In this document: piece after piece, positions 1 to 64,000 of the stretch | How the letters are laid out: each line of letters starts with the position of its first letter | Numbering within the stretch: the first letter of the stretch is position 1 | NCBI GenBank assembly: GCA_949775045.1 | Contig: OX459102.1 | Location: forward strand, 19,162,160 to 19,226,159 | DNA: 64,000 nucleotides | Direction: 5' to 3' | From: Metridium senile | Lineage: Eukaryota > Cnidaria > Anthozoa > Actiniaria > Metridiidae | Translations under genes and position numbers: made by a program | The notes under the pieces: model-generated | What the model saw: the letters and a program-made list of their open reading frames with translations, nothing else | What the model was told of the DNA's origin: nothing | Databases searched by the model: none

Positions 1-192
1 ATTATGTTGAATACCAAAATAGATTTCCTCTTACATCTGTATTTAAACATCATTTACAAATTCCTGAAAGATGTGTTCAGTATTATTAAATAGCTTATAT
101 ATATAAAAATTTGGATATAATGTTGATCACTCTATGTTGTTTTCCCTGATTACCTTTGTTATTGTTTTTTTTTACAGATATATATATCTAAC

Positions 193-2985
<2,793 letters not shown>

Positions 2986-3615
2986 AAATAATGTCTAGTT
3001 AAATATGTATCACGTTTTTTTTCTTCCAAGACTTTGTAACATCATTCCAAGTGACACTTTTAATAGTGGGTTGTTCCACCTATTCATTACATGCACAATT
3101 ATCAATTCCTTGTGAGGCAATCTGTGTATCTGATCATCAATATTGTACAATACAACTACGGGAATGAATAGCTTTTTTATGTAAAATGTCTTGTAGAAAG
3201 AAACAAAAACTAATCAACTTATAAATTTGAAGTCTTAAAGCTTGATTAGCACTAACCCAGGATTAAATCTATAGTATTGAGAGTTAAGCCAAGGTTAGAG
3301 TTAATCAGACTTTGAACAACCAGTAGTCAAATAATTAAAACAAATATATGATATAAAATTACTATATAATGCATTCTAAGGGTTTAAAGTTGTATGGTCT
3401 TCGTAAATTCCCAGCCTAGAATTTACTATTTTCATTTGTTTTTACGTAGTGTGATGTCATAAGCTATAGTATAAAATTTATAGGAATATATGTGAAATCT
3501 CAGAAAACGCTTGACAAAGAATCAACAGAATACATGGCAGGATTTATGCTAAAATGATAAGTAATTTTCACATGGATTTCAGTCCAAATTGAAGAAAGAA
3601 ATGCATGTTACAGCA

Positions 3616-3681
3616 TAGCCTGCGTTACATCCGGTTTATTCTCCGTTATTACGGGGAATAAACCGGATGTAACGCAGGCTA
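3616..3681. repeat. 66-bp near-perfect hairpin (mini-MITE) in RAB7 3' UTR
   Basis: Arm 3616-3641 is the exact reverse complement of 3656-3681. Five more pairs (one wobble) close a 4-base loop. It lies between the RAB7 stop and its polyadenylation signal, so the transcript would carry the hairpin. Confidence 0.9.
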
Positions 3682-3993
3682 GTTACAACATTGGATATAC
3701 ATTTTGCAGTACTGTCCTATATTTTTGGATTTCATCTTGTGATAAAGAAATGCTCTATTCTCTATGTATATTGATCAACTAAAATCTTACAATCTCAGTT
3801 ACTTATTCAACAGTCCTGGAGGCAGAAATGATCAAAATCTTAATTCTCCTTCACACTTCATGTAATTTAAAGGAGAATTAGGGTTTTGATAAAGTGTGCT
3901 CTTCCATTGTAATGTGGAGCAAAGGTGTTATCATATTTTGTTGTTAGAGATGGGTTAGATTTTCTCATTGTATGCCTTGCGACTGGGACTTCA

Positions 3994-3999
3994 AATAAA
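3994..3999 (+). terminator. RAB7 polyadenylation signal AATAAA
   Basis: AATAAA lies about 1,010 nt after the RAB7 stop and is followed by a T/G-rich stretch. It implies a 3' UTR of about 1 kb. No earlier canonical hexamer was noticed. Confidence 0.65.
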
Positions 4000-4056
4000 A
4001 TTTTGCAATGACATTTTGTTGTTTGATTTAATGTGTTTTTACTGTATGTTAAATCT

Positions 4057-4182
4057 CTATTTTCACAATAACCATAATGCCTTCTGTTTTTGGTGGGTAA
4101 CTATCGTAATTCAAATCTAACCCCCCCCCCCCCCCCCCCCCAACAACAGAAAACAGAAGGCATTGTGGTTATGTGAAAATAG
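4057..4182. repeat. Inverted-repeat element with poly-C core
   Basis: The sequence CTATTTTCAC followed by an arm reading to about 4092 is mirrored at about 4149-4182. The centre holds about 22 consecutive C residues. It looks like a small MITE in the RAB7-BICD intergenic space. Confidence 0.75.
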
Positions 4183-5269
4183 TGAATACCAAAGCATATT
4201 GTTTCCTTTATTCAGAGTTAATAGATTAACTCTGATGGCAGCCAGTGATAAAAGCAAATTATAATTGAAATTTGATTCAGTTTACGGGTAGTCAACATAG
4301 CTTCTTCTGTAGGCAACCCTTTTATTTACCTATATGGGAACCCTTTGTTAACAAACTGACAGAGGGAGACCGGGCAATACAACAAGAAATATTGGAAACA
4401 GGAGTGTTTTACAGGTTTCCAAACATAGAAAACATATAAAAGCATGAGGCTGAACTAGGCAGATTAAGTGTTTTCAAGTGCTTGGAATCCCTGGTAAAAC
4501 TCAACAAGAGTGTTTCAATAAATTCTCAAACCCAGTGTTTTACTTTAACGCCATTATTATTGTTTCAAAATTCACCCACATCTGTTTTAATAATGAAAAG
4601 TTTTTCTTTCCATGAAAACACCACAATTTTACCGTGTACCTTTACCCTTAGCATGGGAGCATGGTAGATTGTTTGTGGTTTGAATAAAATCATCAACCGA
4701 TCTATTGAAAGTTTTAAAAAACATCAACTGTTTTTGGTAAATCAATATTTGTGCCTGCATAATTCTACTGGTCAGTCGATTGACGAATATATTCAAACCA
4801 TAAACAGTATGCTGTGCCCCATTGCTCTTGGTTTTACACAATGTTCTGGTTGAGTGATAGCCACTATTAGTTATTAAATACCAGCTTCTTTTTGTTAGTA
4901 TTTACTTTTATTTTTATTTGGTTCAACTACACTGGCTCAAACCAGTAGATATAAATTGTATGATTGAATTGACAGTAGTTGTTCAAATTGGTCACCACAT
5001 TCTGTTGATAACTTTGATAAAATCTAGTTATTATTAATAATATATTAAACTTCATTGAATTTAATTATTACAATATTACCCTAAATAATTTGAGGATAAA
5101 CTATTTTGGTGTACAATAATAATGTCCACAAGTACCGTTTGCTTTAAAATATTCTTTACAAATGCTAAGATAGTTAAAATACTTTTTAAAATATCCATGT
5201 ATGTTATGTGTATGTGTTTATGGTATTAAAATATGAAGGCAAATTCTGTTTGCTTTCATAAACACTATT
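4183..5269. other. RAB7-BICD intergenic stretch, no gene seen
   Basis: AT-rich sequence between two convergent genes. Only short unsupported ORFs are present. It probably includes the BICD 3' UTR: on the minus strand AATAAA-type hexamers occur near 5040, but none can be assigned. Confidence 0.5.
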
Positions 5270-5566
5270 TCACCGAATATTTTTGGTGTGTTTTACACGT
5301 AACAACGGCCCCGTAACAACGTTTTACACGCGTGTCAATAGTGTCACGTGCGTTTTAAATGCGTGTGTAAAACGCAAGTTCGTAGTTTTCGCGCGTTTCC
5401 GAGATCTTCATTCCATTCGAGACATGCATGCTACACTTGTGTAGACGGCCCTCTTGTCTTGTTTTTACGTTTCACACACGCGAAAATTTCACGTTCCCCG
5501 TGAACGCGCATTTCCAAGACATTGCGTTAAATTGATTGATGCGTGTCACACGCGTGTAGACGGCCT
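5270..5566. repeat. CpG-rich dispersed repeat that overlaps the BICD stop codon
   Basis: GTTTTACACG-type blocks recur (about 5290, 5322, 5356), and the block GTGTAGACGGCC occurs at about 5439-5451 and 5553-5564. Base composition is unlike the flanks. The second block, read on the minus strand, encodes the last residues of BICD. Confidence 0.7.
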
Positions 5567-8500
5567 AGTTTTTGCTGCCCTAGTCTTTTTTCTCGTGTAC
5601 GCGCGTAATCTTTCGCGCGCAATTTCAAACTCTTCAAGCCTTTGCGTCAAGGCGATTTTTTGATGGATTGCTTGTTTTAGTAGTTGATTCAATGTCTTCT
5701 TTTCTTCTTCAGCTGCTGTGAATTTTCTTTGCAATTCGTCCATTTGTACGACATACTCCTCACATCTGCCTGCGAACATACTACGCAACGACGCAAACGT
5801 AGCCGCCTCTGCTTTTAAAGCCTTGAGGTTACGTTTTAGCTGCGCATACGACTCCGACTGTACGGCTTTGTCGTTTTCGTAACGACTCTTTAGATTCGCT
5901 AATGCAACTTCGTAAGTTGACTTGTTCGCTTTCAGAACTGTTCTTAACGTTGTTATCTGTTCTCGTTTAGTAGCTAGAAGTCCTTGTAGTTTAACGATTT
6001 GGTGTCTGAGAGAGTCGTCGTATTCTCCAGGTGCTGGTGGTCGAGAGTCGTCGTTAACTACACGGTACTCTATCGCACGTTGACGGGAGACTTCAACCGT
6101 TTTCTCTACAGCACGTTTGAGGAACTTGACCTGGTCCCTTACCGTGCTGATTAGGCGATAACAGGACAACGGATCAGCACGCTCATCAGCATCATTTGGA
6201 TTCTCGCTCCCCATGGGTGATTGCCGCTCCTCGGGCACGCCCTTTTGATTGACTGGTGATGATGATGGCGAAGGTGTCGCTGATTTCGTAGCATCGCCGT
6301 TTTCTTGCGCCTTCTCTGTAACCTGTTGTCCTACATTTTTCGGGGTTTCTCCATTAGCACTGCAGACGTGTTTATATAGCTTTGTTAGGTCATTGCTGAC
6401 GTATCGAAGCTCATCTTGGGTACAGTTCAAGCTCCCCTGGGCCTCCCCTGCTAGGTCACTCATTGACTTCACATCATCTTGCAAACCTTTAACAATTTCG
6501 TCCGATTCTGTCAGCTTGTTTTTGAAATTTAAAACTTCTTCTTGTAACTCCTTATTTTTCTTCGTTAAAAAGACCGCCTCGTCTGCCTTTGTGTGAGCTA
6601 CACTTAATTTACTTCTCAAACTTTCAATCTCATTCTTAAAGTCTCTGATTTGTGCTTGGTATTTGCCATCCTTAGTTTGATAACGCCTTAGGACTTTCTT
6701 GAGTTCCTCGAGTTCTTTCAATTGGTTGTTTATCTTGACACAGTTCTCTAACGAAACGTTCAAATCGCTTTCATCAAAGTCATCATCTAAGGTGTCACAC
6801 AGGAGCTTCGCTTCACGTATTGTCGCAAGAGTATCAAACTCCTGCTTCAACTTGGCAACGTCGAGATTCTTCTTGGCGAGTTCGTTACTTAACTGAGTCT
6901 TTTCGCTTGAAAGCTTTGTTAGTTGCTCCTCTAGCCCTTTCATTTCAGATATTTGTAGTTCTTTCATGAGATCTTCGACTAAAACAGGGGCAGGACTCAG
7001 AGGAGAAGTAGGCTCTTCGCTAGATTCAGAATCGGCTCTATTCTTGTTCTCCTGGTTTATCTGCGCAACAACAGAGCTCTCAATTTCCCAGCTACTAAAC
7101 GACGGCGTCTGACGGCTTTCTTGAAGCTCTTTCTGTAAAACAGTGTTTCTTTCTCTTTGCTCTTTCAATGACTCAAGAGCCTCATTCAGTTGTTTTTGGA
7201 TTTGATCTCTTCGCTCACATGCCATTTGCAGTTGAAGCTGAACAGCGTCAATTTCATCAGAAAAACTTTTGTTTTCGACTTTGAGAGCTTCAAATTCGAC
7301 CATCGATAATTTGAGGGCTGAATACTGAAACAGAAAGAACATGTTTTTAATGTCAACTTGACAGCAGACTTATTTCAGTTTTTGTGGAGTTCCACAGGGG
7401 CCCCAAACATGATATTTATACTTTTATTAAAAGAGGGTAGGTCCTTTCAGTAATATTACAGAAGAAATATATAATATAAAAGTTAACAAAATATTTGGTA
7501 TAAATTGCTTTGCCATGCAAGAGACAATCTCCAATCACATCAAAAGTATTTTTAAGTTTGAGGATCTTGAAACAAGAACCAGAAGAGTAAATTAAAATGA
7601 CAGACAACAACAATTTGTTTCACCATTTTAATGGTATTTTAATGGTATTTTAAAAGCATTACAAAGCAAAACATTATTTAACACAATGTAAATCTCTCAG
7701 GCTCTGATTGGAGGCTATAGCAACAAATGATGTCAATAAGCACCTGCTATGCATTGTGGGTACATAACATTTTAAGCAACTGTTGATATTATATCATGGT
7801 AAATCAGAGGACATACCAAGAAAAACCATTGGAAACTGGTACCTCTATTAAGCGGTCACCCTTGGGACTTTCCAAAGTGGCCGCTTAATAGAGGTTGGCC
7901 GCTGAATATAGGTATAGAATAGGTATAGGAATAGATTTGGGACTTTTTATTGTGGCCGCCTAATAGAGGGTGGCCGCTTAATAGAGGTTCTACTGTATAC
8001 ATACCTGTTTCTGCAGATTGATATTTTCTTCCTCCAGCTCACTATATTCCTGTAAGTATTTAGACTCTCTGTACTTAAGTTGTCTTATTTCATTATACAG
8101 CTCCTTCTTGGACTGATTCAGCTGTTCAACCTCCTTCAGAAGTCCACTTATTTGACTTGTCTGTCTGTCACTCTCCAGGAGTCCATCTTTCTCTGACTTT
8201 TTTGCCTGGCGGAGTTCATTTCCAAGATCACGTATCTTGTGGAGAAAGTTAGCCTCTCTTGACTCACTCTCCTTGACCAAGCTCTCCTCACGATCATCTC
8301 CAAACTTACTTCTTTTCTGCTGTTCAAGTTTAAGCTGTTCATGAACCTAGAGAAATCAAAATAAACTATTTACTAATTAAATCATTATCACAAGAGTTGG
8401 AAACTTAAGATTCTGTTTTGAGGACTTCTTTATTGCAAAGCATTTGCATTGATAACTTGCAAAGTTTTTGTCTAAAGTGCAGCTCATAGAAAGACAAAGA

Positions 8501-9884
8501 ATGCACAGTCTAAAGCCCCATTCCAACGGCAATGATAATTGATGATAGTTCCAACTATCATGTGCGTTTGACCACCAACTATCAAGCAATATCATCGACT
8601 ATCATAGAGTTTGAATGTTCAAATTTCACATGATAGTTTTTGCCGTTTGACTGTGCGAATGATAGTTGATTATTAGTTGAGACACCTTCAACTATCATAG
8701 CCATTTGACCACCGCTTACACTTGATATCATGTGATATATTATTTTATTTTCAGTATAGCCTGCAATAAAATAAAAATGCCACTGGTTTTGTCCCAATTT
8801 TGTTACCTAATTCACCTATAATAAGGACAGCCCACATGGATCCATATGCATGGCAAGGCAAGAAACATATAAATTAAAGTAAATTTTTTTTTTTTTTTTA
8901 CTGACAAAATGAAAAAGAAAAGTTATTTTGAATAAATTGAGCAATGTTTTCAACAGCCAAATCAAAGCTAGTTTGATTGACATCATTCCTGGCTAGAATG
9001 TCTACTCTCTAATAGTAACGAATCTTTGATAATCTAATTACTAAAAGTTACAATATCAAAGTAAATTTTTTTTAAAAGCAGCACAAACTATAAAAAAAGG
9101 TATCAATTTGCAAAAAAATTATACATCGACCATCAAATTATTTTAATTGTCTTAAAAATGAATAACAATATCAAACATACAATAGTCTTTCACTGAAGGA
9201 TTCTAGACAAAAAAACACGCTTGATTTATTATTTATGCCACTGAGAACAAAATAATTATGATAAACAACAACCTCTAACAATTGCTGTGATTGTTAAGAT
9301 TTTTACTTAATGCTCACGAAACAAATCAAAATTCCTTCACGAGTAATTATTTAAAAATTGCTAATATCAAACGGTGTCGAGAAACAATTTAGTAGACTAA
9401 CCATTGTTGAGACGTGGCAGAGAAATTATTTTCATCGAATTTCGCGACTGAAGGAATTTACAGCTGATTTTTTTGTGGATAAAACTCTTTAATGGTATCT
9501 AGAAATCTCATGATGTTTAAGAAGAAGGATAGACAAAATAGCAAAGTAAAAGGAAATTACAATACTTATTATGACCGTCATGAATCCAAGGAATGTCGAA
9601 TAAGAAATCTACAACAGTGCTAATGGCGATTATAACTGTGATCTCCGTCTGCGTCTTTGTAAACATTTGCTTAAACTTATATCACTCACCTCCTTAAGAC
9701 ACTCCAATTCTTGTTTAATGGACTCGTTGGCGTTCTCTAAATCATCCAGCTGTTCTTCTAATTTTCTTTTTTCCTCCAAAACTGCGAGTCCATATTCAGC
9801 AGCTTGTACCTTTTCTTGTGAGGCGACCTGAAGATCGCTGGTCAAACGATCAACTTCGCTGCGAAGAAAATCCACCGACGCCAT
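5546..9884 (-). CDS. BICD: Bicaudal-D dynein/dynactin cargo adaptor
   Basis: Three coding exons, all phase 0: 9884-9690, 8346-8005, 7324-5546, giving 771 aa. The start ATG at 9884 opens a coiled-coil protein. The CC1-box AAEYGLAVLEEK (residues 28-39) contacts dynein light intermediate chain in this family. YSELEEENINLQKQ follows in exon 2. The C-terminal coiled coil has ALANLKSRYEND, ATFASLRSMFAGRCEEYV and KIALTQRLEEFE, the conserved cargo (RAB6)-binding segment. The family links Golgi and ER vesicles, nuclei and mRNA particles to dynein. The last exon holds most of the protein. The final residues (AKTRPSTRV) and the stop lie in a dispersed repeat, so the native C-terminus may have been replaced. 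The gene is head-to-head with ARL8. Confidence 0.93.
7838..7997. repeat. MITE-like repeat with GGCCGCTTAATAGAGG motifs
   Basis: CTCTATTAAGCGGTCACC at the left and repeated TGGCCGCTTAATAGAGGT-type blocks (about 7879, 7899, 7952, 7970) form inverted and direct copies. The right end comes within 8 bp of the BICD exon 2 donor (intron starts at 8004). Confidence 0.75.
8505..8735. repeat. ACTATCAT-motif repeat in BICD intron 1
   Basis: ACTATCAT or its complement ATGATAGT occurs at least seven times in about 200 bp, with TTTGACCACC recurring at about 8569 and 8705. It is a dispersed inverted-repeat element with no coding content. Confidence 0.65.
8736..9600. other. BICD intron 1 remainder
   Basis: AT-rich intronic sequence with homopolymer A/T runs. 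I see no gene, RNA or clear repeat here. Confidence 0.6.
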
Positions 9885-10372
9885 CTTAAGGCATCAGAGA
9901 CTCGCCTTGAGAAAGGCACAGCCTTAAAGGATGGTTGTTCAATACAAAAGGGAAGTAAAATGGTCTTAAGATTGAAAAGAAATGTGATATTGATTTACAA
10001 CCAAATCAAATAAACATTCAAAATAAATATACTGGTCAGCGGTTGTAAATACCAGCATGATGACGTGAGGGCCTTCTTGTGGTGCGCAATAATGCCCTTA
10101 CTGAAAAACATCCTTAGAATTAATGTTCTCTTTCGAAAACATTTAAAATATGATTTAAAAATAACTTTAAAACGTAAATTCATTTAGTATCTAATCAAAA
10201 TGGTTACCTAAGTCGGCTAAATTCAATTCTTTATTTTTAGAATTTATGGAAAGTGAAAATAGTCCCTCTAGTTGCTTTGCGTGGTCACTAAGCTCTTCCT
10301 AAGCAAGCTTGTCATGTGACAAAAGAACAGAGATTTCTGAGGTGGAAGTCAAGAAATTTATCAATTCGCAAA
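9885..10372. promoter_or_regulatory. Shared BICD/ARL8 head-to-head promoter region
   Basis: The two start codons are 488 bp apart and diverge, so both 5' UTRs and core promoters must lie here or in one shared element. No convincing TATA box faces either gene, which fits a broad bidirectional housekeeping promoter. Confidence 0.6.
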
Positions 10373-13300
10373 ATGTTCGCCTTTTTTCGAGGCATTTTAG
10401 ACTGGTTCAAAAGTCTCTTCTGGAAAGAAGAGATGGAGCTAACCCTTGTTGGTTTGCAATATTCAGGAAAGACAACATTTGTGAACGTAATCGCGGTGAG
10501 TTCGTGGAGAAATTTGCTTCGTTCTCCTTTCCTATTTCGTCACTTCAAAATGGCTTGATATTTTGTACTCTTTATTTGTACACAGTCTGGTCAATTCAGC
10601 GAAGATATGATTCCTACGGTTGGATTCAACATGAGGAAAGTTTCCAAGGGAAATGTAACGATTAAAGTAAGTGAACATTGTGAGCTTTTAGAGTGCATTT
10701 GATAAAACGGAACAGCTTTGTAGACGATTATGTGAAAATATATTACTAGACTGTGATCCTTTTACTTGCCTTATTATTGCATTTAAAAGATTAATGTTGT
10801 TTTTAAGTTCTAAAGCTATACAAGTTTTCAAATATTCATAAGTATTTCTCACTTTCAATTGTTTCATTACTGAATGAATATTTGAAAGTATTTTAATTAA
10901 AAGTAACCCTCTTGGTTTTTCTTTCACTTATAAAACTGAAACAGAATCTATAACTATGTATTTTCTTAATTCAATTGCTCATTGTTTTTTATCTTTTAAA
11001 TCCAAATAAAACATTAATTTATGCTGTTTTTAAATCAATTGTTTAACTGATTTATTTTTAGATAGATATGTATGCAAAAAAATCAAAATCAAATGAAAAA
11101 CATGGGAATTGCAGCTAAAATGTCAAATAACTTAATGTAATCACATAGACCACAGTCATTACAATATCAATGCTACATGATTAAACTTTTATTATATAAG
11201 TGGTAGTGTGTGATCAGAGTATAGTTAGCCATATAGGGACTATATTGCCCCATTTTCCTATGTCCTAGTTGGCTATGGGAGTTTTTTTTGTGACGTATTT
11301 TGGTGGCGTGTACACAAGCTGGCCGATGCTGGCCGTCAAAGTTTTTATGAAACTATCGGCAAAGTGTAAAAAGTGCAGAATTATTTAGTCTTTTTCGTAT
11401 TAAGTAAAATTATGAACATCAAGATAGCAAGTTTAAGGTGGATCACTATAGTTTTTGAAAAGCCACACCAAGCCGTTATAAACGTCGTTTTGACAAACTT
11501 CCCAATTTTCGATTGACCTGAAACTTTTACAGATTATCAGTCTTAGACTGAAATTTAAAACAATATACTTTGTTTTTAGATTTGTATTTTAATAGCAGCG
11601 ATATACAGGAAATACGGAAATCAGTTGCGCTTAAATTGTAGACGAACGCGATGAGATCTCCAAAAGCGGCTACCACCACAGTAAACTACAACACTAGGCA
11701 CCCAAAATATCAAAGAATTAGAGAAATCTGTATGTTTGATTTCGAGAAAATTACAGATATATTTTGTACTTTGTAGTTTTGAGTGTTAGAAGGAATCACT
11801 CAATGTGTGGCAATGTGACTTACAATAACTGAACAAATAGCGCTCAAAAACCGTCAAAACCTTCCCTGTACATATATGTCTTTAGTTACTAAGTTTGAGA
11901 CAATAAATCGTTCACAGTATTGAGAAATTATTTTTTTCCTTAGAGATGTTAGAGCTTGACTTCAAGCGAAAACACATCACTGTTGCGCTTTTCTAGAAAT
12001 ATTCAAAACTGCCGTTTACATTTTTCTGTAAAATTCACAAACTCTTCTCCAAAGTACTAGAAATGCTATACTGAAGTTTCATAATAATTGAGGCATTTAA
12101 ACGTGGTAAAAAAATTAAACTTGGATATCTTAACGAAGTCGACCCGTTCGGATGTTCACGGCCGCTAATGATGCAAATCTGCGTTACATTCTGGAGTCAC
12201 GACGCAATACACCGTGACGGTTTTGGTTGAGTTATTACTTCCGGCGATAAAAGAAAGAGCCAGGGAAGGGAGGGGAGGGCTGGAGCTGAGTTGGTTTACC
12301 CTCATAGAAATAAATGGGGAAAAAAGCAACGACTTAAGATGATTAATTTTGTTTTTAATGCTTCTTTCTTCTTAAGATATTTGAATTACGTGGCAATCAC
12401 AAAAACTAATCTTCAGTTAATTTGTACAATGCTTGTACTAAATCCACAAAACATATAGCACTTTATGATAATAAATTTCGCTAATTTCTTCATTCCATTG
12501 TTCTTTTGTTAGTTGTGACTTTTTATTCGCAGGTATTTTGAGAGAAAAGGTAACTAATTTGCAATTCATTTCACAAATTCAACTGGCACAAAGGAATGTA
12601 TCACTACATGCAGTCAGATATAATCAAAAGAACAATGGAATGAAGCAATTAGCGAAATTTATTTTTATCGCCGGAAGTAATAACTCAACCAAAACCGTCA
12701 CGGTGTATTGCGTCGTGACTCCAGAAAGTAACGCAGATTTGCATCATTAGCGGCCGTGAACATCTGAACGAGTTTAATTTTTTTTAACCACGTTTAAATG
12801 CCTCAATTGAAATGAAGCTTCAGGATAACATTTCTAGTACTTTGGAGAAGAGTTTGTGAATTTTACAGAAAAATGTAAACGGCAGTTTTGAATATTTCTA
12901 GAAAAGCGCAACAGTGATGTGTTTTCGCTTGAAGTCAAGCTCTAACATCTCTAAGGAAAAAAATAATTTCTCAATACTGTGAACGATTTATTGTCTCAAA
13001 CTTAGTAACTAAAGACATATATGTACAGGGAAGTTTTTGACGGTTTTTGAGCGCTATTTGTTCAGTTATTGTAAGTCACATTGCCACACATTGAGTGATT
13101 CCTTCTAACACTCAAAACTACAAAGTACAAAATATATCTGTAATTTTCTCGAAATCAAACATACAGATTTCTCTAATTCTTTGATATTTTGGGTGCCTAG
13201 TGTTGTAGTTTACTGTGGTGGTAGCCGCTTTTGGAGATCTCATCGCGTTCGTCTACAATTTAAGCGCAACTGAATTCCGTTTTTCCTGTATATCGCTGCT

Positions 13301-15451
13301 ATTAAAATACAAATCTAAAAACAATGTATACTGTTTTAAATTTCAGTCTAAGACTGATAATCTGTAAAAGTTTCAGGTCAATCGAAAATTGGGAAGTTTG
13401 TCAAAACGACGTTTAAAACGGCCTTGTGTGGCTTTCCGAAAACTATAGTGATCCACCTTAAGGTATTTTGCTTTATTTTCCAAATAAATTTATTGATATC
13501 TCAATTATAAAACTGAGTTTTTACACAGTTTTTGAGTCTGTCACGAAGCCTACAAGTCCTTTTTGTCACGTTCGCCATATTGAAATTCAGTCGTAAAAGA
13601 CACATTCGTGTAAATTTAAAAACATTTACTTCACTTTACAAACAAAATTAACTTCTTGAATTTGACTTATGTATATTCCCTAACTGCTTTGGATGACCGG
13701 TGAAAATCCGATGGCATTTTGTTATGATTTGTGAAGATTTTTTCTCCATTGCTAATTCATTTCACCAAGATGGTGCGTTGATATTTTTCTTTCTTTTTCC
13801 GTTAGTAGCATAAAATGTCCTCAAGTCCTATTCATGTGACAGATTGTGCTTTTGTTTTTCCACTTTTTCTGATTTTTGAGAATCACAACATCGTTTTAGG
13901 CAATTTTTTTCATCAAAACATGATAAAGTTGGCATCGATGCGAACAAGTGCAAGGCGGCCAGTTTGACGGCCAGACTCGAGCCGAGGCCAGTGTGTGACG
14001 TCAAAAAAAGATTCCATAAAACCTCCCATATCAGTAGCAAATTAGGGAGAGAGTTCTAATTGCTTTAGGATTCACCAACTTGTAGGTCAAACTTAAAATA
14101 TAACAATAGACTATCACTTCTAGACCACAGTAGCGTAGCCAATGAGATTGCAGTATTTGTGATAGTTTGTGGATACTAATATGGGATATTAGTCGTCATC
14201 ATTGATTGCATAATAAGCTACTATTATCATTGTTATTATTTACTAGGTCTGGGACATTGGTGGTCAGCCACGCTTCAGAAGCATGTGGGAACGATACTGC
14301 AGGGGGGTCAATTGTATTGTGTAAGTGCATATATACCCTATTAATAAAAACTATCAGATGACTGTCTGGTCAAAATGTAGTCTACTTTAGAGGCAAACCT
14401 TTGTCTATATAGTCCCAGTCTATTGGTTTGCTAGCTGTGTTTTAGTATGAGGTCTCATTAACTAGCAGCCGTTATACAGACATTTGGCCATGCCAACATC
14501 AATGCTGGAATTGTAAGCCCTGGCTGTAACTTTGTCACTTGTAACTTTGTAATTGCCGCCAGCAGTTAAATAAACATCTAATCTAATATTGTTTGTTGTT
14601 TGTCTAGATACATGGTTGATGCTGCTGATCACGAGAAGTTAGAAGCATCTAAAAATGAACTCCATAATCTTCTAGAAAAACCACAGTTAGCAGGCATTCC
14701 AGTAAGTAAACCTCTTTTTTTCTCATTCATTAACCAATACAGTCCACACATTTGTTCATTCATCCAATCATTTATTCATTCAGTCATTCATTCCATTATT
14801 CATTCATTTGTTTATTCAGTCAGTCATACATACTGTTCATTCAATGATTCATCTTTTAATTTGAATTTCCATTAAGTCATTCATTCACTCACTCACTTCC
14901 TTATTAATTTTATCCATTCATTAATTTGTGCACTTTCTTTTCTTTTAACTTTTTCACTCATTCATCCATTAATCCATTTAATTGTTCATTTATCCATTCA
15001 CTCATTCACTTGTTTGTTTATGTTTGTTAGATATTAGTGCTGGGAAATAAAAGAGATCTTCCTGGAGCACTTGATGAGAAGGAATTAGTAGAGCGACTGT
15101 GAGTATAGACATTTAAAGATTACTATGAGTATCACCTAAGACTAACCTCACATTCTTATGCTTCTAGCAACCTAACATCGATACAAGACAGAGAAATCTG
15201 TTGCTATTCAATCTCTTGCAAGGAAAAAGACAATATAGGTAAGTGGGGTTTGTTCTCAAAAATTATTTCTATTTTGAATCAAAATACTGCAAATCATCAA
15301 GCTATAAGGGTGGGGCTTTTCATGTTCTTATTATAGCACTAATATTTAGTTCTCACTAGATCAATCACAAAGTATCAAGTGATTTCTTTCTTTTTTCATT
15401 TCAGATATTACACTTCAGTGGCTGATCCAACATTCCAAGTCCCATAGTTAA
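10373..15451 (+). CDS. ARL8: Arl8 lysosomal small GTPase
   Basis: Seven exons: 10373-10495, 10586-10666, 14247-14320, 14608-14701, 15031-15098, 15168-15238, 15405-15451. All have GT-AG junctions, phases agree, and the product is 185 aa. The N-terminal amphipathic helix ([14 protein letters not shown]) lacks a Gly2, as in Arl8, which is N-acetylated rather than myristoylated. P-loop GLQYSGKTT, switch [30 protein letters not shown] and [12 protein letters not shown] are all intact. The family recruits kinesin-1 adaptors and tethering factors (SKIP, HOPS) to lysosomes. A first in-frame AUG inside good context sets the start; another ORF starting at 10309 is out of frame. Intron 2 is 3.6 kb and holds a foldback element. 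Confidence 0.97.
11266..14035. mobile_element. Older inverted-repeat element interrupted by the foldback element
   Basis: Left flank blocks (ATGGGAG, T-run GTGACGT, GCTGGCCGTCAAA, 11274-11341) have imperfect complements at about 13955-14030. This suggests an older TIR element into which the 11433-13461 unit inserted. The arms are degenerate and the ends approximate. Confidence 0.5.
11433..13461. mobile_element. 2.0-kb foldback transposon with arms of about 800 bp
   Basis: TTAAGGTGGATCACTATAG at 11433 is mirrored at 13461. Near-identical complementarity continues inward to about 12251 and 12662, and again between 12473-12513 and 12623-12660. The left arm carries about 220 bp (12253-12470) absent from the right arm. 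TTAA at both ends could be the target duplication. The interior encodes no recognisable transposase, so the element is non-autonomous. It lies in ARL8 intron 2 in unselected sequence. Confidence 0.85.
14735..15015 (+). repeat. CATT/ATTC tetranucleotide tract in ARL8 intron 4
   Basis: Repeated TTCATTCA-type words fill the intron between exons 4 and 5. The ORF reading through them is an artefact. Confidence 0.85.
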
Positions 15452-15469
15452 ACACATCCAATGTAATTA

Positions 15470-15475
15470 AATAAA
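15470..15475 (+). terminator. ARL8 polyadenylation signal AATAAA
   Basis: AATAAA begins 19 nt after the ARL8 stop, giving a very short 3' UTR. Confidence 0.75.
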
Positions 15476-16143
15476 ACAATAACCTACTTGAAATGTAATT
15501 GACTTGAGAGCACTACATAGCAAGATCACAGTGTAGAAACATATGTGATACATGTATGTGCAAACTATAGTAGATATCTAGTGGGCAATAACCATGTTCA
15601 CATAAGGATACCGGTATATAAGGCAGTGACGTAATTGTGCTGTGATTACAGAAATATGAATTGTCTGTGTAATTTTGGGAGATATTTGTTAACTTACGCA
15701 AACCTGTATATGTACATGTACAGAGAGAACAATCAAACCGTAAACACTTGACTTTTTTCAGGTTATTATTATACACTTACTGGATTCATCCAAGCCAATT
15801 ATGGCAGAATATTTAAGGTGAAAATTTCATTTTGGGTGAGACCGCAGGTTGAGACTAATATTGAAATCAAGACTTAGATATCTGCCATAATGGGAGAGGA
15901 TGAATCCTATAGGTGTTTTATTATACCAAACACATAGTTTTTTTTCAAAATATCTTGAGTAAACTTGCAGTCCAATAGGTTGCTGTCCAATATCGTAAAA
16001 TAATAGATCGTCACATGACTAAAATACGAAAATGTGATTGGAGAATTATTTGTGAGTTATAATAATACAGTGAATGTCATTACCTTGTCCAAGTAAAGTA
16101 GAGATTAACACTACAACAAGTGATACATGGTTCTTTGCTTAAA
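15476..16143. other. Intergenic stretch after ARL8, no gene seen
   Basis: No supported ORF. GCCATAAT-like words at about 15797 and 15885 are weak inverted pairs. Confidence 0.55.
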
Positions 16144-16316
16144 AGACCTCTTAACCTTCCTTGTTTGTTGTCCCATTTCAGATCATGTGATGCTACCCTT
16201 GGGAATTGTTTCTTTCACATGTAAATGATATAACATGTTCACCCAAAAAGAACAATTCTCAGGGGATTGACATGTGGTCTGAAATAGGCAATTTGCAAAC
16301 AGAGGTAAAGAGGTCT
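16144..16316. repeat. 173-bp inverted-repeat MITE
   Basis: AGACCTCTTAACC at the left pairs with GGTAAAGAGGTCT at the right. CATTTCAGATCATGTG pairs with CATGTGGTCTGAAATAG, and GGGAATTGTTTCTTT with AAAGAACAATTCTC. Confidence 0.8.
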
Positions 16317-16371
16317 ATTATAACCATCAGTTGAAATTTCATTAAATACGAATTATGAAATCTATGTCCAC

Positions 16372-16610
16372 AATACTCCAGTTTCACGTTATCTAGTACC
16401 GCTGTACTATTTGACAAAAGGCGCATTTGCACAGGCTAAGCCTCGATTTGTTGTCAAAATATTCACAAATCCCAAGCAAAGCACGAAAAAATGTTACCGC
16501 TTAACAAAAGAAAACACATTTGCATTTACTCTGAATTGAGGCTAAGCCTGTGCAAATGCGCCTTTTGTCAAATAGTACAGCGGTGCTAAATAACACGAAA
16601 CTGGTCTATT
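16372..16610. mobile_element. MITE family A, copy 1 (239 bp)
   Basis: The terminal inverted repeats begin AATA..CCAGTTTC and include ACCGCTGTACTATTTGACAA and GGCGCATTTGCACAGGCTAA. The same sequence recurs at about 56560-56794 and 59542-59749. No coding capacity. Confidence 0.9.
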
Positions 16611-17252
16611 AATGCTTGAGCATTTATGTTGTGTCACATGACATTTCTTTTAGTGTTAATACCTATTTTGGTCGACAATGTTAATGACTTTGACTGTATG
16701 TCACAAATAGTACTTCATTATCCAACCGATCACCAAGAGATGAAAGTCGATGACAATCACAGAAAGAGTAGAAATGTTTTTGTTGTGTAACAAGACTACA
16801 TGTAAAGCTTATAGATTGTATTGATGTCATGATCATGTTAAATGAGATAGATCTAGAATATTTTCAAATGTTAACTACACTGATCTCGCAGAATAAATAT
16901 CTTTAATAGTAATGGCTGTTTTTGTTTAATGACCAATGGTCACTAGCGATTTTCATGGATCACTCGCGCAGTGCATGCTGGTAAGTGACAATGGGGCTTT
17001 AAAGAGTGTCCGACTGGTGGGTCTTCTTGCCTAGGGGATATTCCGTTCTTTATTGGTGTTGCAAAATGCATGGTATAGAGTTTGGCTTAGAGTTCATTTT
17101 ATCACAGGATATTGTTTCGTTCCCAACTCTGTCCTTGGTTGTTTTATATTCGTAGCATTAGTAGCAGAGGACGTTTTTCTCTCTTCTGTGTAGAATGAAT
17201 TTTTTTTTGGCAGAAGAGCGAGAAAAGCTACCTCTGCTAACAGTGAATTTCC
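16611..17252. other. Intergenic stretch before the PDZ-WW gene 3' end
   Basis: No supported ORF. It may include 3' UTR of the minus-strand gene ending at 17379. AATAAA-type words on the minus strand are not clear. Confidence 0.5.
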
Positions 17253-17452
17253 ATGTTAGTGATAGATACATGTAGTTTCTATTTCACCATCTTCTCTGGT
17301 CGTGTCCTCTTGTCTCCCCTCCTTGCCAAAGGGCTAACCCAAGTAGTATTATTTCCATGTTAATGATAGATGGTGTTTCTATTTCACCATCTTCTCTGGT
17401 CGTGTCCTCCTGTCTCCCCTCCTTGCCAAAGGGCTAACCCAAGTAGTAGTAC
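17253..17452. repeat. Tandem 100-bp duplication covering the 3' end of the PDZ-WW gene
   Basis: Bases from about 17276 (TTTCTATTTCACCATC) recur at 17376 with few mismatches for about 80-100 bp. The inner copy encodes the last codons and the stop of the PDZ-WW gene. The outer copy lies in its 3' flank. Confidence 0.9.
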
Positions 17453-20400
17453 CAGTAACATGGTCCATGTAAAAACGCTCTCCCTTCTCAGTATAAGCTA
17501 CCTGCCAACCGTAAGGCAACGGTTCATCGCCTAGAATCCCTTCCACCGCGGAAATTATCCTTCTCGCCTCCTCTGACAGAAATTGCTCCTTTTTACCGAC
17601 TTTCCTGATGCCTTTTGGGGTATCTGGGGCAGAGCGCGCTCGTGGCTCTACTACTTGGTAGGTGTGGTCAGAGGACGACGCGGAATTGGACCAACCGACG
17701 CGCTTAGCACGGTTCTCTTCCTTTACCACTCCTTGCACTTTGTAAGCAAAGGACATTAACTTTTCAGTAACTTGGTGAAAGTTCTTATTACTGTTCTCCA
17801 CAAATCGTAATCGTTTCACTAAGTTATGTATCTGTTGCTCCACCGCAGCGCATTTTGTCACAGCTCGGGATGTCACTGGGATATTAGACGCTTTGAGTTG
17901 GCTGATTTCTCGCTCTAAAGACTTGATTTCATATTTGTAATCATTCACTTTTGATGTTGTTTTAACTCTCGCGCGCTCTAAGTCAGTGTTCTTCTTCAGA
18001 AAAGCCGCTCGTCTTTGTCTTGCTTTCTTGAGGTCTTTTCGTACTTCAGAGAGCTCTGTTTCAACACTGGAGAGCTTATTTGCTCGCTTGTGGATGCTGC
18101 TTTTTATTTTGATTATTTCATCTTTAATCCTATCTTTTTCTTCAAACAAATTGTCCATTTTACGCGATATAACGCTCTGAATGTGAGATTGCGGGATAAT
18201 ATCTGGAAGAGGAGAGGAAGTGCTTTTTGAGGAACACCTCAATGTACTTTCTCTGCTTCCTAAGGTTGAATTGTAGATGTACTTAGCACGGTTAGCAAAC
18301 TCATCATATACAACATATCCTTGATAATCCACTCGCAGTTGATTCCGTAGAACATGTTTCTGCCAATCATTTAAATCAAGGCCTAGGTAAGATAACGCTG
18401 ATTCAAGTTTACTGAGATGAACTCTTGAGTCTGGTGCAATCATAAGCAGACCATTATTACAATGAGTATTACTTGAAGCAATATTGTCAGGAAAGCCAGC
18501 ATCTCCTCTGCTAACGTCCCACGTGCAGTTCTCGCGTATTCCATTAGAAGGTAAAAAGTTTGATGAAACTGGGGTGGATGTCAACAAAGGCGCTTCGAAA
18601 ACAAGATGCGTGTTCTTTTTGCCAAGAGAAGGATTTAGTTGATCAGGTCTGGGATTTACACGAGGTTCAACACAGCCCCCTTGCTGGATTCGTTGTACCT
18701 CCTTAACAGTACCACCTCCTAAGAAGGTGTTGGTGTCGTTTAAAAATGACGGCAAAGTGACACTTTTATCGAGGGTTGAATCCGTACAGTTCAAGTCAGT
18801 GCTTTGTGTACCCGAATAGCGCAAGAAACGAATGGTTGCAAAACTTTCCTTGTAATCTAACTGCAGTTTTTGTAAGACAGAGTTTGCCTGCTCCAAGGAA
18901 GCAATACTTAGGTTATAACCGTTAATTGATAATAATCTATCTCCTGGTCGGAGTCTTCCATCCTGGAAAGCATCACATCCTACCACCACCTCCTTGACCA
19001 TGATATCTGGCCTGCTCTCTAGTACAATCCCTGGACCTTGACGCGAAAGAGGAAAGCGAATGATTTGGATGGTACCAATGTTGTGTTGTTGTCCATCGTG
19101 ACGCTGTTGTCCAACTCCGTTCATCGATGGGATCGCATTTGTGCGCTTTTCACCCCAAACTGGCCTTGGGCTGTCGTCTCGAATTCTTTCCTTCCATGTT
19201 TTTGATGGTCCATCTTTTCCAATATTAATCGAGTTAAAGTCCTTATTGAATGATGGTAGTCCCTTATCTTCACGCAGCCTATCAAAGAATTCATCAACAT
19301 CATGATGATCACCACCATAATCATCATCATCATCATCATTATAATCGTTGTTTCCATGATTGTCATCATCATCATCATCATCGTCATCGTCATCATATAT
19401 AACACCAGGTTCGTGACTAATATGACGATTGCTTGAGTATACCTCAAATCCATCATCATCAAAATTTCCCGAGTAAATTTTGTAACTCTTTTCGCTGGTA
19501 ATACTTGGGCTTCTTTTGCCTTCTTCGGTAATATTGGCTCTAACATTTTCTACATTTCCATCCTCCTTTTTCTCTCTATAATAGCAAGACGTTTTGCCTG
19601 AATACTTTTCATTGCGCAAAAGCGATGAAGTTCGGTAATGTCTGACATCTTCAAAAGCTGACTTCCTTTGCTCACTATGCCTAGTCGTTGCAAACTTTGC
19701 ATGTTGCAAATCAAGTTGGTCATAGGATTTTTTCTTGTCTCCCCGAATGTCTGAAAAAGTTTCAACGTTTGAATCAGAAATTGATTTGCGATAATTATCA
19801 GTCATCCTCTCTCTTGAGCGTCGCCAAAGATGATCTCTGTGTTCATATTTTAATTCATCGTGCTCTTTTAGTGTGCTTCTCGTATGCTGGTCGGAAAGTG
19901 CTCGTGCGCGACCTACATGCTTGTCATTGGTTAATTCAGTCTCTCGGTGATTGTTCGTAGCATCGCGCAAGTTGTACCTAGACGGCAAGACTCGGTTATG
20001 TTCTTCTCTCTTGTATCGAGATACTTTCCCTATAAACTCGTTATCACTTGTTGCATATATGGATTCTTCCTCATTGTTCTCAATAAATTTATCTCTCACT
20101 CGAGAAGAAAATTTCGTCCCATCAGACGTATTGTCAGAGTTATTACGACCATCTTCATAAATAATGGCGTCTCTTTTCTTGCACATTTCTGCATTTTCCC
20201 TTTCAAACTTTGTTTCTTCTTGGCTGTACACGATCATGTCCTTCACATTGCCAAGTTTCTTATCCTTTCTTTCCAATTCATCTTCCCTTTCATTCTTCCA
20301 TTCATTTATTTGTCCATCACATAATCTATGTTTCACATTATAATCCATTGTGTCCTTAACATTGTCAACTTTTTCATTTATATATTCCCTTTCATCTAAT

Positions 20401-23400
20401 TCTTCCTTCTTCCGTTCTTTCACTTCCTCATCATTCATTCCAATGGTTTCTTTTCTTGGAGAACGTGGTGAGATTGGAGTGGAACAATATAGTGGTTGGA
20501 ACACAGCAGTATCTCCAGTTAAACGTTCTTGTAGTGGGGCAGTCGTTTCTTTTTTTCTCTCACTGTCTATGTCAAGTTGTGTAGTTTCACTTCCAAGACT
20601 TTCCGATCTAGTTTTCCTTCTAGGTAAAGGAACGGGACCTCTTCTCGCACGAGAATTGACCTCGACATCTTTCTTTTCTCCATTGCTTTCTTTCTTGTCT
20701 TTCTTCGATTTTGACAGACGCTTATCTGTATCACTATCTTCTTTCTCTCTGTCTTTGGTCTTTTTCAGCAATCTTTTTAATAAGTTACTAACGCTGTCTT
20801 TTACCTCGTGGACATCTTGTCTTTCTTCGTCGATGTTTGTGTTTTCTTTGCTTGATTTACTGACATTTGGTGTGCAAGAATCAGTGTTACCTTCAGCGTT
20901 ATTGTGAGGTAAAACGTTAAAGTAATCTTCCTGGGGAGAATCGTTGTTAACACAAATATGACCAATGTTTTCTTTAGCAGAAGCATTATCATCTTTAACG
21001 TACTTTATATCATCTTCCACAGAATCTGTAATTACAGCCGATGTAATTGGGTTGGTGCTATTCTCGCTATCGTAAACGTCTTTAACAGCATCAATCTTTC
21101 GATAATTACAAGCGTCAGATGTTTCAAAGGATAAAGCAGATCTTCCACTCGGTTGCGAATTGCATTCTCTGGCATTCTCTGACACTCCAGTTATGCAGGC
21201 TTTATTATCTTTTGCAACATTGTTCTCCTTTTTGATTTCGCCTTTCTGGTGATCCAAATCGTTACTGCCACCACCATCACCACCATCACCATCACCATCA
21301 CCAACATTATTATTATTATTATCATCATCATCATCATTCCGTGTACTAAGATGACGATGACGAACAACATATTTACCTGCATTATCTCTATTGAGATAAT
21401 CACCACTATTGCTCTCATAAACAGTACCAACAACATCATCATCGTCATGAACATTGACATCATTTCCATCTCCTTCAGGATCACTATCACTTTGGAGATT
21501 ACTAACATCATCGTTAACATTTCCTTGAACACTACCACCATTAGTACGATCATCACCGCCACACCTTGCATTACTATTGCTTACGTTTTCAGTACTTTCA
21601 TTTTGAATGGCATGTCTATTACCATCACCACCACCGTCGCCGCCATTAGCATTTCGATTTGCATCATCATCATCATCAACAATTGCAGCTGCAACAGGAT
21701 TTTCTTCGACAACATCAAATGATGCATCATCAAAGTCCTGGTCACCAACACACCCAGAATCCTCTGCAATGGTGCTGGCATTGATCAGATCATCATTGGC
21801 ATCATCATCATCTGCAGCAACATCACCATCTTCATCATCGTTATCATCATCGTTATCGTTATCATTATCGTTGTTATTGCCACCATAGTTCCGTTCTTCG
21901 TGGTCGTCTTCATCGATGTTGTGTCTGTTTTCATGATCATCGGAGTTGCTGTAATCTTCAGGAATACTTTCATTGCAGCCATCATCTTCATCATCATTAG
22001 TGTTATCGTATTTTGCACTGTTGGCTGCATCATTAGGAGCTTGGATATTATTACTTTCATCATCATGGCTACTATCAAAACTACCAATATCGTTATTCTT
22101 GCTATCATCGCCACAAACGGTATTGGTGTTATCATCAAAGACATCATCAGCATCATGCCTTTGATCATGATCATCGGCGTCATTCTTACAAACAACAATT
22201 ATGTCTTTCCCATGGCTAATGTCACCCGCAACATCTTCGCTTACGTTAAGATCATTTTTATCATAATTATCATTATCATCACCATCATCATCATCACAAC
22301 CACCAACGGCACCATCACCATCATCATTATCATGACCATCATTACCACCAACATCATCAACATTAGTTTTTGCAACAGCTTTCTTCAGATTATCATCACC
22401 AACATCATATTTTCCTTCATCATCACCATCACTACCACTAACATCAGCAGCAGCATTAATTTTTTCAACAACTCTCTTCAGTTTATCATCACCAACAGCA
22501 TCATCAACATCATCACCAACATCATCACCAACATCATCACCAACAACATCACCAACATCACCAACATCATCTACATTAGTTTTTGCAACAGCTTTCTTCA
22601 GTTTATTATCACCAACATCATCACCAACATCATCACCAACATCATCACCAACATCATCACCAACATCATCACCAACATCACCAACATCATCTACATTAGT
22701 TTTTGCAACAGCTTTCTTCAGTTTATTATCACCAACATCATCACCAACATCATCACCAACATCATCACCAACATCATCATCTCCTTCATCATCAACATCA
22801 TCACTGTTATCGTCATCATCCCAATTATTATCATTTCCCGAGACATCATTGCCTGCATTCTGGTCTTCCATAATTTTATCTGCATCTATGCGTTCATTGT
22901 TAATAAGTTTATCTCGATTTGAATCAAAGTCCATGTTCTCTGTAGAGTTCTTGCCATCACCATTTGAACTGCCATCCGTATCATCTCCCAATGGAGACGC
23001 TTTGGATATTCTTCCTGATCTATTCTCCATGTTGCCAATATCATCACCATCATCATCATCATCATCATCATCGTTATCATCACCATCATTTTCTGAACCA
23101 TTCCTGCAGACAACATGGTCAGTGGTACTCCTCTCATCGCCATGCTTGTGTTCGTCACGTGATTCCTGATGGATTTCTTTCTCACTGGTTTGTACTACAA
23201 TATTATTATCATTGAGAATTGCACCATCATTTTTGTGATCATTTTTGGATATTGTACAGTTCAATTCTTGTTTTTCATTTGGCAACACCTTGTTTTCACT
23301 ACATAAATCAACGTGTTCTTCTTTATCGTGGTCGCTTTCTTCACTATCATCAAAATTAAGATCCAAACTGCTGTCTGAATCAAAATTCACTTGGACATTC

Positions 23401-24731
23401 TTGCCACCCTCATTAGCATTGTAGTCTGTATTTGAATCACTCTTTGGCTGTATTTTCCTTACATGTTTAAGACTTGAATGACAATGTTGAGAACCCTTCT
23501 TTTCTTTCTTGCTTTGTGCAGCATTTGCTGTTTCAACATCACAACGCAAAACATTATTCTTTTCATCTTTTGTAAGTTCGATTTCCTCCTCATTCGCCGC
23601 CATTTTATCCTGCTTCCTTCCCTCACTTGTAAGTCTTTCATTCACATCAGAATCTTCTTCATTGTCTCCCATTGTAGCATTTTCTTGCTGTTTACTATAC
23701 GAATTCTCATTTCTAGCTTTTGGGATTTCTTTTCTGTTTTCATCTTCCTTAGTTGCTTCATACGTTTCTTTGTCAAACTCAGCTGTTTCGAGACTGTCCA
23801 CCGAAAAATCTCTACTTTCATTTGTTAGTGTAGTTTCGTTGAGAAAACTTCCACCTGTGGCTTCCGTCATAGTTGTTTCCTGAGTTTGTAAGTCTTCTAT
23901 TTCATCAGTTTGAATTTGGAATTCTTTTTTGTCATCGTTTTGTGAATCTGTAGAGTTTTCTTCCATCGTTTTACTCGCAGTTTCTTCACTCGCTTGCGTA
24001 TTCCTGATGAAACCTTTTTCCTTTTCTTTCCCAGCTAAAGCAACTGGGTTTCGCGATTTTGTATCTGTTGAAAAAGTTTTATTGTCATGAGAATTACTAC
24101 AGCTGATTTTGAATTAAAAATATTTAGATTTTTTTTGTTTATAATTGTAACAATAAAATAACGCGTTTGTGTTGCTCTGCAAATCAAAACATTCAAACTC
24201 AAATGATCTGTTTTTGTTCAGTTTAATATTTGCCGAAAGATATAAACTTTTATCACTTTATCTTTCAAACTATATGTATTTTTTTCAAAGAAATCAAAAT
24301 TGTAGTAAGTGCTTTGGAAATTCTATTTCTTTTTTTTCTTTATCTTCTACTAAAATACTAGTATAGTGTGGATTCGCATTGTACATGTTGATCAAAGCTC
24401 AGTGAATTAGTACAAAAAAAAAACTAATGTTAAACTGCTTTACTTCTCTCAAAAACACTACAATCTAAAGTGTACACTTATCAAGCAAATAAGTACAAAA
24501 TTGATATATTTAGAGGATTAATACAAGTGGATACAGACCTTTTGTTTGTCTTTGTTCTACATTGTTATGGTCTTCTTCGTCTTCATTCTTCTGATCTCGT
24601 GTTTTTTCAAAATCACCGAGAAGCTCGCAAATATCACCGAATTCTCCACTCTCAAATAACTGGCTACTTTCTAATGAACTATGTCTTGAAAGCTCGTCCA
24701 CATCGAAAGAAATGGATTCCTTTTCATCCAT
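17379..24731 (-). CDS. Giant acidic PDZ / coiled-coil / WW protein, STXBP4-like
   Basis: Two exons: 24731-24539 and 24064-17379. The first exon ends phase 1 and the second begins with AT, joining as D-T-K-S-R-N-P. This gives 2,292 aa and extends the frame 97 residues beyond the in-exon ATG at 23966. The donor GTCTGT is weak, so the join is probable, not certain. About 1,700 N-terminal residues are highly acidic, with D tracts and 40-aa repeats. A PDZ domain follows (about 1733-1814; RFPLSRQGPGIVLE, GRLRPGDRLLSINGYNL), then an EF-hand-like helical segment (about 1939-1990), a coiled coil (about 2030-2130), and a WW domain (about 2244-2275; PLPYGWQVAYT, FYMDHVTGTTTWVSP). This C-terminal order matches syntaxin-binding protein 4, which is only about 550 aa in human. 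Function of the acidic part is unknown. Confidence 0.8.
22345..22800 (-). repeat. Coding minisatellite, 120-bp (40-codon) period, acidic repeats
   Basis: Bases 22561-22680 and 22681-22770 match exactly at a 120-bp offset. Related KLKKAVAKTN modules occur at about 22360 and 22460. Between modules, a 12-bp unit gives DDVG repeats on the coding strand. The frame is kept because all units are multiples of three. Confidence 0.9.
23038..23092 (-). repeat. GAT microsatellite coding for an aspartate run
   Basis: ATC repeats on the plus strand encode about 15 acidic residues of the PDZ-WW protein. Similar tracts are at 19318-19396 and 21308-21338. Confidence 0.85.
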
Positions 24732-25164
24732 TTTAAGGCATAAAAACCCTCTTGAATTCAATAAACACTTAAGGTTACTTTCCAAGTAGAAAAACTATGT
24801 TTTTTTACGCAAAATAAAAGCATTAAGTTTCGTACCGGGTTTCCGATTACTCGAAGACAAATCAAAGTTGCCAATTTCTTTCGAAAAGGTTCCAAAATTT
24901 CCACAAACTTTCTCAGTAATTTTGTCGATCATTAAACGCTTAGTGTCATGTAGAGTATATAATTATACTCTCGGGACACTTACCTAACTATATTATATAG
25001 TAAATTGTAAACAAAAAGCCGTTTTTATCACCTCTCGGGAAATAATGTGCAAATTTATCGCAGGTGGTGAAAACAGATGGTTTCTTGTGACATCATTATC
25101 ACCTAAAACACCAGTTAAAAATGATTTTACTGATCATTCTTAAAATAAAAATGGATATAACTTA

Positions 25165-25325
25165 CACCTATTTTAAAAAGGTTATCTAAGGTAGGCCATT
25201 CAAAGACGAAAAGGAATTATAGGCATATACCTATTTGAAAAAGGTTGTCCAAGGCGATAGGTCATGCCTAGATGGAAAGGAATTATAGGCATACACCTAT
25301 TTGAAAAATGTTATTAAAACTATCT
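25165..25325. repeat. Short direct repeats with CACCTATTTGAAAAAGGTT
   Basis: ACACCTATTTTAAAAAGGTT, ATACCTATTTGAAAAAGGTT and ACACCTATTTGAAAAATGTT occur at about 25164, 25228 and 25293. GAAAGGAATTATAGGCATA lies between units. Confidence 0.75.
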
Positions 25326-25395
25326 ATAATGAACATTAATATAGGTGAACCCAAAAATCCATCTTTAAAAAGGCAACAAAAACTCACTGACTGGT

Positions 25396-25469
25396 AGTCT
25401 CCCTCGCAGCCGTTCTTAGTGTCAGTCTTCCTGTCCCTCCCGACACTAAGAACGGCTGCGAGGGAGACT
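25396..25469. repeat. Perfect 28-bp-arm hairpin
   Basis: 25396-25423 is exactly complementary to 25442-25469, with an 18-base loop. Imperfect pairing extends outward. It is a small palindromic MITE in the promoter region. Confidence 0.92.
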
Positions 25470-25499
25470 AACTGACAGGATGCCCCTTTAGTTACATGC

Positions 25500-25850
25500 C
25501 AAAAATGTTTTTTGATTTTCTGCGCAATTTACTGACCAATAATAGCGATGTTTGCAAAAACCTTATGGCTTTGAAACACGTAAAACTATCTTATTAACAA
25601 ATTCAAACTGAAATTTGCAGTTGCTGAGCCATTTTAAAGCGAAAATAACGCACTAAAACTCAGGATGCGCCAAAAAATATTTTCGATTTTTTGCTTATCC
25701 TATACCATGCAATAATAGCGATGTTTGCAAAAACCTTCAGGCTTATAAACATCTAAATTCATCTCATAAATTAATTCAAACTGAAATTTGCATCGCTGAG
25801 CCGTTTCGTAAAATTGCGCAAATACAGCATCAAAACTCGGAATTTTCCTT
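25500..25850. repeat. Two direct copies of a unit of about 172 bp
   Basis: GCGATGTTTGCAAAAACCTT occurs at about 25546 and 25717. AATTCAAACTGAAATTTGCA occurs at about 25600 and 25773. The copies are about 80 percent alike by eye. Confidence 0.85.
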
Positions 25851-26043
25851 TAAAATTAGAAATGCTGTAGTGGGATGCCTGTGGTAATTTCTACGAGTGG
25901 ACTAAGTACCGTTCTTGCACGAGACTCACATGCATGGCTGACTTGTAAACACTCCGAATCCTCTCCACATTGCATGCCATCACCAAAGCTTGCAATGCTT
26001 TTAAATCGTTGAATTGCTAGCCATTTCTAATGACAGTTACATT

Positions 26044-29000
26044 ATGACTGAGAAGGTCGAGGTAGCGACCATCGATCGGCCGAGGGAAAGTATGGCTTCT
26101 GTACCAACCGATCCTGTGCCCTTTGGTGTCTCCCTTGTGGTAAGATAATTAATCTAATACTATTTGATTGGAAATGAAATGAAATACATATCAGGAAGAC
26201 TGTATCGGTGTTTTTAAGGAATCAGTTTGAACATCGGCAATAAATCGATATCAATCTGGGAAAATTATTAATTGATATCGATTGGTAATGGCACAGGGAG
26301 CCCACATTCATTGTTGATTTCCGAATAAAAAAATTGATAAATGTAAATAAAATCGATCAACGTTTAATGCCGTGTCACGCGATTGTTTGACCTAACTGGT
26401 AAACACCGGTATCCTATATCCACGGTCATTTCTTACCCGGCGGGGTACGTTATCAGCGTCTCGGGTTTCGGTTTAACGGATTAACCGTTAAGGCTTACCG
26501 GATTGGCTGAACTTCAAATTTGAAATAGCTATCAACTGTCGCCCGTTCCAGTATACACTAAAAGAGACAAGGGACGCAGCTCCACAGATTAATCGTTGTA
26601 TGTGCGTACAGGGTAAGGGGGGACGGAAGCGGAAATGAATCCTGCGACCGGAAGTTCTCGTCTGCCATTTCAAGCAGTTATAAATAGAGTCGAACCACAA
26701 CTACCCTGCGAGCAGAGGTTTCTTTCTCTTACCTAGAACGACGAGAAAAGTAAAACAACTGTGTAAAGAAGATAAAGTGATATCAATAAATATAGCAAGA
26801 TAACAACAAATAAGACAGTCTTCAATACTTACAACTCCATCACAGGCCAAACGAATCTGAAACAATGTAGCTTCCCGCAGAAGATTCTTATGAACGAATA
26901 CCGAAGCCAGTTATAGTTACAAAAACTTTTATTTCGCGGGCTATCACATAAAGACTGCGCGAAAAAGATAACCGTATGCAGAACGGAAGTTACGATACTG
27001 ACTAAATGACCGAGCTGTCAAGTTTACGACAATAAACACATATCTTTAAGCGTTCAATTTCACTTCCGTCCCCCCTAACCCTAGGCAGAGACTATTCGAA
27101 ACAACGCTAATAATTTGCTGCCCTTTCATCAGCACTAAGGACCATTCTGATTTTTTTTGTTAATGTCATACGTTAGGTAATCTATCTGAGCATCAACTTT
27201 GAGAGGTTTAAAGCTTTCAAGACGTTTCTTGAATTTTTTTCAGAATTTTTATTAGGGTTGCCCATCTCGAGCTGCATCCCTTGTCTCTTTCTTAGCTTTG
27301 AGAAGCCTTAACGGTTAATCCGGTAAGCCGAAACCTGAGACGCTGATAACGTACCCCGCCGGGTAAGAAATGACCGTGGATATAGGATACCGGTGTTTAC
27401 CAGTTAGGTCAAACAATCGCGTGACACGGCATCAAACGTTGATCGATTTTATTTACATTTATCAATTTTTTTATTCGGAAATCAACAATGAATGTGGGCT
27501 CCCTGTGTCAATTGATGATATTAAAATCGATAGACACACGAAGTTGGTTAATTATTAAAAAGTTGGTCATCGATTGATTGTCGATTGCACTGTAAATTAT
27601 GATAATAACTCTTTGAGTGGCACATTTGTGATGTCAACATTTTTGAAACGGGTGTAACAGTGATATAAATTTAACAAATATATTTTACAAATATATTTAA
27701 CATTGTATAAATTAACATGTAAGTTAAATTTAACTTAATTAATTATTTAAAGGCTATTGAAATTTTTTTAATTTTTTTCAGTCAGGAGGTATTGCTGGCA
27801 CTGCCGTTGATGTCATACTATTCCCATTGGATACAATAAAGACTCGTATGCAGTCTGCCGAGGGGTTCTTTAAGGCAGGAGGATTTAAAAGAATATATAG
27901 TGGTATAGGATCAGCTGCCGCAGGCTCTGCCCCTGCAGGTATGATGGTAATTTGACATGAAAATTTAACAATAAAGTAATAAATGTTCTGATATTATTAT
28001 AATTTATGTTGTCAATATGGTCAATAAAGCTGTTAAAAAAATAATAATAATAAATAAATAAAAAAATATACACGAAACACTCTGAAAATATAACAAAAAT
28101 AATCTAGCAACATTAGTCTTTCATAAGGAATATGAAAAAAACATTTTCAACACCACCCAATCACAATATCTCTCACCAAACACTACAAACACTAAAATAC
28201 ACAGCACACCACAGCTTTGGAAAAGCAAACACTGCACACCGAAGGCATTTACATCACCGCCACACAATATCACAATATCTCTCACCAAACACTATGAACA
28301 CCACAGCTTTAAAATTCACCACACACTGCAGCTTTGAAAAAGCAAACACTACACATCGAAGGCATTTACATCACCGCAACACCTCATCACAATATCTCTC
28401 ACCAAACACTATGAACACCACAGCTTTAAAATTCACCACACACTGCAGCTTTGAAAAAGCAAACACTGCACATCGAAGGCATTTACATCACCACAAAACA
28501 GTGAAAAAAAGACGAAAACAACACAAAAAGTATTCATCAACACCGCAATTCCGCATTCCCAAATGCCTCCCTCCTACACATACCTGAATGATCACAACTC
28601 ACCAACAATAATCTCTGTATGTGCCTTTCTTGTGTTTTAGCTGCAACTTTTTTTGCATCATATGAACTAACCAAGAACATACTTAACTCACGTCTACCAT
28701 CATCTTATCTGCCTGGTGTTTACATGGTGTCTGCTGTTGTCGGTGAAGTGGTGAGTTGACTTAAGTTTATAGTTTATTAGGTATAAACACTTCAGTTGTA
28801 CATCTGGGGCCGGTAGTACGAAGGGCGGACAAAAGTTATCCACTGCATAGGGTTTTTATAGATTTTATCTGCTTGATAAGGATATATCTGCTGGATAGTG
28901 CTATTCGCCATTTGTACAACTTAATTATAAGTATTTATTAGTACAGGGGGAGGGTTTTAGCATTATTGATGGGGGCCACATTATTTTCAGAAGCTAATAG

Positions 29001-32000
29001 GGGGTATAATAAACTGTGCAAATACAGGGGAAGGGAGGAGGGTTTATGATATTATTTACCAACCAGGAAGGGGGGTTGCATAAAAGGTGATCTTGCTGAC
29101 CCCCTCCCATACACAAATGAATGAATGCCCCCTTATTATTCTCATTGTTAATCACTTGTTATTTGCACAGTCTTCTCTTGTAGTAAGAGTTCCATTTGAA
29201 GTAGTAAAGCAAAGAGCACAAGCCTACTCTAATATGTCTAGTATTCAATCACTAAAGTTCACCATAGGACAAGAGGTAACAATATAATATTCCAAGTCAA
29301 GGTTTTTTTGTTGTTGTTGTGCATGATAAATTATAGTTTTGCTATGTGCAACAATGTTAACACAAACCTGGACTTGGAACTATCATTTGTGGTCACAGAA
29401 TGGAACTGTGAAAAGGACTATTGATTAAATAATTAAAGAAATAGAAAATATTGTGTGTGTTGTTATAAAGCATATGGAGATCGGCAGGAACACACAAGAA
29501 GTGTTAGGAGAAGCACAACATATAGCAGAGCTTCTTAACACTTCTTCAGTGTTCCTACTGTCCACAAGCACTTTGCAACTACACACAGCACAGTGAGCTA
29601 GTTTCTATTTCTTTTATAAAAAAAAAGAGATAGTTTCAACATGGAAAAAAATTTAAAAAATAAAATCGTTTTTGCATGATGTGTGATATCATAAAGCATG
29701 CAAGTTGACCAATCAGACTGTGTGATTTCTAATATTTATTTTGTAAAAAGTTATAATCCTATGACAAGTTTGATTTCCTTACACATGTAATATCAATTCA
29801 AGAGTGCAAATAATGATAATGACACTGACGAGTGTTCACTAGTTCTTATATATTCAATTATATATTTTAGGGATTCCGAGGATTATACAGAGGATTTCTT
29901 AGTACTTTAGTTAGAGAGGTATGTAGATATTATAGTTTTAACTGTTTTTTGTTTTTATTTGCATTCATTTCTTCACTTTATTTTATCATTTCTATTTTAG
30001 GTTCCATTTGCATTTCTTGAAATTCCATTATGGGAGTTATTAAAGGTGAATAAAAGTTAGACACGTTATCAATCAATCAATCAATCAATTAATCTGCAAT
30101 CAATCAATCAACCAATCAATTAATGAATCAATCAATCTGTCAGTTGAAAAAAACTCTGCTAATCTGCTCATCAATTAATCAGTCATTCCATCAATTAATC
30201 AGCCAGTCAATCAATCAGTCAGTCAGTCAATTAATCAGTCAGTCAATCAATTAATCAGTCAGTCAGTCAATTAATCAGTCAATCAACCAATCAGTCAATC
30301 AATGAACCAGTCATTTAACCAATCAATCAATCAATGCAGTATTTATTAATGATGAAGTGCTTAAATAAAAATTAACAACATGTTAAGAATTTGATTATTA
30401 AAGCTTTTTAGAATGTTATATTACTGGAATTTATATTCTCATTTAAATCTGAGAGTAATAAGCTAAGGGACGGACCATTAGATTTTTGAGGGGAGGGGTG
30501 GGCAAATACCAAAAAAAAATTCGAGCACAGCCTAAAAGTGGAAAAAAAAATTCGAGCACATCAAATATACGGAAAAAAAAAATTCGTGCAATTAATTAAT
30601 ATATTTCATTAATATATTTAACAAAATTTATTCCGTAAAAAAAATTCCTACAAGCAAATCCTGATATAAAAAAAATTCCTGCACATACTTGGAGTGGAAA
30701 AAAAATATCCTGCAAAAAAAAATTGCCCACCACCCCCCCCCCCCCCCCCCGCCCCTCAAAAATCTAATGGTCCGTCCCTAACTAAAATAAAATGGAAACT
30801 AGCTGGTATAGGCTGCATCGGTATTTGATATAAACGGTAGGCAATAAAATACAATTTGTAACACGATAAAAAATGGTGTTACAAATTTCATTTCATTTTT
30901 TTTCAAGTTATACAACCAAACATATCATTTCTCATCTAGTTATGTCATTCATTATCAATACTATTAGTGTAATATTGATTTAGTCCATCATAATCTTGTT
31001 CAATCTCCCTTTTAGTCTGGTTGGTCCAAATACCAAGGCTACAACGTGAATGCCTTTCAGTCTGGAGTTTGTGGAGCGATAGCAGGTATTGAAGTACAAC
31101 ATAATTATGTCAATCAACCAATTAAACATGAATAAACAGTCTATGCGTGCTATATAAGAGGTTATTAAACAAGTTGGAACTTTTATCTAGTTTTTTTTTG
31201 CGCAATATGCTGATCAGCTTTGTGTACCAGTTCGTTGGGCTACCTGTGGAATTATCGACGTCACCGCTTTTTTCCATTTACGTTCATCCTGTTGGAAAGT
31301 CGTTGGAAAGTCGTTTGAAAATGATTAGCGGTTTTCTGATCAAAAAAAACCTAGAGGACTTGTAGCCTTTATCAAGAACCGAACCAAAAATTGAGCCGTC
31401 GGTAAGAAGTACAGCAGTCATCAATTTCATGTAAACAAAAATGGTGGAACAAAATGAGCGGGAAATTAAATGGTACACGCGTCAAACCGGAAGAACCGAA
31501 AAGAGCGGGAAAACTGGATTGCCTCAATCTCAAGTCCGAGATTTCCGGAAATTTCATAAATACGCTTACAAGGTACCATTGTATTGTATTTACAACCGGT
31601 ATTTCCTGAAAAGCACCCAAGTAGTCTAAAGCTATTCATTTCATTACCGTTTTAAACATATTTATCCATTGTTTTCAGGCGGAGTTGCCGCTGCTGCCAC
31701 GACACCTTTGGATGTTGTAAAGACTAGAATCATGCTAGCACCGGTAAATTACAAGATAATATTATATTTGCATTAAAATAGCTCCAAGACTCGGACAAAC
31801 ATCGTGTTCAGTTTTTCTGTGTTTAGCAATATATGAACCGATCTTATCATTTCCTGCTGAAATTAGAATAACAACGTGGTTAAACAAAGATTTGCCGGCT
31901 TTGATCGGCATTGAAAATAGTCTGCTGAAAGTTAAATAAAAGTTTGTTTGTCCGAGTAAGGCCTTTGTCTCCATTTTTGTGACGTCATTCATGCGCTGCG

Positions 32001-32937
32001 CTATTGATGGCTCCCTTGCTAGCTCTTGTTTTGTAAGTTTGGGCCTCTTCCAATAAATCAGTTATAAACGTAAATTATATAACTACGTTGTTTCCACTCT
32101 TTAAACAAAAAATATATAAAAAGAAGCAAAAATGTCGATTGTGATATGGTGTTGTTTTATTGTTTTAGAAAGACAGTATAGAAACAAGATTAGGTATTTA
32201 TCGTATGCTTTTACTTGTAAAGAAAGAACAGGGAATTAAAGGGTAAGTCTCTTGTAACATCGTGATCACTGTTATCATCGCTGTCGAGATATACACCTAT
32301 TTCAAAAATCTTTGTCGCAATCAAAACTACAGTCCACACTCTGAAGCCTGCAAAGGATGTCGGTATTTCTACTATTGCTATCTAATATATTCAAAATATT
32401 TTTTGGTTGTATGTGTTTGTATCAGATATGAACATAACAAATTGTTGTAGTGGTAGATGATGAAACAAATATTTATTTAAAAAGCGCGTAATAAATCACA
32501 CATTCAGTTCATATTACCAACATCCTTTGCAAGCTTCAGAGTGTGGACTGTAGCTTTGGCTGCGACAACGATTTTTGAAATAGGTGTATCATCATCATCA
32601 TCACTATCATAGGCATCATCATCCGATCGCTATCATCCGATCATCATCATCATCAACATCATCATCACTTACATAGGAATCAACATCATCATCGTAATCA
32701 TTACCGTCCTCATCATCATCACCCCACCCCCACCCCCACCCCCACCCCCACCATCATCACCGTTACGTTATCCCCCTTTATATTCAGTGATGTTTTCTTA
32801 TTCTTACCAGTCTCTTCGCGGGTGTGTGGGTCCGTTTAACGTGGATAGCTGTTGGAGGAGCTATATTCTTTGGTTTCTATGACAAAGCTAAACACGTACT
32901 GATGAGGCAAAGAAAGGAGAACAGCTTGGACACGTGA
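26044..32937 (+). CDS. SLC25A26: Mitochondrial S-adenosylmethionine carrier
   Basis: Ten exons: 26044-26139, 27782-27938, 28641-28750, 29171-29275, 29871-29918, 30001-30045, 31016-31085, 31679-31743, 32169-32242, 32811-32937. Junctions are GT-AG, phases agree, and the product is 298 aa (274 in human). Three tandem carrier repeats carry the signatures PLDTIK, PFEVVK and [36 protein letters not shown] and [17 protein letters not shown] match the SAM carrier subgroup. The family exchanges cytosolic SAM for matrix S-adenosylhomocysteine across the inner membrane, feeding mitochondrial methylation. The first ATG gives a 32-residue lead; a second in-frame ATG at 26092 could also serve. The stop is 2 nt before an AATAAA. 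Confidence 0.96.
26270..27545. mobile_element. 1.3-kb foldback-like inverted-repeat element
   Basis: In SLC25A26 intron 1, an arm at about 26300-26500 (GCCGTGTCACGCGATTGTTT, CACCGGTATCCTATATCCAC, GTTATCAGCGTCTC) is mirrored at about 27305-27505. Inner blocks also pair: 26561-26582 with 27269-27292, and 26610-26635 with 27055-27082. No transposase is visible. Confidence 0.88.
28161..28500 (+). repeat. Tandem repeat of about 109-117 bp, three copies
   Basis: TCACAATATCTCTCACCAAA starts at about 28161, 28270 and 28387. The last two copies are nearly identical over 117 bp (39 codons), so a 151-codon frame stays open at 28132-28587. It lies in SLC25A26 intron 2 and has no sign of being a gene. 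Confidence 0.88.
29450..29600. repeat. Imperfect palindrome in SLC25A26 intron 4
   Basis: AGGAACACACAAGAAGTGTTA at about 29490 pairs imperfectly with TAACACTTCTTCAGTGTTCCT at about 29538. Probably a small MITE. Confidence 0.55.
30065..30345 (+). repeat. AATC/AGTC tetranucleotide tract in SLC25A26 intron 6
   Basis: CAATCAATCAAT and AGTCAGTCAATT words run through this interval. Confidence 0.9.
30464..30781. mobile_element. MITE-like element with 30-bp terminal inverted repeats
   Basis: AGGGACGGACCATTAGATTT at the left pairs with AAATCTAATGGTCCGTCCCT at the right. The interior has tandem A-runs with TTCGAGCACA or TTCCTGCA, and a poly-C run. Confidence 0.9.
32287..32588. mobile_element. 302-bp inverted-repeat MITE in SLC25A26 intron 9
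   Basis: ATACACCTATTTCAAAAATC pairs with GATTTTTGAAATAGGTGTAT, and CTACAGTCCACACTCTGAAG with CTTCAGAGTGTGGACTGTAG. The terminal motif resembles the repeats at 25165-25325 and 50520-50905. Confidence 0.9.
32589..32762 (+). repeat. ATC trinucleotide and CCCCAC tandem tract
   Basis: ATCATCATC runs are followed by CCCCAC copies at about 32723-32750, just before the last SLC25A26 exon. Confidence 0.88.
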
Positions 32938-32939
32938 CA

Positions 32940-32945
32940 AATAAA
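32940..32945 (+). terminator. SLC25A26 polyadenylation signal AATAAA
   Basis: AATAAA begins 3 nt after the last base of the stop codon. A second AATAAA near 33350 could give a longer 3' UTR. Confidence 0.65.
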
Positions 32946-35926
32946 GACTTGTAGGGACATTAACCAATTACCACTGTTATTGGTGAGAACGATTTGCTTT
33001 TAATAACGGACAAGATCAGAGATGGATGGAAGTCCTTTTCCACAAAAACGTTATTAAAATAACAGTTTAAACAGAGTTTTATGGACAACTGCAACACGGG
33101 GCTTTTTTATCAATTATTCTCTGATTTAGGCACTGCATTGCAGTTCTGCATTTTTAGTATTGTAAAGAGTAGAAGATGTAATAGATCAAACCCGGGTGTT
33201 TCATCCTATATTATCAAAACAACTCCACGCATCTACCACTTACTCAGTACGATTAAGACATCCTCTAATAACATAAAGATCGTAATCAATGATGTAAATG
33301 ATTCAACTCTAAAGCCAATTAACAAACCAAACGTTAAATAAATGAAAAATCAATAAACATTTTTAATTGATGTATTGCTGTTTTAAGAGCAAATTATCTT
33401 CAAATGCTCTTTTCGTCAATCCTTGATTTGAGACCTCTTATCTAAACTCTTTAGACAAGTATTGCAGAGAGGATTAAACCATCGTAAAACGTTTGCTTTT
33501 GAGGACTAATTGTACGTGTTTTTTAATTCTTTAACGCATAAAATAAGGAATAATTGAGAGACTATTTCTTAATTATTTCTTAACTATTCAACCCTGAAAC
33601 AAATTTTGCCCTGAAAAAATAGCTTTTCGTGCAATTTATGGATTATAATAGTCTTTTTATCCCTTGTTTTTTTTCCTCAAAAATATGACACGCAAAGATA
33701 ACATGGTCAGCAGACGCCATACACAGCAAGAGGAAGAAACATAGATTTATATAAACGAACATCCATAAAAGTTCTCCATTCCGACGATTAAGACAAATTA
33801 TGTCAACTGAAAAATAGCAGAAATCTTTACTAAAAGAAGTAAAATGATCAATGTTTACTGATATAATTAAATATTTTGACATTTTAAAAATTGAGAAAAA
33901 TAACATAAGACAATATAGTAAAAATACCTGAAAAACGAGCGCGATATTTCAGTCGAAAAATGACTAATAGTCTAACTTTACATATTCAAAACACCGTATA
34001 AATAACTCGTGATTCAATAATTAAATTGTGTAGTCTTTCACAAAAAGGTCTCCCGCAAATTTTCCCTCACAAAAACGGTTTAACCCATGCATAGTGTATA
34101 AGCGCTACACACGTGAGAATCATGAAAAGCATGAACTTACATACTGTGAAGAAACAACGAAAATAAATCAAACCACGTTAGGTAGTTGGTTGGCAGCTTG
34201 CCGATTAGTCCGTCTCATAGCGTTCTCACAATTATAATGACGTCCTAACAGGACAATTATCGATCTAACTGCGAGAGGGAAAAAAACATACGGTATCAAA
34301 AATGAATCATTTTCAAACCACAATATGAGTTCAGAACTTTTGAAAAAGATCGAGGTTTTGGGTTGAAAAGCGGTATGTTTTGAAGTGAACAATTCAACAA
34401 TTGATTTTCAATATTGAATATTGTTATATTGACATGAGAAATGCTTTAACGGTGTCAATGGAAAGCACTTGATTTTTCCGATTCGTTAATTACCAACGAA
34501 CAAATTTTACGAAACATGAATAGATATTGGTACTAACTCTGTTCTATAGTCCCAAGTCAAAAGGGCTTTTACAATTGTCACATGTTGCCATCACAATACA
34601 AAAGTTATTCTATATTCGTGGTTGTGATGGGTATAAAGTTAGCGGCTAGCTTTCTAAAAATACTTTGCGTTCGATTTGCATATTGTGGAGTTATGGATCA
34701 ACTCTTTAAGATGATTCACACGCAAATGATTTTTGTTAAGTAACTAAGTACAATTCAAATGAACATATAACCTTTTTAAATCAAAGATGAATACAAAATT
34801 CTGCAACGTTAAACTTCAAGATTTCAAAAAAATTCAGCGTTTTGGTCGACGTCTTTGTGTTTTTAATTTTTTCTAATCTAAATCTTCCTTAGTTCCCTCT
34901 AATCCTAGAAGAATTACCGATAGACCAAAATTCTAGTTTATCGCACGGACAAAGGGCCTCGAATAGACCGGTGATTTTCTCACCTAAGTTAACCAATCAG
35001 AAAGCGAGTTAAGGAGCCTGTCTGCGCCGTTGTTGCGAAAAGGATTTTTTCATTGAACATCTGTTGATATTAATAAGTATGTTGTATTCACCGACGAAAT
35101 GATTATTTACCAGAAATTCGCTGGCAAATTGGTACTAGTATCCAAACAGTTGAGATGATTAGTGTTTTTTTAGTTCAAGTGGGGTCGTTTTTGAGGGTTA
35201 AAATATAGAAATGTTGAGCGCATGGTCCTGTTTCGCTTCCTGGTATATGGTCATTGTCTGAACACATACAGTCAGAACACAGTAATTAAAAATGGCATCC
35301 AAACCAGGTAAGATATGTTTATTTATTCTTCAAACTACTAGGCAATATTTACCTCTCTATTTATAATATTTACACTCCATTTCTCCCGATCTCTCTTAGA
35401 AGATATCGCTCGATTTCGACTCGGCTATTGCAGTCCGAAACGAGAACGCGATCTTCGATCATTTATCGTTTCGATATGTAACTACAATTGTAATATTGTA
35501 CTTTTACAAGTTATCTTAGTGTTCTTTTAGTAGAAATACAGTCTCGTCGTTGTTTGTTGCTCCTGATTGACGCACTGTTTTCTGTTCCTAAATGATTCGT
35601 GACATGTAGTGATGAAGACGACATGAATTCACTAGGAGACCTTTTCCACTCTCTTGTCCTACGACGTCCTGCCCGCCCGTGTTCGCTTTGCTTTAGTGTT
35701 TCGCTGTATGACTTTATACTCTCTTGCTGTTAATCTCCCAAATCATCACTGTTCTAAATGCAACTTTGCGTTGCCTCCGTCATTCTCAACTTCAGTGTCA
35801 TTTTGAACGAGTTCTTTTTGGCGGGCTCGGTTGTGTGGGACTACTCAATTTTTCTCGCTATTAAGCCTCCAAAGTTATCTCATTTCTAACAGTTTGTTAG
35901 CCTTTCTCAGTTGCACTTGTGTCTTC
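32946..35926. other. AT-rich intergenic stretch, no gene seen
   Basis: Only short ORFs without recognisable domains or coding character (for example 33643-33906 and 34168-34392, both minus). No clear element ends were seen. Confidence 0.55.
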
Positions 35927-35932
35927 TTTAAT
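35927..35932 (-). terminator. Possible polyadenylation signal for BH3 gene 1 (ATTAAA)
   Basis: Minus-strand ATTAAA lies about 117 nt beyond the stop of the 36049-36258 gene. It is a common variant hexamer. Confidence 0.35.
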
Positions 35933-36048
35933 AAGAGAACGCCCCATGAGCTTGCTTCTCTGTGGGACCTTCGTCAGTCTCCCTCGTTGTTAAACCTCTT
36001 AAATTATCTCAACTCTTAGAGCATTTCTGTGCTTTTCTCCATCGCTTT

Positions 36049-36258
36049 TCAAATTGCACCATCTTTGATGAGGAAGAAGACGGCCTCCAGACAGATCCTA
36101 GCGATCATATTGCCTGCTGTCGTTGTTATTTGCTCCTTGTAGTGTGGGTCATACTTCTCTGTCAACTCGTCCCCAACCTTGGCTAGTTCTATTGCCAACT
36201 GTTCTAACGTTTGTGTTGGGGCAGGCTCTGTTACACTGACTTCAGCTCTCTTGTCCAT
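36049..36258 (-). CDS. BH3-only-like small protein 1
   Basis: 69 aa. Residues 21-36, LAIELAKVGDELTEKY, fit the BH3 pattern: hydrophobic at -8, -4, -1 and +3 around G29-D30. The Y six residues after the D also fits Bak and Bim BH3 helices. Residues 51-64 form a short hydrophobic tail that could anchor in a membrane. There is no BH1 NWGR motif and the length is far below a Bcl-2 protein, so BH3-only is the best class. The ATG follows an acceptor (TTTTTAG, exon from 36272) by 14 nt. A 5' exon of about 105 nt ends at 36554 with a GT donor, and a TATAAAA sits upstream. Members bind Bcl-2 proteins to control mitochondrial apoptosis; that role is inferred here from the motif. Confidence 0.6.
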   Translation of the reverse strand: MDKRAEVSVTEPAPTQTLEQLAIELAKVGDELTEKYDPHYKEQITTTAGNMIARICLEAVFFLIKDGAI

Positions 36259-36553
36259 TGTTTAATAAATTTCTAAAAATACAAAAAAGGGAAACATGAT
36301 GAGAATCTTAAACCAAACTTTCTTTCCATTTGATTATTGTTAGGGTCATATTTTTGATGTAAATTTGCTTTCAAAATGATTTCAGTTTTAGAAGAGAAAT
36401 GTCATTTTGTGTATTTCCTGCTGTGGTTGAGTTAATATCTTTAAATAGAGGCGCTGTCCCGAAGTGAAAGCTACATCAGCAGGAGACAAATTTACATCGA
36501 AAAACGAAATTAAAACCAACATTGAATGTAACACAAGTAAACAAATGAATTAC

Positions 36554-36662
36554 CTTGTTGATCAGTAGCGTAATTTCCTTGATTTCGATTGGAATATCTC
36601 CCTGTCAGTCGATAGAATTAATCGTTCTTCTCCACTTGACTCGTGTACGATGTGATTTAAAG
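36554..36662 (-). other. Predicted non-coding exon 1 of BH3 gene 1
   Basis: The 3' end is a donor CAACAAG|GTAATT at 36554/36553. The 5' end is inferred about 28-30 nt from the TATA box. It contains no ATG. The intron to 36273 is 281 bp. Confidence 0.5.
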
Positions 36663-36689
36663 TTTACTGGACGCGATCAACATTGTTGC

Positions 36690-36696
36690 TTTTATA
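36690..36696 (-). promoter_or_regulatory. TATA box of BH3 gene 1
   Basis: TATAAAA on the minus strand (context GTTATAAAAGC), placed correctly for a start at about 36662. Confidence 0.6.
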
Positions 36697-36720
36697 ACAA
36701 CGCAGTTCTGCGAACATGAC

Positions 36721-39255
36721 TTACTTTCGATTCAAGAACACGAACACAGCTAAACTTGAATCACGGAATATATCCTCACGCGATGTTTGTGCTTTGTTTT
36801 GACCGAATCCTGGGTTTTCATTGGTTAAGAAACATGTATGTGCTGTCTGCGCGCTTTTGGAAACATGTGATTACTCACGCAAAAAAAAAGAGCCAACCAG
36901 AGGCGATTATCAGAAAGTCTAGACGCACCCTTTTTCGTCCCTAAAAGCACCAACTGGCTATCCTAAACCTCGATTAATTCCCTCCCACTATTAAATATAT
37001 CTAATATATTGAATATATCAAGTCTATAATCTTCGTTTTTAGTCGTTTTCGTTCCTTGCATTCAGGACGTGTTTAAGAAGTCTTTGTGTGCAGCGTTCTT
37101 GATTAGTACTTAGGACCCAGGGACGCGCCGTCGTACCGTCCAGGCACGTCCGGCTAGGGGATACCTAGTACTACCTCGGTCAGTCACGGAAGACTTTCAC
37201 ACTTCAATGTGCACGTGGCCGGCTATCATGTTTCATAAGTGACGTGTTTTTCAATGAACATATGTAGGTGTTTGGCGAATTATATAAACACGACCTTATT
37301 TTTTTGAAGAAGAAATACACAAAATGTTTACCTGTACACAGTTCGGGTTGTTGAGCAAGATTCTTTGTTTCAAACGGTTTGTTTCATCGTTCTCGACTAT
37401 TAGTGAATTGTAAAAATCGGACATGATCACAAATGATGCACTTTAATGAACAAACAGAAGTGTTTACCTGGAGTTATTTACCACAGCAATAATTACCAAT
37501 ATTTGTAAAAGAATTCCAGTCATAAACTGAAATATCAAAAATCGATCGTTTACGCCTTTCAAATAGCCAACATCATAGCAATGATTATTGGGATCAGATA
37601 GATTGTTGTGCAGTGTTCTCTGACTCAGTGTCAGAACTTCGCCGGATATGACCGAGAAAACAGGTGTATCAGTTCAGAAGAACAGATTGAACATTTTACC
37701 CAAAATAAATCGGCATCTGATCGCAATTTTAATATTATACTTTGTCTTCTTTTGCATGCATATTATAGAGCAGTTAACATGGACTGAGAAAGTGTATCCC
37801 AGTACGTTTTCATGAGAAGGTCTTATCTAACTGCAATTCTAGGATAGACTATGAATAAGGATAAACCCATTTTCAAAAGCCCTTTTCTAGCTGACTTATA
37901 CTTAGTTTGACGATTAGAATCTGAATTTAGTGTACATTTGATACGACTGAGTGTAGTATTAGCTTCCGATAAGACTGGGTAAAGACCTCCCGTATCATAG
38001 GCGTGAAACATTAACAAAACAAATTGATAATATTGGCTTTGTTTACGCTGTGAGTGCACTCATGATCCATGCATCCCGTAATTGACTGCAAACTGTTCTA
38101 ACACTGTATCAAGCACTAGAACTACTTGGAGTATTTAAATCAGTATTGCAAAAAATATTTGCATAAAATGTATTAGCGTGTTCCTTTTAAAGATTAAAAG
38201 TCTTTTGTTTAAATATCTTTAATAATGATATTTAAGAAATTTTATTTTTCAACAGTGAAATGGCTTGAATTCAGCACTAAATATCACGTTTTTGATCGAA
38301 AAATCGGATTATGTTTCATCAAAAAGTTCAATTTGTTAAAATAAACTTTAATCTTCGTAAAATTAACGATTTTTTATCGAGTTTTTGGTTCGTGAGCACT
38401 AAGTACTCTGCTTGTGAAACTGGTGAGTTTGTCGCCTCGGTTAGCCAATAGCGTTGCGAGTTGGAAAGCTGTGTTTAATTAGCCAATCAGAGCCTTGGAA
38501 ATAGAGAAGCTGTTTTTTTTAATAAACACAAAGCCGCCATTAACTGTTCGTGTTGGAAGAATAATTTACTCAAAACATGAGTTTATTTTATGAAAACTAT
38601 ATCGATTCTTTATTAGCAATTGAATCACACGTAATAAAGTTTGTTTCATAAATCTATTTGTAATTTTTATGCCAATCTATTTAAGTTTTTTCGATATTCA
38701 ATCGCTTAACTAACCCGAGATTAACCATAAGCCGATTTTGAGGCAATAAATGGCATTTAAGTAACTCCGTTCTCAAACACATCCCAAGCATAGTACAGTT
38801 TGCTATATATTATTGCTTTAAATTTCAGAGAATCGTTCCCGTGCGATCTCGACCAGAAAACAAAATGGCGGAGCCGATGATAACGCGTGTGAACACGCCT
38901 GCTCTTCTTGTCCTTTCTAACGGCACGGCAGAAACAACATATCAAAGCCAGGTTTGATTTAGTCATATGATTTTAAAATAAAACGAAAAAGCTGTTTTTA
39001 GGACATGATGATTATTGGTACCACTTGGAACTACAACTTTAGTGTTGCTTTCAGTCGATAATTTTGAAAAGCCGAAAAGCACGCGCAAACTGTCACGTCT
39101 GTCCAGTCACGGAACGGTACAGATTACAGTAAATCAACTCGATGATTACAGTATGGTTACCGCAAGGATTTAACGGCCAAAATTTACAATAAGAACTTGA
39201 AAACTCATAACACACTGAAAAAAACTCGCTATTTTGATCGCGAAACATCACCTAG
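36721..39255. other. AT-rich spacer between BH3 genes 1 and 2, left part
   Basis: No supported gene. A locally GC-rich patch at 37110-37200 can form a hairpin (TTAGTACTTAGG against CCTAGTACTA). Confidence 0.5.
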
Positions 39256-39257
39256 CA

Positions 39258-39660
39258 CAGAAATGGTGCGCTTACAGCACGGTACTAATGCCGGTCGAAA
39301 ATAAACTGAATGATCATTTGCACAGGACGATAAACCATACTAGAAAATTGCAAAATTGTTGGGACATTTTTTATGAGCGTTTTTGTCTGCGTTTCAAAAA
39401 ATATACAAAATGTATCAATTTGATTTGCAAACCCCCTTCCCCCCTAAGCAATGTTGATTGGTCTTTCAAATGACAACCGTTTCACATTCCCACAATTCAA
39501 CATTGACACGGGGGAGAGGGGGAAACGGAAAAATAATGTTGAAATATTTTTCATGTAAAAACCAGATAATGTCCCAAGGTATTTTGCACATGATTGTAGC
39601 CAGTTTGAATCATCCCTGTACCCTCCCTGTACCGCGATACAGCAGCGCGATAGGGACTAT
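39258..39660. mobile_element. Inverted-repeat element of about 400 bp
   Basis: Centred near 39476. CCCCCTTCCCCCCTAAGCAA pairs with the G-rich block at 39507-39525. GCAAAATTGTTGGGACATT pairs with AATGTCCCAAGGTATTTTGC, and CTTACAGCACGGTAC with GTACCGCGATACAGCAG. Confidence 0.75.
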
Positions 39661-41563
39661 TGGAACCAATAACGGTCAATCACTGTCACGCCACGACTCA
39701 ACCGATTTTTGTCATATTCACCGAATTGTGTTATGCGAAAGACAGCGCTAAATTTTCGGCCAAGCTTCGACAGGGTTACCGCAAAATACGTGGGTCATCG
39801 CGCCACAATTACAGTAAAGTTACACTGAGCAAGGATTTAAGCATCCCAATACAGGTCGAAATCCATGGTAAAAAAAAAACTCAGACGTCACTTCAAGGAT
39901 TTCTAAATACTCACTTTTTCTGACAATATATATGTCGTTAATGAACTGTCAATTTTTAAAATAAAATACATTTATATTGAAATATTTTATTAAATGATTG
40001 AATTCTATTGATTTTAGAGAAAAGACTTGAATGAACTATATAATTGAATAATCTAATGACAATAAAAAGAATATTAAAACAAGAGTATAAATCGACTTTT
40101 TCAGGAAATTTTAGGATTCTTTTCTATATTTTTTAGATGTTTAGTTGAACATTTTTTGGCAACGAATTAAAGATAAAATCGAAACGGTCACTCTCTAAAA
40201 GGTTATACATGACCGCAGCATTTAATTCCATTGTAAAAGTTATTTAAATATTGTTAAAGTATTACAAAATATTAAAAATAATTGCACTGGTAAAATGACG
40301 GTGCTACCAATTGATGCACAATAGCTCGAATTAACTAGAAAACGTCAATTTTCTACGTCATTTGTTGCTCAAAAGAACCTTTATTGACGTTTGAATCTAA
40401 ATTGGGTTGTTATTTTAACAAAATAATGATTTAAACATAAAACGTTTTTATTTTTATCTCAATTAAGACGTGTTGAAATGTGGTGAATGAGCTGAATGGG
40501 AAAAGACAAAGCTACATCATTTCTCGAATGCTTATTGGCTAGAATAAAGCCTGCAAAATCGATTAAAGATGTAACTCACGATTTACATTAAAAAAATTAC
40601 ATTTTGTTATATATCGTACATTTTTTCAATATGAAAAATTATTCTCTTTATATTTTAAATTACTATTTTTTATAATTATATATTTTAGATGTGATAATTC
40701 ATACATGTTTATATATCTATTACAATAATTTCTAACTAAAATTCGGCGTACTGTCTTTGCTCATTTTTTTTTGCCGTTCATGTATGTGGCTTCTATGCAT
40801 TTCATGAATTATAAAACTAAATAATCTTCCCACTTTATATCATCTATTTTATTGATAGTTATTTTCTGGCGAATTTTATTGTCTTTCTTGATAAAAGTTT
40901 GACGTTCTGAACTGTTCTCAGTTGTCCTGTTATATGTATAATATCTCCTTTAAACTACGTTACATTAATTGTCTTTTTAATTAGTTATCCATCTGCAAAG
41001 TTTATACACATTTCAGTGAACGGAATTTTCCGAACTATATTCACACAACATAATGTAGATATATTTGTTCCACTTCATTCAAGGTTGAGCTCTAGGATAT
41101 TTCCATGGCTTCAATCTTGTTATAGTTTCCCTCGCAAATTTGTTTGAGCATGAACATGAATTATTATATTGTTATAACTGCATCTTGCCATTCAGTGTTT
41201 ATAATATTCTTCTTTTTGTTAATTTCTTCTTAATTTTCTTTAAATTTGTTCGCGTGGAAATTTTCTCAGTATTACTGTACTGTTCACAATTTCTCCTTCT
41301 TTTCAGCAGTTTCGTACTGAATGATTTTATTGTTAAAAATTCTCTTCTGCTCCTCCAATTTCTTTAATTCGTTTATTGTAATATTATTTTTACTGTTCAT
41401 GGACGTTTACTTGAAGAATGCATCGCTTTTACTCTTTCTGTTTGTGAGATTTGGATATTTCGGCCATTTTGCTTTGTTTTCAGATGCAAGATTTCTCGTG
41501 GAAATTGTCATAATTTTTCCATAATATTGTGCACTTTCGCTGTTTGTCCTGCACACAAGTATA
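39661..41563. other. AT-rich spacer between BH3 genes 1 and 2, right part
   Basis: No supported gene or RNA. Short ORFs at 41140-41524 are phenylalanine/leucine-rich readings of T-rich sequence. Confidence 0.5.
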
Positions 41564-41569
41564 TTTATT
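41564..41569 (-). terminator. Polyadenylation signal of BH3 gene 2 (AATAAA)
   Basis: Canonical minus-strand AATAAA begins 28 nt beyond the stop of the 41597-41866 frame, supporting a real short transcript. Confidence 0.6.
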
Positions 41570-41596
41570 ACTGATATTATTGTTCCCACTTTAATC

Positions 41597-41866
41597 TCAA
41601 GTTGGCTTAACAAGCGAAAAACACACACAAAAGGCAATATTTCCAAACAGCCGCCATTTTCCTTTAGACAGTTCCTTTGAGGAGTTGTACTTCACCGTCA
41701 ACTGGTCTCCAACCAAAGCAAGTTGACTTGCTAGCTCTGTAATTTTAGTTTGTGGGATTCCTGTGCTTTCCAACGGCCGCTTTTCTTTGATACCTGTCTT
41801 TGTATATATTGTTAAAATGGCCAGCTTGTTGGAGCTATGGATGAAATTTCTCTGTATCTCAATCAT
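41597..41866 (-). CDS. BH3-only-like small protein 2
   Basis: 89 aa. Residues 45-60, LASQLALVGDQLTVKY, align without gaps to the BH3 segment of gene 1 (VGD-x-L, Y six residues after the D). A basic linker leads to the hydrophobic C-terminus 72-86. The ATG lies 8 nt inside an exon starting at 41873 after TTATTTACAG. The upstream exon ends at 42375 with a strong donor TTTG|GTAAGTAAG and is preceded by TATAAATA. Promoter, single 5' UTR intron, short frame and nearby AATAAA match gene 1. Outside the BH3 core the two proteins differ greatly, which is normal for this family. No other Bcl-2 homology is visible. Membrane anchoring and proapoptotic action are inferences. Confidence 0.6.
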   Translation of the reverse strand: MIEIQRNFIHSSNKLAILTIYTKTGIKEKRPLESTGIPQTKITELASQLALVGDQLTVKYNSSKELSKGKWRLFGNIAFCVCFSLVKPT

Positions 41867-42374
41867 TGATCACCTGTAAATAAGCAAAAATATGGAATTA
41901 GAATCTATACAATATTGGGAATTATATCAAAGTTAATTTTCTTCTTAAAAAAGATCAAATTATCAGTAAATTGTCGTATGATAATTCCGCCTTGTAATGT
42001 CAAAAACATTTTTCTCATTAACAGGTATTCTTTATTTATAGTACAAAATGACATAAATTGTCATAATGTTTGTACTTTTTATTGAAAAATAGTTAGTTTT
42101 CACTCTTATTGTCATGTACCAAAATGACTTATAATTTATAGACAAATTTTCATGCTATTCAATTAAGCAAAAACTTAACTCTGTCAGAAATATAAAATTT
42201 CTATCTAAATTACTACATGAATTAATGTAAAAAATGTCTTCAAAAACCAAGAATAACTTTTAAAAATTTCCTAAAAAGATTGCAAAGAGTTCCTTCACAG
42301 TTTCTTACAAATTAAACTTATCATTATTATAACAAATTGAGGATTTCTATCAAAAACAACAACGGCTTACTTAC

Positions 42375-42478
42375 CAAATATTCTTGCCTCTATTGAGGAC
42401 TACAAGTCAGCGTCGAATCCTTTGAAATCCTTTATAAACTCGCTTCTTGTTTCTTGTAGGACCGTTGTCTACGTATTG
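42375..42478 (-). other. Predicted non-coding exon 1 of BH3 gene 2
   Basis: Ends at a strong donor at 42375/42374. The 5' end is inferred from the TATA box. About 100 nt with no ATG. The intron is 501 bp. Confidence 0.5.
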
Positions 42479-42505
42479 ATTGTAAAATTCCGTCAGACTG
42501 TGTTA

Positions 42506-42513
42506 TATTTATA
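42506..42513 (-). promoter_or_regulatory. TATA box of BH3 gene 2
   Basis: TATAAATA on the minus strand, about 30 nt before the inferred start. Confidence 0.6.
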
Positions 42514-42579
42514 CTATGGATAGAGCAGGTTTTCAACGTGCTCTTGAATATTAAATATTACTGAGACTCACATGACTCG

Positions 42580-43460
42580 TACGTAGTATCGCGCTATGAT
42601 GCCATCCAAGGATCTGCAGCGGCGTGCTCACAATATTATAATTTAACTCAGCTAGATGATCAGGAATCGTGGTTACGAAACACATGAAATCATCGTCTTA
42701 ATGTGCGCGCGCGTCCATGCCACACACCCCTAATTTTGAACATACGCAATATTGTAGGGAGTCGCCATGGTCGTGTCAACATTGAGGACATGTACAAACA
42801 TTTCTGTTGACGAAATGATGGATAGAAAAGTGCTAGAAAAATAGGAATCTTCTCGAAATATGAACATTCAAGTTTTGTTTTTCCCGCATTGCAAAAAAAG
42901 AAGAGAACATAGAACACAAATGAAGAATATCAACCTAAACCGTTCTGTTGACAAAATGAAGAAATTGAAATACAGGAAACCTTTAATTTTCGAATTGAAA
43001 AGATTGTCGTGCATTGAGATTTAAATTTTATCTCGTTTTCAGTGCAAGAATTTAAACCAAACAGCAATACAAGTTTGTTTAGTAATTTATCAATAGCATT
43101 AATTTTTGTCCAACACATTTCCCGAATCCTTATATAGGAATGCAAGTTTGCCAATTTTACTTTGCCGAAGGTTACAATTTCAACTCTCGAAATAGCAAAT
43201 TTTGTATAAAATTAAACATTGGTATTTCAAATTGTTCAAGTTCTCTTGGTGCATGATTTTCTGAGTAGACGTTGTTTATACTGGATTGAATGGGGGTTTC
43301 AATACTAAGTAGACATTGTTTGTTGTTTTATAGATTTTGCTCTTGTTATCGCCATTATTGCAGCACGCGTATTCTCCAACAACGCCCTCCTTCTTTCCTC
43401 TTTTGTACACTAGCATGTACACATAACACTTTGTCGTAAAACACACAGGAAAAGCTATTT
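42580..43460. other. Spacer between BH3 genes 2 and 3, left part
   Basis: AT-rich with short ORFs only. Nothing recognised. Confidence 0.5.
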
Positions 43461-43770
43461 TTATTACAATAATAATGGAGAACTAAACTCTTATTTAGTA
43501 TATAAATTCCTTGAAAAATTTGCCTTGTAACAATGACAGGAACTCGTTTAAAATATGACAAATTTGACAATTGTTCCAAACAGACAAAAATATATTTATC
43601 GTACACAACACACAACACATAATACAACTTTTTTTATTAGAATAATTATAGAACAAAACTCTTATTGAGTACATAAATTCCTTGGAAAATTTGCTATACA
43701 ACAATGACAGCATCTCATTCAAAATATGAAAACTTTCAGCTAGTATAATTGTTTCAAACAAACAAACATT
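43461..43770. repeat. Tandem duplication of about 172 bp
   Basis: TATAAATTCCTTGAAAAATT (about 43500) and CATAAATTCCTTGGAAAATT (about 43672), with flanking AACTCTTATT and AACAATGACAG, repeat in direct orientation. Confidence 0.85.
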
Positions 43771-45877
43771 TCAATGTATGGTTGTGAAACAGTAGAATAT
43801 ATGGAATTGTTAATTTTCTAACTTTTCTTTAAAATCAACGAGAAAAAAATTGTTTGTTTTCAGTTTAATCTTATTTAGATTTTATGCCGTAAATTCAACG
43901 GCACTATCTGCAATTCTTTTTTAATCTGATTTTGATGATAGTGGAAATTCCACTTCTCAGCTTTCTGATTAAATAAAAAAACTATCTAACACAAACACTG
44001 TTCCCACATTTGACCGTTATTATAACTATGATTTTCAAGATAATCATTTTTCACTAGAAATTTCTAGATATAACTACAAGATGTAAATGTGAATATCCGT
44101 TTGAAATAAACTGGACGCAAATTGTCCAAATTATTCGAGATTTTTTCTCCGCACAAAATACCATTTAAAACGAGGTCAAAATCGCGCTAAAAACTCATTG
44201 TGACTGGAATGATTCCTATATCAACTCACTAACCGGTGTTTTAGCTATTTTACTAAGTTGTTTACAAGGTTTTTCGATTCATAACCACGTGTAACTGACG
44301 AGGGGTATTTGCACTTGTGAGGGCTGTTCGCTCAATATTTGATACTGTTAGTCAACCAATCAGAACTCGTGAAACACAACCACCTGCAATACCGTAGGGA
44401 TTCATGCAAAGATATCGATAATATATCATAATTCTGTTTTAATACTGCAGCATGTCTCAGCTTTTTGACAATTGCGAAGTAAAATGAGTTAATTAGAATG
44501 GGAACACGTTTTTTCAACATTTTCTAAGGTAAAGTCTCAAATTTTCAAACACTTTTTTAAGATGATTCATGCACACATAGCTATTGTATTGTCTATGTAA
44601 TACAGTAGCAACCAGTTGTTTATAAAGCTAATATTTGCTAAGCAAGTCAATGCTATTCTTTAACGTTTTCTTTCTTGCTTGTTAAGGGCGCAAATCCTCG
44701 CATTGACACAATTATTCATAGTTAAGCCAGTTGGTTAGTTGTATTATCTTTGTAATAAAAACTCACTTGTTTACGAGCAAATACATGCCAAGCAGGTCAT
44801 TGTTTTTGTATTTTTTTCCGGCAAATCTCTAAGCAAATAATAATACAAAAATCCACTAATATTTAACTATACTTCAAAATGTAGTTTTTCAGCTTTATTT
44901 ATCAAATGAATCGAAGAAAATTTCGGCTTTCTCGAACAATGAATGGGGAAATTATGACAATTACGATTCTGAAAAATTCAAATCTCTAAAAAAGAGAAAA
45001 AAAACTTTATCGTAAATTTGAGAAAAAAAATTAACAGTTTCAATAAACGCGTGCTTATCAAAAGAATAGAAAATATCAAAATTGACAAAAAATATTTCAA
45101 TAAGGCTTGAATAAGGAAAAGAAAAAAAAAAAAGTTTTCAAATTAAATATATCTAGCCCAAATAGTAAAAAAATCATTTTTCATCAAATGTTGTGAATGA
45201 TCAAGTTTTCAATAAAAAAAAAGACGTTTATCACAAATGTTGTGAACAACCAAAGCGTTTTTAATCAAAATTCTCGCTTATCAAAAGAATAAACTTATCA
45301 GTTATTCAAGATAAAACAAAAAAGAAAGAAAAAATCCAAGTGTTCAATGAGTTACTGTAGCCCAGTGGTATTACAATAACAGATAGCCAAAATTACTAGG
45401 TAAGAACTCACAATAAAAAGCTTTTTGCCAGCTGTTAAAACAGTTTTAAACTACACAGAAAAGGTCGTTTGTCACACATTTTAACCTTTCCCCATGTGTT
45501 TTTATTATTATTACAAGTGTTATATAATTTTTTATTTTCTGTAATTTTTTCCTATTTTTTTTCTGCTTTTTTACTTCTAATTTATCTATTTTAGCTTACG
45601 AAATCTTTATTCTTTATTTTATATTGAAGCTATAATAAGTGTTCTTTTTTCAATCTAGAATGCTCAGAAATTGTAAGTTCTAATTCTGGGGTGTTTATTC
45701 TGCAGAAATTCATCTGTAGAGTTTGCTTGTCCATGATCAAGATTTGCTCACGCTATGTAAACAACATGGCGGCCATTCGTTGTCCAGTCGAATCGGTTCG
45801 ACACCGTTACTAGCACAAACCAATAGTCCAAATTAACCCACAAATATCAGCAAAGTTTCTTCAATCCTCCTAAAACA
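43771..45877. other. Spacer between BH3 genes 2 and 3, right part
   Basis: AT-rich with A-runs. No gene, RNA or clear element ends were seen. Confidence 0.5.
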
Positions 45878-45883
45878 TTTATT
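45878..45883 (-). terminator. Polyadenylation signal of BH3 gene 3 (AATAAA)
   Basis: Minus-strand AATAAA about 71 nt beyond the stop of the 45954-46232 frame. An ATTAAA variant at 45935-45940 is nearer. Confidence 0.55.
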
Positions 45884-45953
45884 AGTCATTTGAATCGACT
45901 TTAACTGTACTGTTTTTGTTTGTGCTGATCAATTTTTAATCAGTTAAAAACAT

Positions 45954-46232
45954 TCAAGATGGCGAATCCAGAAGCACGAGAAGGGCCTGGAAACTAATAA
46001 TTGCAATTTCCCGCCATGAGAACCACGTGACTTTATTTGATTGACAATACGTGCTATTAAGTCCATCTCCTACTGCTTTGAGGTGATTGGATACGTCAGT
46101 GATACTTTGCGCATTGATATTGAGATTGTCAGAGAAGCTTTGCTTCCTGGCCTCTATCAAAGAGGCTTGGCTGCATAGCAAGTAGAATCCTACTTGAGAG
46201 GAACTCAAAGGCTGACCTTGACCTAGAGCCAT
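45954..46232 (-). CDS. BH3-only-like small protein 3
   Basis: 92 aa. Residues 47-62, VSNHLKAVGDGLNSTY, align gap-free with the other two BH3 segments, and the preceding I-T-D matches I-T-E of gene 2. A tryptophan-bearing hydrophobic tail (69-89; IAIISFQALLVLL) could insert in a membrane. The -8 position is V rather than L and the residue after G-D is G, so the helix is more divergent. The ATG is 20 nt inside an exon starting at 46251 after a good acceptor (TTTCTATTCCAG). The upstream exon ends at 46915 with AAG|GCAAGT, a GC-type donor. A TATAAAG lies at 46994-47000. Same orientation and layout as genes 1 and 2. Function is inferred from the motif only. Confidence 0.55.
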   Translation of the reverse strand: MALGQGQPLSSSQVGFYLLCSQASLIEARKQSFSDNLNINAQSITDVSNHLKAVGDGLNSTYCQSNKVTWFSWREIAIISFQALLVLLDSPS

Positions 46233-46914
46233 TCTTTGTTTACAAGTCTGCCTGGAATAGAAATAGACATTGAAAACAATGGCTGATAATTATGGCTGAA
46301 CACAAAGATGATATAAAGAAATTGAACCAAGTAAAAATGAGACTAAAAATGAAAATTCATTATCAAAATAACGTAAAAATGAAAATAATAATTTTGGAAA
46401 AAATATGTTAAAAAGGTTTAGTTTCAAAAAATGTTTTACAAAAAATAATAATATTGTAAGAGATATAATAAAAATAAGCAAAGAAAGTGGGTCACAAAAA
46501 AACCGGAAAATCTGCTGAAAAAATAATATAATTGATTGAAAAAACGTTTACGAAAAAATATACAACAGAAATCAGAAAATGAAAGTGTGATGAAAATTAT
46601 TTTAAGATAAATGTTATTTCTTGAGAAATCATCAACAATTTGATTGATAAACAAATTAGCGATTTGTAAGATAAATTGATTAATTTCGTAAAGTTTTGTT
46701 TTCCTATAATTTATTGTCTTCCGGCTAGGTTGATGTATCTAAAAGTCTTCCATTTCCGTCAACATTCTATATAACAAGCTGTAGTAGGAGGTAAGCTAGT
46801 AGACATTTGATTGCTCACTAAAAAACAAAGGTAAATAAAATATAAAGAGGACGTCGACAGTCAATATACTACAAAATACCAAAAATATCTAAATACAAAC
46901 TTGCCTTGAATTGT

Positions 46915-46970
46915 GAGTTATTGTGGTAGTTTTGTAGGATTTTCTTGAAGTAAACACCTCGCGTTCTTTG
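46915..46970 (-). other. Predicted non-coding exon 1 of BH3 gene 3 with GC donor
   Basis: The donor reads TTCAAG|GCAAGT at 46915/46914, the strong consensus typical of GC-AG introns. The intron to 46252 is 663 bp. The start is inferred from the TATA at 46994. A farther TATATAA at 47424-47430 would give an exon of about 480 nt containing an 89-codon upstream frame (47056-47325). Confidence 0.45.
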
Positions 46971-46993
46971 AGCTGATTGCTCTCTGTATTGTC

Positions 46994-47000
46994 CTTTATA
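46994..47000 (-). promoter_or_regulatory. TATA box of BH3 gene 3
   Basis: TATAAAG on the minus strand (context TTGTATAAAGGAC), similar to the context at gene 1 (GTTATAAAAGC). An alternative TATATAA is at 47424-47430. Confidence 0.5.
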
Positions 47001-47055
47001 CAACACAGTTAAATTCCTGTTTCTTCTCAGCTTGTTTTCTTGTTAATATAGTGTT

Positions 47056-47325
47056 TTAAGTTCCTTCTTTCAAGAAAGAAAAATGTTTTATGTTTGCTTT
47101 CTTGACGAGTTTATTCTCTGGATTTACAAGCTGTAAACAATGTATTTTCTTTAGTAAATTTCCCTTGCTTTCTTCTACAATGTTTCCCACTTCCTTCCTC
47201 CAAGAGGATAAACTGAAGATATTATTTTCTTCTTGTGGAAACCGTGTTTTCTTGTCTAAAAGTCGATCTTTTACGATCGAGATTTTCCCCTCGTGTTTCA
47301 GTTGAAAACTCCCCAAGACCAGCAT
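47056..47325 (-). other. Unassigned 89-codon frame upstream of BH3 gene 3
   Basis: Lies downstream of a second TATA-like box (47424-47430) and upstream of the gene 3 donor, so it could be an upstream ORF or chance. It contains WRKEVGNIVEE, only loosely BH3-like. I do not recognise a family. Confidence 0.2.
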
Positions 47326-47439
47326 CTAACAGTGTGGTATCACGACTCGATCAACATGTAACTGCCGTCTGAATGACACAGGAGAGATGTCTGATGAAAG
47401 TGATAATTCAACACTTGCTACTATTATATAAGTTTGGCG

Positions 47440-48200
47440 GGAAAAAACTCACGGAGTTCTGTGACAGTATTTGTTTATCTTGATTCTAAGCGTCCTAGCG
47501 TGAACCGTCAACATTGCTCAGAGATACATGACTAGTTGTTATCGACAAAACACAATGAAAACAATAATTAAGATAATTCTACTTCTACTCTTGGTCACGC
47601 TATGGGATATGATCTTTAAACGGGACACCCTGATTGGTTAGAATTCATACCATTAGATTTCAAAACCTCACGAAATGTTACAATGCAAAATTTTGGAAAA
47701 ACAAGTTTTATAAACACCTGGAACGGGCGGTGGCTATTGGCGTTTTAAACGTTGATTCTTTACAAAAGAAAATGCACATTTAGCAGAGTAAAAAATAGTT
47801 TCTCATCCTTATACTCTAGTTTCTTTATTAATGATAACTGATATCAAAGAAGAATAAAAAGGCAGGAATAAAAGCTCGATATTTAGTTCCGTGATTCGGT
47901 AGTGGGTTCAAGGTGGCATTGGTGGCATATATTTCCCTTACACCCGTAAAAGAACTGTCTTCTTTCCAAAGCTAAGAAAAGAAATACATTACAAAATAAC
48001 ATTACAAAAGACAAAATTAGAAAAACAAGAAAAGAAAAAGAAAAAATTAAATGACCTAGAATGGAAACTGGCATAACAAAATCAAATAACTGATCAATAA
48101 ATGTTTCGTGATTTCGACCTAAGAGTGCTTACATATTGATACCTGTCCAATGCATTATCTCTAGCCGGGTTTTCTGTGATATTAACTGTTCCTTTATGCT
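47440..48200. other. Spacer, no gene seen
   Basis: AT-rich. The minus-strand ORF at 47883-48074 is a low-complexity reading of A-rich sequence. Confidence 0.5.
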
Positions 48201-48210
48201 TGCGATTTAA

Positions 48211-48480
48211 CTAATCACGTCCGAAAACTGGTACTAATTTAGCCGTGATCGAAGATAATAACATTATAATAACATAATAAAATATAAAACAATCCTTAAT
48301 CCAAAACGAGAGTTTTCTACAAACTAAAGCTACATGGTGACAAAAGTCGACTAGCTTACGGACGTCTTGAATGTTTGTATTTTGTCGAAGTAAAAATTGG
48401 ATCTTGTATACGGTACAAGGAGAGAGTTCATTGGAGTTACTTACTGACGTTTTGTACGTAGTGAAAACGGTAACTAACAC
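48211..48480 (-). pseudogene. Possible decayed fourth BH3 copy
   Basis: An 89-codon frame. Residues 45-57 (DFCHHVALVCRKL) align without gaps to ELASQLALVGDQL of gene 2, with F, V, V and L at the four hydrophobic positions. The diagnostic G-D is C-R. A hydrophobic C-terminal segment follows. The N-terminal half falls in a tandem repeat and no convincing first exon was found. It could be a relic or chance. Confidence 0.2.
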
Positions 48481-48835
48481 ATCGTAAAGAGAGTGTTATT
48501 TACATTTTGGACATATATAGTATTTTGTCAAATACACTATGTCAGTAAAATAAATCAGTTATTGACGTTTCGAGCGTTAGTTCTTCGTAAAAATGGTAAC
48601 TTTTGCGTCGTAAAATGAGTGTTATTCACGTTTTGGACGTTAGTATTTTCTTGAATAATGCACCGTATAGAAGAGTCAGTTACTTATTGAAGTTTCGAGT
48701 GTTTAATAGTCCTTCGTAAAATGGTAATTTATATATTGTAAAAAGAGAGTATTACTTACTGACGTTTGGTATTGACATTGGGATTCTGTTCAAGTCAAAA
48801 TGGTAACTTGTACACCTTACAACACAGTGGACAGG
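48421..48835. repeat. Degenerate tandem repeat, monomer about 65 bp
   Basis: Units share TTACTGACGTTTTGGACGTTAG-like starts and GTAAAATGGTAACTT-like ends, at about 48436, 48490, 48556, 48620, 48680 and 48750. Alternate units are more alike, suggesting a dimeric period of about 130 bp. Confidence 0.75.
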
Positions 48836-49680
48836 TGATATTTTTAATATTAACCGCCACGTTATTTCTAAAAAACATCTACATAACTACTACTATTTTA
48901 CAGGCGACACAGAAACCTCTACAAAATATATCGTATTCGTTGTAGCCTATTTTGTATTTCTAAAAGTCCTGTATGATTGTTTATCAAGGTTTTCTATAGT
49001 TTGTTTTCATTTTCGACCATTGCGTGCCGTCCTGAATCCAAATGGGATCTTAATGAGGTGCGAATTGTCCCACCCTCGCGAAATCAACCAATCAGATGTT
49101 GTTTTATAATCGCAATTTTTCTTCAGACAAATGTATTGCAATTAGTATTAATGCATTTTGTTCATCTCGATAATTACTTTTGGTCGCGTTATTAAGCTTA
49201 AAGATCTATTCTTATCACGGTTATAAACGCGAGAAACACTCATGCAGAGAAAGCGATGAAGATCAAATAATTTCATCAGTAAAAGCTAAAAAAATATTTT
49301 CAAAGAGAGTGGAAAATAAATTAAATTTGAAAAAAAACCCAATGTGAATTTAGATACAGATGAAGATATATGCAGTTTGAAAATGATTGGATTTCAATTC
49401 CATTCCGGTCTTACAATCAGAAATATTTTATCACCTTATAGATGTTTTAAAGTACAATTTTTCGACAATAAAAGCAGCGTTTGTTTTTTACAGTTTGCTT
49501 ATATACGCCTCCCCTCCCATCCCCTCTTCGGCAATGTTGTTGTATCAGGGCAGTCTTTATTCAATTCTTTGAAATATATCCCTTCGATACAAATTGTAGG
49601 TGAAAAATGAGTAAAAAAAATCCACAAGTTTCAGCATATTATGATGTACATGCAAATACAAAGAACGAAAAACGATGAAA
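48836..49680. other. Spacer, no gene seen
   Basis: A minus-strand TATAAAA occurs at 49092-49098 but no donor or frame was found to go with it. Confidence 0.5.
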
Positions 49681-49681
49681 T

Positions 49682-49913
49682 TTTACAGTGCGAATCATAA
49701 AACCGTGGGCAACCAGAAATATTTAAGAAATCGTTTATTGTTCGTTGAACAACCTGATTCACAAACAACTCTAACTACAAAAAGTTTATAATACTACTCA
49801 TCAGTGAAACTTGTTGAGGTGATATAGTTGTTTGTGAGTTGTTCAATTAACGCACAATAAACGATTGTTAAAACATTTCTGGGTGCCCACGGTTTTGTGA
49901 TTCGCACTGTAAA
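49682..49913. mobile_element. 232-bp inverted-repeat MITE
   Basis: TTTACAGTGCGAATCATAAA pairs with the right end (TTTTGTGATTCGCACTGTAAA region). CAATAAACGAT-type and TTGTTTGTGA-type inner blocks also pair. Confidence 0.9.
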
Positions 49914-50519
49914 CACATTTTTCTCCATTGCCAACCCTGGGTAAAGAATTGCTCAAGAAAATTAAACAAGCTATAGTTTAAGTATATTTTGGCGTCTTTT
50001 ATGATCCAAAAAAATCCAAAGCTTTTTGCTAAAGTTCACCGGAAAATGCATTTTCAAAAAACACAACAATTTAAGTATATTTTAGCCTCTTCGAAGACAC
50101 AAAAAATAAAAAATTAGCTTAAACTTTGCCGGAGTTGAACAAGAAAAAATGAAATAATTTTAGCATCTTTTGTTCCGGCTTTTTAAAATGGAAATATAAT
50201 CTTATATTGCTACAAATTATCTTAGAAACCTTATCTGAAAAACAACACAAGATTTTTTTTTACCCACAGTAATATCAAATTGAGGACTCTAAGGATATTT
50301 TCACCATAATAATCGATGATTTTTACGTCTAGGTTCCAATACCCCGCTGTGTGTCAAGGCCAGACTCGGTTTCATGCTAGACAAAACTACAAAATGAGAC
50401 AAATGGTTTGCAGTGAGATTTTCATCTAATTGCGACATAGTGTTAATTAACGTTTTGATTAGTTTTCTTTCACGCAGAGGCCCACATAAGGGTGAAAAAG
50501 AAGCATCGATATAGTAGAA
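49914..50519. other. Spacer, no gene seen
   Basis: Nothing recognised. Words such as TTAAGTATATTTTGGC recur loosely at 49978 and 50072. Confidence 0.5.
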
Positions 50520-50905
50520 CGATGGGATTTGTATAAAAGATCCAATTTATTTCATTCACAATAAATATAGCAGACATATCTTTGTAGTGGTATATCTCTA
50601 TTTAAAAAAACGTTGTCGGAGGTTAAGCAACAAGCATTGTTCTAGTAGAAAGTTCACGGTGGGATTTGGATAAAAGATTCAATGTATTTTCTTCACAATG
50701 AGTATTGACAGTATTGCCTAGACATATCATTTAGTGGTATATACATATTTCAAAAGTTGTCGCAGTTTAATTTAGCAACAAGCATCAGTTTTGGATAAAA
50801 TATTCTATGTATGTTCTTCACAAGGAATATTGCCAAGACAGATCATTGTAGTTGTATATACATATTTCAAAAAACGTTGTCTCAACTTAGCAACAAGCCA
50901 AGACC
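50520..50905. repeat. Tandem repeat of about 124-137 bp, three copies
   Basis: TTTGTATAAAAGAT, TTTGGATAAAAGAT and TTTGGATAAAATAT start the units at about 50528, 50665 and 50789. Each ends with TTAGCAACAAGC or TTAAGCAACAAGC and includes ATATTTCAAAA..GTTGTC. Confidence 0.88.
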
Positions 50906-51370
50906 AAAGCTATCACCACTTACATCATAATCATCACCATTACCAATTTTGTCACACCCCCATTAGAAAAGAAATCCCCCCTGCATGTGTTCTCCTACTT
51001 CCTCTAACATCCATCCGTTACTTAATTTGTTCTAAATTGTATTCTTCTTTCCAAAGTTAAGAAAAAATATATAAAAAATTATGACAAAAGACAAAATTTG
51101 TTCTAAATTGCAATCTTTGTTTCAGTTTAGAGTTGGGCACAGCTGTTCTGCATAACTAGGATTTCATTGCTTCAAAAGAAGTACTTTAAAACTGAAACTA
51201 TGTTACAGCATAATGTAACTAGATACATGAGAAAAATATCATATGCCCTTTGCGGGAAATTGAAACACACGGTTTCGGCTTTCTAGTCTGACGTGTTAAC
51301 CACTACACTACATAATGGTAACTACATATCAATGTTTCTCTTATAGTTTCTCATTAAAGTCCTTATCACC
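50906..51370. other. Spacer, no gene seen
   Basis: Near 51255-51320 lies TTGAAACACACGG...TTAACCACTACACTAC, resembling part of a tRNA-derived repeat, but too partial to call. Confidence 0.4.
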
Positions 51371-51379
51371 CCTGGCCAA

Positions 51380-51670
51380 ATCAAAGTTGTCATTCGTGAG
51401 ATCTTCCATATAAAGCATAATCATCCATATTTATATTTTATTAAAATAAAAATAAATTCACAAACATAAAATATAATACCTTGTAGTTACGCTCTTTTGT
51501 GATAACCATGAAACAAATAACGAATATGAACAAATTAAATGTAAAGGTTTTTCCTTAACAAAGTTGTCGTTCGTGAGCATAATCATCCATATTATTTTAT
51601 AAAATTAAAAGGAAATTCACAAAGAATATCAAAATATAGCTTGTAATCATTCTTTAGAGCGAAAACACTA
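51380..51670. repeat. Direct duplication of about 178 bp
   Basis: AAAGTTGTCATTCGTGAG (about 51382) and AAAGTTGTCGTTCGTGAG (about 51560) begin two copies, each followed by GCATAATCATCCATATT and AAATTCACAAA. Confidence 0.8.
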
Positions 51671-52070
51671 AATCCATGTAATAGGAACAAAATAGTTACT
51701 AACTAATAGTTTCTATTTAGTCAGTAGCACTCAACAAGAAACATCAAATACAAAAGGAAACAATACCTCATTACAACTTTACTTGTCTTTGATAGTGACT
51801 AAAAGTCACTAAATAACAACTAGAGTACAAACATTAAAAGCGTGAAACATAAATAGTGCTAAATAGTGATATTTTATGCTAGAGTGAAGAGATTTAACCC
51901 GTGAAACAAAATTAAATAGTCAACGTGTAATAGTCAAATAGACACAAAAGAAAACAATGGAATTCAAGACTGCTAAGGTGTATTAGTCTAATTAACAATT
52001 TGACCCGCTGCCCGAATGGTCTACGAGTCAATAGCCCACGAGGCCGAGTCTTCGAGGTCTAATTGTTTCA
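51671..52070. other. Spacer, no gene seen
   Basis: No supported frame or repeat boundary. Confidence 0.5.
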
Positions 52071-52676
52071 GTATAAACCAACTAGTAGGTCAAACTTTGC
52101 CATATTTTGAAAGAAAAATAACATTTCAATCGTTTTATTTTGAAAAAATGACAGATAATCGAAAGTGAAAATACCGAGCGCGCGCTCAATGACGTGTGAC
52201 GGCAAGTGAAAATGTATTCAAAACACATCGAAATTCCCCACAGTTTTAGTCATTTTCTTCATCAAGACTTTTGTTTTAACGGCTGAAAATGGCATAAGTA
52301 TACTGCTAAAACTACTGTACATATTTGAACAACGGAGGAATAAAGAAAAGTTCAAGAAAAGTTTTTTTCTCAATCAAACTGAAGAATCGTGTGATGGCGT
52401 CAGTAGCACGCGCTCTTCAGGTCAAAATTCATTCACAAAACATCAAAATTATGTGCTTTTTTGCCATTTTCTTGCTGGTATTTGTAAATTACGATTTAAG
52501 GAAAAGCATTACATTTAGTACTAAGCTATTACAAGAATTAGAAGACTCAAGAAACGTTTTCAAAGTTTACAAAACCGGCACTTTTCGCTACTAGTGGTCT
52601 ATCACTCAATAGACCATTAGTAGAGTAGCCAATCAGAATAAAGGATTCGTGATAGACCACTAGTAGGTTTATACTA
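52071..52676. mobile_element. 606-bp terminal-inverted-repeat element
   Basis: AGTATAAACCAACTAGTAGG at the left pairs with CCACTAGTAGGTTTATACTA at the right. Inside, CTAGTGGTCTATCAC (52593) pairs with GTGATAGACCACTAG (52652). An 89-codon plus-strand frame (52325-52594) has no known domain. Confidence 0.75.
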
Positions 52677-53114
52677 ATATCTATTTCACGGGTTAAATGA
52701 CTTCACTCTAACCGCTGAATCAAATAACGAATACAACAAATTGAATTTTATATGTTGATTTTTATTGGGTGCTTTTTAAAAACACATGCATGCGACTTGC
52801 ACAACATTGAAAAATACAACTTTATAATGTGTAAAACGTGAAGGATTATTCACATTATACATACAATATTATTATACACAAACTTTTACAATTCATACAA
52901 ATTTAAAATACATCCAATTTTACATTTCATAAAATTTTAATATTTACATTATTACATATATATCACGATTTTTGATCATTTGTTGTTTTATTAATCAATT
53001 AAAATTTGCTTTATTGGATATTGTCATTTTTAAAATAAATATTTTTGGAATTTTAAATAAAGATTATACAATGTGTATTATGTTGGTTTTATAGTGTTAT
53101 CTTGTTACAAAACT
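52677..53114. other. AT-rich stretch, no gene seen
   Basis: Runs of ATTATACA-like words. Nothing recognised. Confidence 0.5.
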
Positions 53115-53500
53115 GAATATCATTATTTTCATTGTCATCATCACTCTTGTTCATTATTATTATCATCGTCAATATCATTATTATAATTATATTATCATCG
53201 CCATCGTCATCAACATTACTATCATTACATGTAATACTGTCATCATCATATAAACATTATCATACTATGATTATCATCATTTTATCACCGCCATCAACAT
53301 CATTATTATAATCATTATATCAACCGCATCGTCATCAACATTACGATCATTACATGTAATTATAATATTATCTTTATCACTTTATAATCATAATCATCAT
53401 CATTATATCATCATCATCATAAACTTCATCAAAATCAACATCATCAAGATCACCATCCTCGTCATCATCTTCACTATCATCATCATCATCGTTCAAATGG
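53115..53500 (-). repeat. ATC/ATT trinucleotide tract beyond the FN3 gene
   Basis: Degenerate ATCATC and ATTATT runs, with TTACATGTAAT at about 53226 and 53352. It is probably in or after the 3' UTR of the minus-strand gene that stops at 53523. Confidence 0.8.
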
Positions 53501-53522
53501 CCTATTGTTTCATATATATATT

Positions 53523-56500
53523 CTAAACAGGGGAAAACTCATCAACAGATATCTTAACCTTCTTCGTCTTTACGTTTAGCGGCAATTGCCTTCTAGACCC
53601 TATCCTCTCATTGGTTAGTTCAAGACTTGGGAATGATGACGTCATTGATGACGAAAAACGATTTTGAAAAACCGAACTCCGTGTTTGATTGGCTGTTTTG
53701 GCTCGATCACCGTTTGAAAACCGCGCATTAGAGTAAGGAGGTTTGGGCGACTGGCGAAAGGAGGCCGTTATCTCTTTAGAAGGCGACGTTTGAGGCCGCG
53801 TGTTGTGCAGACGCCGTCGTAAAAACTCGGTGTTCTCAAGTGTAGTTGAATTTACAGTTTGTGTCAAATCTGAATCGTATTTTTGTAGGTTTGTCTTACT
53901 CTGTCTTAACTCGTCAGCGTGGTCGTCAGTGGAATGAATGTCTCTTGACCGTGACAAACATCCCGTCACCACCAGGGACGGGTCATGGTTTGCACTCTTG
54001 TAGTTGTAGTAGTCATCCATTGGGCCAGCTATTAGCTGTGAGGTCGTGTTTAGTTCGTTATCTAGTAAGCACTGGTCACAGTTAGGTATGGTACAGTCCT
54101 GGTTTAACGATTCACTTAAAGCATGAAGTAAACACTGTTGGTAATCGGTGAAGTCCTGTGCGCAGATACGACCCTGCCATACCATATAACCTGAATCAAT
54201 GGATAAATAATAAATGATAAAACGAATGAACGGACGGATGATTCAAAGATTGAATAAATGGATGGATGAATGTATGTAAGTAGAGGTGAATGAGTGAACG
54301 AATTAATGCATGAATGAGTAAATAAATGAATGAATTGTGAATCAATAAATGACTGAGATAGGAAAAATGAAGGAAATGAGACGGAGTGAGTGAGGGCAGA
54401 GGTATGGAAAGAATGCATAAAGTAAAAAATAACCATAAACACTTACCATCGTGGTTGCAAAGCACTATGGTCGGAACACCAACAAGTCCGTACATATGAC
54501 AAACACTCCCCTTACTACCACCCCCTTCGTTGCGCCTTAACACAGACCGCTGTCCAACAGGATGGCAGCCACACAAGTGCTTCACATTATCTGTCAGCCA
54601 ATTATGTGATTTGAGCTGCGCATGAAGAGATTGGTGGTGACCGCTGACTAGCTGATTACTTTGAACACAGCACGTTATAAAATCCATCTGTTTTTTGAGA
54701 AAATAAAGTAAGTTGGTTATCAGTTAGCCACAGCTGGATAAATGATTCACTTTAAAATACATTGATTGGTTCGAAATAAAAGTACTTTTTATGACAAACT
54801 TACTTCATGGTTTTGACTGCGTGTAAACTCCATAAACATTTCCACGGCTTTGATGGATGAATGGCACCTGTCAATCAAACATTCAATGAGTTTTATAAAG
54901 ATGTTGGTAATTATTTGGCTAGTTACAAAGTCATTACTTCATGAATAAAAATGAGCAAGCAGGCAAGCAGGCAAGCAGGCAAGCAGGCAAGCAGGCAAGC
55001 AGGCAAGCAGGCAAGCAGGCAAGCAGGCAAGCAGGCAAGCAGGCAATCAACGTCATCATTATCACTTACCACATTGTCCAAAACAAAATAATTTGTGGTT
55101 TGTCACTTGATCCAATCAAAGGCTGAGAACAAGAATTCACGACATCCATAGCATAGCACACAGGGGAGGGGAGAGGCTTCCCAAGGGATCCCCTGTGCAT
55201 GTATATTTGTTTATTCTTGATTTCGTAAGTTAGATTATCTCCATAGCAACATCCACGTGACTTAGAGTGTACTCCAAAATAACAGAATTGCACGAACGGC
55301 AAAAAGTCTTTAGTTTGGAGGGTTACTTGGCTAGAAGGTGCGCTATGGCCGATGGGATGGCTAGTCAGGCTCTCCACAGTAATCACGTGATCGCTCGGAG
55401 AGGCTGGTAACTACAAGAGCAAAAATAGAAAAATACAAAATTGAATACTAACTTAAGACTTTCTTAAGTTAATACGCAAAATTTAATAACGTTATTTTAA
55501 AGCCGAACCTTCAAATTAACTTGCAAAGTATTGACGTCCAGCGGTTGTCCCTGTTTCTGATCATTGATAGAGACCTGGTAACCAGTAATTATTGCGTCAC
55601 CGTCGTCACGTGGTCTGGACCAGCTTAGCTCTGCAATCAGCGTCCCTAGTAGACATGATACAACAGCTAAATAACTTTGTAATATAATTTCGGTTAAACA
55701 CTCTTGAATATAGGTATGTTTTATAGCAAGTTGGATTAAAATCATCGATTGTTTGCGTCATTTTTCTTTATACTTAATGTAGACTGCAAAACAGTCCCTA
55801 TTTTTACGTGAAAACTCCAAATAAACCAGTTGAAATTCGATCAAGTGAAGTGTTGAGTGAGAAATAATGAATGATAGGCGAAGGGAAGTGGAGGAAAATT
55901 GAAAAAGACAACTCGCTATGAAGAATAATTTGCGCAAAAGCAATTACAGCTAGGGTGTTTATCAATCTAAAGAGTGAAAAAAGGCAGTTGACTTCAAAAA
56001 CCTTCTTTTTTGTCTCACCACTTATCTTATTGAATTCTATAATGTATACATTTTCTTGTTTTGTTGAAATCAAATAGACCTTTGAAAGCCTTGAATAACA
56101 TGTTTTGACTGCTTATTTTGGACCCAGCGATGTTTGAGTAATACCTGTATGTCTCTTGATGTCTTGTACACAGTTTCCAAGTTCAATGTCAAGGTTGCGA
56201 AGGGTGGCAAGGTTCTTTGTGATCTGTTCAAAAATGAATGTCAATCGATGTCACACTTTTCATTATTGATAGTATTTTGCGCAAACACATCTCTCTCCCC
56301 TGAACTAACGAAGGGTGGCAAGATTCTTTGTGATCTGTTCACAAATGAATATGGATGTCACACTTTTCGATTGACAGTGTTTTTCAACTGTTTTGCGCAA
56401 ACGCGTCTCTCTCCCCTGAACTAACGAAGGGTGGCAAGATTCTTTGTGATCTGTTCACAAATGAATATGGATGTCACACTTTTCGATTGGTAGTGTTTTT

Positions 56501-58797
56501 CAACTGTTTTGCGCAAACGCGTCTCTCTCCCCTGAACTAACGACAAGCAACACATTAGAGAGCGCGCGTTATCCATCACCGCTGTACTATTTAACAAATC
56601 AAAAGGCGCATTTGTACAGGCTAAGCATTGCTTTGTTATCAAAATATTCACAAATTCCAAGCAAAGCTCGGAAAAATATTATCGCTTAACAATAGAAAAC
56701 ACATTTGAATTTACTCTGAATTGAGGCTATCCCTGTGTAATGCGCCTTTTGTTAAATAGTACAGCGGTGTTAGATAACATGAAACTGGTCTATTGGCCAT
56801 TTTTATGATGACGTCATTTCAATACCAGTACCAGAATTCTTTGCGACTTTGCTTTGTAATTCAAATTTTTAAATTTGAATAGTGACAGTGAAGGAGGGAA
56901 AGCAGTCTTGATATAAACGACTTACTTGTATTTCTTTCTGCTTAGATCCCTTTACCACAACAGTGTTCTGCAGTAGCTGGACTTTACGACAGATCCTGTA
57001 CAAATATGAGAATATGTTAACTGAATATACGAGGGAAATGTCTGTCGTATTCGGCGTTTTATTAATGTTTGGACTCCCTGTCTTCGGGATCCAGGGTGAC
57101 TGCATATACAAATCATTCCCTTGTGTTGGCCATATATTATTTTTGTCTATGTTATGTATTTACCTATCTTTTAGCTGTGCCAGTCGAGATACGAATCTCT
57201 CCAAAGTCTTCCTTTCCTTCAGTCCTACTACAACCACCGAGACCCAAGGGGGGTCTGGAGGGGCAGCTACTCGTGTTTTTATTGGTTGAGAAAACACTGT
57301 ATGGCACCCGACAGGGAGTAGGGTGACCTCCAAAGCTACCCAGTAGGGTAGGGACGAGAGGGCATTGGTCAAAGTGTCGTCATGAGTGAGTGGTTGCAAA
57401 GCATCATGGGTGATAGTTTCTTGGTTGTCTAATATTGATTCAAGGGACATTTTTTCCTCTTCACTGGCCAAGTAATGAACCTGTTATGGGATACAGCAAT
57501 GCATCATCACCATATTGTAACCATCGATCATCATCATTACCACCACCACCATCATCATCATCGACACCACCTCCACCATCATCATCATCATCATCATCAT
57601 CGACACCACCTCCACCATCATCATCATCATCATCATCATCGTAAGTTATTTCTTTTGTTAAGTCTTAATACGTGTTTAATTTTACCTTGTAATTGTCGAC
57701 AGTAGCGCTTCCAAATAACCTGGGTGTTTCCCATGCCACGTGAATACAGTTCACGTGACTTGATGGAGCACGTGATATCACTGGTTGCCAGGCACCAGGA
57801 CAGACAACAGGAAGAGGTTGTGACCAGTCGCTGTGACATTCATCTTTGATACTCAGAGCCTGGAGAGAAAGAAATGTTACATGATTATTTAAAGTTATAC
57901 ATTATTACGGCAGCATTATAGTGAGCAGAGTTGTGTACTGCTAAAATATTCAACGTAGAGGTAGTGAGTGTGAGTCTCCCCGATTGGTCACTGGCTAAAC
58001 ACATTGAGACGTTAAAAAGTGATTTATTTTATCATTATTGTCATTTGTAATAGATAATCAAAGTCATATCATCATCACTATCATAACCATCATCATCATC
58101 ATCATCATCATCATTACCTAAATCATAGCTTATTGATTGGATGTGATAATTACTTGAGCCCAGTTACTAAACACGTATTAGTGTTACCTTCATCATCATC
58201 ACTTATCCGAATCATTATCATATTAATAACTATTGTCATCGCCATCACTATACATCGTTATCGCTATCATATACAAGCTATAGAGTACCTTGATCCGGAA
58301 CACGCATTCTTCACATGGAGAACAATCAGGGAATTCATATGAAACATCGTTGCTATCCAGGGAATCTACTATCTCACCATCAACCTAAAAACAACCTGAC
58401 TTTTAATACATTGAAAATAGCACGGTATAAATTCGATCACAATGATCAGCTATCTATGTCTTGATTGAAAGATCAACATCTAACCTTTATCTCGTACGAG
58501 TCCACGGTTGCATCTCCGATGGACAGCGGTTTATCCCAATCCACAATGATGCTGTACGGTAAGGCTGAACTGCAAACGAGAAAATATCACCAACAACTTA
58601 ATAACTGTCTTAACCGATCATCATCATCATCGTTGTGATTATTTTTATGTTGTCAATATTGCCATCAACATTTTCATCATCATCACCCGGTTGTCAATAT
58701 TCTTAATTATTCTCATCTTTATCATCAACACAATGAACGTCATTGTCATCATCATCTTCATCATCTTTATCAACGTCATTATCATCATTACCATCAA

Positions 58798-58843
<46 letters not shown>

Positions 58844-61800
58844 GTTATCATCATCATCATCAGTCATCACCATAATCATCATCATCGCCATCATCATCAT
58901 CATCCTCATCATCCTTTTTTGTTCTTACTATAGCCTTAGTTCAGGTGCTGCCAATGGTGCAGATGTCTGCATAATTAGCTGAGTTGATTTCGATACCAGG
59001 TTTCCTCGGTCATCTACGGCTGCGACAGCAATGAAGTGCCTGGTACCTGAAGGGCAGTCTTCAATACGGTACGATGTTTCCTCAACTGGTATAATGTCCT
59101 CGAGAGACTAACAAAAATAGTACAAAATATATTAACACATTTATTACATGGAAGACTCTTTAATCGAAGACAAAGAACGTCCCTAATGTCAGTAGAGGGT
59201 GCTAATGGGGGTACCCAAATCTCAGCGAACTACTAATTTGTTGGCCGAATATCATTTAAATGTTAACCCCATTAGCACTCAGTAACACTGTTGCATGCAG
59301 TGTATCAATGAACTTGTTTCAGTAGACGACGTAGCCATTAATATTTAGTTACAGTTTGTGATGAATGAGAACCAGTCACCTGAGGTTGACGGACTGAGCT
59401 CCACTTGATGACGTAATGGTCAACGGTCAAGAGGTCTGAGAACGAAAGTGAATATTGAAAAATTACGATAAAAACTGAGGGCATGAAACTTGTCAAACAT
59501 TGTTAGATCAAACTGTAAATCAATCAATCAATCAGTCAGTCAATAGACCAGTTTCATGTTAAGGCGCATTTGCACAGGGATAGCCGCAATTCAGAGTAAA
59601 TTCAAATGTGTTTTTTATAACATTTATGTGATAACATTTTGTCGTGCTTTGCTGGGTATTTGTGAATATTTTGACAACAAATCGAGGCTTAGCCTGTACA
59701 AATGCGCCTTTTGTCAAATAGTACAGCGGTGATAGATAACATGAATTTGTCAATCAATCAGTCAGTCAATCAACTAATCAATCAATTAATGAATCAATTA
59801 ATCAGTCAGTCAATGAATCAATCAATTAATCAATCAATCAATCAATGAATCAGTCAGTCAGTCAGTCAATCAATTAATCAGTCAGCCAATCAATCAATCA
59901 ATCAATCAATTAATCAATCAAATAAAATCTATCTTTACCGTTATCATCGCTCCATTCTACTGTCAAACTGTTGTTCTCTGCCCACAATGGTTTCAATCGT
60001 ATATTTTGCTTAGGGTCCAGTTCCTTTTTTGTTACTCCTGGTGTGCAGACCGTGAGGAGATTGGAGGATTCTGAGTCTCCTAAACTAATGTCAGTGGTCA
60101 ATGCCATGAGAGTAATCCTGTACACACTGTAGACATAAAATATGAAAATGATGAGAATAATGACTTGTCCAATTAAGTTTTTGACGGGTTTGGGGGAGAC
60201 TGGGTACCTGTTTGGTTGACAGTGAACCGCAGCCTTTCTCGTCTGTGGGCTCAAGAGTTTTCCTAGTTGTCTACCATTAAGGTTAATCTAGGAAAGATAA
60301 GAAGGAAATATGGTTAATAAACACTTCTACCTGTTGCCTTGTACACTGTTTTCTGATATAGGTATATCCGGTATTTTGAAGACATCGTACTTACCTGATA
60401 AGCCCGTATAGTATCAATGCCGTATGTCTTGGGTTCGTTCCACTCTACGAGTACCCGGTATGATGAGATACTTTTGCACCAAATCCAGGGGGAGTCTGGC
60501 CTACCTGGTACCTAGCAATGACAATATGATATCATATTATGTCATCACATAAGGTGTTAAGTCACATCACGATATGTTGTGTCACCCCTATATTATCATG
60601 TTCTTTCATAATACAGTTGTATGTTAAGCTACGTCATGTCACGCCATTTCATTTTCGTTATATTATGATACATCATGTCATGTCAAATATCATGTCACAT
60701 CACATCACATTATGTTATGCAATTTCAAGTCGCATCGCGTCACGTCATGATAGAGCAGAGTTCGTATGACTATGAGGAGTTCACATCACAGTCAACGCAC
60801 AACAAGGCACAATCAAATTCACGAACGCAGTCAACGCACGGCAAGCCACAATCAAATTCACGAACGCAGTCAACGCACGGCAAGGCACAATCAAATTCAC
60901 GAACGCAGTCAACGCACGCACACGGCACTGAACTTTTCTCAGCCATACGAAAACGCTTGTAGATCTTACTTGACAGTGAAGCGGTCCATACGATATGGTG
61001 CAGCCTTCCTTGCGAGTCATCTTTAACCAAACTGAATACACAGACCTGGTGAAAAATATAAAGAAAAGAAATTATATATCGTTATCAATAGATAGGCAAT
61101 TGTTTTTTATGTATCATTGTCACATACCATAATGATCTTCATCATTACCAAAGCCACCACCACCACAATCACTATCATAGTTATCATCATCACCACCATT
61201 ATCACCATAATCGTCTCCATCATCACCACCACGACCATTATCATCATCACCACAATCACTATTATAGTTATCATCATCACCACCATTATCATCATCACGA
61301 TCATTATCATCATCACCACCATTATCATCATGACCATCATTAGGGACACCACCACAATTATAGATATCATCATCGTCATTATCCTTTACCATAGCCATCA
61401 CCATCATAACGATTATCATCAACACCACCATTATCATCATCATGCATATGATTATGATTATTAGTGACACATTTATAGATATCATCATCGTCATTATCTT
61501 TATTATAACCATCACGATCATAACAATTATCATCAACAACATCGTTGTCACCATAGCCACCACTGTAATTATCCTCTCACCTCTGTTTCACAGGATATAC
61601 TTCATAGCTAGTACTAGAAGACAACAATTCCTCTTCCTTTTCATCTTCACCCTCGAGTGTACCCCTCCAATGTACCCTATACGAGACCACACCCTTTAAA
61701 GGGGTACTGCTCTTCCACTCCAGTACAACACAGCCCTCATCAGATTCTTCGCTACCAGCGGATGACGAAGAAGAGACATGCGAGGAGATTGGATTATAGT

Positions 61801-64000
61801 ACAATTTGAGTACCAAGGGAGGGTCCTGTCGGGGAATTGTCACCTCCAGTGGGTCTGATCGTGCTTCTTGAAAACTATTGGTTTGTTCGTCTTCTGAATC
61901 TGTGAGTTCAGTGTTCTTGATTGTGGAAACCTGAAAAACAGGTTATTTACTTGTTAAACAAGTTTTAGCGAAAACGTCGTTAAATTAAAACCAGAAAACT
62001 TGAATAGAATAGGATATAATAAAGTCTGGTCAGGAGCTTAGATTTTGTTCAGTTCTGAGTTTCATATGATGTTTGTATTAAATTCTATCTTGATTTCTAT
62101 ATACTATTCCAAACTGCATTTATTTCTACTATTCCTATAAACTACTCTGTTTATAAAACTACCGAAAATATACCTTTTTCTTTTTGCTTTCATTTCTCCT
62201 CTCTTTCCCGCCAGTATCACCCAAAGTAGTCATGACTACAAGATAGCAAGTGTACTTCATACCAGGCTTACATCTCTTTAAAATAAAGCTGTGTTGGTTT
62301 GGAGAGAGCCTGGTAACTATTCGCCCATTGGCTTCCAGTGTGTAGCCACTTATTTGTCGAACACGACCGCAGAGCTCTTGGTCTTTAGCTTGGAGAATAT
62401 CCTCTGGTTCTAGGATGCAACATAATACGAAACGTCTTACGAAGGAAGAAATAATTACACAAAGAAAAAAAGAAAATAGAAAACGGGAGAGAAAAGAAAC
62501 GATCCGAAATGAAGATCAAAAATGAAGAGAAGAAATGCAATGTAATGCGGTGCTAATATAGCGCTTTTAACAATGAGACTTAAGTGAGAAGTAGCCGGCA
62601 TAAGAGAACAGAGTTAAAACAAATTAGCAGATCATAATTGAGAAGGGAAATGAAAAAAAAAAGAGAATTGAAGAGCATAGAAGAGCATAGCGGAGAGGAA
62701 AGATACAAGAGAAGAAGTGAAAAGTGAAGAGAAGACAGAAAATATCCAACAAGTAACATACCAAGTTGGAGTGCAGTAGGTTTATTCCAGGAAATATGTA
62801 TCTGCGTTGCTGATAGTCCAGTTACCAATAGTTCAGGTTTACCAGGAGGTGCTATGGTACTCACAGTGATTGATTTGGACAGACAGTCCTGTGCAACAAG
62901 GGATACCAAGTCGCTTTCTGAGCTACCAACACTAGACCCTGTCTCATCTACTTCGTTTGTTTGTTCTTCAATGTCCTTACTTTCCCGATTCTCTTTGACT
63001 ACCGCTTCTACTATAATAGTGTATGTAACGCCGGGCTCAAGACACTTTATTTCACATCGTGGGCCCAGTAGCGAACCCTGCGGAACACTTATCGTATTGC
63101 CAGCACTAGAACCGCTGCCGTGTGGTGGACGACTCTTCTTCTCCATGTAGTGAACAAGATAGTGCAACACATAAAGATCTCCAAATGTTACTGCTGGTTG
63201 CCAGGCAACATGAAGAGAAAATGGCGTGCTTTTGGTCACGTGGAGATCACGTGGTCTCCCAACGCCACTGGTCCATGCCTTTATTGAACTACTGGTAGAG
63301 CAACTGTGTTGTTTCTCGTTCCCTTCTCCTTCACTGTAAGATGTACTGAATTTGAAGAGGTAATGTGTCTTGGAATCGAGGCTATGTATAGTATATGACG
63401 TCATATTTGGGTTGATGACAAAGCTAAGCGCCAATTTCAAATCATCATCTCGACAGTCAATCTTGTAAACATCGAGGTGTAGAAATTTCAAATTGTTGTC
63501 AGTGTCAAGTGAGTCCCACGTAAGGCAGATAGAACTAAGGGAACTGTATTCCACTTTGATGTTCTGAGGGGGGTAGGGTGGGGGTTTAGTATCAAACCAT
63601 TGTTTCTCCGATTTCGATACATTCCATTTCGAAACTCCACTTGTATAATTAGCATGGTCAGCAAATGCTTCTACAGTAACGGCGTACCTACTTGACGGCA
63701 ACAAATCAGTGACTTTCATATCTGTATTCTTTGTATCAAAAGACATGACCTGCATTTCTTCTAGTTCTTCGCTTTTAAACAACGTAACTTTAAAGCTCTC
63801 TGGTTTCACATTCAAAGGGCGTTGGCCTTCCTCACACGTGTCATCGCGTTCTAGAACGTTCCATCGCACATCAACAGCACAGCAACTTACATTGATTACC
63901 CTGACGTCACAAATCTTTTGCACAAGTCCCCATAAATGTAACGTTAGCCTTAACGATGGACCAAGGTTACCAGACGCTAATCGCCTATCAAGACCCATAC
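53523..64000 (-). CDS. Multi-fibronectin-III protein with C-terminal thioredoxin-like domain (5' incomplete)
   Basis: Twenty exons fit in phase: (64000)-62762, 62409-62174, 61930-61581, 61045-60970, 60511-60395, 60287-60208, 60126-59939, 59435-59380, 59107-58929, 58569-58485, 58384-58289, 57859-57686, 57480-57164, 56995-56926, 56223-56145, 55645-55509, 55410-55070, 54867-54804, 54687-54447, 54190-53523. From 63998 this gives 1,596 aa. About ten FN3 domains are visible (for example PPQNIKVEYSSLSSICLTW, PRDLHVTKSTPFSLHVAW, RVLVEWNEPKTYGIDTIRAY). A helical insert (about 56.2-57.0 kb) precedes the last FN3. Then comes a thioredoxin-like fold: KPQIILFWTMWCHSSIKAVE, and GVPTIVLCNHDGYMVWQGRI with the cis-proline. 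The active site is C-H-S-S, not CxxC. A polar Ser/Thr-rich tail ends at VDEFSPV. No transmembrane segment is seen. I do not recognise an orthologue. The donor at 55509 (GTTCGG) is weak. Confidence 0.85.
54957..55046 (+). repeat. 8-bp tandem repeat GCAAGCAG, about 11 copies
   Basis: Perfect copies in the intron just downstream of the 55070 exon end, only about 22 bp from its donor. Confidence 0.95.
56202..56544 (-). repeat. Three tandem 111-116-bp units duplicating an exon start
   Basis: GGGTGGCAAG starts units at 56202, 56313 and 56429. The first overlaps the true exon 56223-56145 (minus). The other two carry the same acceptor (GTGAACAG) and the first nine codons (ITKNLATLR), then a stop. 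Confidence 0.92.
56560..56794. mobile_element. MITE family A, copy 2
   Basis: CACCGCTGTACTATTT, GGCGCATTTGTACAGGCTAA, CGCTTAACAATAGAAAACAC and the right end GAAACTGGTCTATT match copy 1 at 16372-16610. The left end is degraded. Intronic. Confidence 0.9.
57515..57645 (-). repeat. ATC/ACC trinucleotide repeat with a 48-bp higher-order duplication
   Basis: ATCATCATCGACACCACCTCCACC occurs twice (about 57555 and 57591) inside ATC runs, between exons 57480 and 57686. Confidence 0.88.
58070..58115 (-). repeat. ATC microsatellite
   Basis: ATCATCATC run in the intron between exons 57859 and 58289. Confidence 0.85.
58615..58915 (-). repeat. ATC microsatellite tract reaching an exon boundary
   Basis: Nearly pure ATC between 58796 and 58862 with degenerate flanks. 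It fills the intron between exons 58569 and 58929 and ends about 15 bp from the 58929 donor. Confidence 0.9.
59517..59541 (+). repeat. AATC tetranucleotide tract, left of MITE copy 3
   Basis: CAATCAATCAATCAGTCAGT directly precedes the MITE; the same repeat resumes after it, so the MITE inserted into the tract. Confidence 0.85.
59542..59749. mobile_element. MITE family A, copy 3 (about 30-bp internal terminal deletion)
   Basis: AATAGACCAGTTTCATGTT at the left jumps directly to AAGGCGCATTTGCACAGG, lacking the ACCGCTGTACTATTT block kept at the right end (about 59721-59732). Inverted relative to copies 1 and 2. Confidence 0.9.
59750..59930 (+). repeat. AATC tetranucleotide tract, right of MITE copy 3
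   Basis: AATCAATC and AGTCAGTC words continue to within about 10 bp of the exon ending at 59939. Confidence 0.9.
60535..60745 (+). repeat. Degenerate GTCACATCAC/GTCATG tract
   Basis: TCATGTCA and CACATCACAT words recur between exons 60511 and 60970. No coding content. Confidence 0.7.
60776..60930 (+). repeat. 39-bp tandem repeat, about four copies
   Basis: CACAATCAAATTCACGAACG followed by CAGTCAACGCACGGCAAG repeats at a 39-bp period, so frames stay open on both strands. It ends about 40 bp from the exon end at 60970. Confidence 0.93.
61110..61575 (-). repeat. ATC/ACC trinucleotide tract filling a whole intron
   Basis: The intron between exons 61045 and 61581 is almost entirely ATC/ACC words with a duplicated block (TTATAGATATCATCATCGTC at about 61358 and 61472). 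Long frames here are low-complexity. Confidence 0.9.
61931..62173. other. Intron of the FN3 gene without features
   Basis: AT-rich intron between exons 62174 and 61930. Nothing recognised. Confidence 0.6.

What the first reader, a model, noticed from the sequence alone, without database searches (positions are those of the whole stretch)
36049..46232. Tandem cluster of three BH3-only-like genes on the minus strand
Three short frames (36049-36258, 41597-41866, 45954-46232) each carry a gap-free alignable BH3 core: LAIELAKVGDELTEKY, LASQLALVGDQLTVKY and VSNHLKAVGDGLNSTY. Each is followed by a hydrophobic tail. All lie in one orientation, 4-6 kb apart, in an otherwise gene-empty 20 kb. BH3-only proteins are normally scattered genes; a tandem array suggests lineage-specific expansion of apoptosis initiators. 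The motifs are seen; the apoptotic role is inferred from the family.
Basis: partly seen in the sequence, partly recalled or inferred. Interest (0 to 1): 0.92.

Follow-up and report, generated by a model that had tools for sequence, protein, structure and literature searches.

The report
Three clustered BH3-only-like genes, sea anemone
A stretch of what is probably sea anemone DNA carries three side-by-side short genes that look like old duplicates and whose proteins each contain a BH3-type "death switch" helix, a plausible but untested cluster of cell-death initiators of a kind already suspected in this animal group.

Summary
Three minus-strand frames (69, 89, 92 aa) lie at the stated coordinates and hold the only strict-pattern BH3 matches in six frames of 64 kb. 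On a profile of 12 recalled BH3 peptides they score 18-21 bits; the next window site scores 9.6, and the known BH3s, each left out in turn, score 7-36. They look like old paralogues: p1-p2 and p2-p3 beat all of 5000 shuffles (p1-p3 is weaker, 10 of 5000), and all three share one layout: acceptor-like site, ATG, BH3, hydrophobic tail, stop. No BH1 or BH2 site was found. BicD similarity points to a sea anemone. Frames 1 and 2 recur in other contigs; no distant relative was found. Best reading: three BH3-only-like genes, each one coding exon behind a 5'-UTR intron. Candidate BH3-only proteins are already published for cnidarians, so this is a new member of a known kind; the tandem layout is the new part. 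Splicing, expression and the apoptotic role are inferred; the tails are weak evidence (20 of 78 ORFs, these three included, have one).

The parts
36049..36258 (-). Frame 1 (p1), 69 aa, BH3-only-like coding exon
   Evidence: 96% identical database protein P0001 with an in-frame 3-residue gap
36151..36198 (-). BH3 core of p1, LAIELAKVGDELTEKY
   Evidence: 19.8 bits; within a predicted helix, residues 18-36, low confidence
36067..36111 (-). Hydrophobic tail of p1 (residues 50-64)
   Evidence: KD mean 1.83; predicted helix 46-65, low confidence
36273..36288 (-). Splice-acceptor-like site, 14 nt before the ATG
   Evidence: 11 of 13 pyrimidines; 1.1% of 2549 window ATGs do as well
41597..41866 (-). 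Frame 2 (p2), 89 aa, BH3-only-like coding exon
   Evidence: 88 of 89 residues identical to P0002
41687..41734 (-). BH3 core of p2, LASQLALVGDQLTVKY
   Evidence: 21.2 bits, best of the window
41606..41650 (-). Hydrophobic tail of p2 (residues 73-87)
   Evidence: KD mean 1.81
41874..41889 (-). Splice-acceptor-like site, 7 nt before the ATG
   Evidence: 10 of 13 pyrimidines; 3.8% of 2549 window ATGs do as well
41564..41569 (-). AATAAA, 28 nt after the p2 stop (possible polyadenylation signal)
   Evidence: background density 1.7 per kb
45954..46232 (-). Frame 3 (p3), 92 aa, BH3-only-like coding exon
   Evidence: no database protein found for it
46047..46094 (-). BH3 core of p3, VSNHLKAVGDGLNSTY
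   Evidence: 18.1 bits
45963..46007 (-). Hydrophobic tail of p3 (residues 76-90)
   Evidence: KD mean 2.05
46252..46267 (-). Splice-acceptor-like site, 19 nt before the ATG
   Evidence: 11 of 13 pyrimidines; 1.1% of 2549 window ATGs do as well
45878..45883 (-). AATAAA, 71 nt after the p3 stop (possible polyadenylation signal)

Best explanation
Three old tandem paralogues in a (probable) sea anemone genome, each with a 5'-UTR intron and one coding exon, encode small BH3-only-like proteins: a variable N-terminus, one amphipathic BH3 helix, a short linker and a hydrophobic C-terminal helix. Most likely mechanism (inferred): the C-terminal helix places the protein on the mitochondrial outer membrane or ER, and the BH3 helix enters the groove of the animal's pro-survival Bcl-2 proteins (or of Bak/Bax), releasing or activating Bak/Bax when the gene is induced by stress or development. 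Shown: frames, motif, paralogy of p1-p2 and p2-p3, shared layout. Inferred: splicing, expression, membrane targeting, Bcl-2 binding, apoptosis.
For: Only strict-pattern BH3 hits in 64 kb; BH3 PSSM ranks 1-3, with 8.5 bits between the third and the fourth site, inside the leave-one-out range of 12 known BH3s, 7.1-35.6 bits. Profile of the three against all PDB chains: 38 hits at E up to 10, of which 35 are labelled BAK, BIM (BCL2-like 11), BIK or BID and 1 is a 'dF3 peptide'. Paralogy: SW p1-p2 63 and p2-p3 62, 0 of 5000 shuffles each; p1-p3 39, 10 of 5000. Identical BH3 residues with different codons: 6 of 11 (p1-p2), 5 of 6 (p1-p3), 5 of 6 (p2-p3). Acceptor-like sites before all three ATGs. 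No donor of 7 of 9 or better after the BH3 in any of the three frames. No BH1 or BH2 site: best 9.2 and 6.9 bits, against 39.8-52.7 for the recalled peptides that made the profiles. Predicted helices at BH3 and tail of p1 (mean pLDDT 66.5). Cnidarian BH3-only genes are reported to lack introns (PMC8998228, figure legend).
Against: No Pfam family reached its cut-off in the three frames; the best was a bacterial Isd linker for p1 (E 0.001, 19.6 bits against a cut-off of 27), and the same Isd proteins top the PDB list of p1 (E 0.057), just ahead of BAK (E 0.065). The best PDB hit of the three-frame profile is a designed coiled coil (E 0.0017); each Bcl-2-family hit is individually weak (E 0.05-2) and many are near-copies of one BAK sequence. 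p2 and p3 searched singly met no Bcl-2 protein in the PDB. No distant homologue at E up to 10 among 107 candidates. Codon scores are no better in frame than out of frame for p2 and p3, and barely so for p1. Hydrophobic tails are common in window ORFs. AATAAA is 722 nt from the p1 stop. P0001 reads through the p1 stop by 11 residues, so the C-terminus is not fixed. The acceptor score was devised after I had seen the sites. No expression data.
Confidence: 0.72

Rival explanations
1. The frames are exons or duplicated exon remnants of a multi-domain Bak/Bax-type Bcl-2 protein, not BH3-only genes.
For: BAK peptides are the most frequent named relatives in the PDB searches; the alignment of p1 with the BAK chain 6mcy runs on past the core to TAGN. 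The p3 tail is the second-best site for a BH1 profile in the window, at only 7.7 bits.
Against: No BH1 or BH2 site in the window; the stop comes 29-33 residues after the core in all three; no good donor after BH3. Residue by residue the nearest recalled BH3 is BIM for p1 and p3 and BAK only for p2. A Bak exon could still be their evolutionary origin.
Confidence: 0.12
2. The proteins carry a helix that only resembles BH3 and act outside apoptosis, for example as small membrane-anchored proteins or through a BH3-like short linear motif used elsewhere.
For: BH3 is a short motif that recurs in unrelated proteins (recalled); the designed coiled coil was the top profile hit.
Against: All four hydrophobic positions, the small residue and the Asp are kept in all three copies (sequences); identical residues are mostly kept through codon changes.
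Confidence: 0.1
3. Chance frames or decayed pseudogenes in intergenic DNA.
For: Codon scores not frame-specific; tails not distinctive; no distant relative found.
Against: 0 of 100 shuffles have a third site near these scores; paralogy and codon changes; shared acceptor-like sites; open frames 1 and 2 recur in other contigs.
Confidence: 0.06

Closest known systems
BH3-only proteins of vertebrates (BIM, BIK, HRK) and nematode EGL-1
   Same: One BH3 core with the h-x3-L-x2-h-G-D-x-h pattern; small protein; C-terminal hydrophobic helix as in BIM, BIK and HRK (recalled).
   Different: No similarity outside the BH3 was detected; no Pfam match at cut-off; three copies side by side. Binding untested.
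Candidate cnidarian BH3-only proteins (HyBH3-only 1-4 of Hydra, PMC10192318; Nematostella and Acropora among the species in the legend of the figure of potential BH3-only proteins, PMC8998228)
   Same: Same phylum if the anemone placement is right; no intron seen within the coding frame; BH3 the only BH motif found.
Drosophila reaper-hid-grim-sickle (RHG) cluster at 75C (PMC5034548, passages read)
   Same: A cluster of pro-apoptotic genes that share a short motif.
   Different: RHG proteins act on IAPs, not on Bcl-2 proteins; the region is 272 kb against about 10 kb here.
BAK BH3 region
   Same: Most frequent named match in the PDB.
   Different: No BH1 or BH2 in the window.

Membership tests
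BH3-only proteins | BH3 core with four hydrophobic positions, small residue and invariant Asp | tested here: met
BH3-only proteins | No BH1, BH2 or Bcl-2 fold | tested here: met
   BH1/BH2 profile scan of the window from recalled peptides; no Bcl-2 model among Pfam hits of the three frames at E up to 1. BH4 not scanned separately.
BH3-only proteins | Match to a described BH3-only sequence family in Pfam | tested here: not met
   no such family among hits at E up to 1; those families are narrow and mostly vertebrate (recalled), so this is a weak criterion
BH3-only proteins | BH3 forms a helix that binds the groove of Bcl-2 proteins | tested here: inconclusive
   helix 18-36 predicted for p1 at low confidence; binding cannot be tested here
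BH3-only proteins | Pro-apoptotic activity | not testable with these tools
   needs expression in cells
Tail-anchored BH3-only subgroup | C-terminal membrane helix | tested here: inconclusive
   hydrophobic tails present but 20 of 78 window ORFs, these three included, reach that level
Multi-domain Bak/Bax | BH1 and BH2 after BH3 | tested here: not met
   (window only)

The most novel reading that the evidence does not exclude
A dedicated death-initiator locus in an anthozoan: an ancient tandem array of BH3-only genes, perhaps born from a Bak BH3 exon and kept together for shared regulation, the Bcl-2-pathway counterpart of the insect reaper-hid-grim cluster.
Probability: 0.3. Interest if true: 0.72.

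Novelty: new member of a known kind. Interest (0 to 1): 0.52.

Why it matters
BH3-only proteins have little sequence conservation and are hard to find by similarity; a survey of metazoans reports 'potential' ones in several invertebrate groups and asks for experimental confirmation of those from echinoderms (PMC8998228, abstract, section 2.4 and passages). A cluster whose copies support one another by paralogy gives a stronger handle: three related but diverged BH3s to test against anemone Bcl-2 proteins, and a locus to look for by synteny in corals and anemones, where apoptosis is discussed in connection with heat stress and bleaching (PMC4715348, passages).

Tried and rejected
Fourth copy: the next PSSM site, 38413-38460 minus (9.6 bits), has no ATG between the preceding in-frame stop and the motif, and no hydrophobic tail before the next stop (translation); rejected. 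Bak/Bax exon set: BH1 and BH2 scans found nothing. Rfam and tRNA scans of the window: 0 hits. DNA similarity of the three loci: one 27-bp match in the frame 1/frame 2 core (E 0.004); the other matches have E 0.18 or worse. Codon-usage score: p1 2nd, p3 4th and p2 6th of 24 ATG ORFs listed between 24.5 and 53.5 kb (6th, 17th and 20th of all 78), but not specific to the reading frame. Mollusc origin, my first guess for the literature search, was dropped after the BicD search. Searches for a published tandem BH3-only array (terms tandem, tandem duplication, gene cluster, tandemly) listed 6, 6, 0 and 1 papers, none of which describes one as far as listing and passages show; the 'tandemly' in the one hit stands in a reference title on myxoma virus genes.
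Full report
WHAT WAS CHECKED. The three frames exist exactly as described: 36049-36258, 41597-41866 and 45954-46232, all on the minus strand, 69, 89 and 92 aa. I call them p1, p2 and p3.

ORGANISM. The window is animal DNA. A Bicaudal-D coding ORF at 5546-7342 (Pfam BicD, E 4.3e-104) has unnamed relatives at 83-92% identity and, as its nearest named ones, Nematostella vectensis (74% identity over 98% of the query) and Actinostola sp. (88% over 77%); the named stony corals follow at 63% (66% over 58% for Desmophyllum) (the best 120 of 221 hits were listed, and only the 8000 candidates sharing most words were scored). I infer a sea anemone; the species is not known, and that the first two are sea anemones is recalled.

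IS THE MOTIF MORE THAN CHANCE? A strict BH3 pattern hits only these three sites in six frames; a looser one hits p1, p2 and 7521-7556. A PSSM from 12 recalled BH3 peptides gives 21.2, 19.8 and 18.1 bits, next 9.57; 100 dinucleotide shuffles never gave a third site above 11.78, though one best site reached 20.34. With each known BH3 left out in turn, the 12 score 7.1 to 35.6, so the three lie inside the real range. In 150 further shuffles 12 sites reached 15 bits, none of the 12 in an ATG ORF of 60 aa or more. Independently of my peptides, the profile of the three frames searched against all PDB sequences returned 38 chains at E up to 10: 35 are labelled BAK, BIM, BIK or BID, 1 is a 'dF3 peptide', 1 is serine palmitoyltransferase and 1, the best (E 0.0017), is a designed coiled coil. 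Each Bcl-2-family hit is weak on its own (E 0.05-2) and many are near-copies of one BAK sequence. p1 alone met BAK at E 0.065, just behind a bacterial Isd protein at E 0.057; p2 and p3 alone met no Bcl-2 protein. Among the 12 recalled peptides the nearest is BIM for p1 and p3, BAK for p2.

ARE THEY PARALOGUES? Smith-Waterman scores: p1-p2 63 and p2-p3 62, reached by 0 of 5000 shuffles each; p1-p3 39, reached by 10 of 5000. Among 1466 pairs from the 55 of 78 ATG ORFs that passed an entropy filter, the two high scores rank 4th and 5th; the three pairs above them were not examined, but their ORFs overlap tandem repeats listed. At identical residues of the BH3 core the codons differ in 6 of 11, 5 of 6 and 5 of 6 cases: protein kept while DNA changed. 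Beyond one 27-bp match in the p1/p2 core, no DNA match between the three loci is better than E 0.18, so the duplications look old. A recent expansion is therefore not supported; an old expansion within anemones is not excluded.

GENE LAYOUT. Before each ATG, at 14, 7 and 19 nt, is an AG with 11, 10 and 11 pyrimidines in 13 positions; of 2549 window ATGs, 1.1% reach 11 and 3.8% reach 10 (the score was devised after the sites were seen). The stop comes 33, 29 and 30 residues after the final Tyr of the core (counted on the translations). No donor of 7 of 9 or better lies after the BH3 in any of the three frames; AATAAA follows the p2 and p3 stops at 28 and 71 nt, but p1 only at 722 nt (ATTAAA at 117 nt). 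[quoted passage not shown] No BH1 or BH2 site is in the window (best 9.2 and 6.9 bits; the recalled peptides that made the profiles score 39.8-52.7, an in-sample figure). Against: codon scores are no better in frame than out of frame for p2 and p3 and barely so for p1, and tails of this hydrophobicity occur in 20 of 78 ATG ORFs, these three included. For p1 AlphaFold2 gives helices 18-36 (BH3), 40-43 and 46-65 (tail) at mean pLDDT 66.5 on a three-row alignment: compatible, not proof.

RELATIVES. Frame 1 is found at 96% identity in P0001 (in-frame absence of three residues near the N-terminus, core unchanged, Trp at the place of the stop and 11 more residues in all); frame 2 at 88 of 89 residues in P0002. 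These come from assemblies without organism names and may be the same or a close species. The profile search with all three frames met only these two at E up to 10 among 107 candidates; frame 3 was not met. That search needs shared 5-residue words, so absence says little. The window's own genome could not be searched (ten unanswered calls).

MECHANISM. From established knowledge of the family (recalled): BH3 helices bind the groove of pro-survival Bcl-2 proteins and can activate Bak/Bax. Anthozoans have the partners: 11 multi-domain Bcl-2 proteins in Acropora millepora with Nematostella counterparts listed, and eleven family members reported for Nematostella (PMC4715348, passages). A cluster of three could give separately induced initiators with different partner preference; that is conjecture.

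COMPARISON. Hydra has HyBH3-only 1-4 (PMC10192318, table passage), and Nematostella and Acropora are among the species in the legend of a figure of potential BH3-only proteins (PMC8998228: passages and section 2.4; figures are not held). The kind is thus known in the phylum. What I did not see in print, in searches (listings, plus passages of the papers cited), is a tandem array; the library lacks most subscription papers. The nearest layout I know is the insect RHG cluster (PMC5034548, passages), whose products act on IAPs instead.

VERDICT. Observation confirmed; BH3-only-like reading likely (0.72); tandem paralogy well supported for p1-p2 and p2-p3; apoptosis untested.

Noticed in passing
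17379-23966 minus: A 2195-aa ORF with a PDZ and a WW domain (syntaxin-binding-protein-4-like by recalled layout) and a long Asp/Asn-rich stretch with VGDD repeats in its N-terminal half.
   Followed up: partly
62580-63998 minus: Fibronectin type III ORF (Pfam fn3). Further minus-strand frames at about 55.5, 60 and 61.6 kb look like parts of the same gene by eye only; it would bound the BH3 cluster upstream.
   Followed up: partly
2174-2365 plus and 10316-10558 plus: Exon-like pieces of a Ras/Rab-type GTPase (Ras model E 1.3e-12) and possibly of an Arf-like GTPase (E 0.035, below the cut-off).
   Followed up: partly
45972-46022 minus: The tail of frame 3 is the second-best site in the window for a BH1 profile (7.7 bits, far below real BH1), a faint hint that the tails could derive from the Bcl-2 helix-5 region.
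   Followed up: no
36049-36051 minus: The database relative P0001 has Trp where frame 1 has its TGA stop, so the C-terminus of this gene varies between sequences.
   Followed up: partly
54955-55046: Perfect 8-base tandem repeat (GCAAGCAG, 11.5 copies, 100% matches).
   Followed up: no
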